Of a stretch of 64,000 bases of DNA, positions 1 through 64,000 are shown piece by piece. Every line of letters starts with the position of its first letter. Position 1 is the first letter of the stretch. The stretch spans positions 1 to 64,000 of the forward strand of contig CANTFL010000536.1 in assembly GCA_947650285.1 (NCBI GenBank). The letters are read 5' to 3'. This stretch comes from Hyaloperonospora brassicae (lineage: Eukaryota; Oomycota; Peronosporomycetes; Peronosporales; Peronosporaceae). The notes beneath the pieces were generated by a model. It saw only the letters and a list, made by a program, of their open reading frames with translations. It did no database searches and was not told the DNA's origin. Made by a program: the position numbers and the translations under genes.

Positions 1-255
1 AAACATCGCGGATAAAAGTGTCAGAACGATAGACTCGCCACGATCACCTCCTATCATTTGAATGGATCGGCCTATGGCTACGACAAAAAGGTCAGTCTCC
101 ATGTCGTAAGAATACAAATCGAATCCATCTACTCCAAATGCAGGCTTTGGCGCCGTACTGTATTGGACATGGTGGACCACGCATGTGGATGTTGTGTATC
201 TGTGCGATGGCGTTGTAGTGCTTCCGTTGGTGTGTAGGAAGTGTCGAGTGTGGCG

Positions 256-332
256 GGGCGCTTAGCTCAAATGGTAGAGCGCCCGCTTCGCATGCGGGAG
301 GTAGGGGGATCGATCGATACCCCCAGTGTCCA
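256..332 (+). tRNA. tRNA-Ala (anticodon CGC), expanded T-loop, copy 1
   Basis: The acceptor arms GGGCGCT (256-262) and AGTGTCC (325-331) pair over 7 bp including G3:U70, the alanine identity element, with discriminator A at 332. The D-stem is GCTC/GAGC and the anticodon stem CCCGC/GCGGG, around loop TTCGCAT with anticodon CGC at 289-291, which decodes GCG. The T-stem is GGGGG/CCCCC. The T-loop is 11 nt instead of 7 because an ATCG step is duplicated (309-319), making the gene 77 nt rather than 73 with discriminator. A TTTT run at 352-355 is a plausible RNA polymerase III terminator. The B-box is altered by the same insertion, so transcription and folding may be affected. Confidence 0.9.
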
Positions 333-822
333 CCCTTTGCAACCGCTCACCTTTTCACTTTCGACAAGTAGAAATAGGTATGCAGCCCGTTTCCTGCAGC
401 CTACTGCTACCGATTCGACTCGATCGACACCACTTGATCAACTCCGTGGCCTGTTCTGTTCGGTAGACGACTGCCTATGATTCCATTGACAAAGCCTGTT
501 GCATCAGCTTTATGCGATCTACCTGTCGTGTATTGCCATTGTCGACGCCGATATCATATCGCCACCAAAACATCGCGGATAAAAGTGTCAGAACGATAGA
601 CTCGCCACGATCACCTCCTATCATTTGAATGGATCGGCCTATGGCTACGACAAAAAGGTCAGTCTCCATGTCGTACGAATACAAATCGAATCCATCTACT
701 CCAAATGCAGGCTTTGGCGCCGTACTGTATTGGACATGGTGGACCACGCATGTGGATGTTGTGTATCTGTGCGATGGCGTTGTAGTGCTTCCGTTGGTGT
801 GTAGGAAGTGTCGAGTGTGGCG

Positions 823-899
823 GGGCGCTTAGCTCAAATGGTAGAGCGCCCGCTTCGCATGCGGGAGGTAGGGGGATCGATCGATACCCCCAGTGTCCA
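823..899 (+). tRNA. tRNA-Ala (CGC), copy 2
   Basis: Identical in sequence to copy 1, including G3:U70, anticodon CGC and the 11-nt T-loop. Downstream of it the CGCT micro-repeat carries an extra CGC. Confidence 0.9.
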
Positions 900-1392
900 C
901 CCTTTGCAACCGCCGCTCACCTTTTCACTTTCGACAAGTAGAAATAGGTATGCAGCCCGTTTCCTGCAGCCTACTGCTACCGATTCGACTCGATCGACAC
1001 CACTTGATCAACTCCGTGGCCTGTTCTGTTCGGTAGACGACTGCCTATGATTCCATTGACAAAGCCTGTTGCATCAGCTTTATGCGATTTACCTGTCGTG
1101 TATTGCCATTGTCGACGCCGATATCATATCGCCACCAAAACATCGCGGATAAAAGTGTCAGAACGATAGACTCGCCACGATCACCTCCTATCATTTGAAT
1201 GGATCGGCCTATGGCTACGACAAAAAGGTCAGTCTCCATGTCGTACGAACACAAATCGAATCCATCTACTCCAAATGCAAGCTTTGGCGTCGTACTGTAT
1301 TGGACATGGTGGACCACGCATGTGGATGTTGTGTATCTGTGCGATGGCGTTGTAGTGCTTCCGTTGGTGTGTAGGAAGTGTCGAGTGTGGCG

Positions 1393-1469
1393 GGGCGCTT
1401 AGCTCAAATGGTAGAGCGCCCGCTTCGCATGCGGGAGGTAGGGGGATCGATCGATACCCCCAGTGTCCA
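1393..1469 (+). tRNA. tRNA-Ala (CGC), copy 3
   Basis: Same 77-nt sequence as copy 1, 570 bp after copy 2, with the same pairing and expanded T-loop. Confidence 0.9.
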
Positions 1470-1959
1470 CCCTTTGCAACCGCTCACCTTTTCACTTTCG
1501 ACAAGTAGAAATAGGTATGCAGCCCGTTTCCTGCAGCCTACTGCTACCGATTCGACTCGATCGACACCACTTGATCAACTCCGTGGCCTGTTCTGTTCGG
1601 TAGACGACTGCCTATGATTCCATTGACAAAGCCTGTTGCATCAGCTTTATGCGATCTACCTGTCGTGTATTACCATTGTCGACGCCGATATCATATCGCC
1701 ACCAAAACATCGCGGATAAAAGTGTCAGAACGATAGACTCGCCACGATCACCTCCTATCATTTGAATGGATCGGCCTATGGCTACGACAAAAAGGTCAGT
1801 CTCCATGTCGTACGAACACAAATCGAATCCATCTACTCCAAATGCAAGCTTTGGCGTCGTACTGTATTGGACATGGTGGACCACGCATGTGGATGTTGTG
1901 TATCTGTGCGATGGCGTTGTAGTGCTTCCGTTGGTGTGTAGGAAGTGTCGAGTGTGGCG

Positions 1960-2036
1960 GGGCGCTTAGCTCAAATGGTAGAGCGCCCGCTTCGCATGCG
2001 GGAGGTAGGGGGATCGATCGATACCCCCAGTGTCCA
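1960..2036 (+). tRNA. tRNA-Ala (CGC), copy 4
   Basis: Same 77-nt sequence as copy 1, 567 bp after copy 3. Confidence 0.9.
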
Positions 2037-2526
2037 CCCTTTGCAACCGCTCACCTTTTCACTTTCGACAAGTAGAAATAGGTATGCAGCCCGTTTCCTG
2101 CAGCCTACTGCTACCGATTCGACTCGATCGACACCACTTGATCAACTCCGTGGCCTGTTCTGTTCGGTAGACGACTGCCTATGATTCCATTGACAAAGCC
2201 TGTTGCATCAGCTTTATGCGATTTACCTGTCGTGTATTGCCATTGTCGACGCCGATATCATATCGCCACCAAAACATCGCGGATAAAAGTGTCAGAACGA
2301 TAGACTCGCCACGATCACCTCCTATCATTTGAATGGATCGGCCTATGGCTACGACAAAAAGGTCAGTCTCCATGTCGTACGAACACAAATCGAATCCATC
2401 TACTCCAAATGCAAGCTTTGGCGTCGTACTGTATTGGACATGGTGGACCACGCATGTGGATGTTGTGTATCTGTGCGATGGCGTTGTAGTGCTTCCGTTG
2501 GTGTGTAGGAAGTGTCGAGTGTGGCG

Positions 2527-2603
2527 GGGCGCTTAGCTCAAATGGTAGAGCGCCCGCTTCGCATGCGGGAGGTAGGGGGATCGATCGATACCCCCAGTGT
2601 CCA
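2527..2603 (+). tRNA. tRNA-Ala (CGC), copy 5
   Basis: Same 77-nt sequence as copy 1, 567 bp after copy 4. It is followed by the doubled CGCTCGCT micro-repeat. Confidence 0.9.
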
Positions 2604-3097
2604 CCCTTTGCAACCGCTCGCTCACCTTTTCACTTTCGACAAGTAGAAATAGGTATGCAGCCCGTTTCCTGCAGCCTACTGCTACCGATTCGACTCGATC
2701 GACACCACTTGATCAACTCCGTGGCCTGTTCTGTTCGGTAGACGACTGCCTATGATTCCATTGACAAAGCCTGTTGCATCAGCTTTATGCGATTTACCTG
2801 TCGTGTATTGCCATTGACGACGCCGATATCATATCGCCACCAAAACATCGCGGATAAAAGTGTCAGAACGATAGACTCGCCACGATCACCTCCTATCATT
2901 TGAATGGATCGGCCTATGGCTACGACAAAAAGGTCAGTCTCCATGTCGTACGAACACAAATCGAATCCATCTACTCCAAATGCAAGCTTTGGCGTCGTAC
3001 TGTATTGGACATGGTGGACCACGCATGTGGATGTTGTGTATCTGTGCGATGGCGTTGTAGTGCTTCCGTTGGTGTGTAGGAAGTGTCGAGTGTGGCG

Positions 3098-3174
3098 GGG
3101 CGCTTAGCTCAAATGGTAGAGCGCCCGCTTCGCATGCGGGAGGTAGGGGGATCGATCGATACCCCCAGTGTCCA
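3098..3174 (+). tRNA. tRNA-Ala (CGC), copy 6
   Basis: Same 77-nt sequence as copy 1, 571 bp after copy 5. Confidence 0.9.
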
Positions 3175-3664
3175 CCCTTTGCAACCGCTCACCTTTTCAC
3201 TTTCGACAAGTAGAAATAGGTATGCAGCCCGTTTCCTGCAGCCTACTGCTACCGATTCGACTCGATCGACACCACTTGATCAACTCCGTGGCCTGTTCTG
3301 TTCGGTAGACGACTGCCTATGATTCCATTGACAAAGCCTGTTGCATCAGCTTTATGCGATCTACCTGTCGTGTATTGCCATTGTCGACGCCGATATCATA
3401 TCGCCACCAAAACATCGCGGATAAAAGTGTCAGAACGATAGACTCGCCACGATCACCTCCTATCATTTGAATGGATCGGCCTATGGCTACGACAAAAAGG
3501 TCAGTCTCCATGTCGTACGAACACAAATCGAATCCATCTACTCCAAATGCAAGCTTTGGCGTCGTACTGTATTGGACATGGTGGACCACGCATGTGGATG
3601 TTGTGTATCTGTGCGATGGCGTTGTAGTGCTTCCGTTGGTGTGTAGGAAGTGTCGAGTGTGGCG

Positions 3665-3741
3665 GGGCGCTTAGCTCAAATGGTAGAGCGCCCGCTTCGC
3701 ATGCGGGAGGTAGGGGGATCGATCGATACCCCCAGTGTCCA
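3665..3741 (+). tRNA. tRNA-Ala (CGC), copy 7
   Basis: Same 77-nt sequence as copy 1, 567 bp after copy 6. It is the last copy; its unit is truncated about 200 bp downstream. It is followed by CGCTCGCT as in copy 5. Confidence 0.9.
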
Positions 3742-3937
3742 CCCTTTGCAACCGCTCGCTCACCTTTTCACTTTCGACAAGTAGAAATAGGTATGCAGCC
3801 CGTTTCCTGCAGCCTACTGCTACCGATTCGACTCGATCGACACCACTTGATCAACTCCGTGGCCTGTTCTGTTCGGTAGACGACTGCCTATGATTCCATT
3901 GACAAAGCCTGTTGCATCAGCTTTATGCGATTTACCT

Positions 3938-4148
3938 CACGCGTCCAGCAGCGATTGGTGGTTAAATTAATTAATGTACACGGTATATCAACCAAGAAGT
4001 GGACTCCTCCACGGATATTACCCTTAGAGGTAATATTCCGGCAACATCGCTTTTCTCGAGTGATGTTGATTGGATATTATCAAAACAGATAATATTCAAA
4101 ATTGGTTATTTCATACCAATTTTTATGAAACGGGCTCACCCAGTTACA
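3938..4148 (-). mobile_element. Truncated Gypsy LTR fragment (5' half, reversed)
   Basis: Read on the minus strand, this is the 5' half of the LTR family seen complete at 16142, 18659, 28122 and in Gyp-A. It keeps the terminal GTAAC...CCCGTT region near 4147, the GGTTGAT motif and the ACCACCAATCGCTGC motif. It also keeps the characteristic hairpins, for example ATATTACC/GGTAATAT at 4015-4036 and AAAATTGG/CCAATTTT around 4097-4123. The 3' half is missing and the cut end is joined directly to the tRNA repeat, so a deletion or rearrangement created this junction. Confidence 0.75.
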
Positions 4149-4350
4149 AACTTCTCCTCTCCGAAATTAAAAATGTCCAAAAAAGTATTCGTTGTTTCGT
4201 CCTCCTCGTTTTTGCAAAGGAGGCGCGCATCAGCCTATTTCACGTAGCCAAAAGGTGTACAGGGCCGTAAATTTTAACCGAATGAGGCTGTTCTTTCCAA
4301 TTCGATCCAGCAGGAAGCTCTGGACATAAATATAGTCGCCGACAGGTGTC

Positions 4351-4664
4351 TGTTGTAATTTGAATTTGCAGCGACAGGTGCCAAGTAGCAACAGTTGTCA
4401 AAAATGTAATGGGTGCGGAGCGACAGGGTCAGTGCGACGTTGCCAGGTCTTGGTGGGTGAGGAGCGAAGGGGTCTGAATGACAACAAAATCGGTTGGTCT
4501 AGAAGCGTGCGTAAAAGAGAAGATATGAGACCATGCACAGCACCTGCAAGAGTAGTAGTTGTGTGCACTAGGAATACATCAAGTGCGCAGGTATATGTAA
4601 ATGTCAGTTTCAAAAACACCATTCCGTGCTAACATCTTCATTGAGCAAACCGTTAGCTTCAACA
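4351..4664 (+). repeat. Copia 5' LTR
   Basis: A 314-bp direct repeat of 9448-9761 with a single visible difference near its 3' end (G at about 4655, T in the 3' LTR). The termini TGTTG...CAACA are typical TG...CA ends. Confidence 0.93.
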
Positions 4665-4677
4665 GGGTTATGAGCCC
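4665..4677 (+). other. Copia primer binding site (internal initiator-tRNA-Met type), containing the gag ATG
   Basis: GGGTTATGAGCCC immediately follows the LTR. Its complement matches the anticodon stem-loop of eukaryotic initiator tRNA-Met rather than the tRNA 3' end. This is the half-molecule priming known for Drosophila copia and Ty5. The complement of the CAU anticodon supplies an ATG at 4670-4672 that opens the gag frame. Confidence 0.6.
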
Positions 4678-7600
4678 AAAAGGCGCGGTTAGCTCAAGGA
4701 AGAAGATGGGTAAGCAGATGTACACGATTGAAGGAGTTCCGATCGAGTGGGATGGGCGTGATTGGCAGTTTTACGAGCTGGTCATGCGAAATGTCTTCGA
4801 TGAGCAGAAGATGAGTGACATGATCGACGAGCGGTATGATAAGGCCAAGCTTACCACTGCGGAAGGCCAAGAAGGATACGATCAACTTCAGCTCCGGGCG
4901 AAGCGTTACATCTTTACTAGCCTATCTCATGATCTGCTACATCAGGTGCGCGAGCACACAACAGCACCAGAGCTATGGAAAGCTTTGGTGGCTATCTACG
5001 AGGACAAGTCGGACCCCACAGTTCGAGGACACCGTGTAAGAAAGCTGGTTCATGAGCTTTGAAATGCAAAGCTGGAGGAAGGTGGAAATGTGAATGCGCA
5101 TTTGGCAAGGATGTTTAATCTCAGGACGGATCTGGCTGATCTACAATACACCGTAAACGAACTCGATATGCGTGAAGCTTTGTTATCTAGTTTGCCGACA
5201 ACGACTCAATTCAACCAACTGCGACAAACAGTATCGTTTGCGGGTGACGCGGCGATCTATACACCATAGAAATTTCGAGAGCTGATTCGAACAGCTGCTG
5301 CTCTGCAAGAAGAGCCCAAGAGCGGATTTGGCATTGGCGCTCTCATGAGCACAAGGCGCAGGGACGTGAAAAATCAGCGTGACCATATGAAAGGCGTATA
5401 TGGTGGTAATAGCAAAGGGTTTAACGCTATTAACAGAGCGAAAGGGCTGGAAAGAGCGAAGGGCAAATAGAAGAAGTGCTACACGTGCAGCAGTTACGAG
5501 CATTTGAAGAGAGATTGTCCTCATCGTGAAAAATATGACGATGCATCGACACCAGCCAGAGATAAAGGCGGCTATCGTGATGAAGGTAAACGCAACATGA
5601 AGACAAACTTCACGCGACGTGACGTGCTTGGTATCTTTGGTGAGAATCAAGACGTAGGAACCAGTGTAATGGGGTATGTGGAAGATATCGAATGCATTGT
5701 TGAAACACAGAAAGAGACCAATTCCGTCGAGATGCAGGAGCGGTACATCGACACTGCATCAAACACTCATGTGGTCGAAGACAAACGATACTATATTCGA
5801 TATAGGGAGCTTTCGATCGACGAAGCGATTGTGCGTGGCGTTGCACCACGATATCAGGAACAACCAGTTGGTGTTGGAAAGATCGTTCTTGAGACACTTG
5901 TCGAAGGAAAGACAGTCCACACTGTGATCGACGACGTGCTCTTCGTTCCTGGTGCGATCAACCCGCTTTTGTCGATGGGATGTGCACTCGATGATGGATT
6001 CAAATTCGAGCGGGACTCGAACACGCACCGAATTACTATAATAAAGAGCAACGAAGCAGTGGCACAAGCAGACAAAGTCGGAGCAGTTTGGGTGTTCGAG
6101 GGGAAAATCGCATCTAGAGACAAGGTTGGCAAGAGTGTAAAGACGAGCGTGATAAACTTTACAGCTCAAGATGGTGTCGCTGATCTACAGTTGTGACATA
6201 AGCGCTTGGGTCATGTGTGCCCACAGTACATCAAGCTGATGGTGGATAGGAAGCTTGTCGATGGTATGATGCTCTCAGAAAGAGATGTACATGACTGTGA
6301 GACATGTCACTTGGCAAAGCAAGTACGAAAGTCATTCAGGAAGTCGCTGGACCGCAAAATTGTCATGCCAAATCAACTTGTTTATGCAGGTTTGCTAGTG
6401 CCGGGCATCTCTTGAGGCACAAGAGTTGGAGCAATTTTGGTCAACATGGATGCATTCAGCAAGTTTGTGACGACTTACATGCCGCGCCCGAAAGCAGCAA
6501 GTGCAGTGGCCGCTGCTCTGAAGCAGTACTTTGCTTGAGTTGAACGACAAGCTCGTCGTCATACAAGCGAAAACATCGGCGATACAAGGGCTGCATATCC
6601 GGTACGACAACTACTTATGGACAAAGGTGGTGAGTTCGCGAGTTCCGAGTTTAAGCAATGGTTGAATATTCGAGGCATCGAACATGTACAAGTTGGACCA
6701 GCCAGTTCGCAGCAGAACCCGTGCGAACGGGTTCACAGGTTTTTAATGGAGATAACGCGAACGATGTTGCAACACTCGGGCATGTCTAAAATATTTTGGA
6801 CGGATGCGTTTCAATACGCTGTCTATAAATAGAACCGCATATTTTCTCGTGATTGCACAAGCACGCTGTACGAAATAATGTTTAAAATGCGACCAGACAT
6901 CCATCATCTTCGTACTTTTGGCTCGCTGGCGTATGCGCACGTAAAAGCTAACGCACGTCGTCACAAGCTACACCGTAACGCAAAGATCGGGTATGTTTTG
7001 GGTTACGCAGAAGATATAGTGATTTGAAAACTCTACTTTCCGGATGAACGCACGCGGAAATACGTGCCTGACATTCGGGTGAACGAGAACGTTCTCTACC
7101 TTGACCGACATACCAAGGCATATGTTGCAAGCGACACCGTGAATTTTTGCGATGTACCCATCGACGAGGGCGACAGCGGTGTCGATGCAGACGAAGATAT
7201 GACCAATATGTGCTAGGACGTATATGACAGCGATGACGTACGTGATATAACCGTCGACGAGGGCTACAGCGGTGTTGAGAAAAATGAATCCGTGACCAGT
7301 ATGTTCAACGGCGTAAGTGACAGCGATGTTGTACGTGACAGAGATTCTGCGTCAGGTGTTGGTGAATTTGTCGGTGGATGTCAACCAGGCACAATAGGCC
7401 CAGAATCAGCAGCGACATCAGACATGAGTCATGTCAGTGAGATAGTCGAAGAGATTCATCAAGATTCGAGTGAAGGTGAATGCGCACGCATTGGATCGAT
7501 TGATGGAGAACAGGGATCAATAGACTTGGATGAACATACGGGAGATAATGATACGACAACCACATGCAGCGCGGCAAGACTCGCAGATCTAGTTGAGGTA

Positions 7601-9381
7601 GGAAAGCGCAAGCGTACACAGCTGTTATCGACAGGCAGTAAAACGGGAATCGTGGAAGTCAAGAAGCGACGTGAGGGTTTGCGGCAGACAAGTCAACGTC
7701 GATTGCCATCGCGATTTAATGACTTCATTGTACAATCAACAATATGTGCATCTGGTGACGGGGAGAGAGCTATACACACAAACGAAGTCAAGATTCCAAA
7801 GACCCATGCGGAAGCAATGGATACTGAGTACGCAAGCAAGTGGCGGGACGCAAATTTACTGGAGCTCGAGGCACAGAATGATAAAGGAGTTATCGAAGAA
7901 ATTGACGCAGATGACGTTCCACCGTCTACCAACATGTTGACTACGATGTGGGTCTATGCGGTGAAGACCAACGAGCAAGGAGGAGTGATTCGATTTAAAG
8001 CTCGACTCGTTGCGCGCGGTGACAGGCGACGCGCAGGTGTTGGTTTTGTCGACACGTTTGCACCGGTCGCTCGCATGGCGTCGTTTCGCTTGTTTGTCGC
8101 ATTGTCGGCGATGTTAAATCTGAAAATCTACAGTTGCGACGTAAACACAGCCTATCTCAATGCGGACTTACAAATTCCACAGTACGTAAATCGAATTTTA
8201 GGTCACGAGAATGATAGCAGCAAATCGTATATAGTGAGGAAAGCGCTATATGGATTGCGTCAAGCTGGACGAGCGTGGATAACGGAATTAGATCACTTTC
8301 TATAGGCACAAGGTTTTGAACATGGACAAACAGAGCCGTTCTTATACGTACGTTGGCAAAATGGAGGTTTCTGTCTAACGCTGGTATACGTCGACGATGT
8401 ACCCAAAGCAACAAAATCAGTAGAGCAGAAGGATGATCTGTTCGAGTTGCTAAATAAGCAGTATGGCATTAAAGATCACGGGCGAGCAACACAGTATCTT
8501 GGTGTCGAGATTGATCGCAGTGACTCCAGCTACTGCTTGCAACAGACTCAGTATACACGTGAAATTCTCGAGCGGTTTGGATTCACAGAAGCTCGCAAAG
8601 TCGGCAACCCAGTGGATTGCACCACGCGACTTGTGCATGAAGAACCAGAGACAAGTACTGAAATGGTTTCTTTCCGTAACGTGGGGCAGTAGGGGCGCTC
8701 ATGTACTTGGCAACGTTAACGCGACCAGACATCGCGTTTGCAGTTGGTTTACTCAGCCGGTTTGTCAGTAATTCGAGTAGCAAGCATGTTGGAGCAGTGA
8801 AGCGAGTATTTCGCTATTTGTCAAGTACGTTGGTGTATTGATTGAGCTACAAGCGCCAAGACGGAAGTGCAAGTCAAATTGATGTCGAAGGGTATAGTGA
8901 CAGCGATTGGGGCGGTAATCCAGATTCGAGACGCAGTGTTACTGGAGTCGTATTTACTATTGCGGGCGGTGCGGTGTCATGGCTATCACGGCTTCAGAGC
9001 GTAGTTGCATTAAGCACAGCAGAAGCGGAGTACATAGCATCGTGTGAAGCAGCTATGGAAGCAGCGTCTCTTCGAAACGTCATTGAAGAAACATTAAGCG
9101 TGACGAATCAGGGCATCGCAGTGAAGCTCGGCGTCGACAACTCGAGCGCGATGACACTGGCGATGGATCCGACATTCAGTCGTCGGGCACGACACATTGA
9201 ATTGCGCTGGCACTATGTGCGCGAGCAAGTGAAGAAGAGAAAGATTATACTTTACAAGGTCAAGACGGCTGAAAATGCTGCAGATCTTCTTACGAAAGCA
9301 ACCAGTGCAGACAGGATTCAGCACTTGATGCGACTCATCGGACTTACGGATGGAGCCATAAAGGTCAGTGCAATTGATTGA
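4670..9381 (+). pseudogene. Copia gag-pol polyprotein, broken by nonsense mutations
   Basis: One reading frame from the ATG at 4670 to TGA at 9379-9381 encodes a complete Copia polyprotein. It contains a Gag with CX2CX4HX4C knuckle (CYTCSSYEHLKRDC, 5477-5518), a protease-like DTAS motif (about 5750), and an HHCC pre-integrase. The integrase has acidic residues at 6449, 6620 and 6725. The RT has YVDD at 8387-8398, and the RNase H runs 8842-9300. In-frame stops sit at 5060 (TGA), 5267 and 5468 (TAG), 6194, 6413 and 6536 (TGA), 6830 (TAG), 7025 (TGA), 7214 (TAG), 8303 (TAG), about 8676 (TAA) and 8839 (TGA). All can be explained by one C-to-T or G-to-A change at Gln, Trp or Arg codons. Only one indel is seen, a 1-nt deletion near 8672 absent from the inverted copy. 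The enzyme domains look conserved, but no full protein can be made without readthrough. Confidence 0.93.
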
Positions 9382-9436
9382 AGCTCGGCAGTCTACGACT
9401 AAGTGAATCGACTGCGCATAACGAGTGATTGCAAGT

Positions 9437-9447
9437 CGAGGAGGGCG
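9437..9447 (+). other. Copia polypurine tract
   Basis: The purine-rich run GAGGAGGGCG directly precedes the 3' LTR start TGTTG, the expected position and composition for plus-strand priming. Confidence 0.7.
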
Positions 9448-9761
9448 TGTTGTAATTTGAATTTGCAGCGACAGGTGCCAAGTAGCAACAGTTGTCAAAA
9501 ATGTAATGGGTGCGGAGCGACAGGGTCAGTGCGACGTTGCCAGGTCTTGGTGGGTGAGGAGCGAAGGGGTCTGAATGACAACAAAATCGGTTGGTCTAGA
9601 AGCGTGCGTAAAAGAGAAGATATGAGACCATGCACAGCACCTGCAAGAGTAGTAGTTGTGTGCACTAGGAATACATCAAGTGCGCAGGTATATGTAAATG
9701 TCAGTTTCAAAAACACCATTCCGTGCTAACATCTTCATTGAGCAAACCGTTATCTTCAACA
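9448..9761 (+). repeat. Copia 3' LTR
   Basis: 314-bp partner of the 5' LTR. Its end at 9761 is joined to LINE sequence (GAATCCTATTTG...), and the same junction recurs inverted at 61423/61424. Confidence 0.93.
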
Positions 9762-10990
9762 GAATCCTATTTGAGGAATTTGCGTTGAAGTGCAGAACGG
9801 AGGTTAAAAGGACTTTCGGTCCGTTTGAGAAGTAGGCGCATACACATTTACAAGGACTTCCGCTCCTATAGATATAACGACCGATCGAGTACTCCGTTGA
9901 CCATGTAGCCAAGCCGTCGTATGTGTCGCAATTCGAAGAGTGTGTAGAATGGCATCTCCTGCCCGCCCTGACGAGCTAATACTACAGTGTGATAAAATAG
10001 GGGCATCTGGGTTAAGGTGCTGACCCCACAGCCAAGCTAAGTGATGTTGGAGCCGAGTTTCCTCTACTTCGGTGTGCGCATGTGTGTTTTGAATGCAACA
10101 AGCCCCTGTTCGGTGGCGATTAGTCTTCGCTCGCCAACCCGACATCCACTGTCGCATACGCTGTCTTTGGATCCTCGTACGTTTTGAGATATGTAAATAA
10201 TGTCTCCCGTCCAGCCGTCATGTCTAGATATTACTGGCTCACAAGAAATGGCCCATTCGTTAAGCAAGAGGTGGCGGCCATAGGCGTCAGACGCTCCCAG
10301 AGATGAACTGCGTTGCCTGAAAAATGCATTCTTCTGAAACTGCCCTTCGTACCCAAGTAGAAACTACTGCTCCGCAGGAGCCAACGCAGTATTGAAAAAC
10401 AAAGTAGCTTGTGACAGTTCAGTTGGACCCCCGGCCGAGTAATACACTTCCTTGTAGTGTCTATTGTTCCGAAATAAGCGTACGTGACAACGAAGCTGCT
10501 CGGGAGGCTCTAGCGGGTTTTACTCCTTCCCCGTCGGCGCAAAAACCTCACTGTCGAACGATACATCATAGAGTACGTAATAACTCATGCGTAGACGTCT
10601 GTGAGGGTCGCACAGACGCAAAACACCATATGCAGCGTAGTCCAACCCCCTCGGCTTGACCCAATCTTCGCTATCGTCGATCAGTGGGGGCAAGACGGAA
10701 GGTGGTAACATCTGCTGTGTGCGCGTGATCGAGTTAATGATCTACGGTACCTTGCCCGAATCGTGTACTCGACGTCGGTACTCGAGGAGACCGGACAGCA
10801 AACACGACTGGCGCCACTGAGCCGCCCACAGCTCGAGAACGTGATCTCGTAGGCTATCCATCACCTCACCAGGGAAGACAAAGCGTCTTACGTGGTGGAG
10901 CATCAGCTCTGGCTCCACTTGGGCGGTGTTTAACAACGCCTTAGGGTTACTATACACAAGTGGATATGGCGTAGAAGCCGTAACTGGCCA
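9762..10990 (-). pseudogene. LINE ORF2 endonuclease fragment (left arm), truncated by Copia
   Basis: Minus-strand frames hold pieces of an apurinic-endonuclease domain of the L1 type. A VNVYAPTSQTDRKSF stretch close to 9804-9850 fits the conserved N-x-YAP block, and a THMRTPK piece near 10064 fits the QETH region in a shifted frame. A piece at 10742-10957 (FPGEVMDSLRDHVLELWAAQ) precedes them. Reading is broken by frameshifts and stops, and everything downstream (rest of EN, RT) is missing because the Copia LTR abuts at 9761/9762. The family assignment rests on the endonuclease motif. Confidence 0.6.
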
Positions 10991-11099
10991 TTCTACGCCT
11001 AGAGCATGTTGGATCTCTGTCCTCTCGTCTCGATCGATACGTTCCTTTATCCGAGTGATACGGGGTTGAGGAGATGCTACGCTGACCCTGCGTTTATTT

Positions 11100-13206
11100 A
11101 ATTTTGAGTTCTCCAGTCGACTCCAGTCTCCATCTTCGTTTACTGCTATGGCCTCTGACGTGCTTACTTGCCTTCGTTTTTTTAACCGAAAGCAACCCGC
11201 CCCGTCGGTCCCCTGATCGACGATGGAACAAAAGATAATTTCTGCGTTGACGATGTCAAAAACCCACTGTTCCCTGCAGAGTGGAGGATGATTGAGGTGT
11301 GCTCACCCCATTCGAAATGGCATCATCGATCGGTAATGAATCAGGAGAGCGATTCTACTCGACCTGCACAGCTAACGTATCAACCATTCGTGATTCTCTA
11401 CTTGCTGCAGCTCTCAGTCTGTTCCATCTGAGACGCTGGTGAGGCTAATCGGATCTGCCGTCATGGCAGTGTGCAGAAAAGCCGAATAATACCGCACCCG
11501 GAACCTAAGCACCAATGCTAGCACACGAGACGCCTCTATTTTCGCCGCTTGTAGCTCGTCGATGCACGCCATGATAGAAAGAGGAAACTATTTAGCAGCT
11601 TCCAATACTCGACCGTGTCCATTGATGGAATCAGGACAGAACTTGCGGCCACTCCGTTTAACCTTGTCTTGTCCACAGTGCAGCACAAAGATACCGCGCT
11701 TAAAAAATTAGCAGTCATTTGAAGCGTGTCACTTCCACCCCAGATATGCTCCTCAACCAGGGATTCTATGGCTGAAGGGGGGGCTGCAAAGTCATGCAAA
11801 ATCAATCGTAGTTGAGACGCCGACTCACCCCCGGTCATTGTTGTCAAGCCCCCGCCGACGTTGTTTAGAGCATTTACTCTTATGTCATGCGCCATTTGAT
11901 CATCCAAATCAAGTAGTCCAGCCTTAGACATACTCCGTTTCATTCTAGCTGTTGGACGCTTCAGCTCCTTGATAGAATTTCCCAAAGCATATTCTGAGAG
12001 AGCTTGAGCTATGGCCATCGCCAAAAAATTGCCTGTGGCAGGTGGCGACTTCAAGAAGCTCCAAAAAATGGACCTGTTCTGTCACATGCGTGGGTGCGGC
12101 ATTGTGTCTTGGTTCCATGAGGATCGCGTGACTAATCCCTGTTGGCCGTTGTTTAATGATCCGCTCACTTGTCGACCGCTCCCGACTTTAATTGGATAAA
12201 GGCGTAGGACCCACACCAATTGACACTTGTCCTCTGACGACGGCCGCTTGCCTTCGTGATAGATCCTCGAGAGTAAACTGAGGAATGCCCTTCTTGGAGG
12301 ACGCATCGCTATGCGTACCCTTACTGGGTGCTGGCGTTGGCATACCAGAGGCCCCCCTGGTAACAGATATTGAGTGTGAACCAAACTCATCAAGCTCGTC
12401 ATCTTAAGGCACGTGGTACCCGCCTGTGCTAAGCTGGAGTTTAGTTTTCGGTTAATGAAGGATTGACTAGATCCTCCCCCTTCTTCGTAGAGAAGAACGG
12501 GTCAGCCACGATTGCTCTGGTCGGCGTTTCGGTGCAGGTTGTGGTGGCGCCTCGTGCGCGCCTGGCGGTTATATACCGATTGGAGAGGTATACCGGTTTT
12601 CTGTGGCTGAACTACCGGCGGCAGACTGGAAGCAACTGCCGATACGTCCGGCGTTACTGCTGCCTGCGCCGCCGCATCCACCGATTGATGTACTTAAAGA
12701 CGTCCCACCGCTATCTATCTCATTTCTTCTGGACTGCTTAAAGGCTTGGCTAGGTTGTCGACAGCTTGAAGATCGGCTTTGATGACTTCCACTCCACCCG
12801 ACCCGCGTCAATGCGCATCGGTAAATTAACATTTTCCCGCCGGGTGTCTCAAGGTTTCACACTGCAGAAATGGTAGTCGACGGCCCACATCCTGATTATA
12901 ATTGGGGTTCCAAGCCAAATCAATCTCACCATACCTTGGAGAAAAGTCGAGCAACCCGCGAAATGAAAGGTAATATTAAATGCTGTTATTGTCCTTTATT
13001 TTGGTGTGCATGGGTCCATGTCCTCCAGCTCAAGTTATGTTTAAATCCTCGAGCACAAGTAGACTGCTATGCGTCCAATGTCACCGAATTCGGTGAGATT
13101 ATAGAGCGTAATCTTACATGCGGGATCGTGGGTGCCCTGACCGACCATTTGGACTCCGATAATTCTGCCACACAGACCCCCTGACTGGATGATTAGCTTT
13201 CCCTGG
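11100..13206 (-). pseudogene. LINE ORF1-like region, C-terminal part (left arm)
   Basis: The minus strand carries several open fragments: 11536-12054 (172 codons), 12082-12402 and pieces up to 13184. They are separated by frameshifts and lie in line between the ORF1 N-terminal part and the endonuclease fragment. The longest shows an alanine- and serine-rich sequence with no motif I can name. By position this is ORF1 or the spacer before ORF2. The inverted partner (57986-60100) has nearly the same sequence and mostly the same breaks, so the decay predates the duplication. Confidence 0.45.
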
Positions 13207-13681
13207 TACAGCGGATCTACCCAGCTCCTTAACTCAGAGGAAGAGATAACGCTCTACGAGAAACTTATGGTTCTACGAACCCGAATCAGAGAGTCAACGA
13301 GCTCAGAGAGCTTAGGGTCCCTGTTCCAGGGGGACCAAACGATTTAAGAGAATCACAGCACAGAGTACTCAAGAGCAGCTACCTTTACAGGCGTTTCTAG
13401 CTCTTCCGATCAATACGCCTCAAAGAGACATGTGTCTATCGGATCAAAATGGGAGCTGAATTAATTTCTTCTTTTAACCTAAAAGAACACATTAGAACAA
13501 AGTAATTAACCTACTCGCTAATGTCCGAAATAAACCTCTCAAAACATCACGTAATCAATGGTTGACAGACATCAGTCTTCAACAATTGATACTGTGTTCC
13601 ATTATTACTTAGATGGATATCCCACACCTTGTGTGCACCACACCTATTGTCAACTACCAGTCGATGTATAAACCCGTCACA
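13207..13681 (-). mobile_element. Solo LTR of the Gyp-B family with 5-bp target duplication
   Basis: These 475 bp match, in reverse, the LTRs of Gyp-B (50464-50937 and 57506-57980). They are bordered on both sides by CCTGG (13202-13206 and 13682-13686), the complement of the CCAGG that flanks full-length Gyp-B in the other arm. The outer 5' end resembles the 5' LTR and the outer 3' end resembles the 3' LTR, as expected after LTR-LTR recombination removed the interior. Confidence 0.93.
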
Positions 13682-13686
13682 CCTGG

Positions 13687-14939
13687 TGTATACACTCGTC
13701 GTCGAAACGGAACTTGAACGTCGTGGAGTGTCCTTGCCTTTTCCCGCGAAAAGAAGAAAAATGAATGACCTGGTGGATCGATTGTAGCCAATCATTTTCG
13801 CTGATCCGATCAGGCGGTGAAGATAGTGTAAACCGACTCTCAATAGCTCGGCTGAGTCAAGGATCTTTTCCATGATGGCCTGCGTGGTCTGTCGACGTAT
13901 TGGAATGTCACGTCTAACACTAATATGAAGAACAAATTGTTCTTAAACCTGCGCTTAAACGGTACTCTACAGCCTGAGGCGGTCTTTAATGTACAGGACC
14001 GATCGTATAAAGTCCGGCTTCCAGAAGCAGGCAATATGACCTTCGTCAATTCCCACAATAATGCGCCATTCGTCGTCCGACCCCTTCCGTAATCGGTGGA
14101 TACCAACTTATCTTAGCCGTGCCGTACATATGGCCTGATGCGTAGACGAGTCCTCCAACGAGAATTCAGCCAGGTTGAACATGAAATCTTCATGGGTAAG
14201 ATGATATCTTTTTGCGCCCCGTCTGTTTCGCCAGACGGAATTACTGCTCGCACGACTGCTGACCATTGATCGGGGATAGGAGCCATGGCTCACTTGTGAT
14301 GACTGACCAATTTCCGAATGATATCTTTAAATGCCCATTTCGTCTGGAGGATCTCCTTGCTGATCTGATGAGACAGTCGTTTATAATCGGTAAACCTCCC
14401 AGGAGCTGACACATAACATCGTCTTAACAGATCCAGCAAGCTGTCAGCCTCTTGAATCTTGAGATTATAAAAACGGTGTCGCTCGACCGGTAACGCGTCC
14501 ACACTTACCGGTATCCGAGCATATTCAGATGAAAATACGTCCTGAAGGACAGACGCCAAACATCAGCATTGGCAGGTCCTGAAGGGGTTGTCATCGACTC
14601 AATAAGTGCCTCGAATAGTTTCCGCGGAGACACTTGCTGCGGGGTAGGCGTGGATGAAGTCGTCTTCACCTCCGCCGATAAGCGGGGTTGCGATCCCGCT
14701 GACTGCGGCAGCGTCCCTCCGTCGCCGCTGCAATGCGTAGACGAGTTTAACTCGTGATCGAATGAGCCTTCAACCTTGTTAGACTCGTGACCCGATAAGA
14801 GAATATCGTGCTGGGCGTCTGCCATGATGTGAGCAGCGTTGATATCTTCACCTGCCGTCTGACGAATAAGTGACACCGCGTCGCCGGGGACCGGGGAATC
14901 GCCTTGACTCCCCTGAAGCGCAGTTATACCTCGAGCCAA
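13687..14939 (-). pseudogene. LINE ORF1-like region, N-terminal part (left arm)
   Basis: A 144-codon frame (14505-14939, minus strand) opens with MARGITALQG. It continues in shifted frames at 14290-14559, 14108-14293, 13840-14106 and 13547-13873, and is then cut by the solo LTR. The sequence is Ser/Thr/Gln-rich at first and then basic. I cannot name a domain; it is called ORF1 from its position ahead of the endonuclease. The equivalent right-arm copy (49207-50463) has an extra 1-nt deletion near 49235, so here the left arm is the better preserved copy. A LINE 5' end is likely near 15080, where the two arms stop matching. Confidence 0.5.
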
Positions 14940-15080
14940 GCCTGTGTGGTTCTTACTATCGGTCAGTGCAACTAATTGGGTTTTGTTTCCCTCCTCTACA
15001 TCGAAAAGAGGGTGCGGCGTCGGCTTGACGGATGCCGCTCGATTGAATCTGTTTGGCGCCAGTACTTGTCCTGTTTATCC

Positions 15081-16136
15081 TCCTCTCCCAAACATTGCGG
15101 ATTGAAGAGTGATACACGTCTTGTTTGTGCTAGCGCACAGCCGTACGCTCGAAATTTGTACCTTTTATTTGGTACACCCCTTCATATAAGTACCCTTCAT
15201 CCTATCGTTTCCCTGATAAGAAACATTGTTCTATTTTTAGATTAAGTATTGAGCATTGCGTTTACTATAGTTGCAAAATTAGCTGTCAATGGGAGACATG
15301 TGCACTCCCAGTCAAAGTGTGTAAAGTAATATTTGCCATGAATTATAGCGCAAATGCGAAAGAAACAAAGGCATTTCTGTTTACATTGAACAGCACTGCG
15401 ATATCGGGTGTGACTATAACGACATCTTTCTTGCATGAATTGGACCTGGCGTTGTACCTGACCAGAAAATGGTGTCTTGGTAAGTTATACAATCTTCAGG
15501 CTTCTGTGAATTAGTAGTCGGTACGCGCATCACAATGCATATGTTTATAGGCATTGGATTGGATGTGGATATTCTGGAGCAGATTTGTATTTGTGTATGA
15601 TACGACCGTGTCTGGGCAGCTTAACTGCGTGTATCAAACATCCGGACGGTGAGGTGCTTGCTTGTTGAGGTATTTAGGGCGTAAATGTCAGCTTGATGTA
15701 TTTGTTGGGGTTAATTATGTAAATGTGACGCTGCGAGCGATTTATGTGGGTGACTTGGTTTATAAGCTTTGTCGGCTGCATACGGACGAGTACGCAACAG
15801 TAGGGTAGAAGTGGTAGCTTGTACAACGAGACGCTGCACCAATGTCATTAATTCAACTGTCCGTACAGTAGTATTGTTATGGTGGCAATGGAGAAATCGT
15901 GCGTAGTCATATCTCTTGCTCACGTAAACATGTTGAGATGGTACAAATGACATTCGTTTGTAAATTTCAGGGTAAAATATCGTCATAAAGGCGAGTTGAA
16001 CGAGCTGAAGATGCAAGAAGCCGATATGGTTGTGGATAGGCACGGACGAAATTAGGTGTTTTTGATCGGGTTTTTATAACCGTTGCCTTGTGTGTTCGAC
16101 AATGTCTTTGTATGAAGGTAGCTTTAATCATCTACA
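15081..16136. other. Unassigned intergenic stretch
   Basis: I see no recognisable gene or repeat. A GTACC/GGTAC inverted repeat lies near 15160-15175. A 110-codon minus-strand frame at 15711-16043 has no familiar motif and is not supported as a gene. Confidence 0.5.
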
Positions 16137-16141
16137 TTTAT

Positions 16142-16535
16142 TGTAACGGGGCAGCCCGTTACATGAAAATTGTCATTTAGAAGATAATGACAATATAGAA
16201 TATGAAATTGAATATTCTTTTAACAATATCACCAATAGTGGTGAAATTGATGGGTCGACCAAAGAGTCTGTTCATTGGTTGATATCTTGATGATATCAAC
16301 CCACCAATCGCCGCAAGACGCGCGCAATGAGTGGTGACGAGACGTCACCATACAATCAGTTATATTAGCATAATTAAGTTAAGTCAAGCAGAGAGACAGT
16401 AGTTAAAAGACTTAATTATATTAATATAACAGTTCTGCTTTAACCTTACCTCCGCTTCCTCGTTTGCCTCGTGTACGTCTGTCGGGCGCACCGAAACCCT
16501 TGCGTTAAGTTCACGCAAGGGTGTGCCCCGTTATA
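16142..16535 (+). mobile_element. Solo LTR, Gyp-A family, with TTTAT target duplication
   Basis: It starts TGTAACGGGGC and ends GCCCCGTTATA. It is flanked by TTTAT at 16137-16141 and 16536-16540. It carries the family's series of hairpins: GTAACGGG/CCCGTTAC at the very end (16143-16162), ATTGTCATT/AATGACAAT (16169-16194), GAATAT/ATATTC (16198-16217), and GGTTGATATC/GATATCAACC (16277-16301). No internal element sequence lies next to it. Confidence 0.92.
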
Positions 16536-16540
16536 TTTAT

Positions 16541-17177
16541 AGCAAATAGCTGTTCTGCAAAACATGGTACTACTACCACGTGAGATGTAACCAGCTCATC
16601 ATCGAAGAAGTCGCATGTTTGTTGCCCATACGGCGCAAGAGGCTGCGAATAACACCAAGAGGAAGGCAGTATTGGGATGACGGAGCAGCAGACATGATAT
16701 AAATATCTTAAGGGGAAGATGAGCGCCAGGACAGTCGTCACAAGCCTGGTCACGTCTATAAAAGATAAATACGAATGGTCCTGTGAGCCAGGCTAGGCCA
16801 ACACGGTCGAATAAACTTAGATTTGGCAACTATTCGATCGACGTCAGGATAAAGAATGATAATTTTGCTTTGTTGAATTTCCTTGTTCGGAATGAGATGC
16901 AGCATTCGAAATTATTAGACATAGTCGACATAGCTGTGCACCTAGTTCTGGTCTGAAGTCGTTTGTTCTGACAACTTAGATTTCGACAGTGTAAGTTGGC
17001 CATTAACTCGACCACAACCTTTTTTCGCACACCCGAGACAGCAATGGTTTCTGGACAGCTCCAGTTCGCAACCAACATGCTTGAAAGAACAAGGATCGCT
17101 GAGAGTAGAGACATTGCATTTACCGCGACGTCCTTAAGCGCCAACTGGATGACCGCGACCCTGCCGTACTGGTCTAT
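16541..17177. other. Unassigned stretch downstream of the MULE remnant
   Basis: It contains minus-strand frames of 76-104 codons (16599-16829, 16830-17144). The latter begins with a hydrophobic stretch (MSLLSAILVLSSMLVANW) that could pass as a signal peptide, but nothing else supports a gene. These frames are in the same phase as part of the adjacent transposase remnant and may be its decayed continuation. Confidence 0.3.
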
Positions 17178-18150
17178 TTAAATTCTACTTAAAAATACTT
17201 GCTTTTGTGATAATTCGATAAATGGGTCTAAAACACGCTGTTGATGCGGTGGTAGCTCAGTATAGCAATCTTGAAACTGGTACAGAGCTTGTTCCACAGT
17301 CAGATTGATTGTATACTCGGTACAGGTTAACTCGTTGCGATCAAGCCCCACAATCATTTTAAAACGCCCACGAGTAGCGAGGATATCGATAACGTCGTGC
17401 AAATAATGGATCCCAAGTGTTGATGAACAGACATTTGTACATGGCGTAGCCGAAGAATATCGTGCAAACTTTAGCCTCTTCACTAGCATTATTGAGTGCG
17501 TGTAGCGATATTTTTGCGCCGAACATTAAACAATCTATTACCAGAGAAAGCGATGAGCGTATGTGCGCGGATATAGTCAATACTGTACCGAAAGACCTCA
17601 TCCTGATGGTCAAATGCAAGCAATATCTTCTGATAAAAACCTCAGCAACATTGCCCGTCGATACTGCGATCCGAGGTTTGACAGCTTCAATGTGTCCCTC
17701 GGCTCTTGTAGTGGCTTCATATTTAAATTTTGGCTCGCTTAAGTCCATGAAAGAATAAACTACCTTTACAACACAGCCAAGTCTCTTAAATGAATTTTCT
17801 GACAGACATTTAATAGCGTTTGCAGATGAAAACCCAAATTGGCTCGTATGACCGAAAGTTGATAGACTAACAAAGATGTTTGAACTCTAGCTTAAATCTT
17901 TCCCAATCGTTTTGATCTTAAAAATGCTTGCATCAGTTGGCAAGTAATTGCTTAACTAGTGCTACATGAAACGGTGTGCATACGAAGCGCAGCCATTGAT
18001 GCAAGTCTTTCATCCATAACAATCACATTAGTTATTTTATTGGCATAAAATGCGTCTGATATGATTAAGAGCCCATATTTAGTTTTTTTCTCGCTCGATG
18101 GAAAGATATATGAGCGCGAACGAAAGCTGTCATTTTTTTCAGTCACTTAA
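17178..18150 (-). pseudogene. Decayed Mutator-like (MULE/FAR1-type) transposase
   Basis: Minus-strand fragments in two phases fit a MULE transposase in order. At 17952-18146, NVIVMDERLASMAALRM resembles the VIVTDRELALMNAL block around a catalytic Asp. At 17359-17748, ATTRAEGHIEAVK followed by RIAVSTGNVAEVF matches the TSRAEG...STGDL signature. A C-terminal segment (17178-17489) follows with LGIHYLHDV in the position of the usual C/H-rich GxPCxH stretch. Many stops and at least one frameshift interrupt it. I see no terminal inverted repeats. The family call is from remembered motifs, so moderate confidence. Confidence 0.6.
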
Positions 18151-18653
18151 ACTATATGTAGTATTGGCATCTTAAATCTAAAAAGCATCAAAAAGCTCTC
18201 AATGCTGTTAAACTAGGTCATTTCTAAATTTATTTTAATGCAATCGATAAGTACGTATAACTTTATATGTACATCCAATGATCATTAATAAGGGACAATC
18301 GAGTGTATTTTGATAATATAGGCTTAATGCATTAGAATTTGGTATTCAAACTTGATCGTCTTGGTCGTAAGCATGAAACTTTTGTTTGCCTGAAGTTCAT
18401 TCAGCAGCATCAATATCAATATTTCTCCATCAAGATGATCTCCCCGGACCACCTAGATTGCGTTGCATATGTCTTTGAACTTAAATTGCAGTTATAGCGC
18501 CTTCAAGTCTAATTGCCATAACGACCTTGGCTTGAATGCGTTACATGCTCGACAGATGTAACTGATCGCTGTGGCGTTTTATGAATAATTCTCCAAGAGG
18601 CGGGATAGACAGATACATCAGCTGCCTCGTTGTTGATGTGTTCGCAGGTATCC
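18151..18653. other. Unassigned stretch
   Basis: No gene seen. A minus-strand phase near 18400-18640 is relatively open and could be the N-terminal side of the neighbouring MULE transposase, but it shows no motif. Confidence 0.3.
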
Positions 18654-18658
18654 ACAGC

Positions 18659-19098
18659 TGTAACGTGGTAGCCCATTACATATTATTGTCTTTAAGAACA
18701 AATTGACAATAGAGAATATTACGCTGATTATTCTTTTAACACTATAACAAGCATGGTGATATCGTTGGGATGACCAAAGAGTCTACTCATTGGTTGATAT
18801 CGAGATGATGTCAACCCACCGATAGCTGCTAGACGCGCGCAAGGGGTGGTGAGTAGACATCATCATACATTTAGTTCCATTAGTATAATTAAGTCAGGAC
18901 AAACAGAGAAACAAGAGTTATAGGACCTAATTATATTAATAACATAATCACTTTTCCTACGACCAGAGTCTTTCACCTTAGTCACTCTACCTTCCTCTGT
19001 GTAGTTCTATATCTATATGGGCACTGACTATCTCTACAGTCAGTGATAGTAAACCCCGTACTGATTGACTAGTCCGTAGTCGTCGGTGCCCCGTTACA
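18659..19098 (+). mobile_element. Solo LTR, diverged Gyp-A family, with ACAGC target duplication
   Basis: It starts TGTAACGTGGTAGCCCATTAC and ends GTGCCCCGTTACA, flanked by ACAGC at 18654-18658 and 19099-19103. It is longer and more diverged than the 16142 copy. It still shows GGTTGATATC/GATGTCAACC and ATTGTC/GACAAT hairpins at the homologous places. Confidence 0.9.
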
Positions 19099-19103
19099 AC
19101 AGC

Positions 19104-22100
19104 CACATACCACTGAAAAAATGCTACAATAGCACGATAGCTGAAACTAACAGTATGGTCATTGTCATTACCATTTGATGTAACTCTTTAAATTTTGACA
19201 GTCAATCTACACTTGCAATAGCGCATAAGGTGCGACGCTTTCACAACTCATTCGTGAGGTATTCACATCAGTTCTGGGACGATTCGGTTTGTGAGCAGGA
19301 TCACAAACCAACTATAAGTTACGATTCTAACCCGATCGACACGTTTAAGATCGAATTCTTGATAAGGAATAATGATCACTCATCGCCTCACAAAAATTAA
19401 GCTTTCCACGCCCACCATATACGCGTAAAAAGCCTCTGCAGGCGGTACAAGCATTGCTATTGGTTTTAGTCAAAATATTGGATCGCGCAAAATCCTGTCA
19501 CACCCTTCACCGGATTTAAGATCGAAGTCCTGTATAAAAGAGAAAGCGGCCTTTTTGCATTTTTACATTTTCGATTTAAAATATGACAAATAATTTCTAT
19601 CAGTATGAAATTATTGTGCATGTCTCCCTTTGACAGGTAATTTTGCAGTATTAGTAAACGATGTGTTCAATATTTGATCAAATTTGAACTATGTTTAAAA
19701 TAGAGGAACAGATGTATAGAGGTACTTATATGAAAAGGTGTACCGGATAATAAGAGCGGATTTCGTGCGTACGACTGTGTGCTGACAAAAACGCCTGTTC
19801 AACCTAGAAGTGTGGTTGTAGCAAAGAATATTTGTATGGCATTTTGCATGTAAACCTTTACAGCAAACAATTAAAGAGATCTCGGTGCTGAAAAAGAATT
19901 TATTTTTAGAGGTATGTGTACTGAATGTCAGTTAAGTGGGTATTTATTATTCTCGGTAATTTTATGGCGAAGTTGTGGTATGATATCGCATTTTTAATTG
20001 GTTTTAATAGCAAAATTAAAACCTTATATGGAGTTAATACCCTTGTCTATCACCCCCACGTCGACTACATCCTCGTCAGCAGTGTCTCCTTCGCCGCTAG
20101 AAATGTCCAGGAGGTCAAATTTGCAATCTTGCTAGCAGCGTCGTCCTCTTCATTATCTAATGTATATTCTTTAGCGTCATTCCGCTGTCACGACCAAGTA
20201 GATGTAGCCACCTGTATAATTTGGTATCTCGTGTTACTTCGTTCCGGATATTGAAGTGGCTTTAAAAATGAATGGCAGTCCCGGTCTCGACCCTAATAGG
20301 TTGCACGCAAGCGCTTTAGCGTCTGTTAAAGCGCTTGGCCGCCTTTTAATTGCGCTCGTCTCCGTTTGCTCCGGTCAGGCTCTTGTTCAAAGAAAAGAGC
20401 GGACTTATTACGCATCTGTAGCACGAGTCTTAAAAATAACGTTCCCAGGTCTAATGGTCTAACCTTGATCTCCTTAAATTCGTTGTCATATGTTTTGTTT
20501 TGGCGCACGATGAAAGAGAAATATGTTCGCTTAACGTTGGTCGACGCAGGTTCTCGCGTGTTTTATTAAATGGGTGATTGCCACTGTTAATGTCTGGTCG
20601 AGAAAGACTCTCACTAATTTAGAAATGGTTCGCCAAACTTGGCTGCGATAAAAAATCGCACCTTGCTAAACAATGGATCGGTTACAAATGTAAAATCATT
20701 GGCTTCTAAAAGAGATTGCAAAGAGTTGGTGAATAAGAGTGATCATAAAGTCAGTGTCATTGCCATTCAAAAAAAGTCATCCGTTACAATACAATTAAGG
20801 TTTTCTAATGCTGGGTTTGATTGCCACGAAGCACGGATAATTGTATAAAACCGTCTCCGCGTCTTTCATTTGGTAACGGCAAACAGGAGGTTCTCGTCTT
20901 CAAAGGGATTGTTTCAGTTAAATTCTTTCCAACACGCTGGACAAAAAAGATTTGAGCTTGTGGCTTATCTCGATATCGACATCAGCTTTCAGAATCCCAC
21001 ATGGCAGAGCGACATAAGCCGTCTTTACGGTTATAGCACGCTGTGCGACGTACAATAAGGTATTCCATAGTGGTTTTATTAAAATAATAAGCACAAAAGT
21101 TTCATTTAATCCTCCACACATAGCTTGCCTTACCATTGTCGACGAAGATGAGATAATTTAATGCTTTTCTATATGCGAAACACCTACAGCAGAATATGCT
21201 TTTTCCATTTGAAAACAATAGCAGATATATGCAGCGGTTATGGATTGCACGAGGTGCACAACCGGAGGCGAACGCAAACTCTTTCGTTTAAAACCTTTAC
21301 GCAGCTTGGCCATAAAATTGAAAAATCTCTCCGTAAGCAAAATTTTGAAAAATGACCGAAGTTTTTGTTAGGGCGGATAAATAAAGGTTCTTGGTGCAAA
21401 TCTAATCTTTTTCTGACTTATACATCACATCTACGCTAAATTCATTTTTATTCTATATATTTTGATATCAAGAAATCATGTGCCAGCTTGCAAATAAATC
21501 CGAAAAGACGCAAATTCTAGAAAAGCGAATTCATACGCAATTCATCTACGCTTTCTCCGCGCAGCTCCATAGCGGAATGCTGGATCGATATTGACGTTTG
21601 TTCGCAAGCCATCATGGTATTAAGTTGATTCTTTACACATTCGTGACAATGTCCAGCGTAAAGCAAATGTGTTCAAGTTTATCGAGTTTCAGCATAAAAT
21701 TGATCATGACCCCGTCAGATTGTGCTCTCATAATTTCGCCTCCAATTTCGGCTCTAGAATAAACTCAAAAGACCCGCGCAGCTCCTATCGATACTTCATC
21801 ATGCCTGGTGCTTGAAGACTGTAAAAGGCATTACCGTGCGACAAACACTGCGGGCGGGAATGCTGGTGCAGCTTCCTTGTTTCGCCGTTCTTCAACCTAT
21901 CTAATTGCTGACGTTTGCCGGTGAAAAACAGTGAAATATTATGTGGCTTCAGCACACTTCTCATACTAACACCAGCATCCGCAGATAAATGAATCACTGA
22001 CGACAAGTGGTGCCGACATTTCATCTTTTGTAAAGGATAACTAATTAGTGATATTGTTAATGAAGTGGGGACAATTCTCTGCACTTAGCCCAAAAAAACG

Positions 22101-22886
22101 CGCTTGCTTTTTACTACCGTAATCACGATATTGACACACGCTGAGTACTTGCAGTACCCAAACTTCGCGTCGCCTGGATTTATAGTCATGTCAATCTTAG
22201 TCAAATTACCATGTTTGTCCAATCTATGTATACACCTCATTTTAAGAAGGCCTGTTGGCTGGTGTAGTGATATACTCCTTCTTCGCTAAAAGAGGTTTGG
22301 TCGAAGTATAGGAGTCCAACAACATATACTTAACTATCGCTTATCCAAAGACAAGAAGCCTTTAGAGTTCCACACTCATAAGGAAAACATGGTGGGGAAT
22401 GATAACAGGGTATAATTATGTAATACAATCACGCACTTAGCATTATAATGGCGTTATGATTCCGAATAACCATAGCGCAAATATATATACTCACTCATTA
22501 AGAGGCTATATGTACCGGGCATAATTGATCGATACACCAGCGCCTTCCCATTAGACGTAGCGGTTATATGACAAGTGTAGATACAATTAACGACAACGTC
22601 AATTTTAACATTTTCTAGGATGATCTGAGCTGAAATGCACCTGTAATATAGCCAGGACACGCTAAATCAAATAATTTACACAAATTATATGATTAAAAAT
22701 ACACATGCGGCTTATCAACATTAAATTACGTGTACTAGGTAAAGGAAACGGCCTGCTGCAATGACGCAGGAGAAGCTGACGCCAGGCAATGATAACTGAA
22801 AAATCAACATATTTTTTACAGCCTATTGAGGCTACAATGAAAGAAGTTGTATGCCGTGTCGAGGACGACGCAACACTGGACGTTCG
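19104..22886. other. AT-rich unassigned region
   Basis: No recognised gene. Five plus-strand open stretches (19925-20254, 20366-20569, 20639-20848, 20870-21058, 21161-21355) all fall in the same phase, which hints at one old decayed reading frame of about 1.4 kb, but I recognise no domain in it. Confidence 0.35.
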
Positions 22887-23261
22887 TTATAGAGTGTGAA
22901 TATGGCTCCTTTCCAGATATTTTTTTATATTGATGAACGCACCGTCGGCATAATCGAGCTCAATCAAACCTCGAGGTGGACATCGGCGCCCGTCCCGACC
23001 TGATTCTGTAGCTGTGAATGAATTTATTTCTACCGCGATACCACTCATTTGTCCCGGACCCCCGCCAGATGGCGCTATGTTGCTTTCTGGTGTGCTCGCT
23101 TGCGAGACGCTGTTCAGGATGCGGAAGGGAGGTAGAATACTAGAAATACCTATACTGGGACTGTTGTCGTCGTCGAGATTTTCCAGATGCCATGAATTGA
23201 AAGATTTTGAAGGCCCGCTTTCGTTGATGTGATCGCAGATGATGGCGAGCACATGACGCAA
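22887..23261 (-). CDS. Hypothetical 124-residue frame, function unknown
   Basis: A 124-codon minus-strand frame, more GC-rich than its surroundings, with a Ser/Pro/Gly-rich middle (SNIAPSGGGPGQMSG) and charged ends. I do not recognise a family. No intron signals or promoter could be assigned, and no neighbouring gene gives context. It may be an exon of a real gene, a remnant, or chance. Confidence 0.25.
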   Translation of the reverse strand: MRHVLAIICDHINESGPSKSFNSWHLENLDDDNSPSIGISSILPPFRILNSVSQASTPESNIAPSGGGPGQMSGIAVEINSFTATESGRDGRRCPPRGLIELDYADGAFINIKKYLERSHIHTL

Positions 23262-26200
23262 TATATCCTTTCGTAGTATTCGTTACATTCTTTGAGAATT
23301 TTACGATAGAGATAGCAGGTACTTTTTCTTTATTATCACCAGAGCGTGATGGCAGATAGTGCTATCCAGATAAAGCATCACTCCAATACGTTTGTAAGTT
23401 TTTCGACTCATTACTTAACCATCTTTTGATATTCAGTCTAGTAATTAAAATATTTTTTTACGAAATATACGTTTGTAGACGTCGAGGAGTGTGTCGCTTG
23501 CGCTGTTAGACCAAATTTTAGTATTCTTACAGTGCGCTCCTTCAACTCGTGCGGTAATTGTATGTTATATTTATTTGTATTGGTTGTGGCTTTATAATGC
23601 TTAATGACGGAGAAGTGGAAACTTGTTAATGTTGAGGTACGCGATAATTATGGAGTCTTGTAAAACTAAATATCAGCATATATGCTATATAAAGTTTATA
23701 GTGAAAGAGGAAAATTTAACATCGCAATTGTAGACATCCGCTGCCTAATCTTCACAAACTATTTTCTGTAGGCGCATAGAAAATGGCAATCCAGTATGAC
23801 ATGAAGGTTGTCCAGTTCTCCTCGCCGGCATTCGCAAATTTGTCTGCATATAGTGATGAGTTTGTTAGCAATGTGAAACCTGTATATATTATATAATGCG
23901 TGAGGCTACCTTCTAGATATTGTGTTGATGAGTTCTGATTCGCAATCGACGAAAATAATCTTCGGTGGTCCGGAACACTGCTGGATCTCATATATAATCC
24001 ATCTATATGTTACAAGTGCTTCACCGTCCATAAATGTATCTGCAGCAGAAAAAGTATGGTTGGGAATAGAAAATACGACGAAATGAGCGAGAGGGAGGTT
24101 ATAGACTTTCGTATTGCATATTCAATCAAACAGGAAAAATTCTTGATGATGGAATATCAAGTTCAGCTCAAGCTGCCCATACAGGTATCGAACGTGGTTG
24201 TCTTTGTCTACTAAAACGTGGATATATATGCTGGTCCTGAATGTGCTTTAGCAGAGCTTCCGTGTTTAGTTTTACCAAGTGCTTTTTTATTTGGCCTGAT
24301 GCATGATATTGTAAACAATATTTGCATATATAAGAACACACGCCTCCTTAATCTTGTTACAGATAATTGATATAATTCACATATATTTAAATATAAGTAA
24401 CATATAATTGATTGCTGTGTGATATTATAACACGCGCACATATCCGTGGAGCAGCTCAATCTTGATACATTTAGACGAAACGTAAATAACCAATTTTTTC
24501 GCGTCGCACGTTGCGCCACGAGTAGCGGGTAGCGCTAGGAGCATGTTATTGCTGATAAAACGAAAGTTTACGGTGTATAATTGATCATAAATAGCGTAAA
24601 TTAAGAACCTTCTTCCAGATCGTGCTTGTCATACATGATTCTGAGCTCTTAAATGAAGCCAAAGCTTTTTTGTTCCGCGGCTTGGATTGACTTGTACAGA
24701 CTGTGGGATCTCCTGTATTGTTTTCTCTGCAAACATACAAAATTACTGCGCTTGGAATTCAGAGAACGGCTGTAGGATACGCTAATTCAAAAGTCTTATT
24801 GTACGGTATAGTGCTTCAAAGCCGGAAGGCCGTCTTTTGACTGTCAAATGGCTCGGCCGGTGGGGATTCTTCACCTACGTATGAGATGTAAGCGGATGCC
24901 AGATTAGGGCCAGAGAACAACTTACATAGACGCCTGATTGGCAACAACAATGAATTTAGTATTTCCATTAAAAACTGTAACAGTGGCAGCAGCAGTAGAG
25001 GATGTGGAAGAAGGGCTCATAGTGGTGCAGTAAAAATGAAATATACAAATGAATTGTATGGATCGATACAGATGCAATTTAAAATAGATCATTCCGTAAT
25101 GTATTCGAATTATCGCGGACTAACTTTTATACCACGGTTTTATATAAACACAATTTATATAAATTGGCGCTGGTGTATTAAGCGATTACGAACGGTGTAT
25201 ATAGACTCTCTCTGTTATTGACGGCCATCTTACGAGAAGAAGGGTGAAACCAAAATCTATCTGACACTTATATCGTCAAGATGTTGCGTTCGAATTACGT
25301 GTTTTGGTATTAACAAAGGAGCCAGTCAATGCTACATATATATATTCATTTTACTTCTAAATACATATGCACAAGTGCTACTTAAACGCGGCTACAAATA
25401 ACACTTGGACCTTAGATAGGTGTCCTTTTTCTATAGGCGTGCTATAAAAATTCCCGGGTGAGGGCGGTAGGGAATGTTCCGATACGCTGACGACCCCCTT
25501 AATTCAGTCTAATGGTAGTCGACATATAAATAAGATATCAATGTCCGCCAAAACGGTTTACTGAATATTATAGTGCCACGTTCGTCTTGTTTGGTGAGCT
25601 TAGTATGGGGTCGTACAGAGCACAACCTGTTATTGCTACCTTTACGGAAAGACAATTACTTTCCTTCGCCTGGCAAACGTAATGTACAATAGATCTTTAC
25701 AGCGGTATGATAGCTATTACATCATGGCCTTGACGCTTTACACCCACCCGCACACATATCAGGCTGTTTGAGTCAATGAGACCAGACAACAACAAGTTAA
25801 AATGTGCTGGGTTCAGACTTCTCTCAAGACCCTCCAGAAGATAAATGAAGGACGATACGTTCACCTAGGAGTCTTTAAAGAATACGAATCGTGCTATTCG
25901 CATCATTCAGTAGCAGAGTTTCGGAAAACGCTGGTGGAGTCCGTGCATGATTTGTCCTTGGTTTACACAACTAGGATAGTACGTTGAGTCGCGGCACGAC
26001 TCCTTTTACGTAATAAGTAACTTACTTATAATACAAATGTTTTGTACGTATCGTTTGTGTCATGAGCAAAGAATTGTGTAAGAAGCAAGATTGGCTCTGC
26101 AAAATTTATTTCGGATCCATATCTTTTACTCGCACGTGGGGCGACCCATATTCGAGTAGGACCAATAAATCTAAGCGTAGTCAATACTAATGCGATTGAC

Positions 26201-28116
26201 TTGCTTTGTCTTAGAGTGTATCATGCATTTCATTCTTTGAAATGCACGACGTGGCGCTTAAATAAAAGTCAGGGACGCAAATATACAGATGGACCCTTAA
26301 AGTTTACACATGAGATTCGTTTAATTGCTTTATTAGTCTATTAAAATGTAAATTGAGCTGGTAGAGAGGCTACCGAAAGTCATGCAAAGGTAGACTTACG
26401 AGCTCACGAACAAGTTTGCTTGTTGGTGTCCCTTAATGAATAATAATGCTCACGACAGGCTCGAAGTGGATACGAAAATACAATGCCATGCCGTAATCGC
26501 TTGTAATCAAGGCAAAACTCACTTCCGACAAATTGGAAAGGTCTGCAAAAGTTAATAAGCCGACACGTACGCGTACTCTACAGATTGCGTGAGGACGGCG
26601 AATACGATCGACCTGTCGGCTACTGTAAAGCGCTTTTCTGCCTTCAAGGCGGATTCTCCATCATATTTTGGGTTGGCTTTTGTGTACGAAGAACGACAGC
26701 GTCTTTTTAGGCGCGAAGGGATATTGTCGACCCATCGCGATACGAAATTTATTGTAAAATCATATTTATAGCTAGGTAGGCGACCACAAGTATATACTAA
26801 GGGCTGCTAACGGTATTCACTGCAATCGCGCTCGAAAAAGCCGCGTACTGATAGAATAAGCTGATTCGCCCCACGTATCAACGTATTACTTGTACGCATC
26901 CTGCGAAGTTACACCTCTTGCATATGCGGAGGCGATGCAATAGAAATAAATGATCTGTAGAGGTTGTGGAAAAGATACTAGCGAGCAAAAAATATTTTTT
27001 CGCTCTTCGAGCAAGTTCCGGCTTTCCAATGACTCGAATCTACGAGTCATATAGCTTTTTTCTCCAGATTTTTAGTAAAAGAACATCACCTTTCAGCAGA
27101 TCAACTTTGCAATGTGCTCTTATAAATTGGTCTTAACAACATTCGACGCAAATTAAAACACGAGACGCTATTTAAAGACACATGGCTCTGAAAGATCAAA
27201 AGGAAAACAATACATTTTTTGTTTTATGTAAAATTCCAGCTTACCCGAAAGAGTTAAATCCATTTATTAATACCTGGAATTAGTGCGCGTTAAAGACCTT
27301 TTTTCGGTAGCTGAAATCATTCCACCTCCAAAATATGATAATTTTTTTTAAAAAACCCAGTGACATTTAATCCCTGGTGTGAACCATACAGATTATATCG
27401 ATTATAAACTGACCGGCAAAAACGTCGTATCCTACCACACCAGACCGACGATACTACCAAATGTCAATCAAAGTCTTTCCCCAAATAGTTTAGTGTTCCT
27501 TCGCTTAATCTCACGTTAAAGTCAAGAAGTAAAAACCATACCATCACCCCATATCGAGGTTCCTCATCTCTCTTCATTCCCTAATCTCGACAAGGAAAAG
27601 AAATATTAGAGTGTCCAGTGTCCATAAGGCAGAAGAGAATATATCCAACACACCCGTACCTGGAGCACGGCAACATTCGGCACCGAATCTTTTCGCTGAA
27701 TGCAGCGACGCCAAGGCGCCATGCCCCACATCGAATGTGGGGCTCGCTACCACCACAAACCAAGCGATGAGAAACAAAAGCTAAACTTTTACAGGAGGAA
27801 ATTGGTCTACGCCGTTCACAGGCCACTGAAGCGATAAAATGTCATTGTAAATATGTGATCACGCCACTCGCCAATTGAAGAATGTATTTTTAAACGGGTA
27901 GCCAGAAGCTGGAGGGTTTTGCCATTAGACTGGAGATTAATACGCCTAAGAGCCTAGCATTTCGACAGGCACAACGCGAGAAGTACCTGAAGCTTTATTT
28001 ACAACAAAACAATACAAGGTTCATCTGGGTTATAAAGCACGGGGTACCACGATAAATCCGACAAGGGAGTAAATTCACTTCTATCTGCAGGCGGAACACC
28101 TAAGAAAGTTAGTAGC
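23262..28116. other. AT-rich unassigned region
   Basis: About 4.9 kb with only short frames (60-102 codons) on both strands, none with a recognisable motif. Likely old, decayed repeat or intergenic DNA. Confidence 0.4.
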
Positions 28117-28121
28117 CTAAT

Positions 28122-28587
28122 TTTAACGGGCTGATCCCGTTACATAAAATTTGATGCGAATGTATCAAATTTTAGGTATTATCGATTCAGATAATACTTA
28201 TTTAACATCAATCGAGAAGATGATGTTAACGGAATATTACACCCGAAAGTAATATTCTTAAGTGCTCCACTATTTGGTTGATGTGGTCCACTGTGGTCCA
28301 CATCCAAATTAATCACCAATCGCTGCTGTACGCGCGCAATGGGTGGTGAGAAAGAGACCCAAATAGCAGATGGTAGTTTAAATTAGTTAGATCAAGACAA
28401 AAGAGTATTTACAAGGAAACATAACTATATTTAATGCAGTTCAACTTTTCCCTCAGACAGAGCTTTCGAGTTCTTTTATTTAAATTGCGCTTTCTCGCCG
28501 CGTGTACGTGATGGCAGGAGCACGCAGTCTTGTGTTAAGTTATCACAAGGTCTTGTCAGTCATCGGGCAAGAGCGTGCCCTGTTACA
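28122..28587 (+). mobile_element. Solo LTR, strongly diverged Gyp-A family member
   Basis: It starts TTTAACGGGCTGATCCCGTTAC and ends GTGCCCTGTTACA. The flanks CTAAT (28117-28121) and CTCAT (28588-28592) look like a 5-bp target duplication with one change. Four consecutive perfect hairpins occupy 28146-28257: arms AAAATTTGAT, GTATTATC, TTAACATCA and GAATATTAC. They occupy the same relative positions as hairpins in the other LTRs but with different arm sequences. Confidence 0.9.
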
Positions 28588-29513
28588 CTCATCGTGCGCA
28601 AGATTTACCGAGCACGACTACTAAGTAGCATTATCGTTCGATAGCAAGTGCCAATGTGGCAGACGTTGATCTATAACGCAATCTTTGGTATGAATATGCC
28701 AAGCTCAAGGCCAAAGATTAGTAGCGCACTCACTCTCACTACGGTTCGGATTTTCCGATACCTGCCAGTTCCGGCCAAGCGCTAGCCAGCAGCCCACTTT
28801 TTCTCACCACTCATAGTGAGACCGTTCATTTATCAAGACAATTCTACGCACAGCGCCTATGAAAGTAAACGACGTTAAGACGATCTTAATATATCTTAAT
28901 ATATACAAGCTTTCTGCCTTGATGGTCTCACAAACCGTCAACAAGCATGGTGCGGGCGTTGCGACGACGCAACATTGAATTTCTCTGTACGTTAAAATGG
29001 CGGTTTTATCTTTAATCGAGTATGAACCGAAGAGCAGACACATTAAATGCATATAATGCTAAATTACGTCTAGTGATTGACGACTAAAAGTACCGGATCC
29101 AGAGTCTTCGCGATCGTGTGAACCCCCTGAAGTCATGATAGACTCGGCTGCGAGCTCTGAAGTAGGTTCACATTATTTGAAAGGTCAGCTAGTAATCATG
29201 ATGCAGTTTCAGCTAATATTGGCACAGCCACCTCCGCCGGCGAAAGCACTTTTGGCTGTCAAGAAAATGCTATCAATTTGACTGAAGTATTCATTGCAAA
29301 GCAAGTGATGTGTGGTCAACGTGCACAAGAGATTCAGTGTGTGATCGGGGCCCTACATGACCACGACTGAGAAAGCCCCAATTAAGCGTAGACGCAACAT
29401 CGTCTTAAAGACGGCGGGCAGTCAATTTATTTTTTTCTCTAATTAATTGCTTGGTCTCCAAATGCATAGTTTTCAACACAACCTAAGCTTTTTGTATCTA
29501 CGTGTTGCATACA

Positions 29514-30420
29514 CTAGTCTACGCCAATAGCCATTGCTTCCCACAAATGTCGTAAGATATAGACTTGTATGTTGCATGAAGCTCGCTCACTTGCTTTTGA
29601 ACAGAGATAATTCTTATATCGGCTAGCCGCTAGTCCATCTTTCCTATATTTTAACCTAGATCCACGTACTGGTTGTGTTAAAAGAACGCGAGGGTGTGTA
29701 AGTCCGCTTCTGTAGAACGGTGTACAATCGGTGGAGGCATGGAAGGCGGTAATTATGCAAACTTGACGAAAGGGAGCAACGAACATTAACGTATAGGAGC
29801 TCCGGCATATATAATGCGTAAGTCTACACTGATGACACGATATCTTGATCGGTTAGATCACCCGTCTGCGGATGCTCCGCAAACAAACAAGGTGATAAAG
29901 CTCTGCTTTACAAAAACGTCGCGACAGGTGTAATATCATTGTAATAGACAATACATCATAAGTCTGACAGGAATTCGCACTGTTTCAGGACATAATATAA
30001 AATCTGATGATCGACAAGAAGACGACAGTTATTGGACATTATTAGCAAGTCTAGAGTGCGAGGACGCATAGGATCGCTTGTTATAAAAACAAATAACCTT
30101 TGTTATCAGACGGATAAAAACTTGCTGCAATGTTGACTGGAAAACGAGATATCGTCAACATACAGATCATTGCTTTAAGGCGTGAACCAGTAAAGAATTA
30201 GCAGTCTATTCATAAATGGGAAGCAAATATCAGCAAATCAGTACAGTGTGATGGTAGAAAGTCTATCGATTTGAATACTGACTTGGCATCTGTTTGCACC
30301 GTGTGTCGGATCAAGATCTGGATGGATTAAAATGACGCTGTCGATTGGGGTGCATTGATAGATTCCAGGCAAGACAGAGCTACTTTTAAAGCTCGTTCTA
30401 ATAAGAAATCGAGAGGTTTA
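29514..30420 (-). pseudogene. Decayed Gypsy pol fragments (RT-like and integrase pieces)
   Basis: On the minus strand, 29514-29786 reads a Gypsy integrase C-terminal stretch (FHASTDCTPFYRSGLTHPRV, then QPVRGS), clearly related to the homologous part of Gyp-B near 55640-55720. About 350 bp upstream, near 30150-30170, the minus strand reads LYVDDISFSSQHC. This resembles the RT catalytic YVDD box followed by the H of the Gypsy RT, with a possible substrate-loop region before it at 30250-30400. The distance is too short for an intact RNase H plus integrase, so an internal deletion is likely. The integrase assignment is better supported than the RT one. Confidence 0.5.
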
Positions 30421-32757
30421 AAAAACGTGTATATATGTCTTATATTGGTTGTAGTATATTAAATATATCTTTAAGTATGTTAGCAACGCCGGTAACACTC
30501 AAGAGTCCGGTAATTGTACGGGTCTGGCCACCGTAGACGACAGCTTCCTTGGTGGCCTGGCTACTTGTTGCAGACATTTAAGCAGTTGTGCTCCTTTAAT
30601 TGGGTTCTCGTCTCCGCTATATTTTCACCAACCTACAGCCTAAGATGCCCTAGGCTTGATTGGTAAATTGTCTCAACACTTACTCAGACATCCAATCTTC
30701 ACGTTATAGATATTCGATTAAGCTAAATCCACAATATTGTTACTACAACACTGCTGAGTTGTAGCCCATACTTCGTTTGGTTCATATAGTTGTATTGTTC
30801 TTGAGCTAATTAATCCCGCACTTTCCAATCTATACCTCTCTTTATCGAGGCCGGGAACTACCATTTTTACGACCTTGTTCTCAGACTATTCAATTTGGCA
30901 CATGAAAGGGTGTCTACACTTCACGCGTATTCTGCCAACGGTATAGATATGTATAGCGCTACTCCGCCATTGACGGGAGCGTAGCGTGCTCATGACGGGC
31001 CATACCTTGACATTGTTATCCGAGGATCGGGAAATTGAGAACGGTGGACATAATAATACACCACACGCGCCCCAAAATTGGTGAGGAGGGCTAGAGACAA
31101 AAGGTTCGGGCCTCGTAATGAAGCGACAGCTGGGCGAACGTGTACGCGGCTGCGGCCAGGGAACTCGGCGATTACCCGACCTTGACAATACAAACCAATA
31201 GGAACTAGCGAGTTGGCTGATGAGACTCGACGAGTTTCGCCGACTAATACTTGACTAATTTGTCGACAGGAACGGGTAGAGTATACCGCGTTATTTCCGC
31301 GCGAAATTCGCGGACCTGACCTGGATGACTTGTCCATCCGAGAATCGACGACGTTTTTGTCCCTCTATACCTTACTTATTGTCATACCTTACATAGAGCG
31401 CATTAAATCACTTCAGCACCAACTTATGTCCGTATGGCCGTGCCTGAACATCAGAAACCTGGATCAGGTGCTTCCGGTAAAGTGATATTTACGGTATAAA
31501 GACGTTCCAGATACACATCCAGCAATCCATGGCTGGAAAAAGGGAAAATTATCTTTATCGAATAATTTCGTGGGAGCGCTTAAAGCCAGGATGATGAGGA
31601 TTATTTGCTATGCTAGGAAGTTTGTGTGCACGACTTCGAAATACGCGGGTGGTGATGCTCCATATTTTTTATACGTACCTATACCCATAGGAAAAATGCA
31701 ACTTCACTGTTGCACATGCGCAAGCCGCATCACATCAACGAGAAGAAGTTGGATTTACATGTATTAAACGTAGTGAAAATTAGAAAATCTGATGTGTGTA
31801 TTCTCAAAATATTTAAGGGTGCCAAGCAATCCAGTGACATCACCGCCACAAGACAACTCACTTTTATCCCGGATCGAGCGACGGCTGCAATCCCGCATGC
31901 TAGGCAGATTCTAATTTGCAGTACGCCTGTAGATTTTTGTATCTGTCTACTTTGGAGTGCGACGAATTTACTTTTCCTCGATGTCTATGACGTAGCCGGA
32001 AGCAACTAATTGTACCTAAAGTTTCGCATTTCCGTTTATATTGTGACGGCTGGCACATTAAGCGATATTTAGGTGTCCACTAAATGGGTCGCAAGCGTAT
32101 TAAATATTCGTTTTAGGTAGAGCTGCAACACGGAGGCCTGCTTCGACCACCACAAGCTATAAACGCATATCTTGCTCAATGGCAAAGATATTGTGGTTCA
32201 CCAATTTGGCACTACCCACGAGTTTTTGTTTTTTACATGCTACTTGTATAATCCCTCGGGTACAAAGTGTGGCGAGCGTAACGGCAGCTTTCAGCTTTAG
32301 CATCGCCGTGAATTTTCCAATTGGTCACTGGAGTTTCCACACGTCAGTGTGTAGACTTTATTCCCTTCGACGGTTCAGACCGGCTGCTCTATGTGCTCGT
32401 CTGGCAGAATACAAAGGCTCAGCTAAAGGCGACTGAAAATTGGTGATTACTGAAAAGAAAGTTATCGAAAGAAGCTATCCGGGCTCGGCAATCGAGTAAT
32501 GAACGCCTCTTCTCCTGCTGGCGGAACGTCAACAGGTGCGACTGTTCCCTTTTTGCTGTATACGATCGGGCGGGGAATCTAGGTCCGTATACGATCGGGC
32601 GGGGTAACCTAGGCGATCAAAAGAACAGGCGAATCTCGCAACCCACGGAGGCTCAATCGAATCATTCGTCAGGATTTTCTGTAATTTTTTTGACATCCAT
32701 AGACGGTAACCCTTTTTAGGGGTTTTTGAGCACCACGTATTAGTTTTAAATGTTTGT
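30421..32757. other. Unassigned region before Gyp-A
   Basis: Short frames occur on both strands (30990-31337 minus; 31710-32009 and 32179-32436 plus), with no reliable family match. It holds a short direct repeat at 32558-32604. Confidence 0.35.
32558..32604. repeat. Two-copy 29-bp direct repeat
   Basis: GTATACGATCGGGCGGGG occurs at 32558-32575 and again at 32587-32604, with partly conserved spacers (AATCTAGG versus TAACCTAGG). It is GC-rich in an AT-rich area. Confidence 0.85.
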
Positions 32758-32763
32758 CTACTA

Positions 32764-33175
32764 TGTAATGGGGCAGCCCGTTACATGGAAATTGCCATTT
32801 GAGAGATAACTACAATGGAGAATATGAAGTTGAATATTCTTTGAACAATATCACCAATAGTGGTGATATTGATGGGTCGACCAAAGCGTCTGTTCATTGG
32901 TTGATATCTTGAAGATATCAACCCACCTATCGCCGCAAGACGCGCGCAATGAGTGGTGAGTAGACGTCGTCGTACATTCAGTTAGATTAGTATAATTAAG
33001 CTAAGTCAAACAGAGAGACAGTGGTTAAAGACTTAATTATATTAATATAACAGTTCTAGTTTCCCTAAGACAGTGTTGCCTCTGTCTTACCTACCGCTTC
33101 CTCGGTTGCCTCGTGTACGCGTTTCTGTGCACGATACCCTTGCATTTAGTTCACGCAAGGGTGTGCCCCGTTTCA
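32764..33175 (+). repeat. Gyp-A 5' LTR
   Basis: 412 bp, starting TGTAATGGGGC and ending GCCCCGTTTCA. It differs from the 3' LTR at about 20 positions plus a short indel. About half of the differences lie within the ~25-bp first internal hairpin (about 32790-32815). Confidence 0.93.
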
Positions 33176-33177
33176 CC

Positions 33178-33185
33178 TGGTAGCA
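33178..33185 (+). other. Gyp-A primer binding site
   Basis: TGGTAGCA, 2 nt after the LTR end, is complementary to a TGCTACCA tRNA 3' end, as in initiator tRNA-Met of many eukaryotes. The same octamer follows the Gyp-B 5' LTR at 50940-50947. Confidence 0.6.
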
Positions 33186-33213
33186 ATTGTAGTCCTTCCA
33201 GCGACCACCTCTA

Positions 33214-33243
33214 CATCATCCACCATTTACATGGTGGATGATG
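33214..33243 (+). promoter_or_regulatory. 13-bp perfect hairpin enclosing the gag start codon
   Basis: CATCATCCACCAT (33214-33226) pairs perfectly with ATGGTGGATGATG (33231-33243) around the 4-nt loop TTAC. The second arm begins with the gag ATG, so the start codon would be base-paired in the transcript. Confidence 0.85.
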
Positions 33244-34379
33244 AAGAGACCTTTCACGCCACGCGTGAAGGTTTTACCCATTTGAGTGACAATGAATGGG
33301 GTGCGGTAGAACGAATGAGTTCTACCGTAGGCGAGCTCGCCATTAGCGCCATGTTGGAGTCTCTAGAAAGACACCAACAACATGCCGCTATCGCCAAGTT
33401 CATTCAAAATAAACTTGTCGCCGAAAGGGAGAAAGTAGCCTTGCTTCACCAGCAAGGGTCTCAACAGGCCGAGCAGTTGAGAGAACTCGGTGCTCAACAA
33501 ACAGAGCTGTTGAGACAGCAGCAATTCCATACTGCTGTGGGCGGGACGGCACATGCGCGTCGTCCCGAAGTCATAAAGGTTGACATCTCAAAGTACAGTG
33601 GAGTCCCGGAAGACTCCCTGTTATTGTGGTTCGTCATACTCTACAGTGCCTTGAAGGCACGTCGTGTCAACGATGAGCAAATGAAACTCACCTATTCTCA
33701 GACCCACTTGGCAGGACGTGCCAAAACTTGGGACTTAGGGCTCGAGAGTAGCGACCCAAATGTGTGTAGGTCGCTAGATGACTTCAAGGCCGGGCTCAGA
33801 CTAACGTTTGAGCCGCCACGGGCTGAGTTCAGGGCTCGTTCAGAGCTCCTGAAATTCAAGCAGGGTAAGCGTGATGTGCACGCTTACGCACAACATATAC
33901 GACTCCTTGCGAGTAGTATAACTGCTAACCCAGTACATGAACACACGTTGATTACGGTGTTCATGCAAGGGCTCGCAGAAGGGCCCGTCAGGAGCCACCT
34001 GTTCCGCCTTGAGCTGAATACGCTGGAAGAGGCGATATCAGCCGCGGAACAGGAAGACTTTAGCATGAGACAGGCTCATGCTAGCTCAAACTCTTATCGT
34101 CCACCGAGACGACAAGAGATCGGAGGTCCAGAACCAATGGACCTCTGCTATGTTGAGAGAGAAAGACCTCGATCTTCAAACAACAAGCGAATGCAGAGGT
34201 GCAATCGCTGTCAGAAGTTAGGGCACTACGCATACGAGTGTAGTGCTCCACGCCCAGTACCAAACAGTACTGAGCGAAATGGTCGTCCATTCGCCAGAAA
34301 GGGCAATGGGCGTGGGTCCAGCGCTGTTGCGAAGCCGCAACAGCGAGACGGACCATCAAAAAATGGTCGGGGTCAGTAG
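33231..34379 (+). CDS. Gyp-A Gag (capsid/nucleocapsid)
   Basis: An intact 382-codon frame encoding the particle-forming protein. An N-terminal glutamine-rich coiled-coil-like segment (residues ~60-105) is followed by a retrotransposon Gag capsid domain (~115-280). The latter includes WFVILYSALKARRV, LAGRAKTWDLGL and a FEPPRAEFRARSELLKFKQG block. A single zinc knuckle CNRCQKLGHYAYEC lies at residues 324-337, then a basic Gly/Arg tail. The start is the ATG at 33231, the first after the primer site. Gag ends with TAG at 34377-34379, and pol is reached by a -1 shift about 15 nt earlier. The coding sequence contains many perfect inverted repeats, for example at 33304-33327, 33865-33887, 33936-33965, 34061-34083 and 34323-34344. 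Confidence 0.93.
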   Translation: MVDDEETFHATREGFTHLSDNEWGAVERMSSTVGELAISAMLESLERHQQHAAIAKFIQNKLVAEREKVALLHQQGSQQAEQLRELGAQQTELLRQQQFHTAVGGTAHARRPEVIKVDISKYSGVPEDSLLLWFVILYSALKARRVNDEQMKLTYSQTHLAGRAKTWDLGLESSDPNVCRSLDDFKAGLRLTFEPPRAEFRARSELLKFKQGKRDVHAYAQHIRLLASSITANPVHEHTLITVFMQGLAEGPVRSHLFRLELNTLEEAISAAEQEDFSMRQAHASSNSYRPPRRQEIGGPEPMDLCYVERERPRSSNNKRMQRCNRCQKLGHYAYECSAPRPVPNSTERNGRPFARKGNGRGSSAVAKPQQRDGPSKNGRGQ

Positions 34380-34397
34380 GGGCGGAGCTCCCTACTG
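34358..34397 (+). promoter_or_regulatory. Probable -1 ribosomal frameshift site (gag to pol)
   Basis: The slippery heptamer A AAA AAT (34358-34364) is in the correct gag register (..A|AAA|AAT). After a 9-nt spacer it is followed by a hairpin with arms CAGTAGGG (34374-34381) and CCCTACTG (34390-34397), which contains the gag stop TAG. Slipping back one base enters the pol frame at TGG (34364-34366), which is open from there. An AGTAGG/CCTACT hairpin occurs at the homologous place in Gyp-B (about 52018-52042). Confidence 0.75.
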
Positions 34398-37300
34398 ATC
34401 CAGCAACCGCAAGAGAATTTGCAAATCTCTTGACGAAAGTTGCTCCAGATACACAATCATTGTGTGTCTCTGCACCTGGTGATGACGGTTCGCTCATCAC
34501 CTTGAAGTTGAAAGCGACAAATGATTTGTCGCTTCGTGCCCTAGTTGATTGTGGGGCGTTGGACAACTTTGTTCGTCGCCAGTCGCTAGAGGATCAGGAA
34601 GTCTCAACTTCGTGGAGCGGGAGATCCCCTCCAACGAGGATTACGGTGCGCCTTGCAACAGGCGCATCGATCAATGTAAAGAAACGTATAGTAGGAATCC
34701 ACTACACTTTAGAGGGCGAACAGTACGATGATGACTTCATCGTACTAGATCTGGATGACAAATTTGATGTCATCCTGGGATTACCTTGGCTCAGAAAGTA
34801 CGAGCCAAGGGTGAGCTGGCAGCATCGATCCGTGAAGATGCCTGCCGCTTGTTCATCAGATGGTCATCTGATGAACATCTTGGAGCGTCCACAAGCGTGT
34901 GGAGGTTCTGCGAGTGAGTGCGATGGCCTCACTTGCGGTACGGTCGTTAGCACGACTGCACAAGATCACAGTGTAGTTGATCACTACACTGTGGAGCAAG
35001 CTCCCGGCGGCTGTACAGAAGTACAGGCTGCGCCGAAGGTCCACCACTCGAATAAGTCGAGTGGACCGGGACATGGATGCATGCCTAGCGGGCAGCATCT
35101 TCGCCAAAAGAAAACTGTTGCCTTCAAAGGGCAACATGGACATCCTAGGTCGACTGGAGAGTCGAACGTAGAGGATCGGTGCCTGACTGTGGTTACACAG
35201 TCACAGTCAGAAGACGTCGAGGGAATAAGTCCCCACGTAATTGAGGAAGGAATTCCTCAAGAGTCACTTGCTGAGGGATCAGGCCCTCAGCAACCTGTGG
35301 AAGCAAGTTCCCAGGAAGAAACCGAGACGTTGAACGTCTTGGTTAATGACGGATCAAGCGTAGGCGCTTATACGCTTGATCTGATTGTGCCTCCAAAGTT
35401 AACTTCGGAGATAACTCAGTTGCCAACGCTAGAACCGAAACGGTTCTTGCGTGATCTGCGCAGTGGCAAAGTCAAGCAGATCTGCATACTCGTCACGGAG
35501 GATGAGTATGTGGCTGACATTCGGTCGGCAACAGCATTTGCTGAGAACGAACGAGTTCTCAGCAGCTCATCGATGGACAAAAGTGTCCTCGATGAGAAGA
35601 CTCGGATTGAGCGATACACGTCTCAATCCTGGGAGTCACTTCAGACAAATCCTTTGTATAAGGATTTGATCGAATTCAGGGATGTGTTCCCTGAATCTGT
35701 ACCTTGCGAGTTGCCTAAAGACAAAGGCACTCGACACGAGATCGAGCTCAAACCGGGCTCGAAGTACTGTGTCATGAAGCAGTGGCCACTGCCTCGTGAA
35801 CAAGTACTAGCGATCGACAAGTTCTTCGCCGATCGCTTAGCAGCGGGCCATGTGAGGGAATCGACATCCCCTCACAGCTCTCCGACCTTCTGTGTGCGAA
35901 AGGCCACAGGAGGGTGGCGGATAGTGCACGCATTCAACAAGTTGAATGCTGCAACGGTACCGGCTCAGACGCCGATACCGAGGAAGGACGTAATCATAGA
36001 TGGTATGTCAAAGAGTACCATCTTTTCGTCCATGGATCTGATGGATGGATTCTATCAGATCCTCATGCGTGAACGAGACATCCCGTTCAAGGCAGTGAGT
36101 ACCCCCAGCGGGATGCTGTGGGAGTGGCTAGTGATGCCACAGGGGCTGAGTAATGCCCCTGCAACATTCAACAGATGTGTCACAAATCTGTTGAGACCGG
36201 TGCGAGACTTCGCACCGAGTTACTTCGACGGTGTGCTCGTTCATAGCCGGGCTATGGACGGAAAGACCGAAGTTAAAGTTCACAGAACTCACGTTCGTCA
36301 GGTTCTTCAACTTATGCGCAAGTATAAGTTGTACGCCAACCTCAAGAAGTGTATATTCGCGGCTAGCGAAATACCACTTCTTGGGTGCATCGTCGGTAAA
36401 CACGGCGTACGCCCCAATCCCGAAAAGATCAAGGCGATCACCGACTGGCCAGTGCCAGTCGATGTCAAGGGACTACGGAAGTTCCTTGGTCTAGCGGCGT
36501 ACTTGCACAAGTACTTGCGCAACTACGCCGAGATGACTGTTCATCTTTCTTGCTTGCTCAAGAAAGATGTGAAGTGGTCATGGAACGCTGAGTGCCAGCG
36601 TTCCTTTGAAGGTATCAACAAAATCTTGATGAAATCGCCCATCTTGGCGATTGCAGATCAGGATAGATCTTTTCATGTGGTCTATGACGCCAGCGATTTC
36701 GCAATCGGCTGTGCGTTAATGCAGTTTGATGCAGATGGCGCAAAGCGCGTCATCTGTTATCAGTCGCGTCAGCTGCAACAAGCTGAGCGTAATTACCCAG
36801 TGCATGACAAGGAGCTCCTTGCCATGAAGTACGCACTGGCTAAGTTTCGGGTCTAACTCTTGGGAGATAAACCGTTTGTTGTCTATACGGACCATTCGTC
36901 ATTACGCACGGCCGTAAACAGCCCACACCTCTCGCAAAGGATGGCGAGGTGGCTGTCTTTCTTCGCGGAGTATAACTTCTCCGTGGAGTATAAACCGGGA
37001 CGAATCGATGTCGTCGCTGATGCGCTTTCGCGCCGGCCCGATTTCGAGCCGGACGAACAAATCAACAGTGAGGATAAGCCCACTGTTGCGACACTGTCAG
37101 TCAGTGTCCCGTCGTCAAGTAAACTTGACGACGTACGAAAGGCATACGCGGAAGATAAGGATCTTCTGCGATTGATGGATCATCTGGTGAATCCATCCAG
37201 TAAATTCATGAGGGATTTACCGGCTTTGTACCGATCCTCATCGGATCGGTATAGTACGCGCAACGGATTGCTGTACTATACAGCTGTTGCCAACGACACG

Positions 37301-38822
37301 CCTCGTGTCGTCGTACCCGCTCATCATGATTTGCGTTTACGCTTCATGTATGAGTGTCACGATGCCCCAACAGGTGGTCATCGTAGTAGAGAAAAGACTT
37401 ACCTCACGGTAAGTCGTGACTTCTACTGTCCACGCCAGTATCAGTTTGTACGCAAGTACATGCGTGCTTGCGAGGTTTGCCAACGGGTGAAGCCTAGCCC
37501 TTCATCCCGTGCACCATTGCAGCCTCTGCCTGTTCCGACAGAGTGCTGGCAGTCCGTCTCAATGGACTTCGTCTTCGGGTTTCCCGAAGACGCTCACAAG
37601 AATAATGGTATTCTTGTGTTTGTTGACCGATTCAGCAAGATGGTCCATCTTGCTGCAGTCCCTGAGTCGATCAAGGCTCAAGGTTGTGCTCGTTTCTTTC
37701 CAGACAAGGTCTTTAGACTCCACGGGTTACCCCGTGAACTCGTATCCGACCGTGACCCTCGGTTCACGGCGACATTTTGGCAAGCCGTGTTCCGTTCTCT
37801 CGGAACACGATTGAAGATGTCTACTTCCGACCATCCCAAAACAGATGGTCAGACGGAACGTGCGAATTGTGTTCTCGAAGAGATCCTTGGAGGATATGTC
37901 CACTCCTTTTCGAGTTGGAGCGAATTCCTACCCATGGTGGAATTCGCCATCAATAATTCGGTGCATGCTTCCACACAGCACACACCGTTTTACGTGAATG
38001 GCCTACGCCATCCACGTGTGCCCACACTTCTAGAGTGTGCCTCTTGGATAAGGGGGGAGGGACTCGCTCGAGCAAAAACCGTTTTGGCTCTTGCTCATCA
38101 CGTGTCGACGTTAACGTCGTCACGTATGATGCCGATGTCGATCAAGTCGACATCGATGAAGAAGATCACCTCAATAATAGCGATGACGCTATTATTGACT
38201 TGGATGATGATGACGATGCTGGTATATTCAGCATCGTCAACGATTATGCCAGCGAGGAAGAAGACAACCTCGCTGAAGAAGAGAGCAATCTCTTAGCAGT
38301 GCGCACGAAGCGCACTGCCAGACAAAACAAAGAGTCAGCAGAGAACTTCCTGCTGACTCGAGAAGCGGTAGTCTGTTTCGTTCAGGAATCCTTCGGAAAT
38401 GCGGTGGACCGCCCGAAACGGAACGCAGACAAGAATGGAAGAGCAAATGTTCTTTCATTTAAGGTGAACGACCTAGTACTACTGTCTACGTTAACTTACC
38501 TAGACATGCAGTCACTATTGTCGGCATTAGTAAACTACTGCCTAAGTACATTGAGCCATTTCGAGTGTTTCATCGCAAGGGCAATGCATACACACTCGAA
38601 TTGCCACGTAAGATGCGCACGCATCCTACGTTTTACGTGGGGAGGCTTAGGCCGTACTGTCAGTACGAGCCTTCTTTTTCCGATGAAGATAGCTTCCACG
38701 TTCAAGAACATCCATCAAGTTCTTTCGTTCGCGTCCAGACGATCCGTCTGGTCGCGCAGATATACTACCTCGGAACTCAACCGAGATATCTCCCCGCGAG
38801 CTGTCGCCAGCTCGCCGAATAG
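34364..38822 (+). pseudogene. Gyp-A Pol (protease, RT, RNase H, integrase), broken
   Basis: The frame runs from the -1 shift point. The protease motif is LVDCGALDNFV (catalytic Asp at 34547). RT lies at ~35700-36600; its catalytic YFDD box reads YFDG (36221-36232), so an essential Asp is missing. RNase H spans ~36660-37040 and is interrupted by TAA at 36854-36856, with the frame continuing unchanged. The integrase HHCC finger is at ~37340-37490, and the DD35E residues at 37565, 37748 and 37856 are intact. Two 1-nt losses, near 38045 and 38488, shift the acidic integrase linker and the C-terminal module (FYVGRLRPY at ~38630-38660). The last frame ends with TAG at 38820-38822, overlapping the antisense ORF by 108 bp. 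It is probably inactive, although most domains are well conserved. Confidence 0.93.
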
Positions 38823-40250
38823 GGAGCGAACATCATGCTCAACCTGAAGCTGCGCTGTGGCATAATCGGCGCGATCCCTCGCCCGATCAGCCTCGTGACC
38901 CTTGCGGTTCTTCCGCACGGTATCGGTCAAAGCGTAGCGCCGGTCGCGCTCGTGCTTCAAGTCATCGCGCAACTCATCGATTGCGCGATCCATCTCGTAA
39001 GGGTCGAGATGGTGAACCGAATCATCTGGAGGAGGTCTTTCCTCCCCCACCACATCATTTGGTGGATGCGCACGGTGATCAACGCTTTCTAGTGGAGCGT
39101 ATCTTGAATCACCGTGACGATTAAGAATCAAGGACGAGCTACCTCGTCCAGTGGCGGGGGTATCCACCCTCTTGGAACAGCTGGGAGCCCCGCTCTCAGC
39201 TGTTGATGGATGTTGAAGGTCTCGTCCGCCAGTATGACGAGACCCATCCGATGAGTCCTGTGGCCCATCGGTAAACACGCGCTTTTGGCACTTGTAGACG
39301 GATTGCAAGTTTGCAATCGCGTCACGCATCTCAGCCGAGATGTGTGCCCTTCCCCAGGGCGAAATTAGGGAATACACATCCCTATGTGCACGCTGCGAGT
39401 TGTCAACACAACTCGCACAATGGTCTCCCCATGTGAGGCAAGGAATGTCTGCCTCACTCGACAAACAGTGCAACCGGTACCTAGCACCGGTTGGCGTTCG
39501 CTTTTCGAACCTGAGACGTGTCGTCTCAAGTTTCTTGAGCCACCCTTCTCGTCCAAAATTCTTTACGTTTTTGACGAACGCGTTCCACGCATCCCAAAGC
39601 GATGCTTTGTCACGCTTTTGATTGCCGTTGTACCATCGATGTCTAAGGAAGACATCGAGATAAATTTCTTCCTCAGCGCGAAATTTCTTCGCGCTGGAAC
39701 TCAAGCCGTGAAGCTCAGTCGCATCGAATAAGGGTATTCGATGGTGTTGGCTTGTCTCGTGATACAAATCATTGATGAGCCGTTCAGGCAAACGACACGG
39801 CTTCAGCTCATCACGCTTCATCATGGTACGCTTGTCGGCACCACGGTTGTCAGTATGACGATGGGTTGCACCATCATCAAGTCGCTCGTGCGAAGGAGCA
39901 CGAGCTGATTGCGGTGATGAGCAAACATACTCATCACCCGATTCGTCATCACTGCCGAACAGAATGTGTTGCAACTCACGAGTCCGTTCGTTCGGCATTG
40001 GCCTTGGCAAACACTGAGGCACCGCAGGTGAACGCGATGCTTCCAAAGGCTTTTCGGATTCAGACACGTCCAACCCGCCAGAATTGATGACCTCTATGTC
40101 AGGGTCATCATGCGCACGCGGTGTGATACCGCGTGCACCTGCAGCACCTGTTGCTGCAGGCGGAGAACGAGCAGCAGACGACGAATCGTCTGTCGCAGAC
40201 GCTGGCACAGGCACAGACTCTGTGCGCCTTGAGACACCCCGCATAGACAT
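38715..40250 (-). CDS. Gyp-A antisense ORF, 511 residues, unknown function
   Basis: An uninterrupted minus-strand frame occupying nearly all the space between pol and the 3' LTR. The N-terminal ~130 residues are Ser/Pro/Ala-rich and probably disordered, with an acidic patch (FGSDDESGDEY, ~residues 97-107). A central region (~150-310) looks globular and contains LRHRWYNGNQKRDKASLWDAW and a GDHCASC cysteine pair. A Ser/Asp/His-rich linker follows, and the last ~95 residues, rich in heptad Leu/Arg/Asp/Glu, look like a coiled coil. I recognise no family. Antisense ORFs in the pol-LTR interval are known from some plant Gypsy elements such as Retand, Ogre and Grande; a link is inference. It is intact although pol is broken. 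The ATG (40248-40250) lies in a hairpin loop. Confidence 0.75.
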   Translation of the reverse strand: MSMRGVSRRTESVPVPASATDDSSSAARSPPAATGAAGARGITPRAHDDPDIEVINSGGLDVSESEKPLEASRSPAVPQCLPRPMPNERTRELQHILFGSDDESGDEYVCSSPQSARAPSHERLDDGATHRHTDNRGADKRTMMKRDELKPCRLPERLINDLYHETSQHHRIPLFDATELHGLSSSAKKFRAEEEIYLDVFLRHRWYNGNQKRDKASLWDAWNAFVKNVKNFGREGWLKKLETTRLRFEKRTPTGARYRLHCLSSEADIPCLTWGDHCASCVDNSQRAHRDVYSLISPWGRAHISAEMRDAIANLQSVYKCQKRVFTDGPQDSSDGSRHTGGRDLQHPSTAESGAPSCSKRVDTPATGRGSSSLILNRHGDSRYAPLESVDHRAHPPNDVVGEERPPPDDSVHHLDPYEMDRAIDELRDDLKHERDRRYALTDTVRKNRKGHEADRARDRADYATAQLQVEHDVRSLFGELATARGEISRLSSEVVYLRDQTDRLDANERT

Positions 40251-40262
40251 GTTAACTATGCG
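40240..40262 (-). promoter_or_regulatory. Hairpin presenting the antisense ORF start codon in its loop
   Basis: CGCATAG (40240-40246) pairs with CTATGCG (40256-40262). The 9-nt loop ACATGTTAA contains CAT, the complement of the antisense ORF start codon (40248-40250). Confidence 0.7.
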
Positions 40263-40367
40263 AGGTCAAGCGGAAAGTGAATGGAACGGACCCAACAAAT
40301 GCTCCCTGTCCTAATGGTGGCCAACGGGCGGCCGCCATATTTTTGATAGTCACACGTTGACTATCCG

Positions 40368-40381
40368 TTAAAGGGGGGTGA
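40368..40381 (+). other. Gyp-A polypurine tract
   Basis: The run TAAAGGGGGGTGA lies directly before the 3' LTR start (GTAACGGGGC). It follows an 8-bp hairpin GATAGTCA/TGACTATC at 40345-40365. Confidence 0.7.
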
Positions 40382-40787
40382 CGTAACGGGGCAGCCCGTT
40401 ACATGGAAATTGTCACTTTAAGGAAAGTAACAATTAAGAATATGATGTTGAATATTGTTTGAACAATATCACCAATAGTGGTGATATTGATGGGTCGACC
40501 AAAGAGTCCGTTCATTGGTTGATATCTTGAAGATATCAACCCACCTACCGCCGCAAGACGCGCGCAATGAGTGGTGAGTAGACGTCGTCGTACATTGAGT
40601 TAGATTAGTATTATTAAGCTAAGTCAAACAGAGAGACAGTGGTTAAAGACTTAATTATATTAATATAACAGTTCTAGTTTCCCTAAGACAGTGTTGCCTC
40701 TGTCTTACCTACCGCTTCCTCGGTTGCCTCGTGTACGCGTTTCGGTGCACGATACCCTTGGTTCACGCAAGGGTGTGCCCCGTTACA
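40382..40787 (+). repeat. Gyp-A 3' LTR
   Basis: 406 bp. Its first base is C where the family has T, then GTAACGGGGC; it ends GCCCCGTTACA. Hairpin 1 has 11-bp arms with one mismatch, ATTGTCACTTT (40409-40419) and AAAGTAACAAT (40424-40434). Confidence 0.93.
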
Positions 40788-40792
40788 TAATA

Positions 40793-42513
40793 CAGCTTAC
40801 CAAAAGCGATCACATATATCGAGTAATCACTTTACTCGACTAAGGCAGCATCTCAACCGAACTGCAAACCGGCTGCAGTTGAACGAATGTCATAACCTTC
40901 CGCATATACTACGTCAAACTATCACCATACGTGGGCACTTTCTAAATAGACGGAGTTTTTTGGAATGTGGTCCTAACGACACCGCGGTGGCTCTAGAATC
41001 AGAAACGGATGCCTTTTACACCTCTTTATCATCATCATACGAGATGACGCTTACGATGGTTCGGTCAAAAGAAGCAAAATATCAACCAGCAGCAGAGGGA
41101 CCTTTCTAGGCAGTCGCGGGGACGAAGCGGGACACCGAGACTAAGCGATCATATAAGTGCAAGGATCATAACCATGCGCTTATAGACGTCATTGCTCACG
41201 AGAATATATTTGCTGCGGATGCTTCTTCTCTCTTTGACTACAATATATAATAGTTTTGTATGGAGTACGGATATTGTATCTCGCGTTCTGCGGCTAACAG
41301 TGCGATTGCGAAAGCAACAAAATATAGGATATACGCTTAACATTGACACACAAATAAGACCAAGCTTACACTTAAAACGAATCTTACATGCTTTCTTAAT
41401 TTTGCGATCTTGACCTTTACACGGCGATGTGCCTACCCACCTGACGGGAGGATCTGGTAGCGGAGTCGCACGAAACTTTACAGCTTGCTGTCCTCTCATA
41501 ATAGCCGCAAACGTCGCATACCAAGTTCCCACCCCGGGATACCTTATAAATTTGGGATGCATTCGTCGTTGTATCTTGATAAAGCTTCGATGGCCATGGT
41601 AACGACGCGCTCCCAGATTTCCGACAGGCAACATCCACTTATTCGCGATGATAAATGGTGAATACTAAGTCTATGTCCGGGAAAATCATGTGCATGAATA
41701 TATGGAAGGAGGGGTGGTAGATCCTCCGGCCTGAGTCGATAGTGTTTCCATTTAAGATGCGCTAGCTATGTCGATCAAACAAGAATGAAATGCCTCGTCA
41801 GATATAATGGCAGACCCTGACCAACATAAGAATTATCCAATCTCACCTTCTATCTTTCATAGGGACGCTCATGGAAATCAGGTTGCGATACGACCACCTC
41901 TCGATCACTTACGCTTCCAAAACATTTAGGATCAAAATGAACGCACAAAGAGACTGCTCAAGGTATGATCAGACGCGTCTGCTACGATAGAAGATACACC
42001 TGTACCAAAGTTCACACAACAAATATATGAAAATACAAGTAATGTCATTGAATTTCCATTCCTGTTAACTAATTCCCCTTGATGCTGGGATTTACCCTGC
42101 GAGCAATACGAGATGTCAAAAATTGTGCATTTAAATTTCTTGTATCTGGCATCACACCAAACACGACAATGTAATTGAAAGCTGTGCATTGGCTGTACCG
42201 CAACGCTAGACAGGCAAAGTGGTCACATGATATGATATAAAGTGACTATACCCAACAAGTGGAATGATTCAGTAATCTCCGACCCGACTGGCTGCGTGCA
42301 GCTGTCGTCTAACTGCTAAAAACCTTAGTCATTGAAGAGTCCTTTATTATGTGTGAATTACTACCGAAGGCTGAAGCCACTAAGGTCGACATAATATAGA
42401 AGTTGCTCATTCGAGCGCTATCTTATGCCACTTCTTATTAGAGTTATCACGGCTGTTGTCATTGATATAAAAAAACTGCCAATTTAAATTAAAATTATTC
42501 ATCCGAGACGGTC
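40793..42513. other. Unassigned stretch
   Basis: No recognisable gene. A 161-codon minus-strand frame (41149-41634) and a 76-codon plus frame (40879-41109) show no familiar motif and are not called. Confidence 0.4.
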
Positions 42514-45500
42514 ATGATCATAACTTTTAGTACTGAGGACATCCAGAACTCTATGTGGGCTGACTTTGAACGAGAACAATTTCGACGTCCTTTCATTCAT
42601 GATCTTGCAGGGTGATCCCGTCCGTTTTATAAGACTGATTTAATATTCCGTTTGAATCATAACGTCAAATTTCACTTAAATCCGGCGTCTTCTTATAATT
42701 AAGAATTCCGATTGGCCAAACAAAAACAGCATTGGTCCACTTTCGCAGAAAACGCGAAATTTCAGAAGAGATAGCACGCAAGGCAGATGATGTAGTCATT
42801 TTCTACAGCGTGAAAATAGGGGGTCCTTGGAATTGGCTTGCATACAAGAATGCGGGTCGCCATGGGTAGTTTAGAAACGCTGAATCAGCTATATAACTTC
42901 ACAGAAGGTCTCGTGGACAAAGCTGTTCTCTCGTTGCAGACATAGTCCGAGCAATCGGGTGGAGATGTAAGGTTTTTATTGAATCATTACCAATCGAATA
43001 CTCATATGGATCTGTGGCAACAAAAAGCACTAGACACCGCACTGGGTAGTTGCCGATATAACTTCAGAAGGGTGAAAAATTTCTCGTGGTCAACGTTTAC
43101 GTATAAACTGGTAAAAGTGAAGGGATAGCGTTTTTTAATCAGCATGTACGTTACATTTGAGGCAAGAAGTCTCATTTGTTGGCGGGGACTAACTGCACTT
43201 TTGGTTTGCGACCTGACCGGGTTTAATTCTCGCCACCCGTTCGAAATGAATTGTTAGCGCTGAGGCAGATTACCGGTCAGGTGCATATTGAAGCTGTTTT
43301 TAAAGATGACCCGGACACAGAAAATTAAGACAGAGCTATTTTAGCTATTCATGCGGAGACTCAGAATTTACATACACGTTTTCAGAAGGTGCGTCAGCTA
43401 TTGCACAACTTTGTCGGTTAGATATAAGATTTGAAATGATGAGAGGAAGCAATACGTCAATCTTGTTGTCGAAGAAGCGCCTCAGTCAGAGAGTGGGAAT
43501 CGAACGGTAAGTTTAGACGATTAGTATTGCGCGAAGGGGCGATTACTAACGCGCGACATAGCGATTAAGAATGTGCAGTTGAAGAATGCAATTGGCTTAT
43601 AGTAGCAAAAAAGTTTGCGAACTAAGGACCTTAATATGTTCACTATGCATTTTACTGTCTAGTGCTCAACTACCTTTGTCGTTAATTTTGACGGTACCTG
43701 GTCCAGCATCTGAGCACAATTAAATAAATATCAGCATTAGAGCGCTTCGTCATGTCGTTCGTGTACGTAAGCCGAGGCGCGTATGTATGTTCTAAAATGT
43801 GCGCAAGATACCGTCACCAGCGTTATATTGGGACCATCAGGCTACAAAGATCCACATTGACAAAACTAATTTCTCGCCCAAATTCGGACTTTTATACAGA
43901 CTGAGATTGGCCGACCGGTGGGATGAATGAGATACCAGGCTCCGAAAACATTCTTTGAGGACTATTTACAACGCCGAACAAGGTCTGACGCAAGCCACAA
44001 GCAGCAAATGATTCGTCTTTAGTTCCGGCTATATGCATAATTGTTGATGGTGCTTATCCATATGTGTCACCATCGGGTGCTCAAGAGAAATGCAATAGTC
44101 TTAGCCATGACGAACGTTTATCGAAACTTTGGTGTGGTTTTCCAGAAATGTGACATTTATGACATCAAACTAAGAGAGAGCGACTTCTTGCTCATCGATA
44201 TCACTCGACAGGCGAGATATCTTGCCGGTAATACGTTCGCGCGTCAGGTAAAGAATCATAATAACACCATCTTTTTCAGGCCAAAAAGTTAAGGCCGGAA
44301 TGCATTGGCCTCCGGCGTTAGTTGATGAAATGACCGACGCTTGGAATTATACTAAGACTAATTATTTTGCATAAATTACCCTACAAAATGTTTTTTTTGC
44401 CAGGCCACCACATTAGACCGTGTGGATGACTTTACCGTTACTTCAGCCATTACTAGCGACTATGTGAGTACGGATTTGATAAATCTTTAGGTGAGAAACC
44501 CGCAAAACTGGATGAAAGTAACAGCACGTTTTGCAGATTTTACGAAGACACGCTCGCGTCTGTTCCCGCCACTGTGTACACTAGTCAAATCATTTGCATC
44601 GTGTTTCAGGCGTTGTTTGGCAAATTATTTTTTTGTTTTGAAGAAATTTGAGGGCGTCGTCTTGCCTCTTATTCAATGCCCGATTGTGCTACTTAACATC
44701 GACCTTGATGAAATTTACCAAAGATTATTTGTTTCGGGTGCGGCCGATGCTATTGATTCTCGTTCTCCCAACTAAGTATAGGATGTTCCGCTTCGATCAA
44801 TTTATACGATTCTTGTCATTTTGACGGCGGCACGCAAAGTTGCGACTATGTTTAGCAATCACGAGATTGACCTTGCCCTGATTCTTAAAACGGTTAAGGC
44901 CTGCGACACACTTTAATGTCCATATCTAGATTCGGCGCTTTCACGGCTTGGGTGTATGCCGCAATTTGTATCTGCCGTCGCGGAATTTCTCTGCGACACG
45001 ACTTGACACAATCAACTAGTAAGTACCGCTAGCTCAAACGTGAAGTTACTCGTGGAACTAGGCAAAATTGTCCTTTTCGACAATGCTCCTTATTTAGCCT
45101 TCTATAGTGTCTAATAGATGATGCAAGCGATGGGTCGTTCGCGGGGTACCTCGCACAGCTGGAGATAGGTAATTAAGTTCAAAATTTTCGGTTACACTGA
45201 CAATACTGTTGTATACCTTTGCGATCGGTCTTAGATTACTCTCATCGAAAAAAAGCTTTATTATTTTGCCACCAGTTTCTGGTGTCCTGGCAGATCAAGC
45301 GATATTGATGGTCATTGAGCTAGATCCATGCTGACCAGCACTGTCATGAGACACCTGAGGCATCACTCTACAGTCCTCCAGCACTTCTTTCACGCATCTT
45401 TTTATTTTGGTAGGACAACAGGATAAAATGGCAGCAAACTGCAACAAACAAATCCGTTCCTATTTGGTACGGCTTGTTCTATCCCGCGAGAGGACTGGTA

Positions 45501-47640
45501 CATTACAACTATCCCGGGTCTCTAATGCCGTTACGGTGCACACAAATACCTTCTAATCACGGTACTGAATGTTTCTTCTGCTTTAATCACACAATTTAAC
45601 GGCTCCATTATAGACTTTGTACGAGGAGTAAGTAACGGCAAGAAGTCCCGACTCTGGGTCTGCTCCAATATGATTGTTTGACCAATTCCGTAGAATGGAC
45701 TAGCGTTTCCTTGTATTTGAACAAAAAGGATGGCTATGGCGGTGTCTGCGGTCTTGCATTGGGCAGCTACTACATTTTCGCGCAATTTACTAAATGGTGG
45801 ATTCTTTTCGGGAATTCGCCCGTCGAGCCTAACTTTCATTACGGGATGGTGTAATACAGACAAGCAGCCTCGTTATCGCGCGACCCTCATATTAACTCGA
45901 TCTGACATTGCTGGGCTTTCGGCCTCTTGACAAAACCACATAGGTGACATCAAGTAGGTCTGCCGACGAGTCATTTATTGACGTTGAGAGCCGAGGTCGA
46001 ATATACCGAAAATGGTAGCTTCGTAATTAAAATTGTTCGGGTACTTGACGACTAACTTCGTCCCGGGCTAAGAGCTAAAGTAGCGGCATTGAAGCAGTTT
46101 GACCACATATGGACGGTGCACGCCATGCTCTAGGATATCTCTATGATGAGAAATTGACGGTGTCAAGCATGCACCTTAAATAAGGTTGAGTTTGCGGAGC
46201 GAAACGTTGACGATAAAACACCATGTCTTGGATAATTATTCAGTGACATTGTCTTGTTTTCACCCATGGGTGACACAAAGCTCAACCAATGGCGAAGCGG
46301 CGGTGTTTTTGGACACGTCTGCTTCGGCCTATTTTATAGGGGCTTAGCACTAATATTTCGGACACTTGAGCTGGGTCATTGATCGCGTACTCGCCATATG
46401 TACACCACTTTCATGACTAGCTCCTCACTAGTATCGTAAAGCGCTGGTATATTCTGGTACGGTCATGGAATGCAGAAAGAATCCAGTCACGTCAATGTTG
46501 GCTTGTGATATTGCCGCTTCTACGACCAGTGGGACACCAGTCATTTCGGCTCGCATCCGGCACCCACGCGCGTTCTATACTTGTGGGCTGGACTTTGGCG
46601 ATGACTTCCTACCCGGAGGAACCTTAATAGAAAGATCTTCCGACACCGCCGTAATGAAGGCACGCGCAATACACGTGACCTTAAGACCCATCTAGGCTTT
46701 TATATATAAGGAAGGCACACCGTTGATCAATTTAAGAGATATTATACGTGTGCTAGCGTCTCTTTCATCCAACGCTCAAGGGCTGTATCGCTCGAAAATT
46801 TCAAGCTTTTAGCTTTGGAATAAGGTTGTAACCGATCAGTCTTGCCTTGTACCTAAGGTTTAGGCTGAAGCTTAAGCGCTGAAAAGTTCTGTATTCTATA
46901 CTGGCCCTAGCGCGTGTCGCCACCAAAAATACATACTTATTTGGTGGCCCCCATTTAACGCTTTCACGGAAGACGGCTATAACGTCTATGTTTTTGGCAT
47001 GGGCCTTTCAATAATCCCTCGACATGACTGAGATGATTATCAAGCGATCGCATGATTCGTCGGTATTCGTCAAAATATCAGGCTTAGGTTTTCCACCAGA
47101 TCGCGAGATGTAGTATTTTAAAGTGTCGATGACACATTAAGCCATTAGGGTCGGGCTTATTCGCCGATGAACGCTCGGCTTTGCTCTAGGTAGTACACGC
47201 ATCCAGAGCCTCGACTATATATCGAAAGACGATCAGACGATTTTGTAGATCATCATAATGACCTGACATTGGCATAGACGGGAAACTCTTTGCACAAGTA
47301 AGGTCAGCAATTGTATGATCCTCTCCTCTGCTTCAATGTCCCGTCTGCGTTGCACATGATGCCTATCGAGCGGTTCTCTATCGTGCAGTCCCTTCTCTTT
47401 TTCAACGGACATTTCAGTGTGAATTCGGATCCAGAAGGAAACGGATCCGTGATTGTTCAAACGTTACTCTTAAGACGCACGCTGATTGCGTCTTGTGGTA
47501 ATGAAGCATGGCTAATGGTTTTAAAGATAGCACTCATTCTGTTGCGGAACATTTACGGCTTGCTTACGGTTTCGACAAGCGGTAACTCATCTCTGCATTC
47601 TGTTGAAGGCAGTGCGCCAGAGCATTAGCAGCTTTATGCT
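42514..47640 (+). pseudogene. Decayed LINE ORF2 (reverse transcriptase) held in one frame
   Basis: All long plus-strand open stretches here (44041, 44491, 45730, 46465 and 47311 onward) share one phase, and that phase reads as a degenerate non-LTR RT. At 44620-44730 VVLPLIQCPIVLLN matches the palm entry PLxK...RPIxLLN. At 44860-44960 LALILKTVKACDTL then DSALSRLG matches motif A (LxLDFxKAYDxL...ALxRLG). At 45062-45105 GKIVLFDNAPYLAF matches motif B (GxRQGCPLxPxLF). At 45187-45220 FGYTDNTVVYL matches motif C (FADDT), with the second Asp now Asn. A thumb-like region with AMAVSAVLHWAATTF follows near 45730. Upstream (42514-44400) should hold the endonuclease but is too decayed to confirm. It is a dead copy with many missense and nonsense changes but no net frameshift across the RT. 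Confidence 0.75.
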
Positions 47641-49070
47641 CGACACCCTTCTCGCAAGATATCATTATGTAAGTAATATATATATATATAGGGGTCATCG
47701 CTAATGAAATTGATGTCTCAAGCTAAGGAAATGTTTATCGCAAATACAAAAAATGAAGATCAGGCTGGCGAATTTCTCTATGAATACGGGAAATTACATA
47801 TAAGCGCACGCACCATCAGACTTATGTTTAATTAAGAAGGCTACTAATTTTACTTCCTATCGACAAAACGCGCTTCTTTAAACATCTCACGACGAACAAC
47901 ACGTAACAAAAATCCCCGCTCTTTCACCTAGAAGCCTTATTATCTTATGGTCTCGCGTTGGCACAATGCTGCCCGAGGATTATCGTTACCTCATATATAT
48001 AATGTTCATTGACGCGGTGATTTTGATGCCCGGCGACTGGACACTATAGGTCGTACGCGTACCTGACGATACATTACCTTCTAAATTACTCCTCGATAAT
48101 GTCGGCGCTGGTCTGCAGTCAATATTGGAGCAACGACGTTGCATTGGCTATATTTTAAAACATCCGTCCCATGACGGATAAGGTTCTGATGGTAGAACTG
48201 TGCAATGGCCTTGTCTAGAACATGTGTTTCGGCGTCTTGACCACCCCACAGCAGTTATACGCTTTGGACAAGAGTGGTCAAGATCTCTACTCGAAAAATT
48301 AATGATTGTTTACTAATTGCCTATCGACATCAGACCCATTATTCGTATTTGGCAATCTCGGCGCGTGAAAGGACGCCATAGTCTGTACTAATGTAGCTGC
48401 TCCGAACGCTATGACGCAATTTAGCCTCAAGACAGAAAATTAAATTCAATGCCTGTCCTTGATCTAATTTAAAATAATATAAATTAGAATTTAAAGCCTA
48501 CCAAAAACTTTAGATTGCGACCTAGTCTAAGACACTCCAACGAAGCCCATGGATGTGCGGATGCGCGTTAAAGCCAATGCCTCGTGCTGCATGGCCTTGA
48601 CGTAAATCCTTTGCAATAGATGTCGGCGGTCTATCTAAAGTGAGTGCATTAAAAGGTTTAAATTTTAACTTCAGGGTCTTGCTTAATGCAAGGATCGAGT
48701 TCCGGGGCACAAACGTAACGAGACACTAGTTTAGGTATATTCCTTGTGTTGATAACAAGCACCGCTCGTGTGCAGTAAATGGTGAGGGTTTAATTCTCTA
48801 AAATAACAAGCCAACGTCCTATAAAAAACTTTTTCGACCCACTAGATGCTCTGCTACCACCCCAGTTACCTCTTTACGAGCTAGTAAGGCATTTCAAAGA
48901 AGCATATATACCAACACCTTATATTTAAGCTATCTGGTCTGGTAGGCATCCAAAGCATCCGGTAAGCAACGTCCGTCTCGGGGACAGATTTCTTCGAACA
49001 AGATGGGGGGTGTTGCTTCGACTTGAAGGTGACAGTACCTTCCATTAGTGGTGTTTGGAGGATTAGGATA
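47641..49070. other. Unassigned stretch between LINE remnant and right arm
   Basis: No recognisable gene. A short (TA)n run lies at 47676-47690. The right arm of the inverted repeat begins near 49071. Confidence 0.4.
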
Positions 49071-49206
49071 AACAGGACAAGTACTGGCGCCAAACAGATT
49101 CAATCGAGCGGCATCCGTCAAGCCGACGCCGCACCCTCTTTCCGATGTAGAGGAGGGAAACAAAACCCAATTAGTTGCACTGACCGATAGTAAGAACCAC
49201 ACAGGC

Positions 49207-50463
49207 TTGGCTCGAGGTATAACTGCGCTTCAGGGGGTCAAGATGATTTCCCGGTCCCCGGCGACGCGGTGCCACTCATTCGTCGGACGGCAGGTGAAGA
49301 TATCAACGCTGCTCACATCATGGCAGACGCCCAGCACGATATTCTCTTATCGGGTCACGAGTCTGACAAGGTTGAAGGCTCATTCGATCACGAGTTAAAC
49401 TCGTCTACGCATTGCAGCTGCGACGGAGCGACGCTACCGCAGTCAGCGGGATCGCAACCCCGCTTATCGGCGGAGGTGAAGACGACTTCATCCACGCCTA
49501 CCCCGCAGCAAGTGTCTCCGCGGAAACTATTCGAGGCACTTATTGAGTCGATGACAACCCCTTCAGGACCTGCCAATGCTGATGTTTGGCGTCTGTCCTT
49601 CAGGACGTATTTTCATCTGAATATGCTCGGATACCGGTAAGTGTGGACGCGTTACCGGTCGAGCGACACCGTTTTTATAATCTCAAGATTCAAGAGGCTG
49701 ACAGCTTGCTGGATCTGTTAAGACGATGTTATGTGTCAGCTCCTGGGAGGTTTACCGATTACAAACGACTGTCTCATCAGATCAGCAAGGAGATCCTCCA
49801 GACGAAATGGGCATTTAAAGATATCATTCGGAAATTGGTCAGTCATCACAAGTGAGCCATGGCTCCTATCCCCGATCAATGGTCAGCAGTCGTGCGAGCA
49901 GTAATTCCGTCTGGCGAAACAGACGGGGCGCAAAAAGATATCATCTTACCCATGAAGATTTCATGTTCAACCTGGCTGAATTCTCGGTGGAGGACTCGTC
50001 TACGCATCAGGCCATATGTACGGCACGGCTAAGATAAGTTGGTATCCACCGATTACGGAAGGGGTCGGACGACGAATGGCGCATTATTGTGGGAATTGAC
50101 GAAGGTCATATTGCCTGCTTCTGGAAGCCGGACTTTATACGATCGGTCCTGTACATTAAAGACCGCCTCAGGCTGTAGAGTACCGTTTAAGCGCAGGTTT
50201 AAGAACAATTTGTTCTTCATATTAGTGTTAGACGTGACATTCCAATACGTCGACAGACCACGCAGGCCATCAAGGAAACGATCCTTGACTCAGCCGAGCT
50301 ATTGAGAGTCGGTTTACACGATCTTCACCGCCTGATCGGATCAGCGAAAATGATTGGCTACAATCGATCCACCAGGTCATTCATTTTTCTTCTTTTCGCG
50401 GGAAAAGGCAAGGACACTCCACGACGTTCAAGTTCCGTTTCGACGACGAGTGTATACACCAGG
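49207..50463 (+). pseudogene. LINE ORF1-like region, N-terminal part (right arm)
   Basis: Inverted counterpart of 13687-14939 with the same series of frames: 49269-49640, 49586-49855, 49852-50037, 50039-50305 and 50302 onward. A 1-nt loss near 49235 separates the first methionine (49207) from the main N-terminal frame, a break not present in the left copy. The frame is cut by the Gyp-B 5' LTR at 50464 and resumes after 57985. No domain recognised; called ORF1 by position ahead of the endonuclease. Confidence 0.5.
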
Positions 50464-50937
50464 TGTGACGGGTTTATACATCGACTGGTAGTTGACAATA
50501 GGTGTGGTGCACACAAGGTGTGGGATATCCATCTAAGTAATAATGGAACACAGTATCAATTGTTGAAGACTGATGTCTGTCAACCATTGATTACGACATG
50601 TTTTGAGAGGTTTATTTCGGACATTAGCGAGTAGGTTAATTACTTTGTTCTAAGGTGTTCTTTTAGGTTAAAAGAAGAAATTAATTCAGCTCCCATTTTG
50701 ATCCGATAGACACATGCCTCTTTGAGGCGTATTGATCGGAAGAGCTAGCAACGCCTGTAAAGGTAACTGCTCTTGAGTACTCTGTGCTGTGATTCTCTTA
50801 AATCGTTTGGTCCCCCTAGAACAGGGACCCTAAGCTCTCTGAGCTCGTTGACTCTCTGATTCGGGTTCGTAGAACCATAAGTTTCTCGTAGAGCGTTATC
50901 TCTTCCTCTGACTTAAAAGCTGTATAGCATCGCTACA
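50464..50937 (+). repeat. Gyp-B 5' LTR
   Basis: 474-bp direct repeat of 57506-57980. It starts TGTGACGGG and ends CGCTACA, then a TGGTAGCA primer site at 50940-50947. Confidence 0.88.
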
Positions 50938-50989
50938 CTTGGTAGCACGCTTTGTCAATTTACGCCTTAGTCGTTTAGACTGGTCCTTT

Positions 50990-52160
50990 GTAATGATGGA
51001 GCAATCCACACCCTTCTCAAGGCCCAAAAGGTCTCGCTTCATAAGCTGACCGCAGCCGTAGTCCCAGAACATGTGGAGTTTCTAGCTGCACAAGGTCCCG
51101 ATGTGCTCAATGCACGAGTCAGGACCTTCATGTAGTATGAAACATCCCTCCTAGGAAAGGTTCAAAATCAAGTAGCCTCGGCTATTCCAACACGCTACGT
51201 GGCGATGCCAGAAGAAGAGGCTAAGCCTCGTCCCCTTCAGGTGGACGTTAAACATTACCCCGGGAAGGAGGGGGAAACCTGACCCTCTGGATCCGTGAGA
51301 TTGAGATCGTCATGAGCTCTGGCCTTATCTCACTGGAGTACCAGCGGGTCTAGCTGGATATCTCCAAGCTCGATGGAAGAGCTAGAGAGTGGGATTTGAT
51401 GTGTGGCACGTCGGTCGACATGGCCTTTCCCCCATGGCATTCGCTGAAGTTAAACCTATTGCGAGTTTTCTCGCCGCCTAACCAGGTTTATCGCGAGCGC
51501 TCACGATTTTTGTCTACCCGTCAGGGTAAGAATGCGTTAACGGACTATGTCCGAGAGTTGAGAACTCTGATGGCTGCTATGCAGTATGACCCTCTCCCTG
51601 AGACAGTGTGTGTCACTGTCTCCATCAAAGGTATTAGTAATGGAGTTGCCAGGATCGAGGTGTTGAGTCCATCCCTCTACTTTTGTTGAGGCTGTTAGCA
51701 TCGCTTAAAATGCTGAGCACAACTCCAAGTCAGCCAAACTGTTTGTAATGGGTACAATCCAAGCTTTGCGAGGGCAACTTCTGCGATCACCTCGGCGTAC
51801 TAAAAGCCAAAACCGATGGATCTCAGCCATGCTGAAGATGAAGGTGAAACAGAGCTTCGCGTTGCAGAGCAACAACAGGAAGTGAGACACTGTTATATGT
51901 GCGGAAGCATAAACAATTGCGTCCCACTTGTCCTTTGCGTAAGCAAAACCGACTCCTATGGATCGAAACCCCAGCCACAACCAGAAACCTGGTATGACAC
52001 GGGGAAACGTCGACACCTAGTAGGTTCGGGGTGCCCTACTGAGGTAGAACTGAGTTCTGTTTCTTCTCGACGAGGTAGAGTGACACAGGGGTTAGCCCCA
52101 CCGAGCTCTGTGCCGCCAGCACAGAGTGTGGATACAAGCCTGGCTTGGTAATCGCTGAAG
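50990..52160 (+). pseudogene. Gyp-B gag remnant
   Basis: Frames around 51240-51700 encode a Gag capsid of a second Gypsy family, with motifs KHYPGKEGE, SKLDGRAREWDLMC, LLRVFSPPNQVYRERSRF and RQGKNALTDYVRELRTLMAA. A decayed zinc knuckle (CYMCGSINNC) follows near 51893-51922, where the expected His is lost. There are several stops and shifts, so no intact protein. A hairpin with arms GAGACAGTG/CACTGTCTC lies around 51600-51622, and one with CTCTGTGC/GCACAGAG around 52110-52130. Confidence 0.8.
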
Positions 52161-52189
52161 CGAAGATTAGAGGATCTGAGAAGCATTAA

Positions 52190-54700
52190 TCAATCCTAAT
52201 CGACTCCGGAGCATCATGCATTTATGCTCGACGTCGTTCCCTTTAAAGAAGTCAGCGATACGCTGAAGCTTATAAAGCGCATTAAGGTAATTCGATCACC
52301 GTTCGTCCAGCGACTGGTAGTCGCTCTACGGTGTCTAAAGTTTAGTTGAACTTAGGTGTGAAGTTTTTGGACTTTGACAGCATGAAACGCTGGTATGTCC
52401 TCAATTTGGGCTCGAGATATGATCTCATCCTGGGTATGGCTTGGCTTGAACGCCATGATCCATGTATCGATTGGAGGTCTAAGACCTAAGGCGTCACGGG
52501 CAATGTTTCTAGCGAAGCTTTGGAGAGTCATGAACCCACCTTTGCTATGCGACAAAAGCGCTATTAGCGCATGCCATTGACGGAAGATTTAAATGTGCTG
52601 GACATTGGTATGTCAGAGTTAATTAACTCTAATGTCAATGACATTAAATTTGAGCGGAGCTCTTTCACCGTATGTGAAGGAAGTTGTATTCCGTTAAGTG
52701 ATAATCGTTGTGGTCAATAAGCCACTGCATGCTGCAGCTACGGTTGGCCTAGGGCCGAGACATCAAGAATGTAATTCCCCTGATGTGAGTGGGGTGGCAC
52801 GTGAAATTCCATCGAGTGAGGGTCGCCGAGATGCCACACAACTGAATGTCAGTAATGACATTGTTGGAGAAAGGCAGAAGCATATAGGGCCAGGTCCGCA
52901 TGGTGTACGTGAAGTGGTACGTGTGAATACACTATCCGAGAGCTTATGTCTTAAACGACATCTGGTGAAGAGTCACGTAACTCGAACGCATCACCCAGAG
53001 CTGGCTATGGTAGATGGCAACGACGGAAACTCTACTGTCCCGGCCTTTAGGAGGCAAAGGTTTCTTTGAGGAAAAAAATCCCAGCGTCGTGTGGCAACTT
53101 TTAAGCGCCAAACGTCCGAGGTGTCACTTAGTTTTGATAGTAATACTACACAATATACACTTTTCAATAAATTGACTGGCCATGTTAACGGCAACATTAG
53201 TCTTTAGACCCTTCCATTCTTATCTACTATCTTTTAAATAGACGAAATGTCTGACGGCGAATTTAGCCAAGCCTTGCAGGCAGGACAATTATCCAACTTC
53301 GTGGTCATTCGGCCGGCTTATAAGTTAAACTCATCCTCGTTTTCGGGCGAGTTTGTCCTTGAGGACACAAAAGCGGAATTAAATGCCCGTAGTGGATCTT
53401 CGATCCTTAATGATCCTCTTGATCCGTTTTATCCTTTGGTAAAGGAGTTTCAGGACGTGGTGTTTCACAACCCAACGTCCGTCTTACCTCTCGATAGAGG
53501 TGTACGTTTTTAATTGACTTGGTTCCTGAAACTAAATACTGCGTGACACGGCAGTGGCCTTAACCGAAGGAACAGTGTGGCGCCATTGACGACTTCTTTC
53601 GTAGAAAGCACGCGGCAGGAATGGTACGTGAGAGCAAATCTCCCCATTCCACACCGATCTTCTGTGTCAAAAATCCCAATGGGAAGTGGCGCATTGTTCA
53701 TGATTTCAATAAGCTTCATGCGGCCACCATCCCGGCTCAGACACCAATTCCGAGGAAGGATGTTCTTCAGAACAATATGACAGGATGTACAATGTACAAT
53801 GCGCTCGACCTAGTCGATGGTTATTACCAGCTGATTATGCGAGAGAGCGATATTTTGATGACACCGGATAGCACTCCGAGCGGTATGCTCTGGGAGTGGC
53901 TTGTAATGCCGCAAGGGTTATCAAATACCCCGGCTACATTCAATCGTCTTGTGACACAATTGTTCGGACCTCACCGAGGATACGCACAGACGTACTTTAA
54001 TGTAATCTTTTCCCATAGTCGTGCTATCAACGGTCGGTCAGATGTGGTTAATCACATTGATAATTTACGAGCGGTGCTCGAGCGCATGAGCACAAACAAG
54101 TTGTACGCCAATGCGTCTAAGTGCATCTTTGGTGCCGAAGGAAATCCTCTTCTAAGTGCGCTATTGGTAAGCGAGGCTTTAGAGCGGATCCCGCTAAGGC
54201 CGGTTCCAAAGAACCAACAGGACTTACTTAAGTGGCTTGGCCTTGCCAATTACTTGCACAAGTACAGTGCGAATTACGCAGATATGGCTCGGCCATTATC
54301 CAATCTTCTTAAAACGAATGTGGAAAGGTGCTGTACTAGCACTGAGAATGATGCTTTTCAAGCAGTAAAGAAGAGTCTGCTTCATGCGCGAATCTTGGCT
54401 TTGCCTGATCGTGATCGATCTGTTAGTGTCGTCTGTGACGCATCCGACTTTGCCATAGGCAGCGCCCTGTTACAAACAGATTCTGATGGACGGGAACGCG
54501 TCATTGCGTTTAAGTCCCGGCAGCTGAAGACTGCAGAAAAGAACGAACCTGTTCATGACAAAGAGATACTTGCAATGAAGTATACTTTCGTCAAATTCAG
54601 TGTTCATCTTCCTGGCTCTAAGCCGTTTGTGATCCATGATCATGCTTCACTACACACTGCGATTAGTAGTCTCACGTCTCCCAGAGAATAGCTTGTTGGC
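52190..54700 (+). pseudogene. Gyp-B protease, RT and RNase H remnant
   Basis: A retropepsin-like DSGASC is found near 52203-52220. RT and RNase H follow in a long open stretch 53621-54691: FCVKNPNGKWRIVHDFNKL, then EWLVMPQGLSNTPATFN. The catalytic box reads YFNVIF in place of YFDDIF, so both catalytic aspartates are gone. RNase H shows CDASDFAIGSALLQ. Stops and frameshifts break the N-terminal side (52300-53600) and the region after 54691. It is the same Pol family as Gyp-A at moderate identity. Confidence 0.85.
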
Positions 54701-54979
54701 TTTCCTTCTTTGCCGAGTACAACTTTGAGGTGTAGCATAAGCCGGGCAAGCAGAACACTTTGGCTCATGCGTTGTCACGCAGGCCTGACTATGAGCTTGT
54801 CGTCGTCGGTCACTGACCTAATTCGTACGGCATATGCCAAGGATTAACACTGTGTAGCTCCGCTACGTGCTTTAGTGAGCGAGGAGTTTAACGACTCGGA
54901 CATAGCATTGTCGGCACGATAACGTGCGAGGTTACATCGATATTCTATCGATTAAGGCCTGTTGTGCTATAGCACGGAT

Positions 54980-56720
54980 GTAGAGGATACCTCTCGCATC
55001 GTTGCCCCTCATGATGAGGAATTAAGTATCGGATCTTCTATGAGGCACATGATACTGCGTTGAGTTGTCATCTTGGTCGTGAGAAGACCTACCGCTCAGT
55101 TAGTCAATGCTAATGGTGGCCTAAACTATACAAATGGGTGAGCACATATTTTCATACGTGTAAAACCTCACCCCACGCGGCCGCGCCGCTGGCAAGATTG
55201 CCTATACCCAAGGGGTGTTGGGAGTTTATTAGTATGGACTTTCTGTTCGGTTTACCGAAAGATCCGTACGGAAATACGGGTATTGTCGTCTTTATTGACC
55301 ATTTGAGCAAGATGGCTCATTTAGCGGCGGTACCGGATACCATTGATGGTGAGGGTACAGTTACGCTGGTTATCGATCGCGTGTTTAGACAACACGGTTT
55401 GCCGTTTGCAATCGCTCTGATAGAGATCCTCGCTTCACTAGGAAGTTTTGAAAAACCATCTTCAAGGTGCTCAGCACAAGTTTGGACATATCCACAGCGG
55501 AGCATCCGCAGACTTATAGTCAAACCGAGCGAGAGAATCGCATCATCGGTGACATCTTGCGCAGTGTTTTCTCTAAAACTCCTAAGAGTTGGAGTTCGAT
55601 GCTTTCTGTCGTTGAGGTTGCGTTGAATAACGCTGTTCCCGCCTCTACGGGCTTAACTTCGTCCTACGTGAACGGTCTCACACACCCTCGTGTTCCAGGA
55701 ACGCTCCCACTCCGTGTTCAGGGCTTGGTGGGGGAGGGGTTGCCGATCGGCTTGCTATTATCAGCCCTGCTACTGTTCAAAAACAGGTAAGAGAGTTTCT
55801 CGAAACGCGAATGAATGTCTTACGACATGTGAGTGACGCACTGGCTGATAGCCAAGACAAGCAGAAGGAACAAGCTGATGCTAAAGGCAGAGGTTGCATT
55901 GAACGTTATAAGGTCGGATACCAAGTTCTACTCAATGCTAAAAACCTACCTACAAATGTAGTGTCTGCCGTCTTCAAGACAAAGTTTCGCCCGCGCTTCA
56001 TTGGGCCATTCACGGTCGTCGCCAAGAAGGGACTTGCGTATACGCTCAACCTTCCGCACAAAATGCGCACACACCCCGTGTTCTACGTTGGCTTGCTTAA
56101 GCCGTTTTGGGATCCGTCCAACGTGAACTTGGAGGCGCTTGCGCCGTATAGTTTGGCCTTGCCATCGGTTGCTAAATCCGTATCAGAAGGTCCATCTGGG
56201 CCTCCATCCGGGCTTGGCCCAACTCCAACACCTGGACACGGGCTTGCATCAGGTCAAACGCACTCTGGGTCGTACTCAATGTCTCACAGAGACCACTCAG
56301 ATCGAGAAGCACCTTCCCATGCTCCTTCTTCGGTATACCGACCACCTCTGACGCTGCTCGAAGAGCAAGGGAATTGCCAAATTTATGTGAAGCGACTACT
56401 GAAAAGACGTCGTCGTCAGGGTCAATACCAGTATCTGGTGAAATGGCGAGGTACCTGGAGTCGGAAAACTTGTAAGAGTTTGAAATACCCCTTCGGCAGG
56501 ATTGCCCATACGCCCTTGATGTTTTTGAACATCGTGGCAGGGGTCATCCCTCGACCAAGAGCGCTTGTCACCAAAAGTGGTGGAGGCAGGTGGGTAGTTG
56601 GGTACCGCTTGACCAACACCCACATTAACCGGCACAGCTGGATCATAGCGTGTGCGAGTTCGCAACTGGCCTCTGGCCTTGAGCTTGGCGTAATCATACC
56701 GAAGCTTTCGTTCTAGACGA
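54980..56720 (+). pseudogene. Gyp-B integrase with C-terminal chromodomain, broken
   Basis: Integrase core pieces: SMDFLFGLPKDPYGNTG (~55230-55290), then shifted frames with AEHPQTYSQTERENRI (~55500). A C-terminal module follows (FRPRFIGPFTVV, YTLNLPHKMRTHPVFYVGL; ~55985-56100). After a Pro/Ser/Gly linker, residues from ~56372 to 56480 (IYVKRLLKRRRRQGQYQYLVKW) fit a chromodomain, which in chromoviruses directs integration to heterochromatin. Several frameshifts separate the parts. Confidence 0.82.
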
Positions 56721-57460
56721 ACATCTGCCACATCGGCACTTGATCTGAGAGCTAACACGCTGCTGAGGTGGCATTTTCGATGCACCTAGCGAACAAAAGC
56801 GTTGTCTTCTCCCTCCTGAGATTCGCCTGCAAATAGGAGGATGGGTATATTCTTCATCGTTAAAACCGGTGCACCCCGTGCTTGCGTGTCAAGTCGCACA
56901 ATGTATTGACTCTGAGTCGTCAAGTGAGGTTGCAGATACCTCTCGCGAAGTACCTGTAGACTCGCCACCTCATCGGAAGATTTTGGCTCAGCGCCAATGG
57001 CCCACATTGCCAAACAACGACCTGGCGTTTGACGTATACGCTCTTTCACACTGAGTGGGGTGAACAGATAGCCACGACGACTCTCAAGGGCTGCAGCACG
57101 CTACATACGGCGCTGAGCGCTCTCCTCTCCTTGGATAGCCAACTGTTGTTGCTGATCGAGCAGATTGGTGATGATGGCATCGCCTACGATGGGTGTTTGA
57201 TGCGGCGCCGATTACGTGGTGGCTTCGCCACGCTCGGCAAATGGGTTCGGTGCAGTATGATGCGGTGCCTCTTGCACTGGTGAGTCGGACATTGTCCTCT
57301 CTTCACCATGGATATCGGTATCGCTACCATTATCCACCTCCTCATCGATGCCGAGGTAAGACGAGATAGCCGAGGACTCATGAGGTGGTGGTGCCATGTA
57401 GTTCTGTGTTTTGCCAACCGTGAGGTTGAAGCGCACATACACCGTCCTCTTTGAGGAAAG
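56396..57460 (-). pseudogene. Gyp-B antisense reading frame, broken
   Basis: On the minus strand, between the chromodomain and the 3' LTR, one phase stays open for roughly 350 codons except for three stops. These are a TAA near 57209, a TAG near 57100 and a TAG near 56785, each one C-to-T step from a Gln codon. It includes YLFTPLSVKERIRQTPGRC and PILLFAGESQEGEDNAFVR. I do not recognise it with certainty; the latter part is vaguely Gag-like. It does not resemble the Gyp-A antisense ORF in sequence. Its start is uncertain. Confidence 0.45.
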
Positions 57461-57492
57461 AATTCGATTAACGTTTTGTGGTAACGTCAGTC

Positions 57493-57505
57493 TGATGGGG
57501 TAGGG
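57493..57505 (+). other. Gyp-B polypurine tract
   Basis: TGATGGGGTAGGG immediately precedes the 3' LTR. Confidence 0.6.
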
Positions 57506-57980
57506 TATAACGGGGTTACACGTCGACTGGTAGTCGACAATAGGTGTGGTGCACACAAGGTGTGGGATATCCATCTAAGTAATAATGGAACACAGTATCA
57601 ATTGTTGAAGACTGATGTCTGTCAACCATTGATTACGACATGTTTTGAGAGGTTTATTTCGGACATTAGCGAGTAGGTTAATTACTTTGTTCTAAGGTGT
57701 TCTTTTAGGTTAAAAGAAGAAATTAATTCAGCTCCCATTTTGATCCGATAGACACATGCCTCTTTGAGGCGTATTGATCGGAAGAACTAGCAACGCCTGT
57801 AAAGGTAGCTGCTCTTGAGTACTCTGTGCTGTGATTCTCTTAAATCGTTTGGTCCCCCTAGAACAGGGACCCTAAGCTCTCTGAGCTCGTTGACTCTCTG
57901 ATTCGGGTTCGTAGAACCATAAGTTTCTCGTAGATCGTTATCTCTTCCTCTGAGTTAAGTAGCTGGGTAGATCCGCTGTA
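57506..57980 (+). repeat. Gyp-B 3' LTR
   Basis: 475 bp, starting TATAACGGGG where the 5' LTR has TGTGACGGG. It ends GCTGTA and is followed by the CCAGG duplication. Its 3' end matches the solo LTR of the left arm better than the 5' LTR does. Confidence 0.88.
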
Positions 57981-57985
57981 CCAGG

Positions 57986-60200
57986 GAAAGCTAATCATCC
58001 AGTCAGGGGGTCTGTGTGGCAGAATTATCGGAGTCCAAATGGTCGGTCAGGGCACCCACGATCCCGCATGTAAGATTACGCTCTATAATCTCACCGAATT
58101 CGGTGACATTGGACGCATAGCAGTCTACTTGTGCTCGAGGATTTAAACATAACTTGAGCTGGAGGACATGGACCCATGCACACCAAAATAAAGGACAATA
58201 ACAGCATTTAATATTACCTTTCATTTCGCGGGTTGCTCGAATTTTCTCCAAGGTATGGTGAGATTGATTTGGCTTGGAACCCCAATTATAATCAGGATGT
58301 GGGCCGTCGACTACCATTTCTGCAGTGTGAAACCTTGAGACACCCGGCGGGAAAATGTTAATTTACCGATGCGCATTGACGCGGGTCGGGTGGAGTGGAA
58401 GTCATCAAAGCCGATCTTCAAGCTGTCGACAACCTAGCCAAGCCTTTAAGCAGTCCAGAAGAAATGAGATAGATAGCAGTGGGACGTCTTTAAGTACATC
58501 AATCGGTGGATGCGGCGGCGCAGGCAGCAGTAACGCCGGACGTATCGGCAGTTGCTTCCAGTCTGCCGCCGGTAGTTCAGCCACAGAAAACCGGTATACC
58601 TCTCCAATCGGTATATAACCGCCAGGCGCGCACGAGGCGCCACCACAACCTGCACCGAAACGCCGACCAGAGCAACCGTGGCTGACCCGTTCTTCTCTAC
58701 GAAGAAGGGGGAGGATCTAGTCAATCCTTCATTAACCGAAAACTAAACTCCAGCTTAGCACAGGCGGGTACCACGTGCCTTAAGATGACGAGCTTGATGA
58801 GTTTGGTTCACACTCAATATCTGTTACCAGGGGGGCCTCTGGTATGCCAACGCCAGCACCCAGTAAGGGTACGCATAGCGATGCGTCCTCCAAGAAGGGC
58901 ATTCCTCAGTTTACTTTCGAGGATCTATCACGAAGGCAAGCGGCCGTCGTCAGAGGACAAGTGTCAATTGGTGTGGGTCCTACGCCTTTATCCAATTAAA
59001 GTCGGGAGCGGTCGACAAGTGAGCGGATCATTAAACAACGGCCAACAGGGATTAGTCACGCGATCCTCATGGAACCAAGACACAATGCCGCACCCACGCA
59101 TGTGACAGAACAGGTCCATTTTTTGGAGCTTCTTGAAGTCGCCACCTGCCACAGGCAATTTTTTGCGATGGCCATAGCTCAAGCTCTCTCAGAATATGCT
59201 TTGGGAAATTCTATCAAGGAGCTGAAGCGTCCAACAGCTAGAATGAAACGGAGTATGTCTAAGGCTGGACTACTTGATTTGGATGATCAAATGGCGCATG
59301 ACATAAGAGTAAATGCTCTAAACAACGTCGGCGGGGGCTTGACAACAATGACCGGGGGTGAGTCGGCGTCTCAACTACGATTGATTTTGCATGACTTTGC
59401 AGCCCCCCTTCAGCCATAGAATCCCTGGTTGAGGAGCATATCTGGGGTGGAAGTGACACGCTTCAAATGACTGCTAATTTTTTAAGCGCGGTATCTTTGT
59501 GCTGCACTGTGGACAAGACAAGGTTAAACGGAGTGGCCGCAAGTTCTGTCCTGATTCCATCAATGGACACGGTCGAGTATTGGAAGCTGCTAAATAGTTT
59601 CCTCTTTCTATCATGGCGTCCATCGACGAGCTACAAGCGGCGAAAATAGAGGCGTCTCGTGTGCTAGCATTGGTGCTTAGGTTCCGGGTGCGGTATTATT
59701 CGGCTTTTCTGCACACTGCCATGACGGCAGATCCGATTAGCCTCACCAGCGTCTCAGATGGAACAGACTGAGAGCTGCAGCAAGTAGAGAATCACGAATG
59801 GTTGATACGTTAGCTGTGCAGGTCGAGTAGAATCGCTCTCCTGATTCATTACCGATCGATGATGCCATTTCGAATGGGGTGAGCACACCTCAATCATCCT
59901 CCACTCTGCAGGGAACAGTGGGTTTTCGACATCGTCAACGCAGAAATTATCTTTTGTTCCATTGTCGATCAGGGGACCGACGGGGCGGGTTGCTTTCGGT
60001 TAAAAAAACGAAGGCAAGTAAGCACGTCAGAGGCCATAGCAGTAAACGAAGATGGAGACTGGAGTCGACTGGAGAACTCAAAATTAAATAAACGCAGGGT
60101 CAGCGTAGCATCTCCTCAACCCCGTATCACTCGGATAAAGAAACGTATCGATCGAGACGAGAGGACAGAGATCCAACATGCTCTAGGCGTAGAATGGCCA
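57986..60200 (+). pseudogene. LINE ORF1-like region, C-terminal part (right arm)
   Basis: Counterpart of 11000-13201. Broken frames include a CKITLYNLTEFGD-like stretch near 58065-58110 in one phase (resembling the strand-rich region of LINE ORF1 proteins) and alanine/serine-rich frames at 59069-59419 and 59467-59649. Breaks are mostly shared with the left arm, so they predate the inverted duplication. Confidence 0.45.
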
Positions 60201-60227
60201 GTTACGGCTTCTACGCCATATCCACTT

Positions 60228-61423
60228 GTGTATAGTAACCCTAAGGCGTTGTTAAACACCGCCCAAGTGGAGCCAGAGCTGATGCTCCACCACGTAAGAC
60301 GCTTTGTCTTCCCTGGTGAGGTGATGGATAGCCTACGAGATCACGTTCTCGAGCTGTGGGCGGCTCAGTGGCGCCAGTCGTGTTTGCTGTCCGGTCTCCT
60401 CGAGTACCGACGTCGAGTACACGATTCGGGCAAGGTACCGTAGATCATTAACTCGATCACGCGCACACAGCAGATGTTACCACCTTCCGTCTTGCCCCCA
60501 CTGATCGACGATAGCGAAGATTGGGTCAAGCCGAGGGGGTTGGACTACGCTGCATATGGTGTTTTGCGTCTGTGCGACCCTCACAGACGTCTACGCATGA
60601 GTTATTACGTACTCTATGATGTATCGTTCGACAGTGAGGTTTTTGCGCCGACGGGGAAGGAGTAAAACCCGCTAGAGCCTCCCGAGCAGCTTCGTTGTCA
60701 CGTACGCTTATTTCGGAACAATAGACACTACAAGGAAGTGTATTACTCGGCCGGGGGTCCAACTGAACTGTCACAAGCTACTTTGTTTTTCAATACTGCG
60801 TTGGCTCCTGCGGAGCAGTAGTTTCTACTTGGGTACGAAGGGCAGTTTCAGAAGAATGCATTTTTCAGGCAACGCAGTTCATCTCTGGGAGCGTCTGACG
60901 CCTATGGCCGCCACCTCTTGCTTAACGAATGGGCCATTTCTTGTGAGCCAGTAATATCTAGACATGACGGCTGGACGGGAGACATTATTTACATATCTCA
61001 AAACGTACGAGGATCCAAAGACAGCGTATGCGACAGTGGATGTCGGGTTGGCGAGCGAAGACTAATCGCCACCGAACAGGGGCTTGTTGCATTCAAAACA
61101 CACATGCGCACACCGAAGTAGAGGAAACTCGGCTCCAACATCACTTAGCTTGGCTGTGGGGTCAGCACCTTAACCCAGATGCCCCTATTTTATCACACTG
61201 TAGTATTAGCTCGTCAGGGCGGGCAGGAGATGCCATTCTACACACTCTTCGAATTGCGACACATACGACGGCTTGGCTACATGGTCAACGGAGTACTCGA
61301 TCGGTCGTTATATCTATAGGAGCGGAAGTCCTTGTAAATGTGTATGCGCCTACTTCTCAAACGGACCGAAAGTCCTTTTAACCTCCGTTCTGCACTTCAA
61401 CGCAAATTCCTCAAATAGGATTC
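60228..61423 (+). pseudogene. LINE ORF2 endonuclease fragment (right arm), truncated by Copia
   Basis: Counterpart of 9762-10957. Frames at 60228-60443, 60474-60665, 60918-61121 and 61028-61381 include GLVAFKTHMRTPK and VNVYAPTSQTDRKSF, endonuclease signatures of L1-type LINEs. It ends at the Copia LTR (61424). Confidence 0.6.
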
Positions 61424-61737
61424 TGTTGAAGATAACGGTTTGCTCAATGAAGATGTTAGCACGGAATGGTGTTTTTGAAACTGACATTTACATATACCTG
61501 CGCACTTGATGTATTCCTAGTGCACACAACTACTACTCTTGCAGGTGCTGTGCATGGTCTCATATCTTCTCTTTTACGCACGCTTCTAGACCAACCGATT
61601 TTGTTGTCATTCAGACCCCTTCGCTCCTCACCCACCAAGCCCTGGCAACGTCGCACTGACCCTGTCGCTCCGCACCCATTACATTTTTGACAACTGTTGC
61701 TACTTGGCACCTGTCGCTGCAAATTCAAATTACAACA
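61424..61737 (-). repeat. Copia 3' LTR, second copy
   Basis: 314 bp, nearly identical to 9448-9761 in reverse; one visible difference is near 61642 (CCTGG in place of TCTTGG context). Confidence 0.93.
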
Positions 61738-61803
61738 CGCCCTCCTCGACTTGCAATCACTCGTTATGCGCAGTCGATTCACTTAGTCGTAGACTGCCGA
61801 GCT

Positions 61804-64000
61804 TCAATCAATTGCACTGACCTTTATGGCTCCATCCGTAAGTCCGATGAGTCGCATCAAGTGCTGAATCCTGTCTGCACTGGTTGCTTTCGTAAGAAGA
61901 TCTGCAGCATTTTCAGCCGTCTTGACCTTGTAAAGTATAATCTTTCTCTTCTTCACTTGCTCGCGCACATAGTGCCAGCGCAATTCAATGTGTCGTGCCC
62001 GACGACTGAATGTCGGATCCATCGCCAGTGTCATCGCGCTCGAGTTGTCGACGCCGAGCTTCACTGCGATGCCCTGATTCGTCACGCTTAATGTTTCTTC
62101 AATGACGTTTCGAAGAGACGCTGCTTCCATAGCTGCTTCACACGATGCTATGTACTCCGCTTCTGCTGTGCTTAATGCAACTACGCTCTGAAGCCGTGAT
62201 AGCCATGACACCGCACCGCCCGCAATAGTAAATACGACTCCAGTGACACTGCGTCTCGAATCTGGATTACCGCCCCAATCGCTGTCACTATACCCTTCGA
62301 CATCAATTTGACTTGCACTTCCGTCTTGGCGCTTGTAGCTCAATCAATACACCAACGTACTTGACAAATAGCGAAATACTCGCTTCACTGCTCCAACATG
62401 CTTGCTACTCGAATTACTGACAAACCGGCTGAGTAAACCAACTGCAAACGCGATGTCTGGTCGCGTTAACGTTGCCAAGTACATGAGCGCCCCTACTGCC
62501 CCACGTTACGGATAAGAAACCATTTCAGTACTTGTCTCTGGTTCTTCATGCACAAGTCGCGTGGTGCAATCCACTGGGTTGCCGACTTTGCGAGCTTCTG
62601 TGAATCCAAACCGCTCGAGAATTTCACGTGTATACTGAGTCTGTTGCAAGCAGTAGCTGGAGTCACTGCGATCAATCTCGACACCAAGATACTGTGTTGC
62701 TCGCCCGTGATCTTTAATGCCATACTGCTTATTTAGCAACTCGAACAGATCATCCTTCTGCTCTACTGATTTTGTTGCTTTGGGTACATCGTCGACGTAT
62801 ACCAGCGTTAGACAGAAACCTCCATTTTGCCAACGTACGTATAAGAACGGCTCTGTTTGTCCATGTTCAAAACCTTGTGCCTATAGAAAGTGATCTAATT
62901 CCGTTATCCACGCTCGTCTAGCTTGACGCAATCCATATAGCGCTTTCCTCACTATATACGATTTGCTGCTATCATTCTCGTGACCTAAAATTCGATTTAC
63001 GTACTGTGGAATTTGTAAGTCCGCATTGAGATAGGCTGTGTTTACGTCGCAACTGTAGATTTTCAGATTTAACATCGCCGACAATGCGACAAACAAGCGA
63101 AACGACGCCATGCGAGCGACCGGTGCAAACGTGTCGACAAAACCAACACCTGCGCGTTGCCTGTCACCGCGCGCAACGATTCGAGCTTTAAATCGAATCA
63201 CTCCTCCTTGCTCGTTGGTCTTCACCGCATAGACCCACATCGTAGTCAACATGTTGGTAGACGGTGGAACGTCATCTGCGTCAATTTCTTCGATAACTCC
63301 TTTATCATTCTGTGCCTCGAGCTCCAGTAAATTTGCGTCCCGCCACTTGCTTGCGTACTCAGTATCCATTGCTTCCGCATGGGTCTTTGGAATCTTGACT
63401 TCGTTTGTGTGTATAGCTCTCTCCCCGTCACCAGATGCACATATTGTTGATTGTACAATGAAGTCATTAAATCGCGATGGCAATCGACGTTGACTTGTCT
63501 GCCGCAAACCCTCACGTCGCTTCTTGACTTCCACGATTCCCGTTTTACTGCCTGTCGATAACAGCTGTGTACGCTTGCGCTTTCCTACCTCAACTAGATC
63601 TGCGAGTCTTGCCGCGCTGCATGTGGTTGTCGTATCATTATCTCCCGTATGTTCATCCAAGTCTATTGATCCCTGTTCTCCATCAATCGATCCAATGCGT
63701 GCGCATTCACCTTCACTCGAATCTTGATGAATCTCTTCGACTATCTCACTGACATGACTCATGTCTGATGTCGCTGCTGATTCTGGGCCTATTGTGCCTG
63801 GTTGACATCCACCGACAAATTCACCAACACCTGACGCAGAATCTCTGTCACGTACAACATCGCTGTCACTTACGCCGTTGAACATACTGGTCACGGATTC
63901 ATTTTTCTCAACACCGCTGTAGCCCTCGTCGACGGTTATATCACGTACGTCATCGCTGTCATATACGTCCTAGCACATATTGGTCATATCTTCGTCTGCA
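61804..64000 (-). pseudogene. Copia pol, C-terminal part (RT and RNase H), second copy
   Basis: Minus-strand frame with RNase H (61804-62343), RT with YVDD box and the RT N-terminal part (62881-63894). In-frame stops are shared with the left copy (for example before 62343 and at 62881). It lacks the 1-nt deletion found near 8672 in the left copy, so here pol keeps a single frame. Two residues differ in RT relative to the left copy (RIVARGDRQRAG versus RLVARGDRRRAG). Confidence 0.93.

Follow-up and report, generated by a model that had tools for sequence, protein, structure and literature searches.

The window is the whole 64,000-nucleotide stretch of Hyaloperonospora brassicae DNA that was analysed. 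It contains the element Gyp-A at 32764-40787 (Table 1). Direct LTRs were found (32765-33064 against 40383-40682, 94%), and the Pfam domains followed the order PF03732, PF08284, PF00078, PF17917/PF17919, PF17921 and PF00665 across three frames. With direct LTRs and gag followed by protease, reverse transcriptase, RNase H and integrase (PR-RT-RNaseH-IN), Gyp-A is a Ty3/Gypsy LTR retrotransposon. Relatives of its proteins, 68-92% identical, were named in Peronospora, Pythium, Phytophthora, Globisporangium and Aphanomyces, and its antisense ORF was conserved in other oomycete sequences. The structural model of the antisense protein was of low confidence (mean pLDDT 54.7), and no PDB match was found for it at E ≤ 0.001. 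No Rfam family matched 32700-40850 at the gathering score, and no relatives were found in the viral-contig and genome-contig collections.

Table 1. Features of Gyp-A and related elements in the window
Feature	Position	Strand	Remarks
Gyp-A 5' LTR	32764..33175	+	Perfect hairpins at 32846-32871, 32899-32923
Gyp-A gag ORF, 382 aa	33231..34379	+	Retrotrans_gag and zinc knuckle
Gyp-A protease/reverse transcriptase/RNase H frame, 808 aa	34430..36856	+	
Gyp-A RNase H end and integrase frame, 478 aa	36860..38296	+	
Gyp-A antisense ORF, 511 aa	38715..40250	-	No Pfam match
Gyp-A 3' LTR	40382..40787	+	Perfect hairpins at 40383-40402, 40464-40489, 40517-40541, 40684-40707
Example hairpin	34850..34877	+	13-bp arms, 2-nt loop in window copy
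Example hairpin	34967..34993	+	11-bp arms
Example hairpin	35268..35293	+	Compensated pairs among genomic copies
Gyp-A-type LTR without internal region	16142..16532	+	5 perfect hairpins
Older, broken member of second Gypsy family	52500..57500	+	Different ladder

Perfect inverted repeats were counted over 32764-40787 and compared with the mean of 10 dinucleotide-preserving shuffles. Gyp-A contained 115 repeats with arms of at least 7 bp and loops of up to 12 nt, against 5.1 in the shuffles. With loops of up to 20 nt, there were 82 against 1.7 at arms of at least 8 bp, 49 against 1.1 at 9 bp and 22 against 0 at 10 bp. A sequence-only reading of this DNA had reported over fifty inverted repeats throughout the element. 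The dense distribution was borne out, and the number was an undercount. All 14 hairpins that it cited lay exactly where it had placed them, and four had longer arms than given (34322-34345, 10 bp; 34850-34877, 13 bp; 35352-35381, 11 bp; 38171-38198, 12 bp). For 9-bp stems it had put the chance expectation at under roughly one per 8 kb, which was approximately what the shuffles gave. The density was also far above codon-preserving shuffles, the comparison it had proposed, in all four frames. With 50 shuffles per reading frame and arms of at least 8 bp, gag had 7 hairpins against 0.46, the PR-RT frame 29 against 0.82, the IN frame 15 against 0.38 and the antisense ORF 17 against 0.72. The stems were perfectly Watson-Crick and mostly 8-10 bp long (about −12 kcal/mol), with loops mostly of 4-8 nt and a span mostly of 20-30 nt. 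In the copy L015, every part (LTRs, sense genes and antisense gene) carried 12-17 hairpins per kb, and the LTR opened with a 9-bp hairpin formed by its first 22 bases. The hairpins avoided one codon phase, in which only 14 of 92 fell. This shows coding limits on the hairpins and is compatible with a mutational origin too.

The rest of the window was counted at arms of at least 8 bp and loops of up to 20 nt. As had been claimed, the Copia sequence lacked the ladder (1 against 0.6 in shuffles at 4200-9800 and 0 against 0.6 at 61000-64000), with a small surplus of 7-bp arms in the former (8 against 3.1). Counts were 2 against 1.6 at 52500-57500, 8 against 3.2 at 41000-52500 and 28 against 6.6 at 10000-32700. 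Several AT-rich hairpins contributed to the last count, as did the 5 of the Gyp-A-type LTR at 16142-16532. Twelve 4-kb loci at hand-picked positions served as the genome background, and nine of them were near background, with 0-3 hairpins of at least 8 bp each. Two loci (L037 and L042) contained Gyp-A-related sequence, and L039 showed a small excess that lay partly within simple repeats.

A different ladder was found in the second Gypsy family. Its hairpins had 4-5 bp arms and loops of 3-4 nt (about −4 kcal/mol), and those with 5-bp arms and 3-nt loops numbered 25 against 4 expected at 52500-57500. Pyrimidine-purine pairs closed 62 of 80 triloops. The fraction of stem places shared with Gyp-A was 0.19, as expected (0.19). 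Covariation in this family did not go beyond the controls (7 of 480 pairs against 3-8 per slide), and the arms gave 0.097 against 0.111 in the same analysis. Selection on the second-family ladder was thus not well shown.

The ladder is a trait of the whole Gyp-A family: it was present in all 20 further full-length copies, with 88-118 hairpins each. The counts fell with the divergence of the copy (rho −0.85), the most diverged copies having the fewest, which indicated that hairpins decay after insertion. When stems were defined in a third copy, divergence was 3.2% in arms, 6.6% in loops and 5.3% outside. The variant spectrum of 21 Gyp-A copies was expressed per 1000 sites for arms and outside. 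Singletons were nearly equal (188 and 213), variants in 3-5 copies were at 18 and 43, and those in at least 6 of the 21 copies were at 6.9 and 32, being 4.6 times rarer in arms. At 4-fold sites, shared variants per 1000 were 45 in arms against 114 outside in gag-pol, and 53 against 169 in the antisense ORF. Arm codons compared with proteins of other species were more conserved in six and less conserved in three of the nine proteins tested, out of 120 listed.

The sequence-only reading had named covariation of the arms between copies as a check. Two-sided Watson-Crick states numbered 19 within the 21 copies against 3-10 in slides. Two G-C pairs of the hairpin at 35268-35293 had become A-T in some of the 21 copies: 35275/35286 in 6 of them, 35276/35285 in 2. 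One G-C pair of the hairpin at 34967-34993 was changed to A-T on both sides in L047, a diverged relative of 74-86% identity in which the stem places were kept with compensation. When 19 of 116 poorly aligned hairpins were dropped, L047 had 15 compensated pairs among 884 against 12 among 5304 slid pairs (p = 6e-7); without this alignment filter the signal was weaker (22 of 962 against 16 of 1363 slid Watson-Crick pairs). In addition, arm GC decreased with arm length (rho −0.39), from 0.60 at 7 bp to 0.44 at 11 bp, a trend that was absent in shuffles. The greater length of AT-rich stems speaks for selection acting on the stability of the helix. These results made it very probable that the Gyp-A hairpins are kept by selection for a structured nucleic acid.

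The best overall explanation, with a probability of about 0.5, was that Gyp-A carries a selected genome-scale ordered structure that would work on the single-stranded element and shield its RNA. The structure is made up of short, perfect, closely spaced local hairpins accommodated via codon choice, and selection on helix stability very probably maintains the stems in lineages that are still transposing. The hairpins would act in a single-stranded form of the element. The full-length genomic RNA is the likeliest such form, and a plausible one. The fold energy of Gyp-A lay on average 39-50% below shuffled controls. By folding locally, the RNA might offer no long open targets to the host small-RNA machinery, and it might also avoid long duplexes with the antisense transcript of the element itself. 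Shielding from small-RNA machinery is an idea already put forward for RNA viruses with structured genomes. By analogy, a shield function of the Gyp-A hairpins is a real possibility, at somewhat less than even odds. About 44% of the 21-nt windows of L015 touched no hairpin with arms of at least 8 bp, so shielding by such stems alone would be incomplete. The idea that the hairpins are small-RNA-sized units was also considered, as the small RNAs of oomycetes measure 21 and 25/26 nt according to passages of PMC4791657 and the Gyp-A span is near these sizes; it was dropped because the typical second-family hairpin spans about 13-14 nt.

A second function would be packaging. The hairpins would be dispersed packaging or assembly sites, the Gag of each family would read its own hairpin geometry (stems of 8-10 bp and loops of 4-5 nt in Gyp-A, stems of 4-5 bp and loops of 3-4 nt in the second family), and many weak contacts would select and condense its own RNA. 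The two families differ in stem places, and each has stem and loop sizes of its own within fairly narrow limits, the Gyp-A Gag carries a zinc knuckle, and many stem-loops are spread along the element in L015 and the other copies. In MS2 and other viruses, multiple dispersed stem-loops serve as packaging signals, as described in parts of PMC6281560 and PMC4751978. However, packaging signals described in the literature have a recognition motif in common (PMC6281560), and counts of loops and closing pairs gave no clear motif in Gyp-A; in 4-nt loops, purines were in excess (79 of 120). G.U and A.C were also equally stringent, and we considered this reading unlikely. Selection on sense RNA is expected to favour G.U over A.C. 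Among the Gyp-A copies, G.U was not above A.C in shared variants (29 against 30) or in majority interruptions of stems (17 against 18). Stems using G.U and A.C were at 69:56 in L015, 43:45 in L047 and 109:68 in L029, against 115:87 in the MS2 and Qbeta controls and 62:40 in rRNA. In flanking pairs G.U equalled A.C even in rRNA, so that stem/flank G.U tests have little power. A sense-RNA-only structure with G.U tolerance was unsupported by the polymorphism, the related tests being low-powered.

The hairpins might instead act at the DNA level, either in the single-stranded cDNA that reverse transcription produces or as cruciforms extruded in the chromosome. On both strands, each of the 26 windows from L015 and from the Gyp-A copy in this stretch had a positive fold-energy excess, which was equal between the strands, tolerated mismatches were likewise symmetric, and the density was even over LTRs, sense genes and antisense gene. 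However, Qbeta, with a single-stranded RNA genome, was also nearly strand-symmetric (29.0 against 28.5%). No DNA step of LTR elements is known to require hairpins throughout, and this reading was judged less likely again than packaging.

The sequence-only reading had proposed two causes, selection for a structured genomic RNA and template switching during reverse transcription that turns quasi-palindromes into palindromes. Of the first, selection for a structured nucleic acid was supported by 4-fold conservation, compensation, GC-length tuning and ladder loss in diverged copies; a role of the structure as genomic RNA is plausible. In the second, arm-to-arm copying would make and keep palindromes without selection; the perfect Watson-Crick stems and the occurrence of two-sided changes are in its favour. 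However, two-sided changes should be numerous if arms were copied without bias, and where a pair was supported in at least 8 copies, the changes that copies shared were one-sided in 85 cases and two-sided Watson-Crick in 6. The slower evolution of the arms, the loss of hairpins with divergence and the dependence of arm length on GC also disfavoured it, making template switching improbable as the maintaining cause. It could have helped to create the hairpins initially. Chance, base composition or codon usage retains a negligible probability as the source of the ladder, being contradicted by both types of shuffle and by the near-background counts in Copia and nine of the 12 sampled loci.

Returning to selected structure, we tentatively considered, with the odds against it, that at least two Gypsy families each have their own hairpin code of stem length and stability, selected in active copies for evasion of silencing or for marking their RNA for their own particles. 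If true, chromosomal retrotransposons would use a whole-genome RNA-structure strategy written via codon choice. A ladder that protects from silencing would be a transposon counter-defence, and one that packages RNA would be an assembly code. With either function, the question of structured genomes would become testable outside viruses. Gyp-A copies of different age represent a natural mutation-accumulation experiment in which selection in lineages still active can be told apart from neutral decay in old copies, and the second family, with another stem length, is a built-in comparison.

Genome-scale ordered structure (GORS) was described for RNA viruses, with a debated purpose and an excess of roughly 6-23%, in the parts of PMC7642675 and PMC3950689 that treat it. 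Fold-energy excess was given as 15% for SARS-CoV-2 and at most 23.4% for vertebrate RNA viruses, and GORS as consecutive stem-loops that are agnostic about position, in sections of PMC7642675. GORS duplexes are mostly longer than 8 bp and not longer than 11 bp, as stated in a section of PMC3950689 from a manuscript in preparation cited there. Like GORS, the Gyp-A structure is genome-wide including coding regions, consists of many consecutive local stem-loops with a fold energy well below shuffled controls and has duplexes of about 8-11 bp. Unlike GORS, it sits in a chromosomal LTR retrotransposon, which encodes reverse transcriptase and integrase, and not in a positive-strand RNA virus, its stems are perfect, and its excess of 39-50% is above the range in those sections. 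Stem places, poorly conserved between relatives in GORS, are not shared between the two Gypsy families but are kept with compensation within the Gyp-A clade. The phages MS2 and Qbeta, which have dispersed packaging stem-loops, are similar in that a coding genome is folded along its length, with both strands alike in Qbeta. Their fold-energy excess was 29-30%. L015 had 14.8 perfect stems of at least 8 bp per kb, the phages 0.8 and 1.4. Gyp-A shares LTRs, gag and the PR-RT-RNaseH-IN order with oomycete Ty3/Gypsy elements, and stands apart from them by its hairpin ladder and by its antisense ORF, which is conserved. In the one open-access library searched, no account of a ladder of this kind was found. 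On the best reading, Gyp-A represents GORS, familiar in RNA viruses, taken to an extreme form in an LTR retrotransposon.

Gyp-A contained perfect inverted repeats in large excess. With arms of at least 8 bp and loops of up to 20, 82 were observed where dinucleotide shuffles gave 1.7; for arms of at least 10 bp the count was 22, and 0 in the shuffles. The sequence-only reading had described dense hairpins throughout this element, and all 14 that it cited were present, 4 of them longer than stated. In each of gag, PR-RT, IN and the antisense ORF, the excess disappeared when synonymous codons were permuted. Copia showed no excess of long stems, as that reading had held, and neither did the second Gypsy element of the window. 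Among 12 other 4-kb loci of the genome, chosen by hand, 9 were near background, 2 carried Gyp-A-related sequence and 1 showed a small excess, partly within simple repeats. A Pfam scan of one ORF each from 10 of these loci gave host gene families in 6 (tRNA anticodon-binding domain, RCC1, lipin, histone, GPI phosphotransferase, FGGY kinase) and no match in 4.

Features of the window and of two sampled loci, with hairpin counts for the remaining window regions
Feature	Position	Strand	Remark
Gyp-A	32764-40787		
Antisense ORF of Gyp-A	38715-40250	-	511 aa
Gyp-A-type LTR	16142-16532		supplies part of the hairpins at 10-32.7 kb
Second Gypsy element	52500-57500		broken
Copia elements	4200-9800; 61000-64000		opposite orientation; same 179-aa ORF
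Mirrored short palindromes	10596/60567; 10968/60186; 13081/58091		recur in mirrored order
Window region	10-32.7 kb		28 hairpins vs 6.6 in shuffles
Window region	41-52.5 kb		8 hairpins vs 3.2 in shuffles
L042/L047, diverged Gyp-A relative	G000:C807:645800-655200		
L037, Gyp-A-type LTR	G000:C40:700000-700390		96-97% identity to LTRs of fetched copies; adjoins 412-codon open frame without Pfam match

The opposed Copia elements and mirrored palindromes suggested that the window flanks may be one large inverted duplication.

The domain order of Gyp-A was that of Ty3/Gypsy (gag, protease, reverse transcriptase, RNase H, integrase), and its LTRs were 94% identical across 300 bases. By eye, the LTR ends start TGTAACGGGGC-like and finish GCCCCGTTACA-like, giving roughly 11 bp of terminal inverted repeat; the 3' LTR starts with CG, not TG, and the flanking TACTA and TAATA look like a target-site duplication that differs at one base. 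In a gag DNA search of the 100.6-Mb genome, 40 of 1859 candidate places were scored, and all 40 were at 94-95% or were the window itself. The protein relatives bearing names were oomycete.

Longer arms were poorer in GC, at 0.44 for 11 bp against 0.60 for 7 bp (rho -0.39, p 1e-6), a trend absent from shuffled sequence, and the mean RNA energy of stems was -11.7 kcal/mol. In L015, another full-length copy, arms were mostly 8-10 bp, loop sizes peaked at 4-5 and the loop count dropped to zero at 18-20; direct repeats of 8 bp were absent at distances under 18. Codon phases pairing position 3 with 3 were avoided in the window copy (14 of 92 hairpins), as expected if stems must fit coding.

The 20 further Gyp-A copies carried 88-118 hairpins each (arm at least 8, loop at most 20), and the window copy, with its 82, was one of the two that had diverged most in the set of 21. 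The more a copy diverged on average from the others, the fewer hairpins it had (Spearman -0.85), and the same held for its private substitutions (-0.82). Hairpins are thus retained while lineages are active and lost once a copy has inserted. When a third copy was used to define the stems, divergence between copies was 3.2% in arms, 6.6% in loops and 5.3% at other sites. Singletons, mostly post-insertion, were at 188, 198 and 213 per 1000 sites in arms, loops and outside, respectively. The corresponding values were 18, 62 and 43 for variants in 3-5 copies, and 6.9, 40 and 32 for those in at least 6. Variants in at least 3 copies, counted at the 4-fold sites of gag-pol, were at 45 per 1000 over 243 arm sites and 114 per 1000 over 562 sites outside, with singletons at 181 and 222; shared variants at those of the antisense ORF were at 53 (95 sites) and 169 (166 sites). 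Therefore, part of the arm constraint acts on nucleic acid rather than protein.

Two-sided Watson-Crick states numbered 19 in the 21 close copies, against 3-10 in slides. L047, with 65 hairpins of arm at least 8, was unevenly identical to Gyp-A (74% in the 1.85 kb of gag-PR and 86% in the remaining 5.4 kb); judged by this pattern, it is perhaps a recombinant between subfamilies. Of the 116 hairpins of L015, 97 aligned well with L047; in these, two-sided changes that were still Watson-Crick occurred in 15 of 884 pairs, whereas slid pairs showed 12 in 5304 (p 6e-7). The contrast was weaker without this restriction (22/962 vs 16/1363).

A different ladder, of 4-5 bp arms and loops of 3-4, was found in the second Gypsy family, where long stems were near background. 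For arm 5 and loop 3, observed and expected counts were 65 and 4 (L029), 45 and 4 (L030), 28 and 5 (L031), and 25 and 4 (window element). The L029 ORF held 94 hairpins (arm at least 5, loop 3-5) against 16 in codon-preserving shuffles. Density was 17-18 per kb in four young copies and 9-12 in three older ones. The four young copies were at least 99% identical, so this family moved recently. Arms gave 0.097-0.099 against 0.110-0.112 outside, there was no compensation beyond controls, and selection on these hairpins was not well shown. Their stem places differed from those of Gyp-A, and the pol proteins were 47% identical. The closing pairs were mostly pyrimidine-purine.

The antisense ORF had 84 scored matches in its own genome (82-100% amino acid identity), 49 without internal stop by hand count. 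Of 18 protein relatives found, 17 were aligned (33-79% identity); they included clusters of 1335 and 524 members named Peronospora matthiolae, and some were on environmental contigs. The conserved core carried a CPCC-like motif in many members. Confidence in the predicted structure was poor as a whole (mean pLDDT 54.7) but locally better for a helical core and a long C-terminal helix, and the model had no PDB match at E<=0.001; the ORF had no Pfam match.

Taken together, we consider it highly probable (about 0.9) that Gyp-A carries selected genome-scale ordered structure, which would act in its full-length RNA. Its favoured function, a shield of this RNA against host silencing, is a tentative reading, somewhat short of even odds. 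It is based on the small-RNA machinery of oomycetes (21 and 25/26-nt RNAs; Dicer-like, RDR and Argonaute genes; PMC4791657) and on the proposal that viral genome-scale ordered RNA structure (GORS) conceals RNA from recognition (PMC7642675, PMC3950689). A service of the hairpins in Gag packaging is unlikely. Action at the DNA level is rated slightly lower still. None of the strand tests could tell sense RNA apart from antisense RNA or DNA: shared variants led to G.T as often as to A.C (29 vs 30), the two were also balanced where stems were interrupted in a majority of copies (17 vs 18), and control sets showed that related tests have limited power. Qbeta folding is likewise nearly strand-symmetric. 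For selected RNA structure in Gyp-A, a transcript of the antisense gene would be complementary to the sense RNA, which might be a reason for folding both strands.

In 300-nt windows, the sense-strand fold-energy excess was 39% in the window copy and 45%, 48.5% and 49.5% in three other copies, with the antisense strand about equal. Sense and antisense values were 17 and 21 for L029 and 10 and 14 for L030; Copia gave 1 and the remaining window 2-7. By the same method, MS2 gave 30% and 23%, Qbeta 29 and 28.5, and rRNA 3-4 and -1 to -2. With a similar, not identical method, PMC7642675 gives 15% for SARS-CoV-2, 7.5-10.7% for HCV and 23.4% at most for vertebrate RNA viruses.
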